Assembly (NCBI GenBank): GCA_032622095.1
Contig: CP136065.1
Span: 208,174,151 to 208,238,150 of the forward strand
Origin: Siphonodentalium dalli
Taxonomy: Eukaryota; Mollusca; Scaphopoda; Gadilida; Siphonodentaliidae
DNA: 64,000 bases
Direction: 5' to 3'
The notes beneath the pieces are model-generated. The model was not told where the DNA came from. It saw only the letters and a program-made list of their open reading frames with translations, and ran no database searches. A program made the position numbers and the translations under genes. Numbering within the stretch: position 1 is the first letter of the stretch; each line of letters starts with the position of its first letter. Positions 1-64,000 of this stretch are shown in pieces.

Positions 1-15
1 TGAGGTGTAAGCAGA

Positions 16-60
16 ATGAGGTCCCCAGGGGGTGAATTTGGTGATGCTAGCCCCCTATTT
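16..60. repeat. Copy of a dispersed foldback repeat
   Basis: The sequence beginning AGAATGAGGTCCCCAG and continuing into GGTGAATTTGGTGATGCTAG recurs at 2708, 3047 and, in inverted form, around 3230-3296. The copy here is a single arm without its inverted partner. It is non-coding as far as can be seen, and no family name is known to me. Confidence 0.6.
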
Positions 61-285
61 CAAGGCTTGAGTTCCATGAATATTCAGAGTTTCGTTCATA
101 ATTTTTTAGCAATTCATACATTGTCGCATGAAAAATTCAAATATGTCATCACTGATCGATGTAAGTCCCCTCGACATTCTGACGCCTTGATGTTACCTCC
201 AGACTCTCCCGATCTGAAGATGACGTCATCAGTATGTCCTCTGAAATCCTCACCTAAGGGTGATCATTTGTTTGTCTCTTGGACC

Positions 286-1400
286 TTATTGGAATGTTGG
301 TAATTTGCAAATTTCATAAAGAGTGGTAGCATTGTTATTGGTGTAATGGAGGACTTCTTGAGTTGTCTCTCCTCTGATGATGGCTACACACTCTGCTATT
401 TCCCCCAATAAGGCCGGAGAAGTGTACGGTCGTCCCGACATCTGCTTGTTGAAATAGGGTGCATCTGTCTCCAATATTAGCCGATCTTTAGGAATAGCTG
501 CTATGCAGCCTTTTGTGGATTGGCGAACCAGAAACATGACCCATTGATTCCGAAATAAGTATTTCGAAACCGATCACTCCATGCTTGGACGATATCTGGA
601 GTACCCATGAAGGAGTGGAAATGGAATTTCCTTCTGGATAGACACTCACTTGAGCAGATGTTGAGACCAACATGACTGACGTCCCTTGACCATGGGTCGC
701 TTTTGTCGCCATGCAAGTGTAGTACAATTGGCTTTTCCGCTACTGTCTTGGTGTGGTACAGTAGTCTGGTGAAAGCCAAATCCTGATCATAACGACCTTG
801 TGGCGTGATACCGCGGATAGATCGGTCCAGCCCGATTTCTCCAACAGCTGTGACATGTGGGTCGTTTATTAGCTGGATCCATCTAGTAAATATGCTAACA
901 TCAGTTAGCAGATGATATTGTTTGGGATGGACCCCCACTGCTGTCTTCCAATATGGGATGATGTTTGGGTATTCCAGTGGATCGCACATCACATTTACAC
1001 CACCGATGACCGTAACCGGAACCCTAGGCATTAGTTGGGTGATACTTGTCCGAATTGCCTCCATTGGTGATGTTAGTGACACGTGGATGCTTTTGCAAAG
1101 ACGATTGAGGTGAAAATGCGTATCAATCGCCATCAATGCCTGGGCCCTTTGATCTGGTCTTGCTGCACTGTGTGGTGGAGCTGTTGATTGCGACGGCCTT
1201 TGAGGCGTCGTTTCTTTCGGTGGTGGACCTTGCTTGGTGGCTTCTTTTCGAGTGGCCTTCTGTTGTGTTGGCTGCCTTGGGGCAGTCTTTTGTGGTGGCT
1301 GCTTTGTGGCAGACTTCTGTGTTGGCTGCTTTGGAGCAGTCGTTTGTTTAGTTACAGGTTTTAATAGCTCCTTATGAGGGGCCTTTTGTTGAGGCTTCAT
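286..1400 (-). pseudogene. TatD-like metal-dependent hydrolase, frameshifted near its 3' end
   Basis: TatD enzymes are TIM-barrel, metal-dependent DNases. The first reading frame (1400 down to 501, 299 codons) opens with about 88 residues of Lys/Thr/Pro/Gln-rich low complexity. The barrel follows: the HxH metal motif DTHFHL at residues 93-98, GVHP at 156-159, GEIGLD at 187-192, HLHG at 228-231 and an FHSF segment near 261. The conserved C-terminal ETDAPY motif is absent from this frame. It lies in a second frame (537 down to 286, residues 23-28) that overlaps the first by 37 bp, so a single indel near 530-540 splits the domain. This is either a sequencing error or a pseudogene; nearby decay favours a pseudogene. 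The domain call is firm. The basic low-complexity N-terminus is unusual for TatD, and the true start may lie further upstream. Confidence 0.82.
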
Positions 1401-1591
1401 CGGGTTGCAGTATGGCCTTGGAAATAATAATAACCTGCTGCAATTTGTGCATTGGGAGCGTTTTCTGGCATCGTTCCTCTATTTAAATCACTAATTTCCT
1501 TTTTCACTCGCTCCCTTGCCCCTTTGTCTTTATTAAGTGTGTGGATCTCCCTGATGATATCATGCCGTCCTATTTGGGACTGCTTTTTAGC
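1398..1591 (-). pseudogene. Coding fragment immediately upstream of the TatD-like frame
   Basis: The minus strand is open in another frame from about 1591 to a TGA at 1398-1400. It encodes a charged helical stretch (HDIIREIHTLNKDKGARER, then VKKEISDLNRG). The TGA overlaps the ATG of the TatD-like frame as ATGA. In the TatD frame itself the sequence just before that ATG is also open and contains a CTNC pair and a further Cys, suggesting a broken zinc-binding segment joined to the TatD domain. I read this as the N-terminal part of the same gene after another frameshift. The upstream side is cut off by the repeat that starts near 1584. The function is unknown. Confidence 0.4.
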
Positions 1592-2530
1592 TCACCTGAG
1601 ACGAAGTCTCCGGTGGAGCTATAGTCATCACTCCTCGTCCGTCGTCTGTCCGTCCGTCCGTCAACTTTTTTAAAAACATCTTCTCCTCTGAAACCATCAT
1701 ACCGAATTGGTTCATATTTGGTGTGGATGTTCCCTAGGTGACTCTCATTCAGATTTGTTCAAATGAGGTCACTGGGTCAAATAGTTGTGAAACCAGGGCC
1801 ATAACTCTATTCCTCCACAGTAATTCTTACAACGACTTCTTGTCCATAACCATTGTGCCGATTTAGCTAATATTTGGTATGGAGGGTCCTTGGGGTACTG
1901 GTGTTCAGATTTGTTCAAATGAGGTCACCCGGTCAATTAGTTGAGAAACCAGGGCCATAACTCATAGTAATTCTTACAATGACTTCTTCTAAAAAAATAT
2001 TTGGCCGATTTAGCTTATATTATGTACAGAGAGACCTTGGGTGACTGGGGTTCAGATTTGTTCAAATTGGGTCACTGGGTCAATTAGGGGCAGAGCCAGG
2101 GACATAACTCTAAAAACCAAAAAATTACATTTTTGCATTTTGATCATATTTGGTGTGGATGTTCCCTAGGTGACTGTCATTCAGATTTGTTCAAATGAGG
2201 TCACTGTGTCAAACATTTGCGAAACCAGGGCCATAACTATATTCCTCCTTGGTAATTCTTATAACGACTTCTTGTCAAGAACCATTATGCCGATTTAGTT
2301 TATATTTGGTATGTGGGGTCATTGAATGACTGGGGTTCAGATTTGTTCAAATGGGGTCACTGGGTCAAATAGGGGTGGAGCCAGGGCCATAATTCCCCAA
2401 AAAATAATAAAAAATTCAGGAACTCCTTTTAACATACAAATTTGTTTTATCACCCCCCCCCCCACATGACCCAGAACCCCACCCTGCCCCCAACCAACAG
2501 CATTCCACCCTATCTCACCTCCTAACTCAC
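1584..2530 (+). mobile_element. Pearl/HINE-like non-autonomous element A with tandem core
   Basis: The start is a hairpin-forming AGCTCACCTGAGACGAAG...GGAGCTA, followed by a GTCC/GTCCGT microsatellite and four to five degenerate units of roughly 170-180 bp. Each unit carries the core phrases GATTTGTTCAAATGAGGTCAC and CCAGGGCCATAACTCTATTCC, and a homopolymer C tract lies at 2452-2464. Hairpin, microsatellite and tandem core in that order is the layout described for Pearl elements of bivalves and for HINEs, which are non-autonomous relatives of Helentrons. No transposase is encoded. The right boundary is approximate. Confidence 0.6.
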
Positions 2531-3466
2531 AGGTAAATAAAGTATTCTGTAGCTATAGGCAGAGTCCCCAGGAGTGTATTCATGTCATTCATAATTTAAA
2601 TGAGATTAATGGTGTTATCAATGAAGCACCCTTGTTGTTTACATTATCACTCAGTGGTCATTAAAATCAGATTAATTGCATTTCCTCCAAGAGTGTCTGG
2701 CATTTTTAGAATGAGGTTCCCAGAGGGTGAATTCATGTTGCCCCACACAGCAGGCTAGCATAACCAAATACACCTTCTGAGAACCTTATTCTGCTTAGGC
2801 CTCATCTTCTGGGAAGTATCTAGAGTCTCAAGATCTCATTCTGCTTAGGCCTCATCTTCTGGGAAGTATCTATAGTATCAAATTTACATTGTTGTTAGTT
2901 AAATTTCCCTGCTAGGAAGTTTCTGTATCCCTTAATTTGCAGAAGATAAAATTCATGATTGAGGTGCCCAATGGGTGAACATCACCAATTTCAACTGGGG
3001 AACTTCAATCTTATTCTAGGTCTTCCATAGCAGTTGAGAGCCTTATCAGAATGAGATCCCCAGAGGGTGAATTTAGTGATACTAGCCCGCTGTGCAGGAT
3101 AGCGTCACTAAATTCACCCTCTGGGGACCTCATTCTGCAAATAACAGACAGACTATCTCAAGACTTGATTGTATAATACAGTGTGTTGCTTGAGGCCAGA
3201 CATGCACAATGTAGGAACAGACATGCTTTTAGTGATACCATCCCACACAGTGGGCTAGCATCACCAAATTCACCATTTGGAGACCTCATTCTGCTTAGGC
3301 CTCATCTTCTGGGAAGTATCTATAGTATCAAATTTACATTGTTGTTAGTTAAATTTCCCTTCTAGGAAGTTTCTATATCCCCTAATTTGCAGAAGATAAA
3401 ATTCATAATTGAGGGGCCCAATGGGTGAATATCACCAACTTCAACTGGGGAACTTAATTTTTATCC
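2531..3466. repeat. Non-coding block with a 450 bp direct duplication and foldback repeats
   Basis: No gene is seen here. The segment beginning AGGCCTCATCTTCTGGGAAG at 2847 is repeated at 3297 and the match runs for about 165 bp, an offset of 450 bp. Foldback repeats at 2708-2793 and 3047-3137, and a half copy near 3230-3296, lie within or between the two copies. Confidence 0.6.
3047..3137. repeat. 91 bp foldback (inverted repeat) element
   Basis: The left arm CAGAATGAGATCCCCAGAGG and its continuation GTGAATTTAGTGA are mirrored by TCACTAAATTCACCCTCTGG and GGACCTCATTCTG, giving arms of about 33 bp around a loop of about 25 bp. A more diverged copy occupies 2708-2793. No clear target-site duplication was identified. 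Confidence 0.65.
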
Positions 3467-3960
3467 TTATCAGATTTGTGAAAATGGGATCACAAAGTCA
3501 AATAAGGGCAGAGCAAGAGACTTAACTATTTCACTACATAGTAATTCTTAAAATATGTTTGCAAGAACTAGTTGGCTTATATAGAATGGAATGTTCTTCC
3601 TTGACTGCAATTCAGATTTTTTTAATGGGGTCACCTGGTCAAATAGGGGCCAAACGAAGGACAGTTTCCCTCTTAATATGCTTCCTTCACAAGGACCATC
3701 AGGTCTATTTGACTGATATTTATGATATGTATGAAGGGTTCTTTGGTGTCTGGGATTCAAATTTATTCAGATGGGGTCACCAGGTTAAATAGGGTGGGAC
3801 CAGGGACATAACTATATGTCTCTATAGTAATTCTTAAAATGTCTTCTCAAGAGAGTTTGGACTATTTAGCTTACATATAGTATGGAGGAATCAGGAGGAT
3901 CCTTTAGTGACTGAGATTCAGATTTGTTAAAATGAGGTCAACCTGTCAAGAAATGGCAGG
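3467..3960 (+). repeat. Decayed tandem-core units related to element A
   Basis: Phrases such as CAGATTTGTGAAAATGGGATCAC, AGGGACATAACTATATGTC and TAGTAATTCTTAAAATGTC recur at roughly 170-190 bp spacing and match the core of element A with many substitutions. They are probably an older copy of the same family that has lost its hairpin end. Short open frames here look accidental. Confidence 0.5.
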
Positions 3961-4115
3961 CTATGGGGAGTTAACACGTTTGTGTCTAATAAAATCATCG
4001 AAATACCAAATTCATTAAAACATCTACCTTGGAACCACCTGACTGATTGGTCTGACATACATGTATTGTGTTTTGGGTCCATGGATAATTGGGCTTCAAA
4101 CATGTTTAAATGGTT

Positions 4116-4490
4116 TTAGAAAAAGGCGCTTGTGAGATTGGAAATTTCCAACAATTGAGAAAGTTTGAGGTGTCGATTCCAACCTAAGACTTGGGAGTCT
4201 GGATCCCGGTCGGGAGGGGACTTGTTGAGCTGGAGGAGGGGGGTGATCAGTAGTGTACAGTTGGCAATTTCAAGGTGGATTTTTACCAAGCTACATACTT
4301 GAAGTCTCTCTAGCCACATATCCTGTTTAAATCTACTTCTTTTAAAGTGATTATGAAAAGTGCTGACTGTTTTGGTCTCCAGAGTCCCAGTCTTATCAGT
4401 CTTTGCAGTCTGGTGAGCGACCCCACAGTCATTGACTGTCTTGTGTTGACAAAATTGTCTGGCATCAGCGTCTTTTAATAAATTGACCAT
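4116..4490 (-). CDS. Unassigned open reading frame, 124 codons
   Basis: The start is the ATG at 4490 on the minus strand. The product begins with a Cys/His cluster (CQHKTVNDCGVAH, residues about 14-26) and is Lys/Thr-rich to about residue 45. The C-terminal half is hydrophobic and was not recognised. The frame overlaps the next coding fragment (4475-4960) by 16 bp and lies on the same strand as the gag-like and TatD-like frames. It may be part of the same broken gene or a chance frame. There is no functional call. Confidence 0.25.
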   Translation of the reverse strand: MVNLLKDADARQFCQHKTVNDCGVAHQTAKTDKTGTLETKTVSTFHNHFKRSRFKQDMWLERLQVCSLVKIHLEIANCTLLITPLLQLNKSPPDRDPDSQVLGWNRHLKLSQLLEISNLTSAFF

Positions 4491-4960
4491 GGCTGCCAGG
4501 CATCGCCAATATATTTAATTAAACACGCTGGGGAGTTAATTGGATGCAGAGAAAATCCTAATTTTGGAATTGGCCAGCGATTGTCTCTGCACAAGGCTTG
4601 CATAGCGTCCAAATAATGTTTGCCTATTGGGACGGTTCTTGGAATTGTCGTATACGAGACATTTCGTTTGACTGTCTGGACCAATTGATCCAGTTTTTGG
4701 TTGTCCGTCCTTGTATCTGGCGATTTTGGAACTATTTGTTCTGCCAGATCGATCAAGTATTGGTATATCACTGGTCGGTAGGCGTGATGAAATTCTTGCT
4801 CCTCTCTCTACCCACCAGTGTGCTGGCATGTGTTGCGTTATGGAGTGACGCTTGGCCTTGCAGGCTTTTGATATACTCCGCAGTAGTCGAAGGGACACGG
4901 TGATTGATTCTTCACCTCATTCCTTAGTATTTCAGGTATTGATGGTGGAGCGTCATCTTT
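4475..4960 (-). pseudogene. Broken coding fragment with possible zinc-binding motif
   Basis: Three minus-strand frames join into one plausible protein segment. About 4960-4847 contains PCPFDYCGVYQKPARP, a CPxxxC pair that could begin a C2H2-like finger. A short second frame follows at about 4846-4772. The frame 4771-4475 encodes a helical domain (IYQYLIDLAEQIVPK, later IPRTVPIGKHYLDAMQALC). Codon content looks protein-coding in each, but two frameshifts separate them. Element B begins directly upstream at 4970 and may have cut the gene. The family is not recognised. The position between the gag-like and TatD-like frames suggests, but does not prove, that they were once one unit. Confidence 0.4.
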
Positions 4961-4969
4961 TAAAGGCCT

Positions 4970-7900
4970 TTTTAGCTCAACTTACTTTTGTAAGTTTGAG
5001 CTATTGCCATGGTTTGGCGTCCGTCGTCCGTGGAGCCGTGTGTCCGTCAACAATTTCCTTTGGCGCGGGCTACAGGTTGTAACTTTGGTCTGATCTTTAT
5101 GAAATTTGTCATGAATGTTGACATTGACATGTAGATGGGAACGAGTCATTTTGGGGTCATTCGGCCAAAAAACATGGCCGCTGCAGCCATCTTGGATTTC
5201 AAGATTCAATCCATTGGCGCGGCCTACAGGTCGTACTGTTCATCTGATCATCATGAAATTTGTCATTGATGTTAATAATGACATGTAGATGGGAACGAGT
5301 GATTTTGGTGTCGTTCGGCCAAAAAACATGGCTGCCAGCAGCCATCTTGGATTTTACTCTTTGCATGACTAAATCCTTTGGCGCGGGCTACAGGTTGTAC
5401 CTTTGGTCTAATCTTTATGAAATTTGTCATGAATGTTGACATTGACATGTAGATGGGAACGAATCATTGTGGGGTCATTTGGCCAAAAAACATGGCCGCT
5501 GGCGGCTATCTTAGATTTCAAAATTCAATCCATTGGCGCGGGCTACAGGTCATACTGTTCGTCTGATCATCATGAAATTTGTCATGGATGTTAATATTGA
5601 CATGTAGATGGGAATGAGTCATTTTGGGGTCGTTCGGCCAATAAACATGGCCGCCAGCAGCCATCTTGGATTTTACTCTTTGCATGACTAAATCCTTTGG
5701 CGCGGGCTACAGGTCGTAGCTTTGATCGGAACATCATAAAATTTGTCATGGATGTTAACAATGACATGTAGATGGGAACGAGTTATTTTGGGGTCGTTCG
5801 GGCCGAAAAACATGGCCGTCAGCAGCCATCTTGGATTTTACTCTTTGCATGACTAAATCCTTTGGCCCGGTCTACAGGTCGTACCTTTGGGCTACAGGTC
5901 GTACCTTTGGTCTGATCTTTATGAAATTTGTCATAAAATTTGTCATGGATGTTAACAATGACATGTAGATGGGAACGAGTCCTTTTGGGGTCATTCGGCC
6001 AAAAAACCTGGCTGCCAGCAGCCATCTTGGATTTTACTCTTTGCATGACTAAATCCTTTGGCGCGGGCTACAGGTCATTGTGTTGGTCGGAAGTTTATGA
6101 AATTTGTCATGGATGTTAACACTGACATGTAGATGGGAACGAGTGATTTTGGAGTCGTTCGGCCAAAAAACATGGCCGCCAGCAGCCATCTTGGATTTTA
6201 CTCTTTGCATGACTAAATCCTTTGGCGCGGGCTATAGGTTGCCTTTGGTCTAATCTTTATAAAATTTGTCATGAACGTTGACATTGACATGTAGATGGGA
6301 ACGAATCATTGTGGGGTCATTCGGCCAAAAAACATGGCCGCTGGTGGCCATCTTGGATTTCAAAATTCAATCCATAGGTCGTACTGTTCGTCTGATCATC
6401 ATGAAATTTGTCATGAATGATAACAATGACATGTAGATGGGATCGAGTCGTTTTGGGGTCATTCGGTCAAAAAACATGGCTGCCAGCAGCCATCTTGGAT
6501 TTTACTCTTTGCATGACTAAATCCTTCGGTGCGGGCTACAGGTCGTAGCTTTGGTCAGATGGTGATGAAATTTGTCATGAATTATAACAATGACATGTAG
6601 ATGGGAACGAGTCGTTTTGGGGTCATTCGGTCAAAAAACATGGCTGCCAGCGGCCATCTTGGATTTCAAAATTCAATCCATTGGCGCGGTCTACAGGTCG
6701 TACTGTTCGTCTGATCATCATGAAATTTGTAGGTCGTAGCTTTGGTCAGATCTTCATAAAATTTCTCATGGATGTTAACAATTATACGTAGATGGGAACG
6801 AGTCCTTTTGGGGTCAATTGGCCAAAAAAAATGGCCACCAGCAGCCATCTTGTATTTTACTCTTTGCATCACTAAATCCTTTGGCGCAGGTTAGACATTT
6901 CAATTGGCACCTTTCCTATTCCTCCATTTACTGTCAACCATTAAATTATTCCCCTACCTAAGTTGAGCTACAGTGTCATTGACACTTTCATACTCTTTGC
7001 ATGACTAAATCCTTTGGTGCGGGCTATAGGTTGCCTTTGGTCTAATCTTTATAAAATTTGTCATGAACGTTGACATTGACATGTAGATGGGAACGAATCA
7101 TTGTGGGGTCATTTGGCCAAAAAACATGGCCGCTGGCGGCCATCTTGGTTTTCAAAATTCAATCCATTGGCGCGGGCTACAGGTCGTACTTTTCGTCTGA
7201 TCATCATGAAATTTGTCTTGAATGATAACAATGACATGTAGATGGGATCGAGTCGTTTTGGGGTCATTCGGTCTAAAAACATGGCCGCCAGCAGCCATCT
7301 TGGATTTTACTCTTTACATGACTAAATCCTTTGGTGCGAGCTACAGGTCGTAGCTTTGGTCAGATGGTGATGAAATTTGTCATGAATTATAACAATGACA
7401 TGTAGATGGGAACAAGTCGTTTTTGGGTCATTCGGTCAAAAAACGTGGCCACCAGCATTTTACTCTTTGCATGACTAAATCCTTTGGCGTGGGCTACAGG
7501 TCATACCTTTGGTCTGATCTTTATTAAATTTGTCATGGATGTTAACACTGACATGTAGATGGGAACGAGTGATTTTGGAGTCGTTCGGCCAAAAAACATG
7601 GCCGCCAGCAGCCATCATGGATTTTACTCTTTGCATGTCTAAATCCTTTGGCACGTGCTACAGGTTGTACCTTTGGTCTAATCTTTATGAAATTTGTCAT
7701 GAATGTTGACATTGACATGTAGATGGGAACGACTCATTTTGAGGTCATTCGGCCGAAAACATGTTCAAAATTCAATCCATTGGCGCGGTCTACAGGTCGT
7801 ACTGTTCGTCTGATCATCATGAAATTTGTAGGTCGTAGCTTTGGTCAGATCTTCATAAAATTTGTCATGGATGTTAACAATTATACGTAGATGGGAACGA

Positions 7901-8076
7901 GTCCTTTTGGGGTCAATTGGCCAAAAAAAATGGCCACCAGCAGCCATCTTGTATTTTACTCTTTGCATCACTAAATCCTTTGGCGCAGGTTAGCACCTTT
8001 CCTATTCCTCCATTTACTGTCAACCATTAAATTATTCCCCTACCTAAGTTGAGCTACAGTGTCATTGACACTTTCA
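4970..8076 (+). mobile_element. Pearl/HINE-like non-autonomous element B, about 17 tandem core units
   Basis: The left end is the hairpin AGCTCAACTTACTTTTGTAA...GTTTGAGCTA (4976-5005) followed by a GTCC-type microsatellite. The body is about 17 units of roughly 150-165 bp, each with GACATGTAGATGGGAACGAG, GGCCAAAAAACATGGCCGCC and CCATCTTGGATTTTACTC. The right end holds the hairpin AGTGTCATTGACACT at 8058-8072. Between those ends there is no credible gene; short frames at 5819, 6666 and 7765 are the same core read repeatedly. The element abuts the gag-like frame (ending at 8054) on one side and another coding fragment (4960) on the other, so it probably interrupted a gene. Exact termini are inferred. 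Confidence 0.65.
6660..8076 (+). repeat. Segmental duplication inside element B that copies its 3' end
   Basis: The stretch about 6663-6990 recurs at about 7762-8076, an offset of about 1.09-1.10 kb. Both copies end in the same unique tail, CCTATTCCTCCATTTACTG through AGTGTCATTGACACTTTCAT. The first copy carries about 13 extra bases near 6891-6907. The element therefore contains two copies of its own 3' terminus in tandem, separated by more core units. Confidence 0.7.
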
Positions 8077-9295
8077 TTCTTGACGAAGCGTCAAATTTTA
8101 ACCCTGAAACAAAATGTTTGGTGATGTCACTCTTTGGTATTTGTGATGGCAGTTTGACATCTTTTGTTACTGGTATGGGTGACCCTTTTGGTGTGTTTAA
8201 CAGGTTGTTAATATCTTGGAGAATGTTTAAATCAGCGTTCCCCAATTCCCCTTCTATTGTTCCCCTATCTGTAGATGATTCTATTATGTTACTGAGGATT
8301 TTGCCTGATTCCAAAGAGGGATCTTTTGGCTCACATCCAATTGCAATTGTTGATTCCAAAGTGGAATCTTCTGTTGGTTGTGGTGGCAATTTGATGTCAG
8401 TTAATTTTTGGTTAATTTGATCAAGAGAAGTTTCCACATGGCCCATCTTGTTTTCTATTGAGAAAACTTTTGATTTTAAGGTATTGACCTCAACATTCAA
8501 AGGCACATATGGTGTTGGTGATGTTGATCGTGAATGATCATTTGAATTTTGTCGACCATTTGAATTTTGTCGATTATTTGAGTATTGGCGATTATTTGAA
8601 TATTGGCGATTATTAAAGTTCTGACGGCCATATGAATTCTGGCGACCATTTGAATTTTGTCGTCTGTATAAATAATTACTATTTTCATTTCTATTGTAAT
8701 TATTGTTATTGTCTTGATTATTATTGTATTTATCGTTCCTCCATGGTGGACGATTATTTGATAATGCACAAACATTTGCCTCGTCGTCATCCTCCGACTC
8801 TGAGGAGGCTGAAGTTGATAATTGCCTTAGTTCACGCTTCAATTTGCTAGTACCATAAATTGCTTGATGGGAGTATTGGTACCATCTTAATTGATTTATG
8901 GCACTCTCCATATTTGGAGGTCTTTTATTGGCAACTGATTCACCTGCTTCATGATCACTACACCCATGGCAAAATTTATTGAGTGCTTGCTGCACTATGA
9001 ATTCATGTGGACATGTTTCGAATGCACGTGTAGCAGATTCCAAGACTGTGTCAGCCCAATCCTCTAAGGATTGTTTTGAATCTTGTTTTAGCTGATGGAA
9101 TGCAAGTTGAACGGTCTCAGCTAGATCATGATAACCGAAACGTGTTTGCAAAAGCTCTATGAGTTCAACAAACTGTATATCAGGATCATTATTTACAATT
9201 CTTGTGTAGTGTTCACTGGCCTTACCAGTCAAACAACAACAAAGAGCATATTTTCTTTCTTCTACAGTCCATTGAGAGGTACATTGTATTTGCAT
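8054..9295 (-). pseudogene. Gag capsid-like domain of an LTR-type retroelement
   Basis: The 413-codon frame matches the Retrotrans_gag pattern: a W near residue 9, ERKYALCCCLTGKASEHY at about 13-30, LIELLQTRFGYHD near 46-58, and an FHQLKQDSKQSLEDWA segment near 66-81. It is followed by an acidic SSESEDDDE stretch, an Asn/Arg-rich repeat (RRQNSNGRQNSYGRQ and variants, about 190-250) and a coiled-coil-like KSKVFSIENKMGHVETSLDQ near 276. The start of the domain lies in the adjoining frame (9222-10181), so a frameshift at about 9285-9300 breaks it. The frame ends within the right terminus of element B, which suggests the original C-terminus was lost by insertion. No protease or reverse transcriptase follows. 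Confidence 0.7.
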
Positions 9296-10181
9296 ATGAT
9301 AGGAATTTGAGACGAAAACTTTGCCATCCTAATGCATCTGCACTGTCATAAGTTAAACTTTTCGGAGTCACGACACGACGGTTTTGATTATTGGCTCTTT
9401 GCCCACCATGATTATCAACATTTTGTTGATTATTCTCGGGCACAATTATTTCCTGCAACTCGGGGACTGGTTCATATTGTGGATGAATTGGTGGTGGTTG
9501 AAATTGCTGCATTTGCGGTTGAAATTGCTGCATTTGCGGTTGAAATTGTTGCATTTGCAGTTGAAATTGTTGCATTTGCGGTTGAAATTGTTGCATTTGC
9601 TGTTGAAAGTGTTGAGGTTGAAATTGTTGCATGTTTGGTTGAGGTTGAAATTTTTGCATGTTCTGTTGAGGTTGATGTGGTTGAAGTGGTTGTTGTGGTT
9701 GAGGTTGTTGCTGTTGTAGTTGGGGTTGTTGCTGTTGTGGTTGTTGTGGTTGAGGTTGTTGTGGTTGTGGTGGTTGTTGTTGTGGTTGAGTTTGTTGTTG
9801 TGGTTGAGGTGGTTGATGTTGAAACTGTAGTGGGGGTTGAAACTGTGGTGGAGGTTGAAACTGTGGTTGTGGACATGACATAGTCTGGTGTTGCATACCT
9901 ATATGAGGCATGTTTTGATTCTGAACACCTGCTTGAGTGTTCATTTGTGTTTGAGAATGACCATGAATTGGAACAACCTGTTGAGGCGCAACCGGATTAT
10001 AAATTGGTGGAGGTTGATTTTGATATGAAGCCGGTTGATGTGTTGTGGTTTGCGGATGAGCATATTGTTGGAATGAAACACCCGGTTGAGGCGTTATTTG
10101 TGATTGAGTATTATTTTGAATTTGAGCACCTGGTTGGGGTGTTATTTGGTATTGAATATTTGGTTGATGGTTGACTCCCAT
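9222..10181 (-). pseudogene. Pro/Gln-rich linker leading into the gag domain
   Basis: About 250 residues of PQ, QPQ and QQ repeats, encoded by CAA/CAG-rich sequence (9476-9880), precede a short globular end. That end, SADALGWQSFRLKFLSYAN near residues 283-301, is the first helix of the gag domain that continues in the next frame. The repeat is an expansion-prone tract, and its opposite strand gives long spurious Val/Leu frames. The frame overlaps its neighbours by 74 and 40 bp, consistent with one original gene of roughly 1100 codons cut by several indels. Confidence 0.55.
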
Positions 10182-10408
10182 TGAGTTATTTGTGGTTGAG
10201 CAAAGTTTTGAAATCCTTGTGCCTGAGATATTTGTACATTTGATTGTGTTGTAACTAGTGGAGTCATAATTGGTGTTACCTGAGATTGACTCATTTGAGG
10301 CTGTGAAATATTCATATGAGCTATTTGTAATGTGCCAGTTTTTTGTACTTGAGGTTGAGGTACATTTTGTTGAGTTGATGTAGCACCTGTTATTGCCTGA
10401 TTGGGCAT
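10142..10408 (-). pseudogene. Short Gln/Thr-rich frame bridging two larger frames
   Basis: The 88 codons are of the same Gln/Pro/Thr-rich composition as the next segment (PQVQKTGTLQIAHMNISQPQ and similar). The frame overlaps the upstream helix-hairpin-helix frame by 19 bp and the downstream Pro/Gln frame by 40 bp. I read it as the middle piece of one frameshifted coding region, not as a separate gene. Confidence 0.45.
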
Positions 10409-11412
10409 TCTATGTGCTGTTTTGTATGGTCGCTTTTGTCTGAAAACCCAAATTGAAATGGTACAGTTGCTGGTTTTGTTATGTTTTGAGAATGTAACTG
10501 ATTTGCACTGACCAGGTTTTGGAACATTGAGCCTGATTGAGTTGGAGTTGCATAGCCTTGAGATGAGGCTATATCTGATGTCGGATTCCTTCTACGATAC
10601 ATTTCAGCGTTTTGTTGATAATTTGTGGTGCTGTAAGTTGCTGCTGTTGTGCCTATGATATTATATATGGCATCTGACTTAACATGTGAGTCAGCTTTTG
10701 TAAATTCATTTGCAAAGTTCAAAACCTTCAGATTATTGTACGAGGTTTCATATGAAGTGGTTTTACTGATTTGGTCCCTATGACCATAAATTGCACCTGA
10801 TGTCGGAGTCAGCAAATGGTGCAAGACTGGTTCCTTGGGGCGCGTTGCATATGTTGCTTGAAAACCATTATCCCTTTCAAATGAATTATTTGTATCTATG
10901 TCCCCACTTTCTGTATATCTTGGTGGATCATTGAGAGGCCTCCTTGGTGGTGAAAATGGTGGTACATTTAAACGAGGAGGATATTGAGTTGGAGATTGTT
11001 GGACCGGTGACTGAACTCCCATGTTGTGAACCATGTAACTTGTCGCCCCATGTAATGGACTGACTACTAATTTGCTATAATTAGGAGCGACTATTGGACT
11101 ACCTGGCTGAATGTCAACTGTTGCTGGGAGAGGAGACCTCGGGAGAGGAGACCTTTCAACATCCACCAATTTGGTGTCTATTTCATTGTTTACGGCCATG
11201 CCTGCTGGTGGGGAGCTAAGATCGATGATGGCCATTTGTTCCCTTGAACATTTAAAGTAGGGAATGGTGAACAGATCTTCCTTCGTAAGAGTGAGAAGAC
11301 ATTTCCTCCTTTCTATGATTCCGGCTGCCAGTCTTGGACCGACACCGGGGATTTGTTGCAAATCGCAGAAAGAGGCATAATTTACATTTATTTTATGTCG
11401 CTTTGGAGGCAT
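10390..11412 (-). pseudogene. Helix-hairpin-helix N-terminal domain of the gag-like protein
   Basis: The ATG at 11412 opens a 340-codon frame. Residues 8-37 read INVNYASFCDLQQIPGVGPR then LAAGIIERRK, a classic ComEA-type helix-hairpin-helix with the PGVG hairpin at 22-25. A second half follows (TKEDLFTIPYF, 43-53). HhH domains bind DNA non-specifically through the backbone. The remainder is a Ser/Pro/Asn/Tyr-rich, probably disordered linker. The same strand continues into the Pro/Gln and gag frames, implying an HhH-linker-Gag fusion. An HhH at the N-terminus of a gag-type protein is not part of the textbook Gypsy layout. The start is supported by the HhH sitting at the usual distance from the Met. 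Confidence 0.7.
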
Positions 11413-12500
11413 TGCTATTGTATAATAGACCTACACCCAATTCTAATGAAAAAATAAATGTTTTGCTCAAAATAAACAGTCCTAAAAGCTCACAAAGTGG
11501 GCTATTTGTAATAATTAATATATCAATATAATTTGGCGGAAAAAGTGGCAAAATTCATGGAAAAATGGACACTAATACAATGCATATTATTCAAAATTTA
11601 AATAATCGTGGGCAAATAACAATTGAAAGCTCAAAAATACACTTTATAGAAAAAGTACAAAAATTGGACAAAATGTGGAATTATATGGCAACAATTAAGC
11701 AAGAAGCAATTACAAATATCAATGAATATAAAAAATAATTAATCAAAAATTGCAAGACAATTGAAATGGAAAATTTATATCAATAAATACTCAAAAATAA
11801 TAATTACTGTTAATGTTATATAGGAAATACAGCGAAAAGTTATTAAAAAAAACGGGACAAATAATTGCAAAACTACAGGAAAATTTATCGAAAATACGGG
11901 CAAAAATTTAAAGTACAAAATACAGGAAATTCTATCAAAAATTGACCACAAATATCACAACCTAGCGGTGGGATTCCAATGTGGAACCTATTGGGAAACA
12001 ATTGGCGACAAATAGCCGTAGGCTATTGATTGTTAGAATTGGCTGATTGCGAATGCACTAAATCCAACATGTCAGCTGCCATGCTTTCCGAAATCGCAAC
12101 AGGTACGACCCAAAACCACGCCATTGTTGGATTTTTGGTGTGTGTCATGTAATAACAATCAATACATGAATAATGAATAAACAACTAACCTTGTATATAA
12201 TCATGAAGATCCAACGATGTATAATAATGCGGCAATAGATAATATTATAAAGTAGAATGTAAACTGTTTATCGTGGCTGTCGAGGAGTGAATGAACGAAT
12301 CCATAGCGTATCATTCCACTGGTCTGTTCCCGAATTGCGCCGATCTTTCATTGGCTGTTCCGCCGGAGTGGCATTTGTTTGTGTGTGTTTCGGCTCTCTG
12401 ATAGAGAGCATTTGGCACTATATTTTCTGATATCGTAATTTAATTCATATCCAAAAATACTACACTACATGTACATGTGTAATCATTTGCTTTCCCCTTG
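11413..12500 (-). other. Non-coding leader; candidate 5' LTR end and primer-binding site
   Basis: No gene is seen in this AT-rich stretch upstream of the HhH frame. On the minus strand a segment reads ...CCACA, one base, then TGGAATCCCACCGCTAGG (11978-11961). An LTR ending in CA, a short spacer and TGG plus 15 bases is the expected geometry of a primer-binding site for a tRNA ending in CCA. I could not name the tRNA, and the start of the LTR was not located, so this is a candidate only. Confidence 0.3.
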
Positions 12501-12764
12501 TCAAATTCTACTAATTTTTCCCATTCGAATCTCATTGGAACCAATTATTAACCTCAAACCAAGAGGCTGGTCGTCTAAGATAACCGAAATCCCACTGCTT
12601 TTCACTTCTATGAAACGTGGGATTTGTGCCAAGTCGTTTTTTGACAAGTATGACACATCCTGATGCTTGTGAAGAATATCAGCCGCTATAGGATGGCTGA
12701 CATGTGGAAGATTCTGTAATTCAACATTACCTGCCGAATTTAGACAAATTCTGTCCCTATTATA
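12501..12764 (-). pseudogene. Unassigned coding-like fragment, 87 codons plus stop
   Basis: The minus strand is open from just after a TAG at 12765-12767 to the TGA at 12501-12503. Its product looks like real protein: NVELQNLPHVSHPIAADILH, then SYLSKNDLAQIPRFIEVK, ISVILDDQPLGLRLIIGS. There is no Met at the start, so it is an exon or a truncated piece. The family was not recognised. It lies between two retroelement remnants on the same strand and may be a piece of retroelement polyprotein. Confidence 0.35.
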
Positions 12765-12767
12765 CTA

Positions 12768-13099
12768 ATTGGTTTTAACACCAGAAAATGTTCGCTAGGA
12801 ATATGCTAAGCAATTCTACCAACAATTCCCAGTAGAAAACATTCCAAATTTATAACTTTAATACTTAAAGAAGATTTAATTCACAATACGCGAAACAATG
12901 ACAGTCAAACTACAACAAGAGCGAAATGGTTTCCATCTTCTGTCTAATTCTGTCAAATAAATTTCGAGCATCAATGATTAAGAAATTACACCCACTGGAA
13001 AACCTGTCAGAACTCAACGATTTTCCAGCGATAACAATGCATGTGGCAAGTTAGGCGAGAAGAAATTTCACTTTAATAACCTTTCGAATATTGGGAATA
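12768..13099. other. Non-coding gap
   Basis: About 330 bp with no recognisable gene or strong repeat. On the minus strand a short frame near 13050-12920 (IVIAGKSLSSDRFSSG) could be an eroded continuation of the protease region, but this is weak. Confidence 0.3.
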
Positions 13100-14157
13100 T
13101 TATACGAAACAGGAAATCTGGTTGTACAATGGTGTGATAAAAGGGTTAATAAATTTACAAAGCAACATTCTCCACTCTTGAAGGCTGGTGGAAAATCCTA
13201 ACTTATAAGCAAAAATTTTCATCCCGGAAACCATGTGAAAATTTCTAACTTTTACTACACTCTTTAGAACCATATAGGCATTGATTGTGGTTTCAGAAGA
13301 TTCTAATTCAGGTTTTGGTTCTAATTTTGTGAAACATCTTTTCCCCATTATACAACATGTGGCACACAGTGTCTGCGACCACTTTAGTGGTGTAACCATT
13401 GATTTGAACATGAAATACAGGTTTTTTAACATAATAATCAGAATCACAAGAAAAAACATATTCATCATCATTTGATGTGGCTTTGTGATAAACATTTTTA
13501 TCAAAAGAGTCACAGGAGTATACATATGGGTTGTCATCATCGGCTGAATCTTCTTCAAGTTGATTAGTGAACTGTACATAGCGAGGTCGCGTATCCGTGT
13601 ACCTCGGGTTGTTGGTGTACCTCGGATTGTTGGTGTACCTCGGATTGTTGGTGTACCTCGGGTTGTCGGTGTGCCTCGGATTGTTGTTATCATTGGAGTC
13701 GGCTTGATTCACAAACTGCGCGTGGCGAGGTCGTCTTGAACGGTTGTCTGTGTATCTCTGTTGGACAGGTCTGTTTTCAATCGGAGTTTGCTTCGAGAGG
13801 CAGAGTTCAGTCAAATGGTGTTTTTTAAAACATCGTCCACAGGTAACACCAAAAGCTGCACAATTCTTCTGACCTCCTGGGTGCGGCCAACTATTTCCAC
13901 AATTATAACAGTGCCGTGCGTTCGAAGGCGGAAGTCGGGCGGTGTCGAAATGATTGCGGCGAACAGTTTCGTACTTATCATCAGGTGCAGGTCGATGTGA
14001 TTGCGATATTTTATTTATAGTGGCGACTTCCTTCATCCTTTTGTTTTGAGAATCGGTCAATTCCATGCTGCGGGCATGTTCAATCAGTTTCTCAACGGTA
14101 ATGTTGGGGTCACAGTCCTTTTTTTGTTGTTATTTTATCGTTTGAGGTCCCCGAGAT
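13100..14157 (-). pseudogene. Gypsy-type gag C-terminus with zinc knuckles and protease remnant
   Basis: The clearest frame (14066-13308, 252 codons) holds two Cys/His knuckles. C53-C56-H62-C69 is an atypical spacing, and C76-C79-H84-C89 is the canonical CX2CX4HX4C. A low-complexity linker of in-frame 18 bp repeats (NNPRYT) follows at about 13598-13688, then an acidic region and a retropepsin-like VQINGYTTKVVADTVC. The catalytic DT(G/S) motif is DTV here, so the protease would be inactive. A second frame (to 13100) continues the domain after a frameshift. Upstream, the codons from 14157 read LISG, and the matching N-terminal half lies across the hAT element at 19722-19960. No reverse transcriptase or integrase is seen downstream. 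This is a decayed, truncated copy. Confidence 0.75.
14150..14157. repeat. Left target-site duplication of the hAT element
   Basis: CCCGAGAT, identical to 19714-19721. An 8 bp length is diagnostic of hAT insertions. Confidence 0.85.
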
Positions 14158-14268
14158 CAGGGTTGGGTCAATTACATCGAAATGTAATTAATTACAATTA
14201 CATTGAAATATGTCAATTACAATTACAATTACATTGGAAATGCAATGTAATTAATTACAATTACATTA

Positions 14269-14515
14269 GGAGGCCCCCACCCCCTCTTTTTGTACGCCAT
14301 ATTCCATGCCCTGTTATGTGGTACGCCGTATTCCGGCCCTCTGTTAGGAGGTATTCGGTATTCCAAAAATACACGTATTCGTACGCCGACCTTCCAAAAA
14401 ATGGAATTTTCATATATTTTTATGTATTCCATATGGCTGTTAACTGGTATTCCGTATTCCACCATCTGTGTTAAGTGGTATTCCGTATTCCACGGGGGTG
14501 GGGGTGGGGGCCTCC
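14269..14515. mobile_element. 247 bp MITE nested in the left end of the hAT element
   Basis: The termini GGAGGCCCCCACC and GGTGGGGGCCTCC are perfect 13 bp inverted repeats flanked by ATTA on both sides (14265-14268 and 14516-14519). The interior has repeated GTATTCCGTATTCCA-like words in both orientations. It interrupts an AATTAC-rich subterminal tract that resumes immediately after it, so it inserted after the hAT element was formed. Confidence 0.7.
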
Positions 14516-14519
14516 ATTA

Positions 14520-16479
14520 GGTCAATTACAATTACAATTACAATTACTTTTGGTTAATGAAAATCGGGATTCGGGAAGAGCTTCAAGGAGGAAAGTCATT
14601 TGTGTTTGATGAACTTTATTGATATACATAAAATATAAAAGCAAATTAATGTAACACAGTGAAACAATGTAAACAAAACAATAAAACAACAACTACATGT
14701 AGAGCACAAATTGTTCATTTGATGTGGTGGTTACACCGGACCATCATCATTCTTTCGAATTGCAGCTAGCTAGGAGGCTTAACCCAGGAAAGTCTGTACA
14801 ATTAAGTCGCCTGAGTCGTAATTTCGCTAAAATCCGGATTGAGAATCCGAAGCCGATTACGGGGGCGAGGCTAATTCCCGATTCTAGGTCAGATTTTGAA
14901 ATCCACGTGGTCTCCGAAACTATGTTTAATGTTCTCCCAGCGTCAAACATGGCTCATGTATTTGACACAAGTATCATTTGTATCTTATATTTATAAAGTT
15001 CATGTTTGTTGTGAAAGTCATGCTTTTCTTCTATGTGTATATACACGGCACATAATTTGCTGCCAATCCGACTTAATCCCATATTTTTTTCAAGTTAAAG
15101 TGTGTTTATTGATGATGGCAAGCATATCTAAACGTGACAGCTCTAGGCCTCCTGAATCAAATTCAGAAGATGTTGTAAAGAACCCACGAAACTTGTCAGT
15201 TGAACAGGGACGTGACGACAGGGGTTGATTGGGTGTCTCGACCCCCACCCCGAACTTTGGTACAATTTGCTAAGCTGTGCAGTCATTCATACGTGAGGAA
15301 AATCAGGATTATTTTGACTAACTGTTTCTAATAATGATACGTACAAGCCAACAAACGCAACAAACAAACCCGATTTTAAATAAATACATATACAAACTTA
15401 TGACTAACTCGGGAGAGGGGGTGTCCAGTGATCTGTATATATGTTCAACTTGTTTTGGTAGTCATGTTGCTTTGCCATTACTAATTATTTATTTTTTTCA
15501 GTGTAATAACATATGGGAGAAGGGGTTCCCTTAAGTGAGTCAGTACTTGTCCCCCAATTCCTTTGTATGTATAAACAAATGTATGTGTTATATATCATGC
15601 ATGTGTTATCTAAATTTGACATATATTTGAAATAAATATATCTAAACTAAACTTTGGTACATTGCAGCAGTCGGAAATTTCATGCATGACACAACATTAG
15701 TTGGACATTAATTTGACACCATATATAGGTTGGCATTGTTCTCATTGTTTGATTTTTTTCAACGAGTAAAAGTTGGTAATTTTCCAATCTTAGTGTTTGT
15801 CAGATTGGATATTTCCATGAAATTGCTATAACTTTAAGACTAGATGATAGTACATACGTGTATCTGATAATCCATCGATACCATATAATCCTACTATTTC
15901 TTGAATAAGAAGAAACATTATAATAACGAACACAGCAGAAGACATATCCATGCCGGTTCATATGAATTCGGTCAATGGTGACGTATCCGCCGAATTCGAA
16001 ATCGACATGCGTTCGGGCGGTATTTTAAGGATGGAATTATCAAATGGACATATGAAAGTGACAATCAACAATGATTTGCAATTGCTTCGCCATCAACCGA
16101 AGTGCTCCCCCAGCGTTACTATCAATAGCGTTATTATTTGGCTAATTTCAGTAATATTCTCCCAGTTTACATTCAATAAAACAAATTTGTCTCCGCATTT
16201 AAAATTCTTTGATATAGATCGTTTATATTCTGCAATAATTTGTACACAAGAGACGGATTCTTATGTTTTATTGTGTTTTTAAACTCTGAGGTGGCGGAAT
16301 CTCGGTTTGTTTACATTACGAACATTTGAGTCCGTAATCGGAATCCGAATCCCAATCGGATTACCACGAAATTGAGATTACGGTCTGTTCGTTTACTGAT
16401 TCTGCCAATTTCTGGTCTGTTCTTTTGCCAAACCAAGTCGTACGGGGACCAATCTGTAATCTGAATCCAGAATCTGAAT
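14520..16479. other. Internal hAT sequence without a recognised gene
   Basis: AT-rich sequence with only short unrelated frames. Blocks near 14790-14900 and 16320-16490 share GTAATC/GAATCC-type words in opposite orientation (for example TTTCGCTAAAATCCG and its complement), suggesting an internal inverted duplication. No transposase catalytic motif was identified. Confidence 0.4.
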
Positions 16480-16650
16480 CGGATTTTAGCGAAAATAACT
16501 CCTCCGTATGTGAGTGGACTGGTATCACTGGGCACGCACGGTTCCTGCAGATATTTCGTAACCTCATGACTGTCGGTTGTGAGGATCGGTGTAGTTGGCA
16601 CTTCATCCATGAAACTGAAGAAGGCGCTCGTATTGATCCCTATGTTTCCG
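16480..16650 (-). pseudogene. hAT transposase C-terminal dimerisation exon remnant
   Basis: A consensus splice acceptor TTTTTGTTTCAG ends at 16651. The exon then reads toward SHEVTKYLQEPCVPSDTSPL, the E(V/L)xxYLxEPxxPxxxxPL start of the hAT dimerisation domain. The usual WW segment after PL is replaced by TYGG and unrelated sequence, so the domain is cut short by a rearrangement. The strand agrees with the BED exon at 17222-17368. Confidence 0.6.
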
Positions 16651-17221
16651 CTGAAACAAAAATAATTAACATTAAGATACATCATTATGTATAATTTGCC
16701 TACATACTAATAGCAGCGATTAAACCAATCAAGCCAGCTAGGGTTGTAAATCACACACAATGACATAATCAGGATTATGAAGTAAAACAGGCCACCTGCC
16801 TAAGGCTGCTTTAGGGGATTAACACATTGATAAAATACTGCAGTGGAGTCATATAATTAGGACAGCAAGACAGATTAAGTGCACAAAACTGACCAGATAT
16901 GGAGGTTAATACAGTTAAGCTCAAAACAAATAGACTAAATGATGTTTTGTTATGAAGACAAAATGCATTTATTATTAATGTTATAAAACAATTATTGTTT
17001 TAAAATGAATGTATTACTTTTAAAGATATATTCCGGGAATGTTCAGAAACAACAATAATGTTTATGAATTTTTTGTTTTTAATTCAATACATGTACTGGT
17101 ATCAATTATGTACATATTGTCATGATGATATACACATTATTGTAGGTGTATTAAAACATATACATATAATAATAACAATAACATATATCAATAATATAAA
17201 ATAAAATTCAACATGACTTAC

Positions 17222-17368
17222 CTTTAGATGTGTGATGAAATTTGAAGTTGCTTTTGCTCAACCCGAACTCAGTGTTGGACAATGTTTACATGTAGCTTTG
17301 AATTTGTCAGAAATATCATTGGGCAAGGTAAAATGTTGCCTAATGAATGAAAAACTCTGAGAAGGCAT
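17222..17368 (-). pseudogene. hAT transposase first exon with BED zinc finger, one premature stop
   Basis: The ATG at 17368-17366 starts a 49-codon exon that ends at a perfect donor, CTAAAG then GTAAGT (17222/17221). The product contains KATCKHCPTLSSG (Cys27, Cys30), then a TGA stop at codon 37, then AKATSNFITHLK. This is the CxxC...H pattern of a BED DNA-binding finger at the N-terminus of a hAT transposase. The nonsense codon sits inside the finger, and the downstream His needed to complete it would be in the next exon. Strand and position fit the enclosing hAT element. Confidence 0.7.
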
Positions 17369-17540
17369 CGCTAATGACTCTAATAGAGGCAAAGAGATAA
17401 TGATTGCTTGAAGTGAGTGGTTCGGGGGGCTAGCCCGGGATTGTCGAAAGGGTCGAGTGACCCTCTCCTTAATCCCTCATGATTTTGCCTTTAATGTGAG
17501 AAGAAAAAAGAAAAAAAAGGGAAGCATTTTATAGTTCAGT

Positions 17541-17763
17541 TTATCTTTTCTTTTTTCGCTTTTTCTTGGAGTTTGGTTTTTCTGTTGAGGAAGGTGGAGA
17601 TTTCTGTTGTTGTTGGTGGATGAGATGTGCGATTCTTTCTTCTTGTTCTTTTGATAATCGTTTTTGTTCTTTCATCTGTTGGTCAACTTCTTCTGCTATT
17701 CGTTGTGATCTTTTTACGACTTCTTCAGATCTCCTTATCCTTGTGTAACCGCCAACAATTCTC
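17541..17763 (-). CDS. Coiled-coil exon with a basic C-terminal tail
   Basis: A frame open from just after a TAG near 17766 to the TAA at 17541-17543 encodes about 73 residues: a Glu/Lys/Gln-rich helix (SEEVVKRSQRIAEEVDQQMK, then EQKRLSKEQEERIAHLIHQQ), a Ser/Pro linker and the lysine-rich end KKKRKKKR. It looks like the last exon of a nuclear protein, with the terminal run a plausible nuclear localisation signal. It is inside the hAT element on the same strand and may be cargo or part of an element protein. The family was not recognised. Confidence 0.4.
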
Positions 17764-18436
17764 TACTCTACATGTATGTGTTGTGATCATTTTCCCATGA
17801 TTCTTATTCCCCGAATTTCCAAATATTAATTCTACTGAGTTTAATTACTTTTATTAACCAAAATATCCTATATAAGTCTGGGAGGGTTCCTACCTACTAA
17901 TGGCCAACTGAATGAGTTCAGTTTTCGCCGTTAAATGTAGATGTATGTGTACATCTTTGCAATTTGTTAATATGTCGGGAATTTGTTGAAAGCGTTCAAC
18001 ATTTATTCCCCAAAAACTTATCTAGTTCCTGGTTAAATGATATTAACCTTTGAAACTGTTATGTGGATTTTGTGACCAGATCGAAGAGGCTGTAAAATAT
18101 AAAGAGCCGATACTACTTCTTTTGCGAATGCGCCAAAAGATGGTGTGGTAACCACACAATTGAAATTTTAACCCTAACGCGCAATTAGAAGTGCTCAGTG
18201 CAGCCCCGATACACCCAATGCACAATCCCGTAGATCAAGTGTATCGTGGCTCCACTGAACACCACTCCTTGCGCGTTAATTGGTATATATTTAACGGAAT
18301 GAGATTGCACCAGGTTAATTACCACTAAGGCGGGATAACTCTACTTCCCACAACAATCTTCGAGGAGCTCCGCCGACTTCCGGAATCACCGGAACTCCCC
18401 GGAGATTGTCGTGAATGTGGTCAACCTGGTAGAACC

Positions 18437-19072
18437 TCACTCCGTTACACTTGCATGGTGTTCTGATAACCAATCCTCCTCAGCAGCAGCAGGGGGTGTT
18501 GGTGCCTGCTCCTTTTCTGCGGTGGTGGTGGAGCTGGGGGACACCGGAATGTGTTGGTAATCCGGTGTCCGAGGTGTAAAGCTATCCAGTTCCACGTCGA
18601 AGCTGGCGGCAGGAACATCTGGGGTGGTATCCACGTCCCTGTCTCCGCAAGCCTCGACGACGACAGCAGGGACCTCGGGCAGTTCCACGGAGTCCCTGCT
18701 AGCTGGTACTATGTCGTCAGTCTCCATGCAGGTCGAGTCGTCTGGGCGTCTTTCAGACAACTTCGACCCGCCGGCTATGACTATAGACGGCTGAACCACA
18801 AGGGGAGGGGTGACTGGCAGATCAACAGTCACCCCCCTCTTCTTCCATTTGGCTCGTCTAGCGGCGTCCCTTCTTTTCCTCACAGGCGTCTTTTTCTTGG
18901 GCGGCCCCTTCTTCTTCCCACTCAGGTGACAGGAGGCAGTCTTGGAGTTGGTGTCCCGGGTCTGTGATTTCTGGATGCCAGCATCTTCGGTCCGGAACTC
19001 CAGGCAAATGATTGCTTGATAGTCAGTGATGCAGTTATATACAAACTTGTAACAACAAATGATGAGACCATC
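18437..19072 (-). CDS. GC-rich coding stretch, basic then acidic, 212 codons
   Basis: The frame is open from after a TGA at 19073-19075 to the stop at 18437. The N-terminal part reads CITDYQAIICLEFRTEDAGI (a beta-strand-like start). It is followed by the strongly basic KKKTPVRKRRDAARRAKWKK, then an acidic Pro/Val/Asp-rich tail to the end. The order 'strand, K-S/T-P-x-x-RRRDxxRRxxW' resembles a motif in many uncharacterised lophotrochozoan proteins, from memory and unverified. Its GC content is visibly higher than its surroundings. No Met lies near the start, so an upstream exon is likely. It sits in the hAT element and could be captured cargo. Confidence 0.45.
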   Translation of the reverse strand, partial: DGLIICCYKFVYNCITDYQAIICLEFRTEDAGIQKSQTRDTNSKTASCHLSGKKKGPPKKKTPVRKRRDAARRAKWKKRGVTVDLPVTPPLVVQPSIVIAGGSKLSERRPDDSTCMETDDIVPASRDSVELPEVPAVVVEACGDRDVDTTPDVPAASFDVELDSFTPRTPDYQHIPVSPSSTTTAEKEQAPTPPAAAEEDWLSEHHASVTE

Positions 19073-19713
19073 TCATTATGGGGGAGGGGGGGGGCTACAT
19101 GAAAGAGTAATCACTGTATTCACTGAGCGGTCGTCATCTTTGAATTATAGTATTGAGCTATGACAACAACCCAATAGTCATGGTGACAGGTCACCACCAG
19201 TGATGCACTATCAAAACATTGTTTATATTAATTCTATTGTGACCCACAACTTGTGAGTTGTTTTAAATCAAACCACAATTAGACTATCAAAACATTGTGT
19301 GACTTCTATAGTGAGAGGGTTTCATGACTCCATCTTTGAAGTTTTAATTTAGAACATGTATCGATGAAACTACTAACATAGAAGGAAAATATGAGGATAA
19401 TGACCCCATGTGTATAAAACTAGTCAAGTAAGTTAGTAACCAAGTGTTTTACCTGATACTATTAACATATCATAGTCATGTCACATTTCAGATACAAATG
19501 CTGATGTGTTAACTTGTTATATTGGTCTGTATTTTTGGAATGTAATTGAAAATGTAATTGAAATGTAATTGAAATTACACCCCTTTTCTCAATGTAATTA
19601 ATTACATTCAATTACATGTAATTGAAAAAACCTTCGATTACAAATTACATCCAATTACTTGGGAAAATGTAATTAATTACATTCAATTACAAATTACAAT
19701 TACCCCAACCCTG

Positions 19714-19721
19714 CCCGAGAT
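19714..19721. repeat. Right target-site duplication of the hAT element
   Basis: CCCGAGAT, identical to 14150-14157, directly after the terminal ...CCCAACCCTG. Confidence 0.85.
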
Positions 19722-19960
19722 GAGTTGTGATTTGACCTCCTGATTACACTTTTCGAAACGGCATATGCCTGCCAGCAGTCGAAGCCTTGAGTAAAACTCC
19801 CCAATGTTCTCACCAGGATTTTACTGTGAATGTCTGAAAACGTATCGCTGGTACTCGATATTTTGTTTTGGGTTGAAGTGCTAGGTCAGTAGATTTACTG
19901 AATTCTCAAAAACATCGGGAGGATCTATCGTAGTTGGACCCCGTCTTTCCCGCTAAAACG
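19722..19960 (-). pseudogene. Gypsy-type gag N-terminal half, separated from its C-terminus by the hAT element
   Basis: Minus-strand codons read NIEYQRYVFRHSQ, a stop, then NPGENIGEFYSRLRLLAGIC and FEKCNQEVKSQLISG up to the hAT target site. The pattern YxxxxFRxxxQxxGExxxxFxxRLRxLAxxCxF...xxxIxxQLISG is the standard Gypsy gag signature. LISG is interrupted exactly at CCCGAGAT and picked up again at 14157. A TAG replaces the codon after HSQ and another stop lies upstream near 19903, so the gene was already or has since become non-functional. Confidence 0.75.
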
Positions 19961-20192
19961 AACATACCCGATGTAACTTGGCGCCATTCGTCTCGAAGAC
20001 ATAATCAGATGTTGCCGTTCGATTACAATGAAAAGTTGGAATAGGAAGCGGAAACAACTATCCGGTTAACAATGATAACGTTAAATTAAAGTCATAAAGC
20101 TGTGCCAAATTGTACAAAAAAACACAAATATTAATAATGTTGTATATACAAAATAAGTTAACAAGTAATTATGGTGTACTCACCTATTTACA

Positions 20193-21287
20193 CTATATAC
20201 AAGGTGATAGTAACTGTTTTAAGTTACTTTGTTTCTCGAAAATTTGAGGAGTCGGAGGCGTGTTATTGAATAGCAATAACTCTGGCGAATTTTCCAATGG
20301 CGGCATGCTCGAATCCGTAGAAATGGGGCTTGCTGCGATGGTAGCTGTTGGAATTGGTGATGGCGAATTATTTGGTTGATCTGCGTCACTGAGTGGAAGT
20401 GTATCGTGTTGGACATTTTCTTTGAATTTTGGAATGACAACACGTTTTGTACAGTCAGATGGAAACCCACTCCATGTTTGAAAAATCGGATCTGGATACA
20501 GATATTTATATTCGTCGTAAAGGGTATACATTTCTCGCATGGCGTCGTAAAAAGAATAGATGTTTTGATTTCGATGGTGATTTCTAAATATTAAAGAGCA
20601 TAAGTGACTTTCGAATGTTTTAATGCTGCAACCAGCCATCTTTCGGAAATGATTCTTCATGTGGGCCCAGGCGCCTTCGATGGTATTGGTGTCTACTGTA
20701 ATGACCTCTCCCGTTACTCTGTGGCGGTATTCGTGGCTGAACTCATATTGGTGAAATAAATTGAAATGGTTGAATCCCATATTGTTGAGTTTATTATACG
20801 GGAGCCAGCCATCGCATATAATAGTCGATCCCTGCTCTACGTACTTCTCTATCAATGGCAACAAAGTTTTTTGTGTTCGGTCGATAACTGGAAATATTAT
20901 GTATGTATACGTTTCGATTTCGACCATTCCAAAAATCAAAATTTTCTTCCCACGATGTGTCCCGCGTCCATACTTAGAAACTCGGCCGAATACGCTCTCA
21001 TCAATTTGAATAGTGCCTTTAAGTTTAAAGTCGCCCCCATTCAAAGTTTTGTATACGTACTCACTGTATACTTCTCTAACAAATGACCCCCAATCGACTG
21101 CTGTTTTCTTGTAATTAATTCCGGCGACGATAGCTGCTTGTTTCAAGTTCATATGGATAAGATAATCATTAATAAAGACAAAAATGTCCGGTATACTGAT
21201 ATGTGATCTGGAAAAAAAACTGTTTTTTCGAATTGATATCTCGTGGTTTTTATTTTGTTTGCACCGCCATGTGTATACAGCCATCAT
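20193..21287 (-). CDS. ISXO2/Merlin-type DDE transposase
   Basis: The 364-codon frame from ATG 21287 contains the RNase H-like catalytic core of the IS1595/Merlin group: IQIDESVFGR with Asp96, then YGRGTHRGKKILIFGMVE (105-123), ICDGW with Asp159, and the third site DTNTIEGAWAHMK with Asn201/Glu204. The C-terminal 90 or so residues are a Ser/Pro-rich tail. Family members usually begin with a C2C2 zinc ribbon. Its second half (WRCKQNKNHEISIRKNSFF) is at residues 7-25 here and the first half lies upstream in another frame (see 21288-21420), so the N-terminus is frameshifted. Otherwise the core is unbroken. Flanking terminal inverted repeats were not found. Confidence 0.85.
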   Translation of the reverse strand: MMAVYTWRCKQNKNHEISIRKNSFFSRSHISIPDIFVFINDYLIHMNLKQAAIVAGINYKKTAVDWGSFVREVYSEYVYKTLNGGDFKLKGTIQIDESVFGRVSKYGRGTHRGKKILIFGMVEIETYTYIIFPVIDRTQKTLLPLIEKYVEQGSTIICDGWLPYNKLNNMGFNHFNLFHQYEFSHEYRHRVTGEVITVDTNTIEGAWAHMKNHFRKMAGCSIKTFESHLCSLIFRNHHRNQNIYSFYDAMREMYTLYDEYKYLYPDPIFQTWSGFPSDCTKRVVIPKFKENVQHDTLPLSDADQPNNSPSPIPTATIAASPISTDSSMPPLENSPELLLFNNTPPTPQIFEKQSNLKQLLSPCI

Positions 21288-21420
21288 TGAGTTTAGATTT
21301 CTTTTGGAGATTGCAATAGACGTTACACTTATTGCACTTCATGTGTTGTCGGATGAAACCATTTATACGCAACCAGCATATCACATTGATGAAAGGCAAA
21401 GCGAACAGAGCAAAGAAATT
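21288..21420 (-). pseudogene. Frameshifted N-terminal zinc-ribbon part of the Merlin-type transposase
   Basis: On the minus strand a frame immediately upstream of the transposase reads GFIRQHMKCNKCNVYCNLQ then KKSKLNDG. The CNKC pair plus 'KKSKLNDG' aligns with the first half of the zinc ribbon that precedes WRC in this family, and the next frame supplies YTWRC. One indel near 21275-21290 would account for the split. Confidence 0.55.
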
Positions 21421-21784
21421 CCATGGATTGCTAAAATCGCGAACATCGCAGCGTTATGTATTTTCTATTTTTTTTCGGAAATTTCGACAGGTTTTTGTTG
21501 AATATTTCTCGGCATTTTGTCGAAGGAGACTTTAGGTGCTTTGTGTATTCAATATATAGTCGGAATAAATTATTTGAGAACCACGTGCTATTTTTCCCCG
21601 TGCCAATGATTTCTACGTGCGATGGGGGTTCGTGGTATAGTCCGTGCATAAATATTCCATTGAAATGTTGAAAGGGTTTCTTCACGGGTATTGATTAAAT
21701 TAATAAATAAACAATCATATACTTCTTTGATATGAGATGTAGGGGTCACAACCTTGAAGAGATATCCATGCTTTCCCACAAAGA

Positions 21785-22640
21785 TTACCATATTAGTCTG
21801 GTCGAATACAGGTTTGACCTACAATAAATTTGGACTAAATTGGTTTGTATACCATTTTGAAGAGAAATATATCCTCTATAACATATCTAAAATCCTCTTT
21901 GAGCAATTTTTGTAATTCAAGATGGCGTCCAAGATGGCTGCCATTTCCGGTAAATCAGTTCTACGCAATTATAGTGAGAAAATCTTGTCATATGTATACA
22001 CTGGTATACATTTTTGTGAAGCTAAGACATAACCCCACCGTTGTATTCCAAAATTGGAACTCCCCGTCATAAATGGCCACCAAAATGGCGGCCGGAAGTG
22101 GAAATTTTTACGTTTTTTCACTAATATCTTTAAGATAAGTTTCTACTGTTTGAAACTGGTTGAGAATTTTGACTTTATTTTGTATCTAACATCTTAACTG
22201 ACCATTGGAGCAAAGAAATATGCCATTCATGGGTTCCCAACCCCTTCCGATCCCTCAAAAAATCGATTTTACAGAACGCGGTATAACATATCACAAAATA
22301 TCACCATTGGGATTCTAGTCATATTTCATCATGAAATTGGAAGAACTGTGCAATGTAAGTAATGCTTTCTACATTCTATGGATATTCCAACTCAATGGTA
22401 CAAAAATCGTCTTTGGATCAAAATGGCGGCCAAAATATGGAATATTTTCAATATTGTCCCAGTGTGCCATGCAACTGTTTATAAGTTGTTGTTGTTGCAC
22501 AGAATTGACTATTCTGTCTTATATACATTGAAAACCAACATTTCTGATGCACCTAGGCTAATTGTTACCATTGAAACCACTAAAATCACCAGAATTATTT
22601 AAATTTATCTGTCGCAAACTTTGCATCAAAATCGGCAAAT
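21785..22640. repeat. Left arm of a ~0.86-0.89 kb dispersed inverted repeat
   Basis: The sequence from ATTAGTCTGGTCGA through AAACTTTGCATCAAAATCGG matches, in reverse complement and with moderate divergence, the stretch at about 28625-29515. Shared phrases include CATTTTTGTGAAGCTAAGAC, AAATCGATTTTACAGAACG and CAAGATGGCGTCCAAGATGG. No gene is seen. The two arms are either the ends of a 7.7 kb composite element or independent opposite insertions. Confidence 0.7.
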
Positions 22641-22645
22641 TATTT

Positions 22646-22862
22646 GGACTTAAGTCCAATTATTTGGACTTAAGTCCAAATGAATTGGACTTAAGTCCAA
22701 TTAGCGAATTGATTTGGACTTAAGTCCAAATGAATTGGACTTAAGTCCAATTATTGGACTTAAGTCCAATTATTTGGACTTAAGTCCAATTATTTGGACT
22801 TAAGTCCAATTAGTGAATTGATTTGGACTTAAGTCCAATTCATTTGGACTTAAGTCCAATTC
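22646..22862. repeat. Cluster of ten perfect 16 bp palindromes
   Basis: The word TTGGACTTAAGTCCAA, its own reverse complement, occurs ten times in about 217 bp. Spacers are short (AATTA, TG, TAGCGAATTGA). Flanking A or T bases often extend the palindrome to 18-20 bp. No ORF meaning is implied: the repeat encodes ELDLSPN on either strand by symmetry. Confidence 0.9.
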
Positions 22863-23520
22863 ATCTGGTTTGAAACGATAGTCCCCTTCTTTGTAATGGT
22901 ATATTCCTGCAAGTTTTGATTGACAGTCAAACTCCGTACTAACCAGGGCATTCCTGACTCCAAGACTAACTCCGTACGTCCCCTTTGCCACGTGGCTTGT
23001 TTTCGGCATGCCGAGATTGAAAATGTTTCGAATCCGAATTGGCATCTTAATAAATGCTAACTGCACGCATGAATGAAGTAAAATTAATTCACGACTTGAT
23101 TCAATTGTTATTTGACAGCATGTAGTGTAGGCTACACGCAGTTTCGTTTATTGCATTTACTAAGTGTCTTATTTGTATAATTTGCTCGGTTTTCAAAGTC
23201 AATGTAATAAGGGTGTACTCGAAAGTCGAATTATGCCAAAACAATAGATTAGAGTGACTCCCCTTCTATTGCTATTGTAATGACTGCGTGAAGCACAGCC
23301 TCGGTTAACTTTGTCAATCTATTCTACAGAGACTTCTTTGCATCAATTAGCTTGGTCAGAAGGAAATTGCAAAAATAATTTACATTATATATTGCTCAGA
23401 ATCAGTGTTAACATACGCTTTATATATAAACAAATTAGCAGCCATAATTCCATTAGTGCATGCAGCCTCGATCGAGTGCAAAACCAGACCTGCTTAATAT
23501 CTGATGGGGGTGTTTGTTAT
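22863..23520. other. Spacer between the two palindrome clusters
   Basis: About 660 bp without a recognised gene. A minus-strand frame (from 23066) runs through about 65 residues of plausible but unrecognised protein before entering the palindrome cluster. The evidence is insufficient to call a gene. Confidence 0.3.
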
Positions 23521-23522
23521 AC

Positions 23523-23760
23523 AGATGAATTGGACTTAAGTCCAAATGAATTGTACTTAAGTCCAAATACCACATAATTGTTAATTCGGCGAGGAATTGG
23601 ACTTAAGTCCAAATAGATGAAAATATCGGTATTTGGACTTAAGTGTAATTCATTTGGACTTAAGTACAATTCGGCGAGGAATTGTACTTATGTGGTATTT
23701 GGACTTAAGTACAATTCGCTATTTGGACTTAAGTCCAAATAATTGGACTTAAGTTCAAAT
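23523..23760. repeat. Second, diverged cluster of the same palindrome
   Basis: About nine copies of TTGGACTTAAGTCCAA or one-sided variants (TTGTACTTAAGTCCAA, TTGGACTTAAGTACAA, TTGGACTTAAGTGTAA) are present, with spacers such as TTCGGCGAGGAA occurring more than once. Many copies have lost exact symmetry by a G-to-T or equivalent change in one half. Confidence 0.85.
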
Positions 23761-23779
23761 CAATCGAAAATGTGAAAAC

Positions 23780-24370
23780 GGCTTGCCATAGAAGTGGTGT
23801 ATGTGTACAGCGAGATTAGCTACATTGTCCACCTTTGTGTTGTGTATGTATATAAGGAGTGACTGTGTGGTCATGGGTGGGATGTACAGGTGTACATTGG
23901 GTGGCTGTATTGTCATGGGTGGGTGTATATGTATACACGCGTTTGCTGTATGGTAATGAATGGGGTGTATGGATAAATATGGAGTGGTTGTATGGTTATG
24001 GGCAATGTGTGTATGTGTACATGGAATAAATGCAGAGTCAATGTTGTTGAAGTGTATATGCATACCTGGAGTACAGTTTGATGGTCACTGGCGGGCTTGT
24101 GTATATATATAGTGACATCGTGGTCATGGGTGGGATGTACATGTTTATCTGTTGTGGCTGTATTGTCATTGCTGTGTACCGGTATACAGTGACTAGCTGA
24201 ATGAGCATGGATGTGGTGTGTAAGAATACAGCGAGTGGCTGAATTGTCATGGTTGAGCTGTATTTTTGCAAGTCTGAAGTGTACGAATGGCCGTGTGTGT
24301 GGGGTATAGGCATATCTAGAAGGACTGTATGGTAATTGATAAGGTATATATACACCTGGAGTGACTATGG
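23780..24370. repeat. Degenerate minisatellite, block 1
   Basis: Units of roughly 55-60 bp built from phrases like GGCTGTATTGTCATGGGTGG and GTGTATATGTATACA recur with many substitutions. Minus-strand open frames rich in His, Thr and Tyr across this block are by-products of the repeat. Confidence 0.7.
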
Positions 24371-25019
24371 TCATATGTTAACCAATGCCAACCAATACAG
24401 GTAAGTATAGGCTAACAAATATATGTAAGTGGGTATCTGACAAGGTGACACATTTGTCCGCGTCAACGAAAATCACACCTAGCCCTCCGGAATGACAATA
24501 ACAAGTCAGAATGGAGCACTGGCTGACGGACCATAAGGCCTTTCCGTTTGTCAATATAAGTATAGTGAAATAAATAATGGCTTACATCCTGTTCTATCCC
24601 CACACAATGATAGTGGTACATAAGTGTATGGATGTTAAGAGAAAGGGGATGATGTCTGTTAGGCATACTACAGAATATTCGAGGCTACATATATGATTAC
24701 CAAGGTCCCAATTTCTCGCAGACAAATTGATCCCCGTTCTAATGACATGAATGTTGAGTTGGAAGCTGGGTCCTGGAGCAGTTTAATGGAATTTTGAAAA
24801 TAGTTTTAGAACGTACCCCACAAAATCAAGATTTTAGTTTATGCCAAACGTAGAGTTTAGACATTTTTGGAAATTACTCCCAATGAGTTTAAAAGATGCT
24901 AAAATGTTTGGATAAGATCAACATCAGTTCCAGATCGCTGACTATATGCCATACTAAGCAAATGTCACATTACGTTTCGACTCATTACCTGCAATACGCG
25001 AGCCCTTGTATATCTTGCA
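24371..25019. other. Non-coding gap between minisatellite blocks
   Basis: About 650 bp. No supported gene, RNA or terminal repeat was seen. Confidence 0.4.
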
Positions 25020-25850
25020 TGGCTATATTGCCATGATGTGGCCAATATGTAAATATGGAGTGCCAGTGTGGCAAAATTAATGGTGGGTGAATTGGTATAG
25101 AGGGAGTGACTGTATGATCACGAGTTGGTTTATGTGTATACAGAGAGGGGCTGAATTGTCATGGTGAGGTCTATATGCACGTTTGGAGTGTATGAATGGC
25201 CGTGTGCGCGTTGCGGGGCATTGGTATATCTAGAAGGACTGTAACGCCATTGGTGAGGTTTATATGTATACTATATATACCTGTAATGACTATGGTTTTG
25301 GGTTGGGCGTATATGTATATTTTGAGTGGATATATGGCCATGTGTGTCGCAAATATATATGCAGGGAGTGACTTTATGAACCCTGGTGATGCAAATATGT
25401 GTACAAGAAGTAATGTATGCTCATGAATGTGGTTATAATATATACCGGGAGTGACTATATTGTCATCGTTTGGATGTATATCTTGAGTACCTATATGGCC
25501 ATGCATCTGGCAAATATATACATATACATGGAGTGACCGTATTACCAATGGTGAGGCGAATAGGTATACAGGATGTTACTGTATGTTCATGAATGTAGTG
25601 AATGGGTATACAGGTCGTGACTATATGGCCATGGGTGAGGTGTAGGAGTATACCTGGTGTGCCTGCATGTTTACTCATGGCTATATGGCCATGTGTTTGG
25701 TGTATGTGCATATACATGTGTGGCTGTATAGTAGTATGTGAGGTGTATGTGTATAAAGTGAGTGACATACCGGTATGTTCATTTATGTGGTGTTCCTGTA
25801 TATCTGGTGTTACTACATGGTCATGTGTAAGTTGCACTTGGGTGACTATC
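25020..25850. repeat. Degenerate minisatellite, block 2
   Basis: The same 55-60 bp theme as block 1 (GGAGTGACTGTATG, GCCATGTGTGTCGCAAATAT, GTATATGTATATTTTGAG), again with heavy divergence. Confidence 0.7.
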
Positions 25851-25960
25851 GACGTCCTATCCCTATAACTCAAGGATATGTTAACCGATAGAGAGATCAT
25901 ATCAGAGTGTCTCTTAATGGCGTTTTGTATGCAATACGAATGAAACGGTTTTCATGACAA

Positions 25961-26311
25961 TCTCATATATATTTTGAAGACCTCTGTTTGTTTGTCTGTC
26001 TGTCTGTCTGTATGTCTGTCTGGATGTCATTTATACAAATCTACGATTCTCGACCGATCGGGACGAAACTTGGTACGTGTGTGTAGTTTGTCCAGGCGCA
26101 TGCGCAGACCAGATCTCGGAAACGGGTGGAGCTATCAACTTGAAATTTGCTATGTGAATGTATCTTGCCCCGGATACAAATTTTATCGGGTCGCCGAGCC
26201 TGTGCGACGCCAGCTTCGCGCATGCGCAGACCAGATCTCGGAAACTGGTGGAGCTATTGACTTGAAATTTGGTTTTTGAATAGCCCGGACAACGTCGGGC
26301 TCATCGGCTAG
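25961..26311 (+). mobile_element. Helitron-like unit 1 of a head-to-tail array
   Basis: The unit starts TCTCATATATATTTTGAAGAC and contains a GTCT microsatellite. It ends in the hairpin AGCCCGGACAACGTCGGGCT, seven bases, and CTAG (26308-26311). A TC 5' end, a GC-rich hairpin a few bases from the 3' end and a CTRR terminus are the Helitron signature. The base before it is A. There is no coding capacity. Confidence 0.7.
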
Positions 26312-27017
26312 TCTATCTATACTATATATTTTGAGACTTCGTATATATATATATATGTGTGTGTGTATGTATGTACTTCATAGAATCGAAAACGGTTCGC
26401 TCGATTGAGTTCAAACTTCCCATCTAAATGTAAAATCCCACCGACACGACCGTGGTCGCGGTTTAGAGAAGCTCAGAGCACCCGTTCTCCAATCTCAAAT
26501 CACCGCAAAGGCACGGCGTGGGTTAATCAAGTGATTATTTAATGAGCGTTTGTTTTTGACGCATCTCTATAAAGAGCGTCTGTTTGCCATTCAACGTTAT
26601 TTGCATCTGCAGAGAGATATACGGAACATACATTAAATTTAAAAAACATTTGTTTCTGACCAACCCTGCGAGCACGGATGGCGCGCTTTGTTTTTACAGT
26701 ATATAGTTATATACCGAAATCATCCCAGATAATCACGAATATAGCATCAGATTTCTCCCCAGATATACCGTTATAAAGCTACTGGAAACAGAAACAAAAA
26801 AAATAATTAAAACAATTTACAATTTAATTAAAACAATTTAAAATTTAAAATAATAACAATAAAAAAACAATTCAGAAACAAAATATATTAAATTTAAAAA
26901 ACATTAAATTCATATTCAAAAATGTCATGTTTCTGAAACAAAGCCATGGGACGAATGCCCATGTCTCTGAAACAAAGCCATGGGACGAATGCCGCCAGTG
27001 GCGGGCTAACCTGCTAG
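26312..27017 (+). mobile_element. Helitron-like unit 2
   Basis: Starts TCTATCTATACTATATATTT directly after CTAG of unit 1. It ends with the hairpin CCGCCAGTGGCGG, then GCTAACCTG and CTAG (27014-27017). It shares an internal segment with unit 3 (TGGTCGCG, GAAGCTCAGAGCACC, AATCACCGCAA), showing the two are close relatives. Confidence 0.72.
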
Positions 27018-27675
27018 TCTACTATATAATTTGAGACTTCCGTATATATATATGTGTGTGTGTGTATATGTGTACTTCATGGAATCCAAAACGCGTGTTC
27101 AGATTGAGCTCAAATTTCGTATATAAGTGTAAAATCCCACTGACACGGCCGTGGTCGCGTTTTGGAGAAGCTCAGAGCACCGTTTCTCCAATCCCAAATC
27201 ACCGCAATCGGCACTTCGGGGTTAATAGCGTTGATATATAAAGAGCGTTCGTTTTCCGCAGTGTCTATATAAAGAGCGTCGTTTTCGCTATCTACTTATC
27301 TGTATGCAGAGACATTTCACGACGGGAAGCGTTTGTTTTCACTGCAATGTTATCGCCCGAGCGTTGTCTGTCGTTCCTAGGAAGGGGGGATTTCTACAGG
27401 TAAATTTTTCCGCCAGAAACAAAAACTTTAATTAAAACAATTTAAAATTTAAAAAATTTAAAAATCAAAAAACAATTCAGAAACAAAATATATTAAATTT
27501 AAAAAACATTAAATTCATATTAAAAAATAAAAAACAAAAATAAATAATTTTAAAAATGTCATGTTTCTGACGAAATTTGGTACAAATGCAGCACAAATGT
27601 CTCGGAACCTGTTGCAATTGCTTTTTCGAACAAAGCCATGGGACGAATGCCGCCAGTGGCGGGCTAACCTGCTAG
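27018..27675 (+). mobile_element. Helitron-like unit 3
   Basis: Starts TCTACTATATAATTTGAGAC and ends with the same CCGCCAGTGGCGG hairpin and CTGCTAG (27672-27675) as unit 2. Body and tail are clearly homologous to unit 2, with internal length differences in AT-rich tracts. Confidence 0.72.
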
Positions 27676-28172
27676 TCTACTATAAATTTTGGGACTTCTG
27701 TCTGTCTGTTTGTTTGTTAGCAATGGCCGGGAAAACTGCCGGACAGATTTCGACGAAATTTGAAACCTAGGGGTACTTTTGTACGGGGAGTGTTTTGGAC
27801 GGGTCAAATCGAGACCCCGACTTGACCTTGACCCTCAAATGGTCAACTCAAGGTCAAATCGCGCCTTTCGACGAAATTTGATACATAAGGGTACTTTTGT
27901 CCGGGGAGTGTTTTGGACGGGTCAAATCCTGACCCCGACCTGACCTTGACCTTCAACATGGTCAATTCAAGGTCAAATAGCGCCTTTCGGCGGACGGATT
28001 TGGACGAAATTTGATACCTAGGGACTTTTGTCCAGGGAGTGCTTTGGACGGGTCAAATCGTGACCCCGACCTGACCTTGACCTTCAGAATGGTCAATTCA
28101 ACGTCAAATCGCACCTTTCGACGGATGAAAGCAGATGGAAACAGCCCGGACGAAGTCGGGTAACCCTGCTAG
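27676..28172 (+). mobile_element. Helitron-like unit 4
   Basis: Starts TCTACTATAAATTTTGGGAC and contains three degenerate ~120 bp repeats (GACCCCGACCTGACCTTGAC and ACGAAATTTGATACCTAGGG). It ends with the hairpin CAGCCCGGACGAAGTCGGGT near the tail and CTAG at 28169-28172, followed by T. The start is shared with units 2-3 and the tail is closer to unit 1. Confidence 0.7.
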
Positions 28173-28624
28173 TAGTATATAAGTTAATACATTTTGATGC
28201 TAATGGGCCAGAGTAGCCACATAATATGATCCCTCTCAGTTCCGTTTCAACGTTCTGCCAATTTCCGTTCAAAGACAGACAGAATCCCAAAAGAAGTTTC
28301 CGGCAAAAATTCATACTGCATCCCTTAAACTGATTTGTCATGCCTCATAATGTACTGGGACAACCAGAATATAATATTTAGTTATCAGTTGATTAAGTAG
28401 CATGTTTAATAACCAAGTGAGTCACAATTTGCAACCTTTTCGGAACAGCTTGTAATAATGTTCGGAATAAACAAATAAACTTTTTACCATATTTGGTTGT
28501 CATTTTGTAAGCCATCTTGAGTAATTTTGTCTAAAACATCTCAGTGTCAAACATTTAAGATAGATCAAAAATAAAAATAACATTTGATACCAAAGATAGT
28601 TCCATTTTACTTTAAAAAATGGTG
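28173..28624. repeat. Diverged extension of the right inverted-repeat arm
   Basis: Phrases such as CATTTTGATGCTAATGGG...AGAATCCCA resemble a segment at about 28870-28975, suggesting a degenerate tandem copy of part of the arm. No gene. Confidence 0.4.
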
Positions 28625-29515
28625 CAAACCTGAAACGTTATTTTTTCCCCGATTTTGATGCCAAGTTTGTGCAAAAAATCCCATAATTCTGGGAATTTCA
28701 GTGGTTAAAATAGTAAAAGTTAATCAATGTGCATCATAAATGTTAGTATTCAATGTATATAAGACAGAATAGTAAATTTTATTCAGCAACCACAACTTAT
28801 AAGGTGCAATATTTACCATTTTTCATATTTTGGCCGCCATTTATGCAGCTATTGTGAGCCAAAGTGACAATTTTGATACCATTGAGTCGGAATATTCATA
28901 AGAAATAGAATGCATCACTTCCATTACACAGTCCTGCCAATTTTTTATGAATATGACTAGAATCCCAAATTGTGATTTTTTGGTGAAATGTTATACCACG
29001 TTCTGTAAACTCGATTTTTTGAATGATCGGAAGGGGTGGGGACCCCACTTATGGCATATTTTATTTCCCCGATGGTCTGTTAACATGCCAAATACAAAAT
29101 AAAGTCACAATTCTCAACTAGTCCCAAACAGCAGAAAATTATCTTAAAGATATCAGTAACAAAAACGTAACATTTTCCACTTCCGGTCGCCATTTTGACT
29201 GCCATCTTGGGCGGTGTGTTCCAATTTTTGGCATTAAAATGTGGTGTTATGTCATAGCTTCACAAAAATGTATACTTATGTATACATATGACACGATATT
29301 ATGACTCTAATTGCATCAAATTGCAACAAACTGACTTAACGGAAAATGGCAGCCATATTGGACGCCATCTTGAATTACAAAAAATGCTCAAAGCGGATTT
29401 TAGCGGATTTTGGATATGTTATAGAGGAGATCTTCCTCTTCAAAATGGTATATAAACCAATTTAGTCCGAATTTATTCTAGGTTGACCCTAAAATTTTAG
29501 TTTATCGACCAGACT
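28625..29515. repeat. Right arm of the ~0.86-0.89 kb dispersed inverted repeat
   Basis: Reverse complement of about 21785-22640, for example CCGATTTTGATGCCAAGTTT at the inner end and ATCGACCAGACTATA at the outer end. The arm is moderately diverged from its partner with several indels. Confidence 0.7.
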
Positions 29516-29884
29516 ATATATGGGCAGATAATTGATAGGTGGGCATGTTGAACTGAAAATATATATGCAAGTGCATTCAATTTCGACCTCAATTTCTGAT
29601 TGATATTGTTTTTTTTCAAAATTCGTGTGCAATACGTGAGTTAATAGATATAATCGAAGTCGCTCTAGGACATGACCCGACCGACTAGTTCTCTATCTAG
29701 TCTCTTGTGGCAAAATTATATTTTTATGATCGAAGGGGGGGGGGGGTGACTCGACCAATCGTCACGCTGCATATACCAGACAAACCCTAATGACGTCATA
29801 AAATTCTGGTTCACCGCCCCTCTCCACCCATGAACCGAAGGTCTCCATGACGTTAGGTACCCGTCTATTTGGCAATCATTTTAT
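29516..29884. other. Non-coding gap
   Basis: About 370 bp without a supported feature beyond a poly-G run near 29737-29746. Confidence 0.4.
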
Positions 29885-30945
29885 TATACCCCCCTTTAAA
29901 AAAAAAAAAGGGGGGTATACTGTTTTGCACCTGTCCGTCCGTCCGTCCGTGCGTGCGTCCGTCCGTGCGTGAGTCCGTACGTCCGTCCGATGTCTGTTCG
30001 TGTCATAACATGAACAGTAGTGCTCGGATCTCAATGAAATTAGGTATGGATGTTCACTATTATGAGGACATTAAATAGAGGGTTCCATCGTTTTGTTTGG
30101 ATTTTCCATTCTAGAGTTATTCATCTTTGTTTATCTGGAAATAGTGGCTTTTTGGTCCGTCTGGTGTCTGTTCATGTCGTAACTTCAACAGTTGTGCTGG
30201 GATTTCAACCAAATTTGGTATGGATGTTCACTACTATGAGGGCATTCAATAGAGGGTTCCATCGTTTTGTTCGGATTTTCCATTCTAGAGTTATACATCT
30301 TTGTTCATCTGGAAATGTTGGCTTTTTGGTTCGTCTGGTGTCTGTTCATGTCGTAACTTCGACAGTTGTACTGGGATCTCAATGGGATTTGGTATGGATG
30401 TTCACTACTATGAGGACATTAAAAAGAGGGTTCCATCGTTTTGTTCCGCTTTTCCATTCTAGAGTTATTCATATTTGTTCATCTGGAAATGTTGGCTTTT
30501 TGGTCCGTCTGGTGTCTGTTCATGTCGTAACTTCAACAGTTGTCCTGGGATCTCAATGGAATTTGGTATGGATGTTCACTGCTATGAGGACATTCAATAG
30601 GGGGTTCCATTGTTCTGTTCTGCTTTTCCATTCTAGAGTAATTCATCTTTGTTTATCTGGAAATGTTGGCTGTTTGATCCATCCGATGTCTGTTCAGCTC
30701 ATAACTTGAACAGTAATGCTCGGATCTCAATAAAATTTTGTATGGATGTTCACCACTATGAGGACATTTAATGGCACATTCAAATGTTTGTTTTGGTTTT
30801 TTGTTCTATAGTTATTCATCTTTGTTTATATGAAAATGCTGATTTCTGGGTCCATATGTCTGAGTCTAGCCATCATAAGTTATAGATGTGCCCACACTAG
30901 GCGGTATGCCATGAGGGGGTATGCACCGGACGACAGTCCATCTCT
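29885..30945 (+). mobile_element. Pearl/HINE-like element C with a 174 bp tandem core
   Basis: The left end forms a hairpin, TATACCCCCCTTT, an A run, then GGGGGGTATA. It is followed by CTGTCCGTCCGTCCGTCCGT and then five or so units of exactly 174 bp (TCTGTTCATGTCGTAAC at 30167, 30341, 30515 and a variant at 30689). The right end carries GGGGGTATGCACCGGACGAC. Because 174 is a multiple of three, one plus-strand frame (30050-30709) stays open through the units, but it has no recognisable domain and I do not call it a gene. Confidence 0.6.
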
Positions 30946-31774
30946 TGTTGTGTGTGAATCCATCCGTGTCGCAATATTTAAATGTCACATGACCTTGTAG
31001 ATTTTCGTGCACTTCGTCATATTGTAAAAATTAATGTGGGGGCACAGTTTCTAAGAAATAGAAACAGAGAGACGCATACAAAAAGGTCATTAATTCAAGA
31101 ATTAATAGGTCCGGCTAACCTTTGGCCTCACCATATGAGACGACTTTTTTGGGTGGTCAACAGGGGGGGGGGGTAAAAAAGTTGCGAGACGTGGGGGTCT
31201 TCTTTTTACATTTCCATTTTTTTTTTACACCCACCCACCCTTTCTTGCATTTCAAGCTTTATGTTGGTCCCCTCTGTAAAAACGACCAACCGCTCTATAT
31301 TGGTCTTTTCTTTGAAAGACCAAATTAAATGTTACTTCCTGTTAACAAACATGTGCAAAATTGAACTCTAAGCAATCAACAAAGGTAGAATATTATGTGA
31401 TTATATTGGTAAATTTATAACCATTAACCCAGCCTATTCATCTGTGTGAGTACAGCTGGTGAGTAGATGAAAAATATGTTGAATCCACTGGAATGACAAA
31501 AAAAATAACTAGGGCCAGTGTTAGGGCCTACAGTAGAATAAAAAATTACACAAACTTAAATTTATCTTTTTTCCAGACATCAGCTAGTAGGCCTAGAGCC
31601 TATAGTAATACCAAAAAGGAAAATGTGCATATGAACCAGTGTACGAATTAACTTTTATGTATGCCTGCATGACCACCGACCCGACCTCGCATTACGACTT
31701 CGAACTAGGCCTAAAATAATGCTTAACCCTTTGAGTTTGAACGTTGATGGTCAATTTAGTGCCAAATCCATATA
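30946..31774. other. Non-coding gap
   Basis: About 830 bp with homopolymer G and T runs near 31165-31230 and no supported gene. Confidence 0.4.
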
Positions 31775-32789
31775 CAGGGATGTGGCTAGAGGGTCTCCGC
31801 TGGGGGGGGGGGGGTGTCCACCTTGGGAATTTCCAACTGCACCCCCACCCCCTTGAGTCGGAATCACACCAACATAATTCCATTTGCACCCCCCCCCCCC
31901 TTGAGTCAGAACCACACCCAACACAACTTTTTTGCATAATTCCATTTGCACCCCCCCCCCTTGTGTCTGAATCGCACCAACACAACTTTTGGTGTGAAAT
32001 TTTTTTGAAAACTATATACAAGAAAATCGCAAATCCTAGCATCTAGACTGGCCTCAACTGAAGCTTTCCTAGTGTTGGAAATTTCAAACCTCATGCTCCC
32101 CCTCAGGTTGGAAAATTCTTCAACTGATGACCATTTATGTCTACAAGATTGACCAAATGTAGTAAAATATTGTTTTGCTAAACTAATTAGCAGTTTTGTA
32201 TTGGCCATGTGGATGGGGCAATGACACACCGGGCCGACCATGGTTCGGCCCGGTGTGCGAAAATTTTGAAATCTGAACAAGAAAATCGCAAAATCCTAAC
32301 ATCTAGACTAACCTCAAGCCTTCCTACTGTTGGAAATTTCAAACCCTACACCCCCACTTAGGTTGGAAAATTTCCAACTGATGACAATTCCAATGACAAT
32401 GTTGACCAATTGTATGACAATATTGTTTTCTTAAATTAACTAGAAGTTTTTGACTGGCCACGGGGGAGGGACCAGGACACAAGCTTTCCAAATGTTGGAA
32501 ATTTCCAACCTGTCACCCCCCCTAAGGTTGGAAAATTTCCAACTGATGTCCATTTCTGTCAAAAATTTTGACCAAAAATAGGAACATATGCAAATATTGG
32601 TCGAAAAACAATAAATTCCCCCCAATAAATTGTTTTATAATCAAACTACAAGAACATTTTCAACCTATTGTTGGTGTGAAATTTCGTTGTGGCAGGTATG
32701 AAATTTCCAACTATTGAAAATATAGCTCTCGGCTGGGGGAGGGGGTGAGACACCCCCCCCCCCCACACCCCCCTCTAGCCACATCCCTG
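31775..32789. mobile_element. hAT-like MITE of about 1015 bp
   Basis: The left terminus CAGGGATGTGGCTAGAGGG is repeated inverted at the right end (CCCTCTAGCCACATCCCTG). Long G and C runs lie next to each end. The interior repeats TTGGAAATTTCCAAC-type words, and no transposase is present. A CAGGG terminus suggests the hAT superfamily. The immediate 8 bp flanks (TCCATATA and ACGGATGT) do not match, so the duplication has decayed or the termini differ by a few bases. The same left end reappears at 54192. Confidence 0.65.
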
Positions 32790-33217
32790 ACGGATGTATA
32801 TTACTGAGATTCATTTGGACAATCGGAGCTGAAACGGTCATGTACTGGATGGAGTTCATGTGCAATAAGAAATTCACACACATTCTGTACATGACCTTTA
32901 TGTGTGCCTTCAAACTAGACCACCTTGCATGCACATCATCTTATAAATATACACTAATTAAGTAAATTAATGTTTCTTCTTTGATAATTTTCAAATTAGC
33001 CTGAATTAGACATTAAGTGTCATTTACATACTAGTATATGCAGGTAATTATGGGATATCATTTTTCAAAATGTTTGGACACCTATCTGGGACTAAAATTT
33101 ATATCACCGTGACCGGTACATGACTGCCTTCAATTTGATCTATAAAAACGTCTGTTGCAATGGGCTGCAACGGAAATGTCAAAATCTGAAATTGGATCAG
33201 ACTAATACTGAAAAAGT

Positions 33218-33688
33218 ATGCTTCAAATCACATATAACATTCCAGATTTTATGGCACTTATGGCATCCCCAGGTAGGTCCTTCTCAACATCACTTAACTC
33301 TGGTTCTTTCCCGGTAAGTATATATGTCGCAACATGTTTGTTTAAACATCTTGGGCCAGGGTGCCCACTTACAATGGCCACAGCCTTGCCAACCAACAGA
33401 TAGTGTTGTTTTTCCAGGAGATGCGAGTCCACAGAAAATGTGTTGGAATCAAATACTGGCGAAGTGTTAAAGAAAATGGTGAAGAATTCTCGTAGAAGTC
33501 ATCCTACATCTATTCCTTCTTCCCCGATAAAATTTATTCTGATTGGCAATTGCCAATCATCTTCATCAGCATCTTCAAAAGTCTCCATTGCGGTTGTTAA
33601 CAACTGCGATCGAATGATGCGCAGCATCCAGGTTTGATTTCCGATTGCTGCCTTTAGATTTATATCATCCAGTGATTGTTGCAGGTTT
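33218..33688 (-). pseudogene. HECT-domain ubiquitin ligase coding segment with one in-frame stop
   Basis: HECT domains transfer ubiquitin from E2 to substrate through a C-terminal cysteine. After a splice acceptor (CATTTCAG ending at 33689) the minus strand reads in one frame through SQLLTTAMETFEDADEDDWQ, LPIRINFIGEEGIDVG, a TGA at 33496-33498, and then LLREFFTIFFNTSPVFDS and ALGxxxA-like sequence to about 33223. The motif (I/V)xFxGExGIDxGGxxREF is diagnostic of the N-lobe, and the stop replaces the second Gly codon (GGA to TGA). The catalytic C-lobe is not seen. A related UBZ-like exon lies on the same strand at 49133-49252. Either this is a pseudogene or the stop is a single-base error. Confidence 0.75.
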
Positions 33689-33722
33689 CTGAAATGTTTT
33701 AACCCTTTACCCAACAGAAGGG

Positions 33723-33803
33723 CCCTGTGCCAATGCATTCTCTTATATATGTGAGTCGACCATAGGTCGACTCGCATATATAAGAGAATGCATTGGCACA
33801 GGG
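33723..33803. repeat. 81 bp near-perfect hairpin
   Basis: CCCTGTGCCAATGCATTCTC at the left is mirrored by GAGAATGCATTGGCACAGGG at the right, continuing inward through TTATATATGTGAGTCGACC and its complement to a centre at about 33763. Arms are 40 bp with one or so mismatches. It lies 35 bp upstream of the HECT acceptor and 64 bp from the edge of the giant palindrome. Confidence 0.85.
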
Positions 33804-34046
33804 TATAACTGTAACCATCACAATGTGGTCAAGGAGCCGGTTCCAATGATATCCATATTTGTATGGTTTGATGATACCGGGCCCGTTTGGTGGCAGTCTA
33901 GACAGTTTGACCTACACTCTCTGCAGTACTACCGTTGGTGTTTGACCTATATTCTCCGCCCACGCATTGCATCATGGTCTATTTGTATGCCGGTTGTGCA
34001 TGTCCGGACATGACCCGTTGGTTATATCCAATGGGATAATGTTAAA

Positions 34047-34262
34047 GTGACACTCGCATTGAAAACTTCAAAAAATTCAAAACTTCAAAAATTTCAAAAA
34101 CTTCAAAAATTTCAAAAATTTCAAAAACTTCAAAAACTTCAAAAATTTCTAAAATTTCAAAAACTTCAAAAATCTCAAAAAATTTCAAAAAAGTTCAAAA
34201 ACTTCAAAATACTCAAAAATTTCAAAAAACTTAAAAGACTTTTCAAAAAGAAACAAAAATGA
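34047..34262 (+). repeat. CTTCAAAAA/TTTCAAAAA low-complexity tract (left copy)
   Basis: An array of 9 bp words. The mirrored copy at 47520-47744 is 9 bp longer and has a few substitutions. This is one of the few places the palindrome arms differ. Confidence 0.8.
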
Positions 34263-34494
34263 AAAACAGAAAAAAATTCATAAATTAAAAAAATATGAAA
34301 AACTTAAAAAACTTCAACTTTTTCTAAAATTCAAAAATAATTTAAAATTAAATTAAAATTAACTGTCTTTTAATATATCTAACCCACTGCCACTTCTAAG
34401 GGTTCCACACTACACCTGAGGGGATATTGAGTGGTCTACACACGTCTCCTAAACCCTAGAATAAGATCCAGCCCATAAGAAACACTGCCTCCTG

Positions 34495-34622
34495 CAATGC
34501 CTGTCATTCGAATCTGACGCAATCACTACTTCTGGCGCAATGCCTGAGTCATTCGAATCTGGCGCAATCCCTACTTCCGGCGCAACGCCTGAGTCATTGG
34601 AATCTGACGCAATCCCTCGTGA
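34495..34622 (+). repeat. Short minisatellite with about 51 bp units
   Basis: Three imperfect units built on GAGTCATTCGAATCTGGCGC and AATCCCTACTTCCGGCGCAA. Mirrored in the right arm at about 47160-47287. Confidence 0.65.
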
Positions 34623-34919
34623 AACCTACCGGCTGACTCCACACCCATCGGCTAAACGTTGTATCACATGCTTATTATTTGATCATATCGTGGAAATTCA
34701 ATGTTTTGTCATCACTCATGAGATATAACCCATATCCACTGAAAAAGGGTGGATATCCTCTATTTATTTATAATTTTTTCTTTGTTATCTTTTTTTTTAT
34801 CCCACTTTTTTATCTACCACATCCTGTTTTTATTCGCTCTTCTTTTTCTTACAACTTCTAATCCCTCATAATCTTCGAATATCCACTTTCATCTCCAAGT
34901 TTTTGAAAAAATTCCTTGT

Positions 34920-35145
34920 TTAGTAGCACCTCCAGATGGGCTCTATAGAATTTGAACGAGGCATCCATCTTGGATATTACTCTTTTTATGACTAAATCCG
35001 TTAGCACGCTCTACAGATGGCATATAGGTAGCACGCTCTACAGATGTCATATAGGCCTCTTCACATCTTGTTTTCCATAATTTATTCATTCCTAATCGCT
35101 CCATTGACTGTAACAAATTAAATTACCCCCTCCCCCTGTATTTAG
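34920..35145 (+). repeat. Decayed fragment of the element-B repeat family
   Basis: CATCTTGGATATTACTCTTT, ATGACTAAATCC, TACAGATGGCATATAG and CATTGACTGTAACAAATTAA follow the same order as the core and tail of element B (4970-8076) with many changes. Mirrored at about 46637-46862. This shows that ordinary dispersed repeats predate the palindrome. Confidence 0.5.
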
Positions 35146-35227
35146 AATACATCCTTGATTATTAATATTTCCTCCTTTCATGGTGTGCATGTTCCTTGGG
35201 ACATCTTTGCTAATGTGAAGCCACACC

Positions 35228-35228
<1 letters not shown>

Positions 35229-35268
<40 letters not shown>
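35229..35268. repeat. (TA)n microsatellite
   Basis: About 19 TA dinucleotides. The mirrored copy at about 46513-46552 has the same length, which is notable for such a mutable tract. Confidence 0.9.
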
Positions 35269-35270
<2 letters not shown>

Positions 35271-36709
35271 ACTTTAAAAGCCCGCGAAAATATTACTCAT
35301 ATTATAGACTTCCCTTTGAAGACCTTTGTATGTGACAATGATCCGTAATATTGTTTCTAAGTGACACTGGCCAGTGAAACTGATACTACGGGTATGAACT
35401 AGCCAACTTCACATCGTAACAATAATAAAAGGGACACTTCATCTATATCAGTCTCAAAACGTGTTGGTACACATCTGTGTGGAAACTAAAACCAATCACT
35501 CTTCGTCCGTCATCCGTACATAATTGTAATATAATTTTCTCAGAAACCACGGGATCCCTTTGGCTGAAATTTGGTCTCAACATGGGATCAGAAATTATCC
35601 ATGGAAGACAACAGTGTCCGTGTGGGGAGAAGCTTCGTAGTGTTTCGCTGTCGCCATGGTGTTTGTTTGGGTATAGGCATGGGTGGTGAGTGTGGTTCTC
35701 ATATGGTCTGAACTAGCCTTTACTGACTGAGGTAATTTAGTGCACATGTCATCACTTCACTGATAACCATTATATGGTCAAATCCCTACACTATCAAACG
35801 CAATGTTTCAATAATGGGTTTTCTTAAAATTTTGACTAAATATTGGTTATATTATACGCATCAGCGATCCTTCTTAATAACGCTCTGTATATTTTCAAAC
35901 GCATTGCACTAAATGGGTTTGGAATAGCCATACAGGAAAGGAGAAACTGAGGTCCTGGGTAGGTCGACTGCATATAGCAGTATATATGGGGTACAGACAT
36001 GGACAGCAATGGGTTCCTCGTGGCTTCTGGTCTACACATGACATATTAAAGTTAACCACACCCATCGGCGCGCCTTTATTGGGCTATGAAGCGCCATACA
36101 GGCTCGAATCATGGCCTTCGCCATGTGTTTCTATTTGAACCCACATTAGTAACTAAATAAAATCTTTCTCTCCAGGTTGTTTCACGCCATAACCTTGATT
36201 TGGAAAGCTTGAAGGGCTAATTAAGCTTCAATTTAAATCCCAACATTTTCTTATTTGAAGAACGTATCTGGTTAAACATGTCCACCATAGTAAGCTCATT
36301 TAATTCAAAGAGCTTCACACATAGTCCCACTAGTAATGATGTGTTGTTATTTACTGCAGAAATGGTCATATAGAATACAATACAACACATTTTGGTCACA
36401 TACCTTAAAGGTGCACGTCACTTTCGCAAGATATCGAACTGACCATGTATAGAGTGGAATGACATGTCGGGTATCAAATGTATAATCAGTTCCAGTATTT
36501 CGTCCATAAGGCAGTTTTGGTTGTAACATCATTGTGTATGACGGTTCATTCATATGATACCTTAGCGGTTGCACACGATACTGTCTGTTGTATTTTATGT
36601 CTTATATCATGTATATTAATTGCTCCATGGATGGTAGGAGTATGGCATTGGTGTCTGGTTCTTCGATGTATTCTAGTCATAGTTCATTCATATTATTACT
36701 CTAAAATCT

Positions 36710-38030
36710 CCATTAAATGGAGAAACTAAAGAGCCCATATTATGTAGACTAGTGTATAAATACTTACTTCATGCATTATTTTTATCAATTATATGTATTA
36801 TAACTCCCATCAAGATAGGCTGTTATACAGAGGAAACAAAGCATGTACCAAGTGACAGTCTGTACCAAGTGACAGTCTCATGTCACGAAAGGCCTACTAT
36901 GTGGACACATTTTCTTATCAAAACGCTCTATTATGTAGGGGGTTATCAACCATTGGTCTGGAAAAGGCATACGAGCGGAAGGCGTGTATACACATTTATT
37001 CGATGTACTCTTTAATCGTCGATTTCTCTTTATTGTCGTTAATTTATAGCATTATTAGTAGGAATCTAAACTCGCCGTTATATTGAGAAAATAATGCGTC
37101 AATACCAGTCAATACTGCTTTATTGGCGGTAAATGAAATTATTGAATCATGTATCGCAGCTAAACAAGCGAGACAACTGATCACAACTGATTACAAAAAT
37201 TAGTAATATTTCTGAAGCCTTGAGTGGGTTGTAATACATAGTGTGAATTTTCATTATTGCTACCATTTAAGGAAACATGCCCCCGATAGGGCTACTATGC
37301 GAACACATGTCTATATTAATTTCACATATTCCTTACCGTTCATTCGTATATACTCCAAGCTCTCTGTTAATACAGAGGCATCAAAACATTGGTCTGGAAG
37401 AGACCTACTATGTGGATGCGTGTATACATATTTACTTGATGTATTCTTTAATCGTTCATTTCTCTTTATTATCGTTCATTTATAGCATTATTAGAAGAAA
37501 TTTAGTCTAAAATCTCCATTACATGGAGACAATAAAGAGCCCATATGGTGTAGACTAATGCATAAATACTTACTTCATGTATTCTTTTCACCAATTATAT
37601 GTATTGTACATCCTATACATTTAGTCTGTTATACAGAGGAAACAAAGCATGTACTACGTGGCAGTTTCATATGACGATAAGACCTACCATGTGAACACAT
37701 GTGCATATTAATTTCACATATTCTTCTCAAAACGCTCTATTTTATACGGGGGGGTATCAAACATTGGTCTGGAAAAGGCATGCTATGTGGACGCGTGTAT
37801 ACATATTGACTTCATATATGCATTCATAGTTCATTTCTCTTAATTGTCGTTCATTTAATAGCATTATTAGTAGAAATATAGTCTAAAACCGTCGGTATAT
37901 GGAGAATATATAGCGTCAATACTGTTTTATTGTTGGTAACTCAAATTATTGCATCATGTATCGCAACTAAACAAGCGAGATAACTCATAAATTCTTAATA
38001 GTTCTGATGTCTATGGCAGTTCACACAGTG
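36710..38030 (+). repeat. Degenerate ~805 bp tandem duplication in the palindrome arm
   Basis: AAAGAGCCCATATTATGTAG at 36729 recurs as AAAGAGCCCATATGGTGTAG at 37533, and CTAAACAAGCGAGACAACTG near 37160 recurs near 37968, an offset of 804-808 bp. A third partial copy lies at 37240-37510. No gene. Mirrored at about 43752-45072. Confidence 0.65.
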
Positions 38031-39339
38031 TATATTTTCATTGTTGTTACCATTTTAGTGCATACATTACTGATTTCTGTGTAAGAACGCCGGTCTCCAT
38101 TGTTGTTATGATTGTGCCTATAACTGTCCATATTCTTAAAGCAAGTACGGTACCTCTATGTGATATGATCTATAAAAATTTCCATTTTCACAGGTAAATC
38201 ACGTATAAACGCTCTTTAATGTATAGTTAAACTGAGTTTTCACATGCAGGGCTATGTCTTTGTGGACTATATACGTGGTATACTTCAGTATATACACGAA
38301 GTGAATGTGTTCTAAGTATGCGTATCTGATTTATGTATACGTCCGTGTTTCTTAAAGCAAATCCAATACATATTAGTGCGTTATATTATGATGTACATTA
38401 AGTGCCCTTTTCACTGTTAAATCAAGTAAAAAGGCCCTCTACTATAGTTAACTATTCAGTTCCACATACGCTATAAGATCTATGGTGGTCCGGTGTGTCT
38501 TATCAATATGCCATTATATGCACGAATGTAATGTGTTCAAATATGTGGGTTATGATGTATACTTTAATGTTAAAGTATATAAGCACTCTTTAAGATATGC
38601 ATATGCAGAATGTTGCCTCTTTACACTGACAGAAAAAAAAGGAATATATAATTTTGAGTACTACTCTTCATAAAACGTTAGAAAACCATAATCTAACAAC
38701 GAATATCGAAGAACAATGTAATTACTTGATAAGCATTGTAAATATTTCGTCTGTTTTAAATAAAATGGAAATATTTCGTCTATTTGAAATACAGTTGGAA
38801 GCAACAATCAAGTATTTAAATGAAATTTGGACCAAAATCTTATAATTTGAGAAAACGTATATAATTTCTATCGAAGTCTTATAATAAAGGAAGGCTTTGT
38901 GCGAATCCATTCGGTCTAATGTGTGAATGTGTTCATCATCGCAAATATAATGATGCAGAAATTAATATTTCCTAGAATAATGTTAACATAGCTTGTATTT
39001 AACCGAAATAATATAGCATTTGAGTTAAAATGTTTCATATTAGGACCATAACGAACCAATGCATAAAAATACAATATTTTGTTTTTCATTCTCGATCAAA
39101 ATAATGCAGGGTTGTCAATTATCAACAAAAAACAAATACTTTGAAACAAAAACGATGACATAAGAAGGAATATCCAAGAGCTAGTGTGAAAATAACCCTC
39201 ACATTTATAAAAAAAAAAACAATAAAATTAAAGTTTTCGAGTAAGTCCTTCAAATTTATTGAATGTTTTCGTCTATGTTGGATCAAATTTGACACAAAAA
39301 TCAATTAGCTCACTAACAGTTCGCGCAATATCTCATATT

Positions 39340-40450
39340 TTGAGAAAACGTTTGCAATTTTAGACAACAATATTGCTAGTGAAGGTGAATATTTCATCCT
39401 GGAACTCATGAAATATGATAAAAATAGATGTAAAGACACTTCACGAGCCCTCATATATTTGAGTTATGAACATAAAGTCATCTCATAGTGCCATTGTACC
39501 CCATAATTTGGTCAGGAGAAATATGTATTTCATATTTGACCCTTCATCTGTGGTAAAAAATGAATTAAGGGACATGGGAGTGGTGTCCCTAGACATTAAC
39601 CTAGAGCATAAATTGACTCAATTATGCAATTTTAGGCAACATTCTTGCCAGAGAAAGTGTATATTTCATGTTGGAACTCATCCAATGTGATAAACATGCA
39701 TCATAAGACACTTAATGAGCTCTGATGACTTTGAGTTATGACAACAACGGCATCTCATACTAGATTGTAAGCCATAATTTGGTCAGGAAAAGTGTAAATT
39801 TCATATTTTATCCTACATGTGTTTTAACAATCAATGTAATTACACCCCATCGGTCGCCTAGACACAGCGTAAATGTTCTCAAGTTTTCAATTGTAGGCCA
39901 CAATGTCGGCAGTGAAGGTAAACATTTCATGTTGGAACCCATGAAATGTGATAAAATGGATAAAAAGACACTTCCTGAGTCCTTATGACTGAGTTATGAA
40001 CATAAAGGGAACTCATAGTGTATTGTAGGTCATAATTTGGTCAGGAAAATTGTAAATTTCATGTCTTAAGCTCCATGTGTTTAAAAAATATATGTAATTA
40101 CAACCATTGGGTCCCTAGAGATCAATCCACAGTCCATATGTAGTCCATATGCAATTTTAGGGAACAGTTTTGCTAGTGAAGGTGAACATTCCATGCTGGA
40201 ACTCATGAAATATGATAAAAATAGATGAAAAGACACTTTCTGAGGCCTTGGTCTGGAGAAATGTGTATTGTATTTTGACCCTTGATGCGTGGTAGCAATC
40301 AATGAAATTACACCCCACGGTATCCTCAGATATGAAGCAACATCATAAATGCACTCAGTTTTGGCAATTTAGACAACATTGTTGATAGGGAAGTTGTACA
40401 TGTCATGTTGGAACTGGTGAAATGTGATAATAATTGATCAAAAGACACTC
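39340..40450 (+). repeat. Degenerate ~265 bp tandem repeat, about four units
   Basis: The phrase ATAATTTGGTCAGGA occurs at 39503, 39774 and 40032, and a fourth, shortened unit follows near 40240. Each unit also has TTTCATGTTGGAACTCAT and AAAAGACACTT. The intervals are 271 and 258 bp. Mirrored at about 41333-42443. Confidence 0.7.
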
Positions 40451-40658
40451 GATGAGCCCTGATGGGTTTCAATTATGGTCATAAAGGCATATGATAGTGT
40501 CATTATACAACGGGGAAATTTGTGAAGCGCTAACAAAGCGTATCTGCACGGTGTTATACGAATCAAAATGATCCTGATATAATAAATGCAATCTAGATCA
40601 TACTCAGTATCTTCGTATCGACTGAATATATCGTTATTCGATGGTGTTCCTGACATAC

Positions 40659-40746
40659 CTCCGTCTTTACTTTTCTTATGCTTTTGTAGATTGTAGTTCG
40701 TCGATAATATCTTTCTGCACAAATGGCACCCGTGTATTGTCTCGAA
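40659..40746 (-). other. Candidate exon with a C2H2-type half finger, left copy
   Basis: The minus strand encodes IHGCHLCRKILSTNYNLQKH followed by KKSKDG and a consensus donor (GGAG then GTATGT). CxxC with a His 12 residues on is the first three ligands of a C2H2 finger, but the fourth His is missing before the donor. A stop codon lies just upstream of the segment, so it could only be used from an acceptor at TTCGAG. It is a weak exon call. The right-arm copy is identical. Confidence 0.3.
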
Positions 40747-40877
40747 TCATGGGAAGAACTATCGTCCTTATACCAGCGAAAAGATGAGCAAATATGGTGT
40801 GGTATTATAAACTCGCCGCGTTCGTACCTCTATTTATCGTTTAGAGTAATTGTTCTTAGATAAAAAAAATAGGCGCG

Positions 40878-40905
40878 GCGGCAGTGGGGATGAGGGGGCC
40901 GCACG
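40878..40905. repeat. 28 bp spacer at the centre of the palindrome
   Basis: GC-rich sequence beginning GCGGCAGTGGGG and ending GCCGCACG. GCGGC (40878-40882) and GCCGC (40898-40902) could pair, so the spacer is itself a small hairpin. It is the only non-symmetric sequence between the arms. Confidence 0.9.
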
Positions 40906-41036
40906 CGCGCCTATTTTTTTTATCTAAGAACAATTACTCTAAACGATAAATAGAGGTACGAACGCGGCGAGTTTATAATACCACACCATATTTGCTCATC
41001 TTTTCGCTGGTATAAGGACGATAGTTCTTCCCATGA

Positions 41037-41124
41037 TTCGAGACAATACACGGGTGCCATTTGTGCAGAAAGATATTATCGACGAACTACAATCTACAAA
41101 AGCATAAGAAAAGTAAAGACGGAG
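41037..41124 (+). other. Candidate exon with a C2H2-type half finger, right copy
   Basis: Exact mirror of 40659-40746, now on the plus strand, ending at the GTATGT donor at 41125. The two copies face away from each other across the palindrome centre. See the left copy for the limits of this call. Confidence 0.3.
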
Positions 41125-44100
41125 GTATGTCAGGAACACCATCGAATAACGATATATTCAGTCGATACGAAGATACTGAGTATGATCTAGATTGCATTTA
41201 TTATATCAGGATCATTTTGATTCGTATAACACCGTGCAGATACGCTTTGTTAGCGCTTCACAAATTTCCCCGTTGTATAATGACACTATCATATGCCTTT
41301 ATGACCATAATTGAAACCCATCAGGGCTCATCGAGTGTCTTTTGATCAATTATTATCACATTTCACCAGTTCCAACATGACATGTACAACTTCCCTATCA
41401 ACAATGTTGTCTAAATTGCCAAAACTGAGTGCATTTATGATGTTGCTTCATATCTGAGGATACCGTGGGGTGTAATTTCATTGATTGCTACCACGCATCA
41501 AGGGTCAAAATACAATACACATTTCTCCAGACCAAGGCCTCAGAAAGTGTCTTTTCATCTATTTTTATCATATTTCATGAGTTCCAGCATGGAATGTTCA
41601 CCTTCACTAGCAAAACTGTTCCCTAAAATTGCATATGGACTACATATGGACTGTGGATTGATCTCTAGGGACCCAATGGTTGTAATTACATATATTTTTT
41701 AAACACATGGAGCTTAAGACATGAAATTTACAATTTTCCTGACCAAATTATGACCTACAATACACTATGAGTTCCCTTTATGTTCATAACTCAGTCATAA
41801 GGACTCAGGAAGTGTCTTTTTATCCATTTTATCACATTTCATGGGTTCCAACATGAAATGTTTACCTTCACTGCCGACATTGTGGCCTACAATTGAAAAC
41901 TTGAGAACATTTACGCTGTGTCTAGGCGACCGATGGGGTGTAATTACATTGATTGTTAAAACACATGTAGGATAAAATATGAAATTTACACTTTTCCTGA
42001 CCAAATTATGGCTTACAATCTAGTATGAGATGCCGTTGTTGTCATAACTCAAAGTCATCAGAGCTCATTAAGTGTCTTATGATGCATGTTTATCACATTG
42101 GATGAGTTCCAACATGAAATATACACTTTCTCTGGCAAGAATGTTGCCTAAAATTGCATAATTGAGTCAATTTATGCTCTAGGTTAATGTCTAGGGACAC
42201 CACTCCCATGTCCCTTAATTCATTTTTTACCACAGATGAAGGGTCAAATATGAAATACATATTTCTCCTGACCAAATTATGGGGTACAATGGCACTATGA
42301 GATGACTTTATGTTCATAACTCAAATATATGAGGGCTCGTGAAGTGTCTTTACATCTATTTTTATCATATTTCATGAGTTCCAGGATGAAATATTCACCT
42401 TCACTAGCAATATTGTTGTCTAAAATTGCAAACGTTTTCTCAAAATATGAGATATTGCGCGAACTGTTAGTGAGCTAATTGATTTTTGTGTCAAATTTGA
42501 TCCAACATAGACGAAAACATTCAATAAATTTGAAGGACTTACTCGAAAACTTTAATTTTATTGTTTTTTTTTTATAAATGTGAGGGTTATTTTCACACTA
42601 GCTCTTGGATATTCCTTCTTATGTCATCGTTTTTGTTTCAAAGTATTTGTTTTTTGTTGATAATTGACAACCCTGCATTATTTTGATCGAGAATGAAAAA
42701 CAAAATATTGTATTTTTATGCATTGGTTCGTTATGGTCCTAATATGAAACATTTTAACTCAAATGCTATATTATTTCGGTTAAATACAAGCTATGTTAAC
42801 ATTATTCTAGGAAATATTAATTTCTGCATCATTATATTTGCGATGATGAACACATTCACACATTAGACCGAATGGATTCGCACAAAGCCTTCCTTTATTA
42901 TAAGACTTCGATAGAAATTATATACGTTTTCTCAAATTATAAGATTTTGGTCCAAATTTCATTTAAATACTTGATTGTTGCTTCCAACTGTATTTCAAAT
43001 AGACGAAATATTTCCATTTTATTTAAAACAGACGAAATATTTACAATGCTTATCAAGTAATTACATTGTTCTTCGATATTCGTTGTTAGATTATGGTTTT
43101 CTAACGTTTTATGAAGAGTAGTACTCAAAATTATATATTCCTTTTTTTTCTGTCAGTGTAAAGAGGCAACATTCTGCATATGCATATCTTAAAGAGTGCT
43201 TATATACTTTAACATTAAAGTATACATCATAACCCACATATTTGAACACATTACATTCGTGCATATAATGGCATATTGATAAGACACACCGGACCACCAT
43301 AGATCTTATAGCGTATGTGGAACTGAATAGTTAACTATAGTAGAGGGCCTTTTTACTTGATTTAACAGTGAAAAGGGCACTTAATGTACATCATAATATA
43401 ACGCACTAATATGTATTGGATTTGCTTTAAGAAACACGGACGTATACATAAATCAGATACGCATACTTAGAACACATTCACTTCGTGTATATACTGAAGT
43501 ATACCACGTATATAGTCCACAAAGACATAGCCCTGCATGTGAAAACTCAGTTTAACTATACATTAAAGAGCGTTTATACGTGATTTACCTGTGAAAATGG
43601 AAATTTTTATAGATCATATCACATAGAGGTACCGTACTTGCTTTAAGAATATGGACAGTTATAGGCACAATCATAACAACAATGGAGACCGGCGTTCTTA
43701 CACAGAAATCAGTAATGTATGCACTAAAATGGTAACAACAATGAAAATATACACTGTGTGAACTGCCATAGACATCAGAACTATTAAGAATTTATGAGTT
43801 ATCTCGCTTGTTTAGTTGCGATACATGATGCAATAATTTGAGTTACCAACAATAAAACAGTATTGACGCTATATATTCTCCATATACCGACGGTTTTAGA
43901 CTATATTTCTACTAATAATGCTATTAAATGAACGACAATTAAGAGAAATGAACTATGAATGCATATATGAAGTCAATATGTATACACGCGTCCACATAGC
44001 ATGCCTTTTCCAGACCAATGTTTGATACCCCCCCGTATAAAATAGAGCGTTTTGAGAAGAATATGTGAAATTAATATGCACATGTGTTCACATGGTAGGT

Positions 44101-46511
44101 CTTATCGTCATATGAAACTGCCACGTAGTACATGCTTTGTTTCCTCTGTATAACAGACTAAATGTATAGGATGTACAATACATATAATTGGTGAAAAGAA
44201 TACATGAAGTAAGTATTTATGCATTAGTCTACACCATATGGGCTCTTTATTGTCTCCATGTAATGGAGATTTTAGACTAAATTTCTTCTAATAATGCTAT
44301 AAATGAACGATAATAAAGAGAAATGAACGATTAAAGAATACATCAAGTAAATATGTATACACGCATCCACATAGTAGGTCTCTTCCAGACCAATGTTTTG
44401 ATGCCTCTGTATTAACAGAGAGCTTGGAGTATATACGAATGAACGGTAAGGAATATGTGAAATTAATATAGACATGTGTTCGCATAGTAGCCCTATCGGG
44501 GGCATGTTTCCTTAAATGGTAGCAATAATGAAAATTCACACTATGTATTACAACCCACTCAAGGCTTCAGAAATATTACTAATTTTTGTAATCAGTTGTG
44601 ATCAGTTGTCTCGCTTGTTTAGCTGCGATACATGATTCAATAATTTCATTTACCGCCAATAAAGCAGTATTGACTGGTATTGACGCATTATTTTCTCAAT
44701 ATAACGGCGAGTTTAGATTCCTACTAATAATGCTATAAATTAACGACAATAAAGAGAAATCGACGATTAAAGAGTACATCGAATAAATGTGTATACACGC
44801 CTTCCGCTCGTATGCCTTTTCCAGACCAATGGTTGATAACCCCCTACATAATAGAGCGTTTTGATAAGAAAATGTGTCCACATAGTAGGCCTTTCGTGAC
44901 ATGAGACTGTCACTTGGTACAGACTGTCACTTGGTACATGCTTTGTTTCCTCTGTATAACAGCCTATCTTGATGGGAGTTATAATACATATAATTGATAA
45001 AAATAATGCATGAAGTAAGTATTTATACACTAGTCTACATAATATGGGCTCTTTAGTTTCTCCATTTAATGGAGATTTTAGAGTAATAATATGAATGAAC
45101 TATGACTAGAATACATCGAAGAACCAGACACCAATGCCATACTCCTACCATCCATGGAGCAATTAATATACATGATATAAGACATAAAATACAACAGACA
45201 GTATCGTGTGCAACCGCTAAGGTATCATATGAATGAACCGTCATACACAATGATGTTACAACCAAAACTGCCTTATGGACGAAATACTGGAACTGATTAT
45301 ACATTTGATACCCGACATGTCATTCCACTCTATACATGGTCAGTTCGATATCTTGCGAAAGTGACGTGCACCTTTAAGGTATGTGACCAAAATGTGTTGT
45401 ATTGTATTCTATATGACCATTTCTGCAGTAAATAACAACACATCATTACTAGTGGGACTATGTGTGAAGCTCTTTGAATTAAATGAGCTTACTATGGTGG
45501 ACATGTTTAACCAGATACGTTCTTCAAATAAGAAAATGTTGGGATTTAAATTGAAGCTTAATTAGCCCTTCAAGCTTTCCAAATCAAGGTTATGGCGTGA
45601 AACAACCTGGAGAGAAAGATTTTATTTAGTTACTAATGTGGGTTCAAATAGAAACACATGGCGAAGGCCATGATTCGAGCCTGTATGGCGCTTCATAGCC
45701 CAATAAAGGCGCGCCGATGGGTGTGGTTAACTTTAATATGTCATGTGTAGACCAGAAGCCACGAGGAACCCATTGCTGTCCATGTCTGTACCCCATATAT
45801 ACTGCTATATGCAGTCGACCTACCCAGGACCTCAGTTTCTCCTTTCCTGTATGGCTATTCCAAACCCATTTAGTGCAATGCGTTTGAAAATATACAGAGC
45901 GTTATTAAGAAGGATCGCTGATGCGTATAATATAACCAATATTTAGTCAAAATTTTAAGAAAACCCATTATTGAAACATTGCGTTTGATAGTGTAGGGAT
46001 TTGACCATATAATGGTTATCAGTGAAGTGATGACATGTGCACTAAATTACCTCAGTCAGTAAAGGCTAGTTCAGACCATATGAGAACCACACTCACCACC
46101 CATGCCTATACCCAAACAAACACCATGGCGACAGCGAAACACTACGAAGCTTCTCCCCACACGGACACTGTTGTCTTCCATGGATAATTTCTGATCCCAT
46201 GTTGAGACCAAATTTCAGCCAAAGGGATCCCGTGGTTTCTGAGAAAATTATATTACAATTATGTACGGATGACGGACGAAGAGTGATTGGTTTTAGTTTC
46301 CACACAGATGTGTACCAACACGTTTTGAGACTGATATAGATGAAGTGTCCCTTTTATTATTGTTACGATGTGAAGTTGGCTAGTTCATACCCGTAGTATC
46401 AGTTTCACTGGCCAGTGTCACTTAGAAACAATATTACGGATCATTGTCACATACAAAGGTCTTCAAAGGGAAGTCTATAATATGAGTAATATTTTCGCGG
46501 GCTTTTAAAGT

Positions 46512-46554
<43 letters not shown>

Positions 46555-47825
46555 GGTGTGGCTTCACATTAGCAAAGATGTCCCAAGGAACATGCACACC
46601 ATGAAAGGAGGAAATATTAATAATCAAGGATGTATTCTAAATACAGGGGGAGGGGGTAATTTAATTTGTTACAGTCAATGGAGCGATTAGGAATGAATAA
46701 ATTATGGAAAACAAGATGTGAAGAGGCCTATATGACATCTGTAGAGCGTGCTACCTATATGCCATCTGTAGAGCGTGCTAACGGATTTAGTCATAAAAAG
46801 AGTAATATCCAAGATGGATGCCTCGTTCAAATTCTATAGAGCCCATCTGGAGGTGCTACTAAACAAGGAATTTTTTCAAAAACTTGGAGATGAAAGTGGA
46901 TATTCGAAGATTATGAGGGATTAGAAGTTGTAAGAAAAAGAAGAGCGAATAAAAACAGGATGTGGTAGATAAAAAAGTGGGATAAAAAAAAAGATAACAA
47001 AGAAAAAATTATAAATAAATAGAGGATATCCACCCTTTTTCAGTGGATATGGGTTATATCTCATGAGTGATGACAAAACATTGAATTTCCACGATATGAT
47101 CAAATAATAAGCATGTGATACAACGTTTAGCCGATGGGTGTGGAGTCAGCCGGTAGGTTTCACGAGGGATTGCGTCAGATTCCAATGACTCAGGCGTTGC
47201 GCCGGAAGTAGGGATTGCGCCAGATTCGAATGACTCAGGCATTGCGCCAGAAGTAGTGATTGCGTCAGATTCGAATGACAGGCATTGCAGGAGGCAGTGT
47301 TTCTTATGGGCTGGATCTTATTCTAGGGTTTAGGAGACGTGTGTAGACGACTCAATATCCCCTCAGGTGTAGTGTGGAACCCTTAGAAGTGGCAGTGGGT
47401 TAGATATATTAAAAGACAGTTAATTTTAATTTAATTTTAAATTATTTTTGAATTTTAGAAAAAGTTGAAGTTTTTTAAGTTTTTCATATTTTTTTAATTT
47501 ATGAATTTTTTTCTGTTTTTCATTTTTGTTTCTTTTTGAAAAGTTTTTTAAGTTTTTTGAAATTTTTGAGTATTTTGAAGTTTTTGAACTTTTTTGAAAT
47601 TTTTTGAGATTTTTGAAATTTTTGAAGTTTTAGAAATTTTTGAAGTTTTTGAAATTTTTGAAGTTTTTGAAATTTTTGAAATTTTTGAAGTTTTTGAAAT
47701 TTTTGAAGTTTTGAATTTTTTGAAGTTTTCAATGCGAGTGTCACTTTAACATTATCCCATTGGATATAACCAACGGGTCATGTCCGGACATGCACAACCG
47801 GCATACAAATAGACCATGATGCAAT

Positions 47826-47980
47826 GAAATTTGCTGTGTACATTCACATGTAGATGGCAATCCTTTACATTGGAGCATTGCTATGACGTATATACAGTTG
47901 CACATGGACTATATTGTTTAAATTGGAGTGGCAAAAATCACTCATTCCCATCTACATGTCAATGTGCACAGAAAAGTATA
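47826..47980. mobile_element. 155 bp MITE-like insertion present in one palindrome arm only
   Basis: Its ends are inverted repeats, CTGTGTACATTCACATGTAG and CTACATGTCAATGTGCACAG with ATGG/CCAT next to them. The left palindrome arm has only two bases (CG) at the matching point. An inverted second copy lies at 48377-48530 outside the palindrome. The phrase GACATGTAGATGGGAATGAG links it to the element-B core. Confidence 0.75.
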
Positions 47981-48075
47981 TGGGCGGAGAATATAGGTCA
48001 AACACCAACGGTAGTACTGCAGAGAATGTAGGTCAAACTGTCTAGACTGCCACCAAACGGGCCCGGTATCATCAA

Positions 48076-48376
48076 TGGTTCTATTGAGACAGACCAAAGA
48101 TATTTTAGGCTGTTGAAGCTTTATTTGGCCGGTTTGTTGGGTAAAGGGTTAAGCCAATATTAAAACCACATATAGCAGTGAGATGTTGTGTCACATCACA
48201 TTATGAATATAAGGTGGAATTATTATTTGTAAAAGACAATTTGGTACACATCCCTCCCATTTGATGAAAATCATGTAAAATCTTCAAAAGAATGTGTTAT
48301 TAGCACGGTACTGGAATTTCAAATTCACAATTAAAAATGTTATTCTGTCAGTTAAAAACCCAGAATCACAACACAC
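48076..48376. other. Gap beyond the palindrome edge
   Basis: No gene seen. GGTAAAGGGTTAAG near 48140-48153 is the inverse of AACCCTTTACC at about 33700-33712 outside the other arm, so weak symmetry may continue past the strict boundary. Confidence 0.4.
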
Positions 48377-48530
48377 TACTTTTCTGTGCACATTGACATG
48401 TAGATGGGAATGAGTGATTTTTGCCACTCCAATTTAAACAATATAGTCCATGTGCAACTGTATATACGTCATAGCAATGCTCCAATGTAAAGGATTGCCA
48501 TCTACATGTGAATGTACACAGCAAATTTCA
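48377..48530. mobile_element. Second copy of the 155 bp MITE-like element, opposite orientation
   Basis: Reverse complement of 47826-47980 over nearly its whole length, starting CTACTTTTCTGTGCACATTG and ending AATGTACACAGCAAATTTCA. Confidence 0.75.
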
Positions 48531-48573
48531 TGATGTACAATGGCAATAGCTTATATTGACTATGTCAATTTAA

Positions 48574-49013
48574 AGGGGCATTCCGCACTGGGAGGGGTAA
48601 ATATGGGATATATAGCATTATATACCATTGGAAATGTCTTCAAATGAAAACTACACATAAACCTACATCTTTATTGTGTGAAATATACCATGATCTATAA
48701 CCGCAACAAAAGTTATCAAACTACAAAGAATTATCTTTCTGCCATTGTTGATAAGCACGTGATTTATTAATACAGTGCGAAACGCTCTTTATTAGCTTCG
48801 CAATACATAATATATAAGCACTAGCACGAAACACTCTTTATGATCCCACATTCTATTAGAGCTTATCTGGACGGTTCCACCGTATAATTTTTATATGTTC
48901 TGAGGTTGGTTATTTTACAGAACATGGACACGTGAAGCATATTTTCTTAATATTTTTAGCCACTTAACCGTTCCAAAGGAGTTCATTTTTTGTGTTGAGT
49001 GTGGAATGCCCCT
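48574..49013. mobile_element. TTAA-flanked MITE 1 (440 bp)
   Basis: Termini AGGGGCATTCCGCACT and AGTGTGGAATGCCCCT are inverted repeats bounded by TTAA on both sides (48570-48573, 49014-49017). A TTAA duplication is the hallmark of piggyBac-type insertion. No coding sequence. Confidence 0.75.
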
Positions 49014-49132
49014 TTAAGCTAATAAAATGGAGACCATCAAGAATATATTTCAATGATGAAATTCACAGTAGTCCGTTAATATCCTATTTTGGCCACATAA
49101 TTTAAAAATTTCATGAAGTGGTTTCTACATAC

Positions 49133-49252
49133 CTCTCTTTAGTCACTCTCTCCAAGTCGATTTCACCACAACCTGAGGCATGTGATGCCAAAATATTTGT
49201 AGGATAATCATCCCCACATACTGGGCAGGCTGCTAATACTTCTATGGTGTTT
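49133..49252 (-). CDS. UBZ-like zinc-finger exon
   Basis: A 120 bp exon lies between an acceptor (TTGAATATAG, ending at 49253) and a consensus donor (AAAGAGAG then GTATGT at 49133/49132). It encodes VLAACPVCGDDYPTNILASH followed by ASGCGEIDLERVTKE. The CPxC-(x11)-H-(x4)-C spacing matches Rad18/UBZ-type ubiquitin-binding fingers. In molluscs such fingers often precede HECT domains in G2E3-like ligases (from memory), and HECT sequence lies on the same strand 15 kb away at 33218-33688. If they are one gene, the giant palindrome is in its intron. Confidence 0.65.
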
Positions 49253-49326
49253 CTATATTCAATGAATAAAACATTTCCAACCAAATTGTATGGTCTAAAT
49301 ACTACACGTAAATATAAATTATTTAA

Positions 49327-49795
49327 AGGTACTCAACCCGTAAAGAGGGTCCCCATCTCAACAGATTCCAACAACAACAATCCGATCAGAGGGTCCTATA
49401 TTACTATTTCTTTGGCTTTGGGGGTAAAAAATATTTGATTCGAGTCGAGGAACCCATCAAACAAAGCTCAGAGTTATTAGATATTGATTTTTCAAATTTG
49501 TTATGTTCTCGAGATGAGTACTAATAACTGCCGTAATCTGCTCTGGATGTGTACTCCAAATCTATTCAAACAGACAAGGATGAATAACTCTAAAATCAAG
49601 TGGTAATTTTAACGCAATTTTGACTGAGTTCTGGGCCAGATAGTATTCCCGATAATGAAAAATAATAGATTTCTAAAATCGATATCTAACAAATCTGAGC
49701 TTTGATGGGTGACTTCCTCGACTCGAATCAAATATTTTTGACCCCCGAAGCCATTGAAATAGTAATTGAGAGGAGTTTTATCGGGTTGAGTACCT
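49327..49795. mobile_element. TTAA-flanked MITE 2 (469 bp, long foldback)
   Basis: AGGTACTCAACCCG at the left is mirrored by CGGGTTGAGTACCT at the right, with TTAA on both outer sides (49323-49326, 49796-49799). Symmetry extends inward (GATTCGAGTCGAGGA and TCCTCGACTCGAATC), so most of the element can fold on itself. No coding sequence. Confidence 0.78.
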
Positions 49796-49799
49796 TTAA

Positions 49800-50049
49800 A
49801 TATAATTATGTATATATAACATCATAAAAGAATTGAATTTGTACACGTGAATCATTGTCAATTAGTTTAACTTAGTTTAAACACAATTTATTTGCTCGGA
49901 TTTCATGACATTTTCAGCAGCTAAGGCTGTATCATGTCGACATAATCAGTGGAGGAAAGAATTAATGACAATATAGGCTAGCTCAAATTGATGGGATTAG
50001 ATTCAGAATTTTGATATATTTGACAGAAAGAATCTACTAATATGAAAGT
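49800..50049. other. Non-coding gap
   Basis: No supported feature. Confidence 0.4.
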
Positions 50050-50372
50050 GCCAATGGCACTGGCTCAACTTGATGTTCTCATTGGCTCATTGCATTAGCA
50101 AGTTTCGAGAACATCTGTTCATAAATGCAAGCTGTAGGGTGTGCCTAAGAAATTCAAGATGGCTGCCATGGCTGTCATTTTGGATTTCGAAATGGACTCA
50201 AAATAGGACATTCTCATCTACTCATGGTACTAAGTAATCCTAGCAAGTTTCAAGAAAATCTGTTCATAAATATGAACTGTAGGGTATGCCGAAGCCAAAA
50301 GTTGATGCCGGAAGACGGGCGGACGCCAACTGACGGTTATAGCTCATCTTGACTTTGTCAAGTTGAGCTAAA
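50050..50372 (-). mobile_element. Short Pearl/HINE-like copy, inverted orientation
   Basis: Ends in the hairpin AGCTCATCTTGACTTTGTCA and AGTTGAGCTA (50341-50370), the same type of end as element B at 4976, read on the other strand and followed by an A run. Two core units are recognisable (AAATCTGTTCATAAATATGAAC; TTCTCATCTACTCATGGTAC). Confidence 0.55.
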
Positions 50373-52009
50373 AAAAAAAAAAAGATTCATAAACAACTGA
50401 GAAAAACAAAATTGTGTCAACAATTAAAAATAGTATAAGAGAAGGATTGGCTCCATGAGAAGGCGAAGCCTGAACTGTGTTACAGAGACCCACTGCCATA
50501 ACCACACGAAAAAACTTTGATACAAGAAAACCATAGTCAGAAATGGTTACGCACTCCAGATCATATTATTAATACGATATACTATAGCGAATGTAATCAC
50601 CAATCAATAAAGTATATATACCTGATGTAAATTGTAATTCAAAAACATTTTCAGAGGTGTCTATTAAAAAAGTTTGATAGCATTTATTAGAGGCATCTAT
50701 AAGTATTTGGAATCTGTTCACCTAATTGCATATTAATGATGCTATGATACGCGCGGTGTGATATGAGTATTTATAATAAATACATGTTTATGTTTAAATA
50801 CCGATATATTGCTGTTGAATATGAAGTGACAATATGGTGTCTACATATATACTCGTATTGCAATTGTAATTAAAAACTTTAATGTTAAATTTTAATGTTC
50901 CTAATATCGTCATAATCGAGATAGTTATGTATCCAGTTATGAGTCCACGTGGTAGACAATTGATCATAGTTCTGTCGGATACATGAGGTGGGATGTGGCC
51001 AAACAATGTGTAATATGTATTATTTATGTAGAAACAATGTCCACGTTGCGTTAGCTGAACAATTGTCATTGAATGTCATGGAAGTCACTCTGACTGCACA
51101 CATAAAATACCTAGTGTACAGGAAGAGGAATCTTGCGCTAAGATGAGATATGATACGCTGAAATTCTATAGTACCCCTGTAATGTTTAAAGCAGGTGAAC
51201 AAGTTTAGCAGACTATTCCGAGTGTATACATGTATAATTGATATTACAAAATACAGCATAAAAACATTCCAGGCATGCAGCTAAACATAGGATAAAGTTT
51301 AGCTTTTTGCCATATTTGTTACCCACCACTCCAAATGTCAAAAATTGGTTCTGTTTTTCAAATTCTTTTCCATTTTTGTAGCATGAACAAACTTTTTCAG
51401 AGTAAATCCCATTTTAAAATGTTCAAAAGCTAGTTGAATGTTGTTTTAACAATATTTTTGTGCATTTTAATTCCCATGGACGCGCGTAAAAATACTGGGT
51501 TTATCTCAGATTGTCTAAATGTAGGTATTAAAAAGCTAAATGCCCACATTTATCATCCAACCATCATGAAATTATCCATAGCCATCAAGGAGGTCAACGT
51601 TGGCTAGTAGTACTAATATAAATGATTATCTCATGCGATTATATGAATCTGTCCTCATGAACGATTTCATGGATGTTACTCTGACATCATGTTAGTTGAA
51701 ATAGTGACATAATCCATGAACTTGACCTGATATTTTAAATGATTCAGACGTGTGTGTGACCACCCACTTCAACCCCTTAATATCAACAGATCTGTAATCA
51801 TGATCATGTTTAATTGTCAGTATTTCACCAATTTTAATTTGGGGTAAATACAGATCGGGACTTACAACTTACAACGACTGGTAAATTTACCTGCTAGTCT
51901 TATAATGAAACATTGGCATGCTTTGTCATGGAAGTTAACGTTGTCATCAGCAGGCATCAAGTACATTTATAACAAGACATAATTTGTTTTTATCACAGCG
52001 ATCCTCACT
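50373..52009. other. Non-coding gap
   Basis: About 1.6 kb of AT-rich sequence with short open frames (such as those at 50794-51069 and 51020-51259) that have no recognised domain, splice support or coding-like composition. Confidence 0.4.
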
Positions 52010-52262
52010 ATCTTCTGATGAAAGACAATGTGCCCAAGAAGTTAAAAATGGCTGTCAGCATCATTTTGGATTTCGGAGAATCGGAACGGACTCAAAATAG
52101 GACGTTCTCATCTACTCATGGTACTAAGTAATCCTGGCAAGTTTCGAGACAATCTGTTAATAAATGCAACATGTAGGGTGTGCCAAAGCCAAAGGTTGAC
52201 ACCGCACGGACAGATGCCAACTGACAGCTATAGCTCATCTTCAATTTGTCAAGTTGAGCTAA
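52010..52262 (-). mobile_element. Second short Pearl/HINE-like copy, inverted orientation
   Basis: Ends in AGCTCATCTTCAATTTGTCA and AGTTGAGCTA (52232-52261). The preceding core phrases GACGTTCTCATCTACTCATGG and GGCAAGTTTCGAGACAATCT match the copy at 50050-50372. Confidence 0.55.
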
Positions 52263-54191
52263 AATGGCCATATATGTAATTTATTGTGATGCAGTAACTA
52301 TATTTTTAAATGTTTAGTACCATATTTGAGAAAATGGGAAATTCATTAACATTTAAGTGGAACAAAGCCTGATTATTAGCGGCTGGTCTCTATCAATGTC
52401 CCATCCAAACATTGAACAGACCTGCTGATTGAGTTTGTGTCTACAATTTCCGTTCCGATTTTTTTAAATTTACATTTGGGAAGAAAAAAATTTGTATTAC
52501 ATGTAGCTGTTTTACGGATCCGCCGACCCTAAAATTCGTCACAGTGTGCATTGTTGCAACTTCAAGCTTTTCAAATATTATTGAATGTAATATTAGGTCA
52601 ATTTCAAACTCAATAAAGTATTTTCATCTCCTAACAATAGAAAACTTGTATGGTAGGTATGTAAACCCATGCTAACTTCGGTTTATATGGCATTCATTCA
52701 ATGATAGCCCTCTCATTCTTTCATGGCAACATTGATTTCGGCCATATCCACCATAGCCTCCTACCAAAATTTTGCTGAAACAGAAACAAAATAATTCTCG
52801 AGCGAATTTAATTTTTTATTTCTTTACCTCCTCCGACCCTACGTTCTGAACAAAATTATCCGTAAAACAACTAATAAAAAAAACTGCCTTGTGACAGTCG
52901 GAAACGCAATAAAACGGAATCCAGGTATTAATTAAAATGCAATGTAGAGACAAATAAACGTATAATTTGCTGGGTGAGGTCCTAGTGATCAAATTTGCCA
53001 CTTTTCTGAGGCAACCGATAAATTACCCAAATTATTGATGATTATATTATCAATGTGAATGTGTCTCAACTGTTTTGATGGTCACATGATAACATTGACA
53101 TTCAGGTCATTTTTCAATAACAAGACCATGCATTTAATGATTATGACACATTACTGGTATTGGCTTTGAACCAAAGCTGACATGTTATGTTATGTCTAAT
53201 TTGCAAAATGATGCCTATAAAATTAATCCACATGTACTTGAAAAAAGTTTGGTGAACTGAAAATGGCCCGAATGACAACCACGTTGAGCTAACATTTGGC
53301 TGATGTGTAAAAACATGGAAAAAACATACAGCAGGAAACTTTTGGCTTCAACAGCAAGTTTTATTGTTGATTTAAGCTTCTTACAATTTTATGACCTCCT
53401 CAATTTTGAAATGACCTGCCCACTTCAGTTTGTGTAGGTCATTGTGTACCATTTAAAAAACTATAATGAGGCTTGAGTGGAACGGACTGCTTTGGACCTA
53501 GTCATGAACCACTCTGATATGCGGGTTATAAGCTACCCATCAGAGTCTTGATTTGTCATCTATTAAAAGCACAGTACATTGGCTTTAGTTATAAATGATA
53601 AAATGCATATCTAGTGTGTATTACCTTGGTATCATCTTTACGCCAATCTATTCTTGATATAAATATCCTCGTGGTTGATTAGGTGACAGCAATTATAACG
53701 ATCACATTAAAAGATGTTTTTTAAGTGAAACTCATGAAAACAATTTTTTCTATTTTAATCCAGTCCGCCGTATTGTACAGTTGTGATATGGGGTCGATGT
53801 TCGTGTCACATGCACGCCTGAGTGATTCAACATGTGAGATCAATCGTGGATTATAGTACGGAGTCACTTATTTCGGACAACAGCATGAGAAAAAAAACCT
53901 TTACAATTGCTGCGATAATCCGCTTACCTGCCAATCATTCGTTGACCTAATATGGGGTTAGAGATCAAGCACGTTGACTTCCTGATTACGATGATTTGTG
54001 TTTTACAAAACGAGAGATAATAGAGAGTTTGCGATTTCAAACCGGTATGGGTACGGGTACAGGTAGCCACCCGTACCGGTACACGTTTTGTAATCACAAA
54101 CTTTTTATGGGTAGAATTCATCACATCGACTGGTAATGTATGGAGAGCTAATTGCAACAAAAAATATATTATAATATAGATAGATTGTTAT
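52263..54191. other. Non-coding gap
   Basis: About 1.9 kb. No supported gene, RNA or element. A GGGTACGGGTACAGGTAGCC-type short repeat with partial symmetry occurs at about 54044-54084. Confidence 0.4.
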
Positions 54192-54760
54192 CAGGGATGT
54201 GGCTAGAGGGTCTCAGCTGGGGGGGGGGGGGGTGACACAGATATAAATTTCCAACTGGGGTTGTTTCGGTTTTCAAATGACTATATTCCATAGGAATCCT
54301 ACAAGGCGGGTGAACTTCTATCAAAATATGTGTACAGTACATAGTAGTAAGACTATTATGTGGACAGTTGAACTGAAGTCTGCATATAAATGTGGCCTAT
54401 TATTTGTGATAGAATAGTCTACACTTAACACAGACTACACAGTACAAGTGCCAAAGAAGTAACAGTTGAATATTCCTCCAAAATTCTTACTCATGTAATA
54501 TACTAATATCACAGCATACATTGGAATTATTATTGCAAATGGTCATTATGTGCTTGAGTATAATGCTTGATTTTAAATTCTGGTCTCATTTCAAACTCTC
54601 ACATATATGTAATATAGGCTATTATAGAGCCATGCGTATGTGTGAAGTTTCAATTTGACTGAACTATGACTATACAGTTCAACTATCCATATAATAGTCT
54701 TACTACTAGATGTACTGTACACATATTTTGATAGAAGTTCACCCACCTTGTAGGATTCCT
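54192..54760. mobile_element. hAT-like MITE left end with an internal ~84 bp inverted repeat
   Basis: CAGGGATGTGGCTAGAGGG at 54192 is the same terminus as the MITE at 31775. Inside, AGGAATCCTACAAGGCGGGT through GACAGTTGAACTG (54292-54375) is mirrored at 54675-54760 (CAGTTCAACTATCC through GTAGGATTCCT) with a few mismatches, around a 300 bp loop. The matching right terminus was not found, so the copy may be truncated. Confidence 0.6.
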
Positions 54761-54954
54761 TTCACCATCAATTATTATTTGCAGAGTTGTTACTTGTAGT
54801 TTTGTCTATAAATGGGAACTCAATATTATAAAAGTTATTCATTTAATTATTAAAAAAGAAAGGTGCATGAACACTGAAACATAACATGAATATAAACTTA
54901 TAAAGCTCACATATCAACCTGATAAAAATAAAACAAAATCTGAATCTGAATTAA

Positions 54955-55404
54955 GAACTATGCCATCCCAATTTCCAAAAGTGTTCCCAGTTCTTGAAAA
55001 GCATTATTCATGAATTAATAAAGAAGAAAGCAGATAGCTCAGACATTAAGATGCTAATGCAACCTAGGGATGGTTAACTGGCTGTTTCAGACCTATAGTT
55101 GACATCACATAAATTTTATAAGGCTAATCCCTGTATTGTCATTCTCAGGTTTCTGTCTGTACAATGTGAAGAGCCCACTAAATGTAAGTTGTGGGGTTAG
55201 TTTCCATCTTGTTTATGTTAATACTGAGAAAATATGATATTTCAGTCATCAATTTAATATATATTGGTAGTTCCCAGACTCCAGTGTCAGTGTGATGTTG
55301 TTCAAACTTGTTTAGCAGGTAGGCACACTTTGATACAGCTAAATTAGTTTATAGTTTAATGAATTTGTTTAGATTTTCTGTGAAAATTTGGGATGGCATA
55401 GTTC
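54955..55404. mobile_element. TTAA-flanked MITE 3 (450 bp)
   Basis: GAACTATGCCATCCCAATTT and AAATTTGGGATGGCATAGTTC are inverted ends bounded by TTAA (54951-54954, 55405-55408). Third TTAA-type MITE in 7 kb, with ends unlike those of the other two. No coding sequence. Confidence 0.75.
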
Positions 55405-55408
55405 TTAA

Positions 55409-56422
55409 ATGACTGGTATCTCACAGTTCACAAATTTGTAATTTGTAGATCTCTATATCTATCAAAAGCCTCTGCAGTGAATCCAATTGATGGATTATTA
55501 TTCATCAAACAGCAATGAATAATATCTCACAATCTGTTGCAAGACTAAAGCAAGTGCAAATATACATTATGGGTGCCTTTAGAAATGAATTATGCAGCAG
55601 CATCACCTTATATAGGAAAACAAAAGCAAAATATCATTGATATCAATATGATATCTTGGGTTTAGTTAATCCTTAACGCCACTTAAAATACTCCATATTT
55701 AGTTTATGGACAATTTGGCACAATGCTTCAATGGAAAAACATTACCAGTGTTGACTAGACTAGTGTAAATATGAAAATCTATAAACAAAATAAAATATTA
55801 CATAATCAAAAACTTAACCAAGTAATAAAATAAAAATAGTCACAAATTATAGCTGAAGTGGTCACTCAGGAATTTATGTACCCAATAAATCAGCATTTGG
55901 TTAAAATGTGCATTATTGTATCAAGCTTGATATAGGCAGATTAAAATGTCTGCTATCAACCATATTTGAAGATTACAATTTACATTTTCTAATTTAACTA
56001 ATCTTGATATTTAATTAAATTAAATTAATTTACTTCAAAGGTGTCACTGCTGTCACATATTTATAAATCATAAGCATATCAATTAGACTGCCAGGCTGAA
56101 TGCACATAAAGTAGTGATAGTGACCAGTTCAGCCTATCTCTTAGTCTTAGTACTATCCTGTGCTATAAAAATAGATGTGTCTGCTAAAAGTTGGATAATT
56201 ATCTGTTAATTTAACTATGAATGACATTTCTCTCAAGTGCTAGCAATTATTACTGCTTTCAGCACTTGTTTAAATTAGCCTCGACTATAAATCATATAAA
56301 ATGTGATCACCCTGTGTTCATTGAATTGGGTTATTCATCATATTATACAGTATGAATTTGATCAGAGAGAATCATTTTTCAAAATTTATAGAAAAATTAC
56401 AGAACTACATGATATTTCCCAT
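55409..56422. other. Non-coding gap
   Basis: About 1 kb, AT-rich, no supported feature. Confidence 0.4.
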
Positions 56423-56596
56423 TCAGACACTGATTCTCCTTTCCCGCAACTTTGCCCAATCAGACACTGACTTGGAAATATCAATGGAATTCGTTAGATC
56501 ACGTTCACAGTATAATAACATCAGTGAATCCAGACGATCATCGCCGCATCTCGAACGAAGAAAGTCTTTGATGATTTTGAGCCTGCTGAAAGTCGG
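56423..56596 (-). pseudogene. hAT transposase C-terminal fragment
   Basis: The minus strand encodes FSRLKIIKDFLRSRCGDDRL, then DSLMLLYCERDLTNS and onward to a TGA at 56423-56425. The pattern (T/S)FSxLKIIKxxLRSxxxxxRLxxLxLLxxE is the end of the hAT dimerisation domain in ZMYM1/TTF-type transposases. A possible acceptor (GACTTTCAG) precedes it. Upstream sequence is replaced by a short palindrome and then the 165 bp satellite, so only the C-terminus survives. Confidence 0.7.
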
Positions 56597-56609
56597 CAGC
56601 GGCTATTCG

Positions 56610-56663
56610 CCATCGGATGGCAAATAGCGATTCTACCGATATGCGCTATTTGCCATCCGATGG
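56610..56663. repeat. 54 bp hairpin bordering the satellite
   Basis: CCATCGGATGGCAAATAGCG and CGCTATTTGCCATCCGATGG are perfect 20 bp arms around a 14 bp loop. The words GATGGCAAATA/TATTTGCCATC also occur in every satellite unit, suggesting a relation between the two. Confidence 0.85.
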
Positions 56664-56744
56664 TATTTTAAATAAAAGAAAACATATCATATCATCACAA
56701 TACGCTATTATAACGAGGATTCCTACCGCCTTCGTGATCATTAG

Positions 56745-57780
56745 GCCCAGTTGACGGTCGGTTGACCACCTACAGATATCATGGGGGGATGGCAAATAAG
56801 AAATCGACAAATTTTGAAGGAAATTTCGTATAGTTTGAACATTTAGTGGCACAAGCTGTCGCTATATGGCCACATAATCATCATTTGTACCCGCCTTACT
56901 GAAAACCCGGACCAGTTGACCGTCGGTTGACCACCCACAGATATCCTGGGGAGATGGCAAATAAGGAATCGACAAATTTTGAAGGAAATTTCGTATAGTT
57001 TGAACATTTAGTAGCACAAGCTGTCGCTATATGGCCACATAATCATCATTTGTACCCGCCTTACTGAAAACCCGGACCAGTTGACCGTCGGTTGACCACC
57101 TACATATATCATGGGGGGATGGCAAATAAGAAATCGACAAATTTTGAAGGAAATTTCGTATAGTTTGAACATTTAGTGGCACAAGCTGTCGCTATATGGC
57201 CACATAATCACCATTTGTACCAGCCTTACTGAAAACCCGGACCAGTTGACCGTCGGTTGACCACCCACAGATATCCTGGGGGGATGGCAGATAAGAAATC
57301 GACAAATTTTGAAGGAAATTTCGTATAGTTTGAACATTTAGTGGCACAAGCTGTCGCTATATGGCCACATACTCATCATTTGTACCCGCCTTACTGAAAA
57401 CCCGGACCAGTTGACCGTCGGTTGACCACCCACAGATATCCTGGGGGGATGGCAAATAAGAAATCGACAAATTTTGAAGGAAATTTCGTATAGTTTGAAC
57501 ATTTAGTGGCACAAGCTGTCGCTATATGGCCACATAATCACCATTTGTACCCGCCTTACTGAAAACCCGGACCAGTTGACCGTCGGTTGACCACCCACAG
57601 ATATCCTGGTGGGATGGCAAATAAGGAATCGACAAATTTTGAAGGAAATTTCGTATAGTTTGAACATTTAGTGGCACAAGCTGTCGCTATATGGCCACAT
57701 AATCATCATTTGTACCCGCCTTACTGAAAACCCGGACCAGTTGACCGTCGGTTGACCACCTACAGATATCATGGGGGGAT
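56745..57780 (+). repeat. 165 bp satellite, orientation A (about 6 units)
   Basis: Anchoring on CCGTCGGTTGACC gives starts at 56755 (variant), 56920, 57085, 57250 and 57415, a 165 bp period. Units are nearly identical (ATAAGAAATCGACAAATTTT, GTAGTTTGAACATTTAGTGG-like and TATATGGCCACATAATCATC words). The last unit stops after ATCATGGGGGGAT at 57780. Confidence 0.95.
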
Positions 57781-60700
57781 TCCTTCAAAATTTGTCGATT
57801 CCTTATTTGCCATCCCCCCATGATATCTGTAGGTGGTCAACCGACGGTCACCTGGTCCGGGTTTTCAGTAAGGCGGGTACAAATGATGATTATGTGGCCA
57901 TATAGCGACAGCTTGTGCCACTAAATGTTCAAACTATACGAAATTTCCTTCAAAATTTGTCGATTTCTTATTTGCCATCCCCCCAGGATATCTGTGGGTG
58001 GTCAACCGACGGTCAACTGGTCCGGGTTTTCAGTAAGGCGGGTACAAATGATGATTATGTGTCCATATAGCGACAGCTTGTGCCACTAAATGTTCAAACT
58101 ATACGAAATTTCCTTCAAAATTTGTCGATTTCTTATTTGCCATCCCCCCCAGGATATCTGTGGGTGGTCAACCGACGGTCAACTGGTCCGGGTTTTCAGT
58201 AAGGCGGGTACAAATGGTGATTATGTGGCCATATAGCGACAGCTTGTGCCACTAAATGTTCAAACTATACGAAATTTCCTTCAAAATTTTGCGATTTCTT
58301 ATTTGCCATCCCCCCAGGATATCTGTGGGTGGTCGACCGACGGTCAACTGGTCCGGGTTTTCAGTACGGCGGGTACAAATGATGATTATGTGGCCATATA
58401 GCGACAGCTTGTGCCACTAAATGTTCAAATTATACGAAATTTCCTTCAAAATTTGTCGATTCCTTATTTGCCATCCCCCCAGGATATCTGTGGGTGGTCA
58501 ACCGACGGTCAACTGGTCCGGGTTTTCAGTAAGGCGGGTACAAATGATGATTATGTGGCCATATAGCGACAGCGTGTGCCACTAAATGTTCAAACTATAC
58601 GAAATTTCCTTCAAAATTTGTCGATTTCTTATTTGCCACCCCCCCCCAGGATATCTGTGGGTGGTCAACCGACGGTCAACTGGTCCGGGTTTTCAGTAAG
58701 GCGGGTACAAATGATGATTATGTGGCCATATAGCGACAGCTTGTGTCACTAAATGTTCAAACTATACGAAATTTCCTTCAAAATTTGTCGATTTCTTATT
58801 TGCCATCCCCCCAGGATATCTGTGGGTGGTCAACCGACGGTCAACTGGTCCGGGTTTTCAGTAAGGCGGGTACTAATGGTGATTATGTGGCCATATAGCG
58901 ACAGCTTGTGCCACTAAATGTTCAAACTATACGAAATTTCCTTCAAAATTTGTCGATTTCTTATTTGCCATCCCCCCATGATATCTGTAGGTGGTCAACC
59001 GACGGTCAACTGGTCCGGGTTTTCAGTAAGGCGGGTACAAATGATGATTATGTGGCCATATAGCGACAGCTTGTGCCACTAAATGTTCAAACTATACGAA
59101 ATTTCCTTCAAAATTTGTCGATTCCTTATTTGCCATCCCCCAGGATATCTGTGGGTGGTCAACCGACAGTCAACTGGTTCGGGTTTTCAGTAAGGCGGGT
59201 ACAAATGATGATTATGTGGCCATATAGCGACAGCTTGTGCCACTAAATGTTCAAACTATACGAAATTTCCTTCAAATTTTTTGCGATTTCTTATTTGCCA
59301 TCCCCCCAGGATATCTGTGGGTGGTCGACCGACGATCAACTGGTCCGGGTTTTCAGTAAGGTGGGTACAAATGATGATTATGTGGCCATATAACGACAGC
59401 TTGTGCCACTAAATGTTCAAATTATACGAAATTTCCTTCAAAATTTGTCGATTTCTTATTTGCCATCCCCCAGGATATCTGGGTGGTCAACCGACGGTCA
59501 ACTGGTCCGGGTTTTCATTAAGGCGGGTACAAATGATGATTATGTGGTCATATAGCGACAGCTTGTGCCACTAAATGTTCAAACTATACGAAATTTCCTT
59601 CAAAATTTGTCGATTTCTTATTTGCCATCCCCCCAGGATATCTGTGGGTGGTCAACCGACGGTCAACTGGTCCGGGTTTTCAGTAAGGCGGGTACAAATG
59701 ATGATTATGTGGCCAAATAGCGACAGCTTGTGCCACTAAATGTTCAAACTATACGAAATTTCCTTCAAAATTTGTCGATTTCTTATTTGCCATCCCCCCA
59801 GGATATCTGTGGGTGGTCAACCGACGGTCAACTGGTCCGGGTTTTCAGTAAGGCGGGTACAAATGGTTATTATGTGGCCATATAGCGACAGCTTGTGCCA
59901 CTAAATGTTCAAACTATACGAAATTTCCTTCAAAATTTGTCGATTTCTTATTTGCCATCCCCCCATGATATCTGTAGGTGGTCAACCGACGGTCAACTGG
60001 TCCGGGTTTTCAGTAAGGCGGGTACAAATGATGATTATGTGGCCATATAGCGACAGGTTGTGCCACTAAATGTTCAAACTATACGAAATTTCCTTCTAAA
60101 TTTGTCGATTCCTTATTTGCCATCCCCCAGGATATCTGTGGGTGGTCGACCGACGATCAACTGGTCCGGGTTTTCAGTAAGGCGGGTACAAATGATGATT
60201 AGTTGGCCATATAGCGACAGCTTGTGCCACTAAATGTTCAAACTATACGAAATTTCCTTCAAAATTTGTCGATTTCTTATTTGCCATCCCCCCAGGATAT
60301 CTGTGGGTGGTCAACCGACGGTCAACTGGTCCGGGTTTTCAGTAAGGCGGGTACAAATGATGATTATATGGCCATATAGCGACAGCTTGTGCCACTAAAT
60401 GTTCAAACTATACGAAATTTCCTTCAAAATTTGTCGATTTCTTATTTGCCATCCCCCCAGGATATCTGTGGGTGGTCAACCGACGGTCAACTGGTCCGGG
60501 TTTTCAGTAAGGCGGGTACAAATGATGATTATGTGGCCATATAGCGACAGCTTGTGCCACTAAATGTTCAAACTATACGAAATTTCCTTCAAAATTTGTC
60601 GATTCCTTATTTGCCATCCCCCCAGGATATCTGTGGGTGGTCAACCGACGGTCAACTGGTCCGGGTTTTCAGTAAGGCGGGTACAAATGATGATTATGTG

Positions 60701-63700
60701 GCCATATAGCGACAGCTTGTGCCACTAAATGTTCAAACTATACGAAATTTCCTTCAAAATTTGTCGATTTCTTATTTGCCATCCCCCCAGGATATCTGTG
60801 GGTGGTCAACCGACGGTCAACTGGTCCGGGTTTTCAGTAAGGCGGGTACAAATGGTGATTATGTGGCCATATAGCGACAGCTTGTGCCACTAAATGTTCA
60901 AACTATACGAAATGTCCTTCAAAATTTGTCGATTTCTTATTTGCCATCACCCCATGATATCTGTAGGTGGTCAACCGACGGTCAACTGGTCCGGGTTTTC
61001 AGTAAGGCGGGCACAAATGATGATTATGTGGCCATATAGCGACAGCTTGTGCCACTAAATGTTCAAACTATACGAAATTTCCTTCAAAATTTGTCGATTT
61101 CTTATTTGCCATCCCCCCAGGATATCTGTGGGTGGTCAACCGACGGTCAACTGGTCCGGGTTTTCAGTAAGGCGGGTACAAATGATGATTATGTGGCCAT
61201 ATAGCGACAGCTTGTGCCACTAAATGTTCAAACTATACGAAATTTCCTTCAAAATTTGTCGATTTCTTATTTGCCATCCCCCCCAGGATATCTGTGGGTG
61301 GTCAACCGACGGTCAACTGGTCCGGGTTTTCCGTAAGGCGGGTACAAATGGTGATTATGTGGCCATATAGCGACAGCTTGTGCCACTAAATGTTCAAACT
61401 ATACGAAATGTCCTTCAAAATTTGTCGATTTCTTATTTGCCATCACCCCATGATATCTGTAGGTGGTCAACCGACGGTCAACTGGTCCGGGTTTTCAGTA
61501 AGGCGGGTACAAATGATGATTATGTGGCCATATAGCGACAGCTTGTGCCACTAAATGTTCAAACTATACGAAATTTCCTTCAAAATTTGTCGATTTCTTA
61601 TTTGCCATCCCCCCAGGATATCTGTGGGTGGTCAACCGACGGTCAACTGGTCCGGGTTTTCAGTAAGGCGGGTACAAATGATGATTATGTGGCCATATAG
61701 CGACAGCTTGTGCCACTAAATGTTCAAACTATACGAAATTTCCTTCAAAATTTGTCGATTTCTTATTTGCCATCCCCCCAGGATATCTGTGGGTGGTCAA
61801 CCGACGGTCAACTGGTCCGGGTTTTCAGTAAGGCGGGTACAAATGGTGATTATGTGGCCATATAGCGACAGCTTGTGCCACTAAATGTTCAAACTATACG
61901 AAATTTCCTTCAAAATTTGTCGATTTCTTATTTGCCATCCCCCCATGATATATGTAGGTGGTCAACCGACGGTCAACTGGTCCGGGTTTTCAGTAAGGCG
62001 GGCACAAATGATGATTATGTGGCCATATAGCGACAGCTTGTGCCACTAAATGTTCAAACTATACGAAATTTCCTTCAAAATTTGTCGATTTCTTATTTGC
62101 CATCCCCGCAGGATATCTGTGGGTGGTCAACCGACGGTCAACTGGTCCGGGTTTTCAGTAAGGCGGGTACAAATGATGATTATGTGGCCATATAGCGACA
62201 GCTTGTGCCACTAAATGTTCAAACTATACGAAATTTCCTTCAAAATTTGTCGATTTCTTATTTGCCATCCCCCCCAGGATATCTGTGGGTGGTCAACCGA
62301 CGGTCAACTGGTCCGGGTTTTCCGTAAGGCGGGTACAAATGGTGATTATGTGGCCATATAGCGACAGCTTGTGCCACTAAATGTTCAAACTATACGAAAT
62401 GTCCTTCAAAATTTGTCGATTTCTTATTTGCCATCACCCCATGATATCTGTAGGTGGTCAACCGACGGTCAACTGGTCCGGGTTTTCAGTAAGGCGGGTA
62501 CAAATGATGATTATGTGGCCATATAGCGACAGCTTGTGCCACTAAATGTTCAAACTATACGAAATTTCCTTCAAAATTTGTCGATTTCTTATTTGCCATC
62601 CCCCCAGGATATCTGTGGGTGGTCAACCGACGGTCAACTGGTCCGGGTTTTCAGTAAGGCGGGTACAAATGGTGATTATGTGGCCATATAGCGACAGCTT
62701 GTGCCACTAAATGTTCAAACTATACGAAATTTCCTTCAAAATTTGTCGATTTCTTATTTGCCATCCCCCCATGATATATGTAGGTGGTCAACCGACGGTC
62801 AACTGGTCCGGGTTTTCAGTAAGGCGGGTACAAATGGTGATTATGTGGCCATATAGCGACAGCTTGTGCCACTAAATGTTCAAACTATACGAAATTTCCT
62901 TCAAAATTTGTCGATTCCTTATTTGCCATCCCCCCAGGATATCTGTGGGTGGTCAACCCACGGTCAACTGGTCCGGGTTTTCAGTAAGGCGGGTACAAAT
63001 GATGATTATGTGGCCATATAGCGACAGCTTGTGCCACTAAATGTTCAAACTATACGAAATTTCCTTCAAAATTTGTCGATTTCTTATTTGCCATCCCCCC
63101 AGGATATCTGTGGGTGGTCGACCGACGGTCAACTGGTCCGGGTTTTCAGTATGGCGGGTACAAATGATGATTATGTGGCCATATAGCGACAGCTTGTGCC
63201 ACTAAATGTTCAAACTATACGAAATTTCCTTCAAAATTTGTCGATTCCTTATTTGCCATCCCCCCAGGATATCTGTGGGTGGTCAACCGACGGTCAACTG
63301 GTCCGGGTTTTCAGTAAGGCGGGTACAAATGGTGATTATGTGGCCATATAGCGACAGCTTGTGCCACTAAATGTTCAAACTATACGAAATTTCCTTCAAA
63401 ATTTGTCGATTTCTTATTTGCCATCCCCCCATGATATCTGTAGGTGGTCAACCGACGGTCAACTGGTCCGGGTTTTCAGTAAGGCGGGTACAAATGATGA
63501 TTATGTGGCCATATAGCGACAGCTTGTGCCACTAAATGTTCAAACTATACGAAATTTCCTTCTAAATTTGTCGATTCCTTATTTGCCATCCCCCAGGATA
63601 TCTGTGGGTGGTCGACCGACGATCAACTGGTCCGGGTTTTCAGTAAGGCGGGTACAAATGATGATTAGTTGGCCATATAGCGACAGCTTGTGCCACTAAA

Positions 63701-64000
63701 TGTTCAAACTATACGAAATTTCCTTCAAAATTTGTCGATTTCTTATTTGCCATCCCCCCAGGATATCTGTGGGTGGTCAACCGACGGTCAACTGGTCCGG
63801 GTTTTCAGTAAGGCGGGTACAAATGATGATTATGTGGCCATATAGCGACAGCTTGTGCCACTAAATGTTCAAACTATACGAAATGTCCTTCAAAATTTGT
63901 CGATTTCTTATTTGCCATCACCCCATGATATCTGTAGGTGGTCAACCGACGGTCAACTGGTCCGGGTTTTCAGTAAGGCGGGTACAAATGATGATTATGT
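57781..64000 (-). repeat. 165 bp satellite, orientation B (about 37 units, runs off the window)
   Basis: The same 165 bp unit in the opposite orientation, starting TCCTTCAAAATTTGTCGATT. Two unit types alternate: CCCCCAGGATATCTGTGGGTGG and CCCCATGATATCTGTAGGTGG. The second appears about every seven, six and six units at first and then, after 60950, mostly every three (495 bp). A rare variant pair (CCTTCTAAATTTG with GATTAGTTGGCC) at about 60090-60200 recurs about 21 units (about 3465 bp) later at about 63560-63670. No open frame spans the units. Confidence 0.95.

Follow-up and report, generated by a model that had tools for sequence, protein, structure and literature searches.

How could some 14 kb of scaphopod DNA come to consist almost entirely of two inverted copies of one sequence, and is such a structure a mobile element, an ordinary duplication or a product of assembly? 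In the window analysed here (the whole 64,000-nucleotide stretch from Siphonodentalium dalli), positions 33868-48075 form a near-perfect palindrome of 14208 bp, in which a GC-rich centre of 28 bp (40878..40905) lies between two inverted arms. An earlier note, made from the letters of the window, had described a palindrome of about 14.2 kb with a centre of this length, and both features are present in the given sequence, as judged by self-BLAST and a global alignment of the arms. These two methods place the left arm at 33868..40877 (plus strand, 7010 bp, starting TTGATGATACCGGGCCCG) and the right arm at 40906..48075 (minus strand, 7170 bp). By self-BLAST, 33965-47826 matches its own inverse at 99.66 % across 13875 columns, and the mirror resumes beyond an insert carried by one arm, where 33868-33962 pairs with 48075-47981 at 98.9 % across 95 bp. 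An inner stem of 5 bp (GCGGC/GCCGC) with a 15-nt loop is predicted within the centre, and the central 92 bases are predicted to fold as one hairpin of -39.3 kcal/mol, where shuffled versions average -10.1. Chance cannot produce such a palindrome.

The two arms are not equally alike along their length. Aligned globally, they give 7009 aligned columns with 7 mismatched letters, comprising five isolated substitutions (left-arm positions 33917, 34155, 34164, 34237 and 34433) and two letters at the junction of the insert, and gap columns fall at the insert (152), at 34128 (9) and in a homopolymer at 39209 (1). All five isolated substitutions, together with the 9-bp indel and the 154-bp one-arm insert, belong to the outer 566 bases (33868..34433 on the plus strand in the left arm, a candidate older TIR), whereas the inner 6443 aligned bases are free of substitutions and differ by one homopolymer indel only. 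The latter is the run of 11 versus 10 letters recorded in the earlier note, which had also correctly listed the 9-bp indel and an insertion of about 155 bp in one arm (here, 154 bp in the right arm replacing CG); a near-identical inner zone exists as it had proposed, yet this extends over 6443 aligned bases without substitution and not over roughly 5.5 kb. The concentration of substitutions in the outer zone (5/566 versus 0/6443; Fisher p = 3.4e-6, counting the five isolated substitutions and leaving out the two insert-junction letters, with which the value would be 2.2e-8, a figure not used here) is not due to chance, and bears out the suggestion that identity rises toward the centre. Three of the five (34155, 34164 and 34237) sit in a subterminal 9-bp tandem repeat array (34062..34317, plus strand, with a mirror array at 47465-47729), which may change fast and which also contains the 9-bp arm indel, so that outside the array the gradient rests on two substitutions and the insert.

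The extra DNA of the right arm (47824..47978, minus strand) is one copy of a 155-bp repeat, MITE-like and imperfectly inverted at its ends, that is absent from the left arm; the right flank carries a second copy of 155 bp (48377-48531), identical and in inverted orientation. A part of this repeat, about 28-34 bp in length, matches a 164-bp tandem array at 5056-7986 at 84-97 %. A clean insertion into the right arm was considered and rejected, given that no target duplication can be defined (the left arm has CG where the right arm has TA plus the insert), so that either arm may show the ancestral state here.

At its outer edges the palindrome is bordered flush by TGGT on both sides (33864..33867 and 48076..48079, both on the plus strand), a presumed target-site duplication. 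A flush direct repeat of at least 4 bp arises by chance in 0.79 % of random position pairs (200,000 pairs drawn from 1-33000 and 49001-56000), and a 4-bp repeat on its own is weak evidence. An exact 18-bp inverted pair starting TTAA also straddles the palindrome (33699-33716 and 48135-48152), and at up to three mismatches these two matches are the only ones in the window, where 0.14 would be expected. The inverted match between the flanks scores 34.6 bits, and none of 300 random flank pairs gave one as strong (95th percentile 23.8). The description of the flanks in the earlier note as unlike consequently needs amending, in that they have in common an inverted match of 26 bp at 88 %, including 18 exact bases, while being otherwise unmirrored. 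The left flanking piece (33699..33867, 169 bp) has a TTAA + CCCTTTACCCAACA end and an 81-bp hairpin at 33723-33803, and the right piece (48076..48152, 77 bp) ends GGGTAAAGGG + TTAA; when the palindrome and one TGGT are removed, the two join as a 242-bp unit with TTAA-CCCTTTACCC ends, terminal inverted repeats and the 81-bp hairpin inside it. The ends of piggyBac elements are TTAA-flanked short inverted repeats starting CC, and the TTAA-ended short inverted repeats of the joined unit likewise start CC, as in a piggyBac-like MITE; its CCC terminus we take to be piggyBac-like. Kolobok, the other TTAA superfamily named in the available part of PMC9587614, has 5'-RR...YY-3' ends, which do not fit this unit. 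No second or intact copy of the 242-bp unit was found elsewhere in the window.

Since the flanks fit together as one older element, with a short direct repeat at the borders, the palindrome appears to be the inserted unit, and most likely a discrete unit split an older MITE-like element. It is highly improbable that the mobile unit is instead the whole TTAA-to-TTAA interval 33699-48152, that is, a piggyBac-like element with a TTAA target duplication and the palindrome as its interior. The exact 18-bp inverted ends starting TTAA speak for such a unit, but the flush TGGT would then be a product of chance (0.0079), and the outer pieces are unequal (169 vs 77 bp), one of them having a hairpin of its own. 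An ordinary inverted segmental duplication, held identical by arm-to-arm conversion and involving no transposon, is also very unlikely. Conversion or cruciform-driven repair would indeed give central identity and outer divergence, and an inverted repeat of Caenorhabditis elegans with 2207-bp arms and a 126-bp spacer has arms of 99.7 % identity, according to the available text of PMC1803023; yet a segmental duplication predicts neither the flush TGGT nor flanks that fit as one TTAA-ended unit. The same two observations favour a discrete mobile element over the generic long inverted duplication of the earlier note, whose further proposals (foldback priming or template switching, conversion or two-step growth, and a real structure) do fit the data.

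Judged from sequence, arms and edges together are better read as a mobile element of the foldback (long-TIR) structural class, an assignment based on one copy in one assembled sequence: long inverted arms take up 7010 + 7170 bp of the 14208 bp, tandem repeats occur inside these arms, and the flush TGGT, a presumed target-site duplication, is seen at the outer edges. Our favoured explanation, with a probability of roughly 0.7, is that the locus holds a non-autonomous foldback-type DNA transposon of about 14.2 kb, inserted at TGGT in an older, 242-bp, TTAA-ended MITE-like element. Any further movement would require transposase supplied from elsewhere. No named superfamily was matched by the length of the target-site duplication and the ends, and we consider it doubtful, if conceivable, that the palindrome belongs to a transposon family whose superfamily is undescribed or unassigned, one with a 4-bp duplication and TTGATGATACC ends, which moves or survives in the form of a 14-kb palindrome, almost perfect and with just 28 bp at its centre. 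Were this so, the inner arms would keep being rewritten, each from the other, and the locus would offer a natural system for studying the tolerance of an animal genome for long perfect palindromes; it might also give rise to very long hairpin RNA.

For the foldback transposon that we favour, we infer both insertion, from the edges, and growth in two steps, from the identity gradient; with a diverged outer zone and an identical inner one, a two-step history is the best account of the arms. The original terminal inverted repeats of the element would have been at least 566 bp long and already starting to diverge. An internal break would then have been repaired by copying from one end, beyond the TIR and into the interior, and foldback priming or template switching at the GC-rich centre during this copying would have put 6.4 kb of interior in both arms (TIR-F-F'-TIR). 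Later arm-to-arm conversion via cruciforms may help to hold the inner part identical. Continuous conversion that began at the centre would leave a gradient of just this kind and would here be indistinguishable from growth in two steps.

The gradient would be explained equally well by an assembly or read fold, the main rival of a foldback transposon, albeit an unlikely one. Under such a scenario the real element would not be palindromic inside and would end in ordinary TIRs, these being at least about 566 bp long, and a foldback chimera at the centre, joined via the TIR to the right flank, would have created an artificial mirror. Foldback artefacts of long-read sequencing can come close to a perfect palindrome and can leave assembly graphs tangled (PMC12870357, available text), and the inner arms differ only by the length of one homopolymer, possibly a sequencing error. 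However, to get from the artefact into the true right flank, with the one-arm insert and all five differences, the assembler would have had to pass through a 566-bp TIR that had diverged, and a plain foldback would have mirrored the flanks too, which are unmirrored except for the 26-bp pair.

The contents of the arms provide a relative chronology for the foldback element. Old, diverged tandem repeats are found at 36696..38058 (plus strand; a duplication with pieces 74-80 % alike) and at 39353..40508 (plus strand; offset about 272 bp, pieces mostly 72-78 % alike, with one 89-bp piece 91 % alike), both mirrored in the right arm. In all, the tandem repeats within the TIRs comprise 9-bp and 45-bp arrays and diverged repeats offset by about 272 and 806 bp. 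Given that these tandem copies are mostly 72-80 % alike while the inner arms are identical, the doubling or homogenising of the arms is much younger than what they contain.

The arm stretches tested yielded no convincing protein domain. A Pfam scan (E up to 0.5) of 34 of the 37 left-arm open stretches of at least 55 aa, the other three of which read the 9-bp array, returned 11 families with one member each, among which Myb_CC_LHEQLE had the lowest E (0.0025) and zf-C2H2 stood at 0.0092, and gave no match to a transposase. A stretch near the centre (40441-40746, minus strand) shows a zinc-finger-like pattern by eye, and no candidate for it was found in the protein collection. The window contains no tRNA and no Rfam family at the gathering threshold. 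Comparisons with viral contigs (terminal 22-mer) and with phage records (left arm), either of which may omit records from the genome of the window itself, gave no match. Within the window, the exact terminal 18-mer is found only at the two ends of the palindrome. There is no support for reading each arm as a complete element in its own right: the best match in the window to the terminal 24-mer, besides the two ends, has 8 mismatches, and a 16-mer at 28194 that matches with 3 mismatches is not part of the palindrome and by eye extends no further.

The window as a whole has the look of animal DNA, and the longest ORF listed for it is 413 aa. An ORF of Merlin-type (ISXO2) transposase at 20193-21287 has 7 matches, among them sea urchin, and its best named match, a protein of the scallop Ylistrum balloti, shows 47 % over 59 % of the query. 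For a TatD-like ORF there is a single match, at 28 %, from another scallop, Mizuhopecten yessoensis. Taken by themselves, these matches make a mollusc the likely source. Retroelement-like ORFs occupy 8054-14066 on the minus strand, where a PNMA/gag-like protein, with 23.1 bits, falls short of the Pfam cut-off of 25, and where the ORF at 13308-14066 (minus strand) shows closely spaced Cys and His by eye and has no Pfam match. At 29981-30838 a tandem repeat of 174 bp occurs in about five copies, and a 219-aa ORF with no Pfam domain runs through the array (30050-30709). Tandem-copy clusters of the palindromic motif TTGGACTTAAGTCCAA are present at 22638-23762, and an inverted pair of about 0.9 kb (21788-22635 vs 28649-29523, 77.5 % identity) perhaps represents the ends or copies of another old element. 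From 56747 to the end of the window at 64000 extends a 165-bp satellite array (6.3 + 37.7 copies by TRF), the orientation of which switches head-on near 57780-57797 to form a second palindrome of 2.1 kb at 96 % identity.

The stability of inverted repeats falls with longer and more similar arms and with a shorter spacer, according to the available text of PMC1803023. A 14-kb case with transposon-like edges offers a concrete example in which to ask whether such structures are made and kept by TIR extension through repair copying, by conversion or by both, and the combination of outer divergence, inner identity and a one-arm insert makes this question testable.

Mammalian sex-chromosome palindromes often carry genes, whereas no convincing protein domain was found here in the stretches tested and the edges are transposon-like. 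The likeness lies in an arm identity of more than 99 %, which in the mammalian case is kept by conversion (PMC8981503, available part). Similarly, the long inverted repeat of C. elegans at F44E5.4/F44E5.5 has near-identical long arms and a short spacer, for which conversion has been proposed, and differs in containing genes and in its dimensions (2207-bp arms, 126-bp spacer); the paper on it (PMC1803023), in the part of its text available, has no word built on the stem 'transpos'. Among the matches listed in our searches of open-licence titles and abstract starts (covering palindromes, long TIRs, foldback elements and bivalve genomes), there was no mollusc element of this kind, and a literature text search with satellite and terminus words returned unrelated titles.

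Closer parallels exist among the foldback elements of Drosophila. Tetris of D. virilis, assigned to Mutator by its authors, is likewise non-autonomous, with internal tandem repeats in its TIRs and no conserved ORFs; it differs in having target-site duplications of 8-10 bp, a middle domain of variable size and repeat units of about 220 bp (PMC4079207, available text). The nearest described object that we found, compared by description and not by sequence, would be copy 112 of Galileo in D. willistoni, a foldback-like member of the P superfamily of 9021 bp with TIRs of 4246 and 4680 bp, which is nearly all TIR, has no transposase segment, contains tandem repeats within its TIRs and is bordered by identical target-site duplications (PMC4168063, available part). 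The Galileo copy has duplications of 7-8 bp and, by subtraction (9021-4246-4680), about 95 bp between its arms, in contrast to the 4-bp duplication, arms of about 7 kb, 28-bp centre and substitution-free inner arms seen here. Galileo copies with extended TIRs and tandem repeats and without transposase are on record (PMC4168063), and the TIR1-F1-F1-TIR2 scheme, in which one TIR is repaired from the other, has been put forward for this element (PMC3573991); these precedents, as given in the available parts of both papers, lend support to the two-step growth proposed above. With only 4 bp matching flush at its edges, the palindrome has neither the 7-8 bp duplication of Galileo and the P superfamily nor the 8-10 bp duplication of Mutator-like elements of the Tetris type, and because of its longer arms, smaller centre and 4-bp rather than 7-10-bp duplication we do not file it under Galileo or as Mutator-type. 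Most likely, it is a very long example of the known foldback type and not a new kind of thing.
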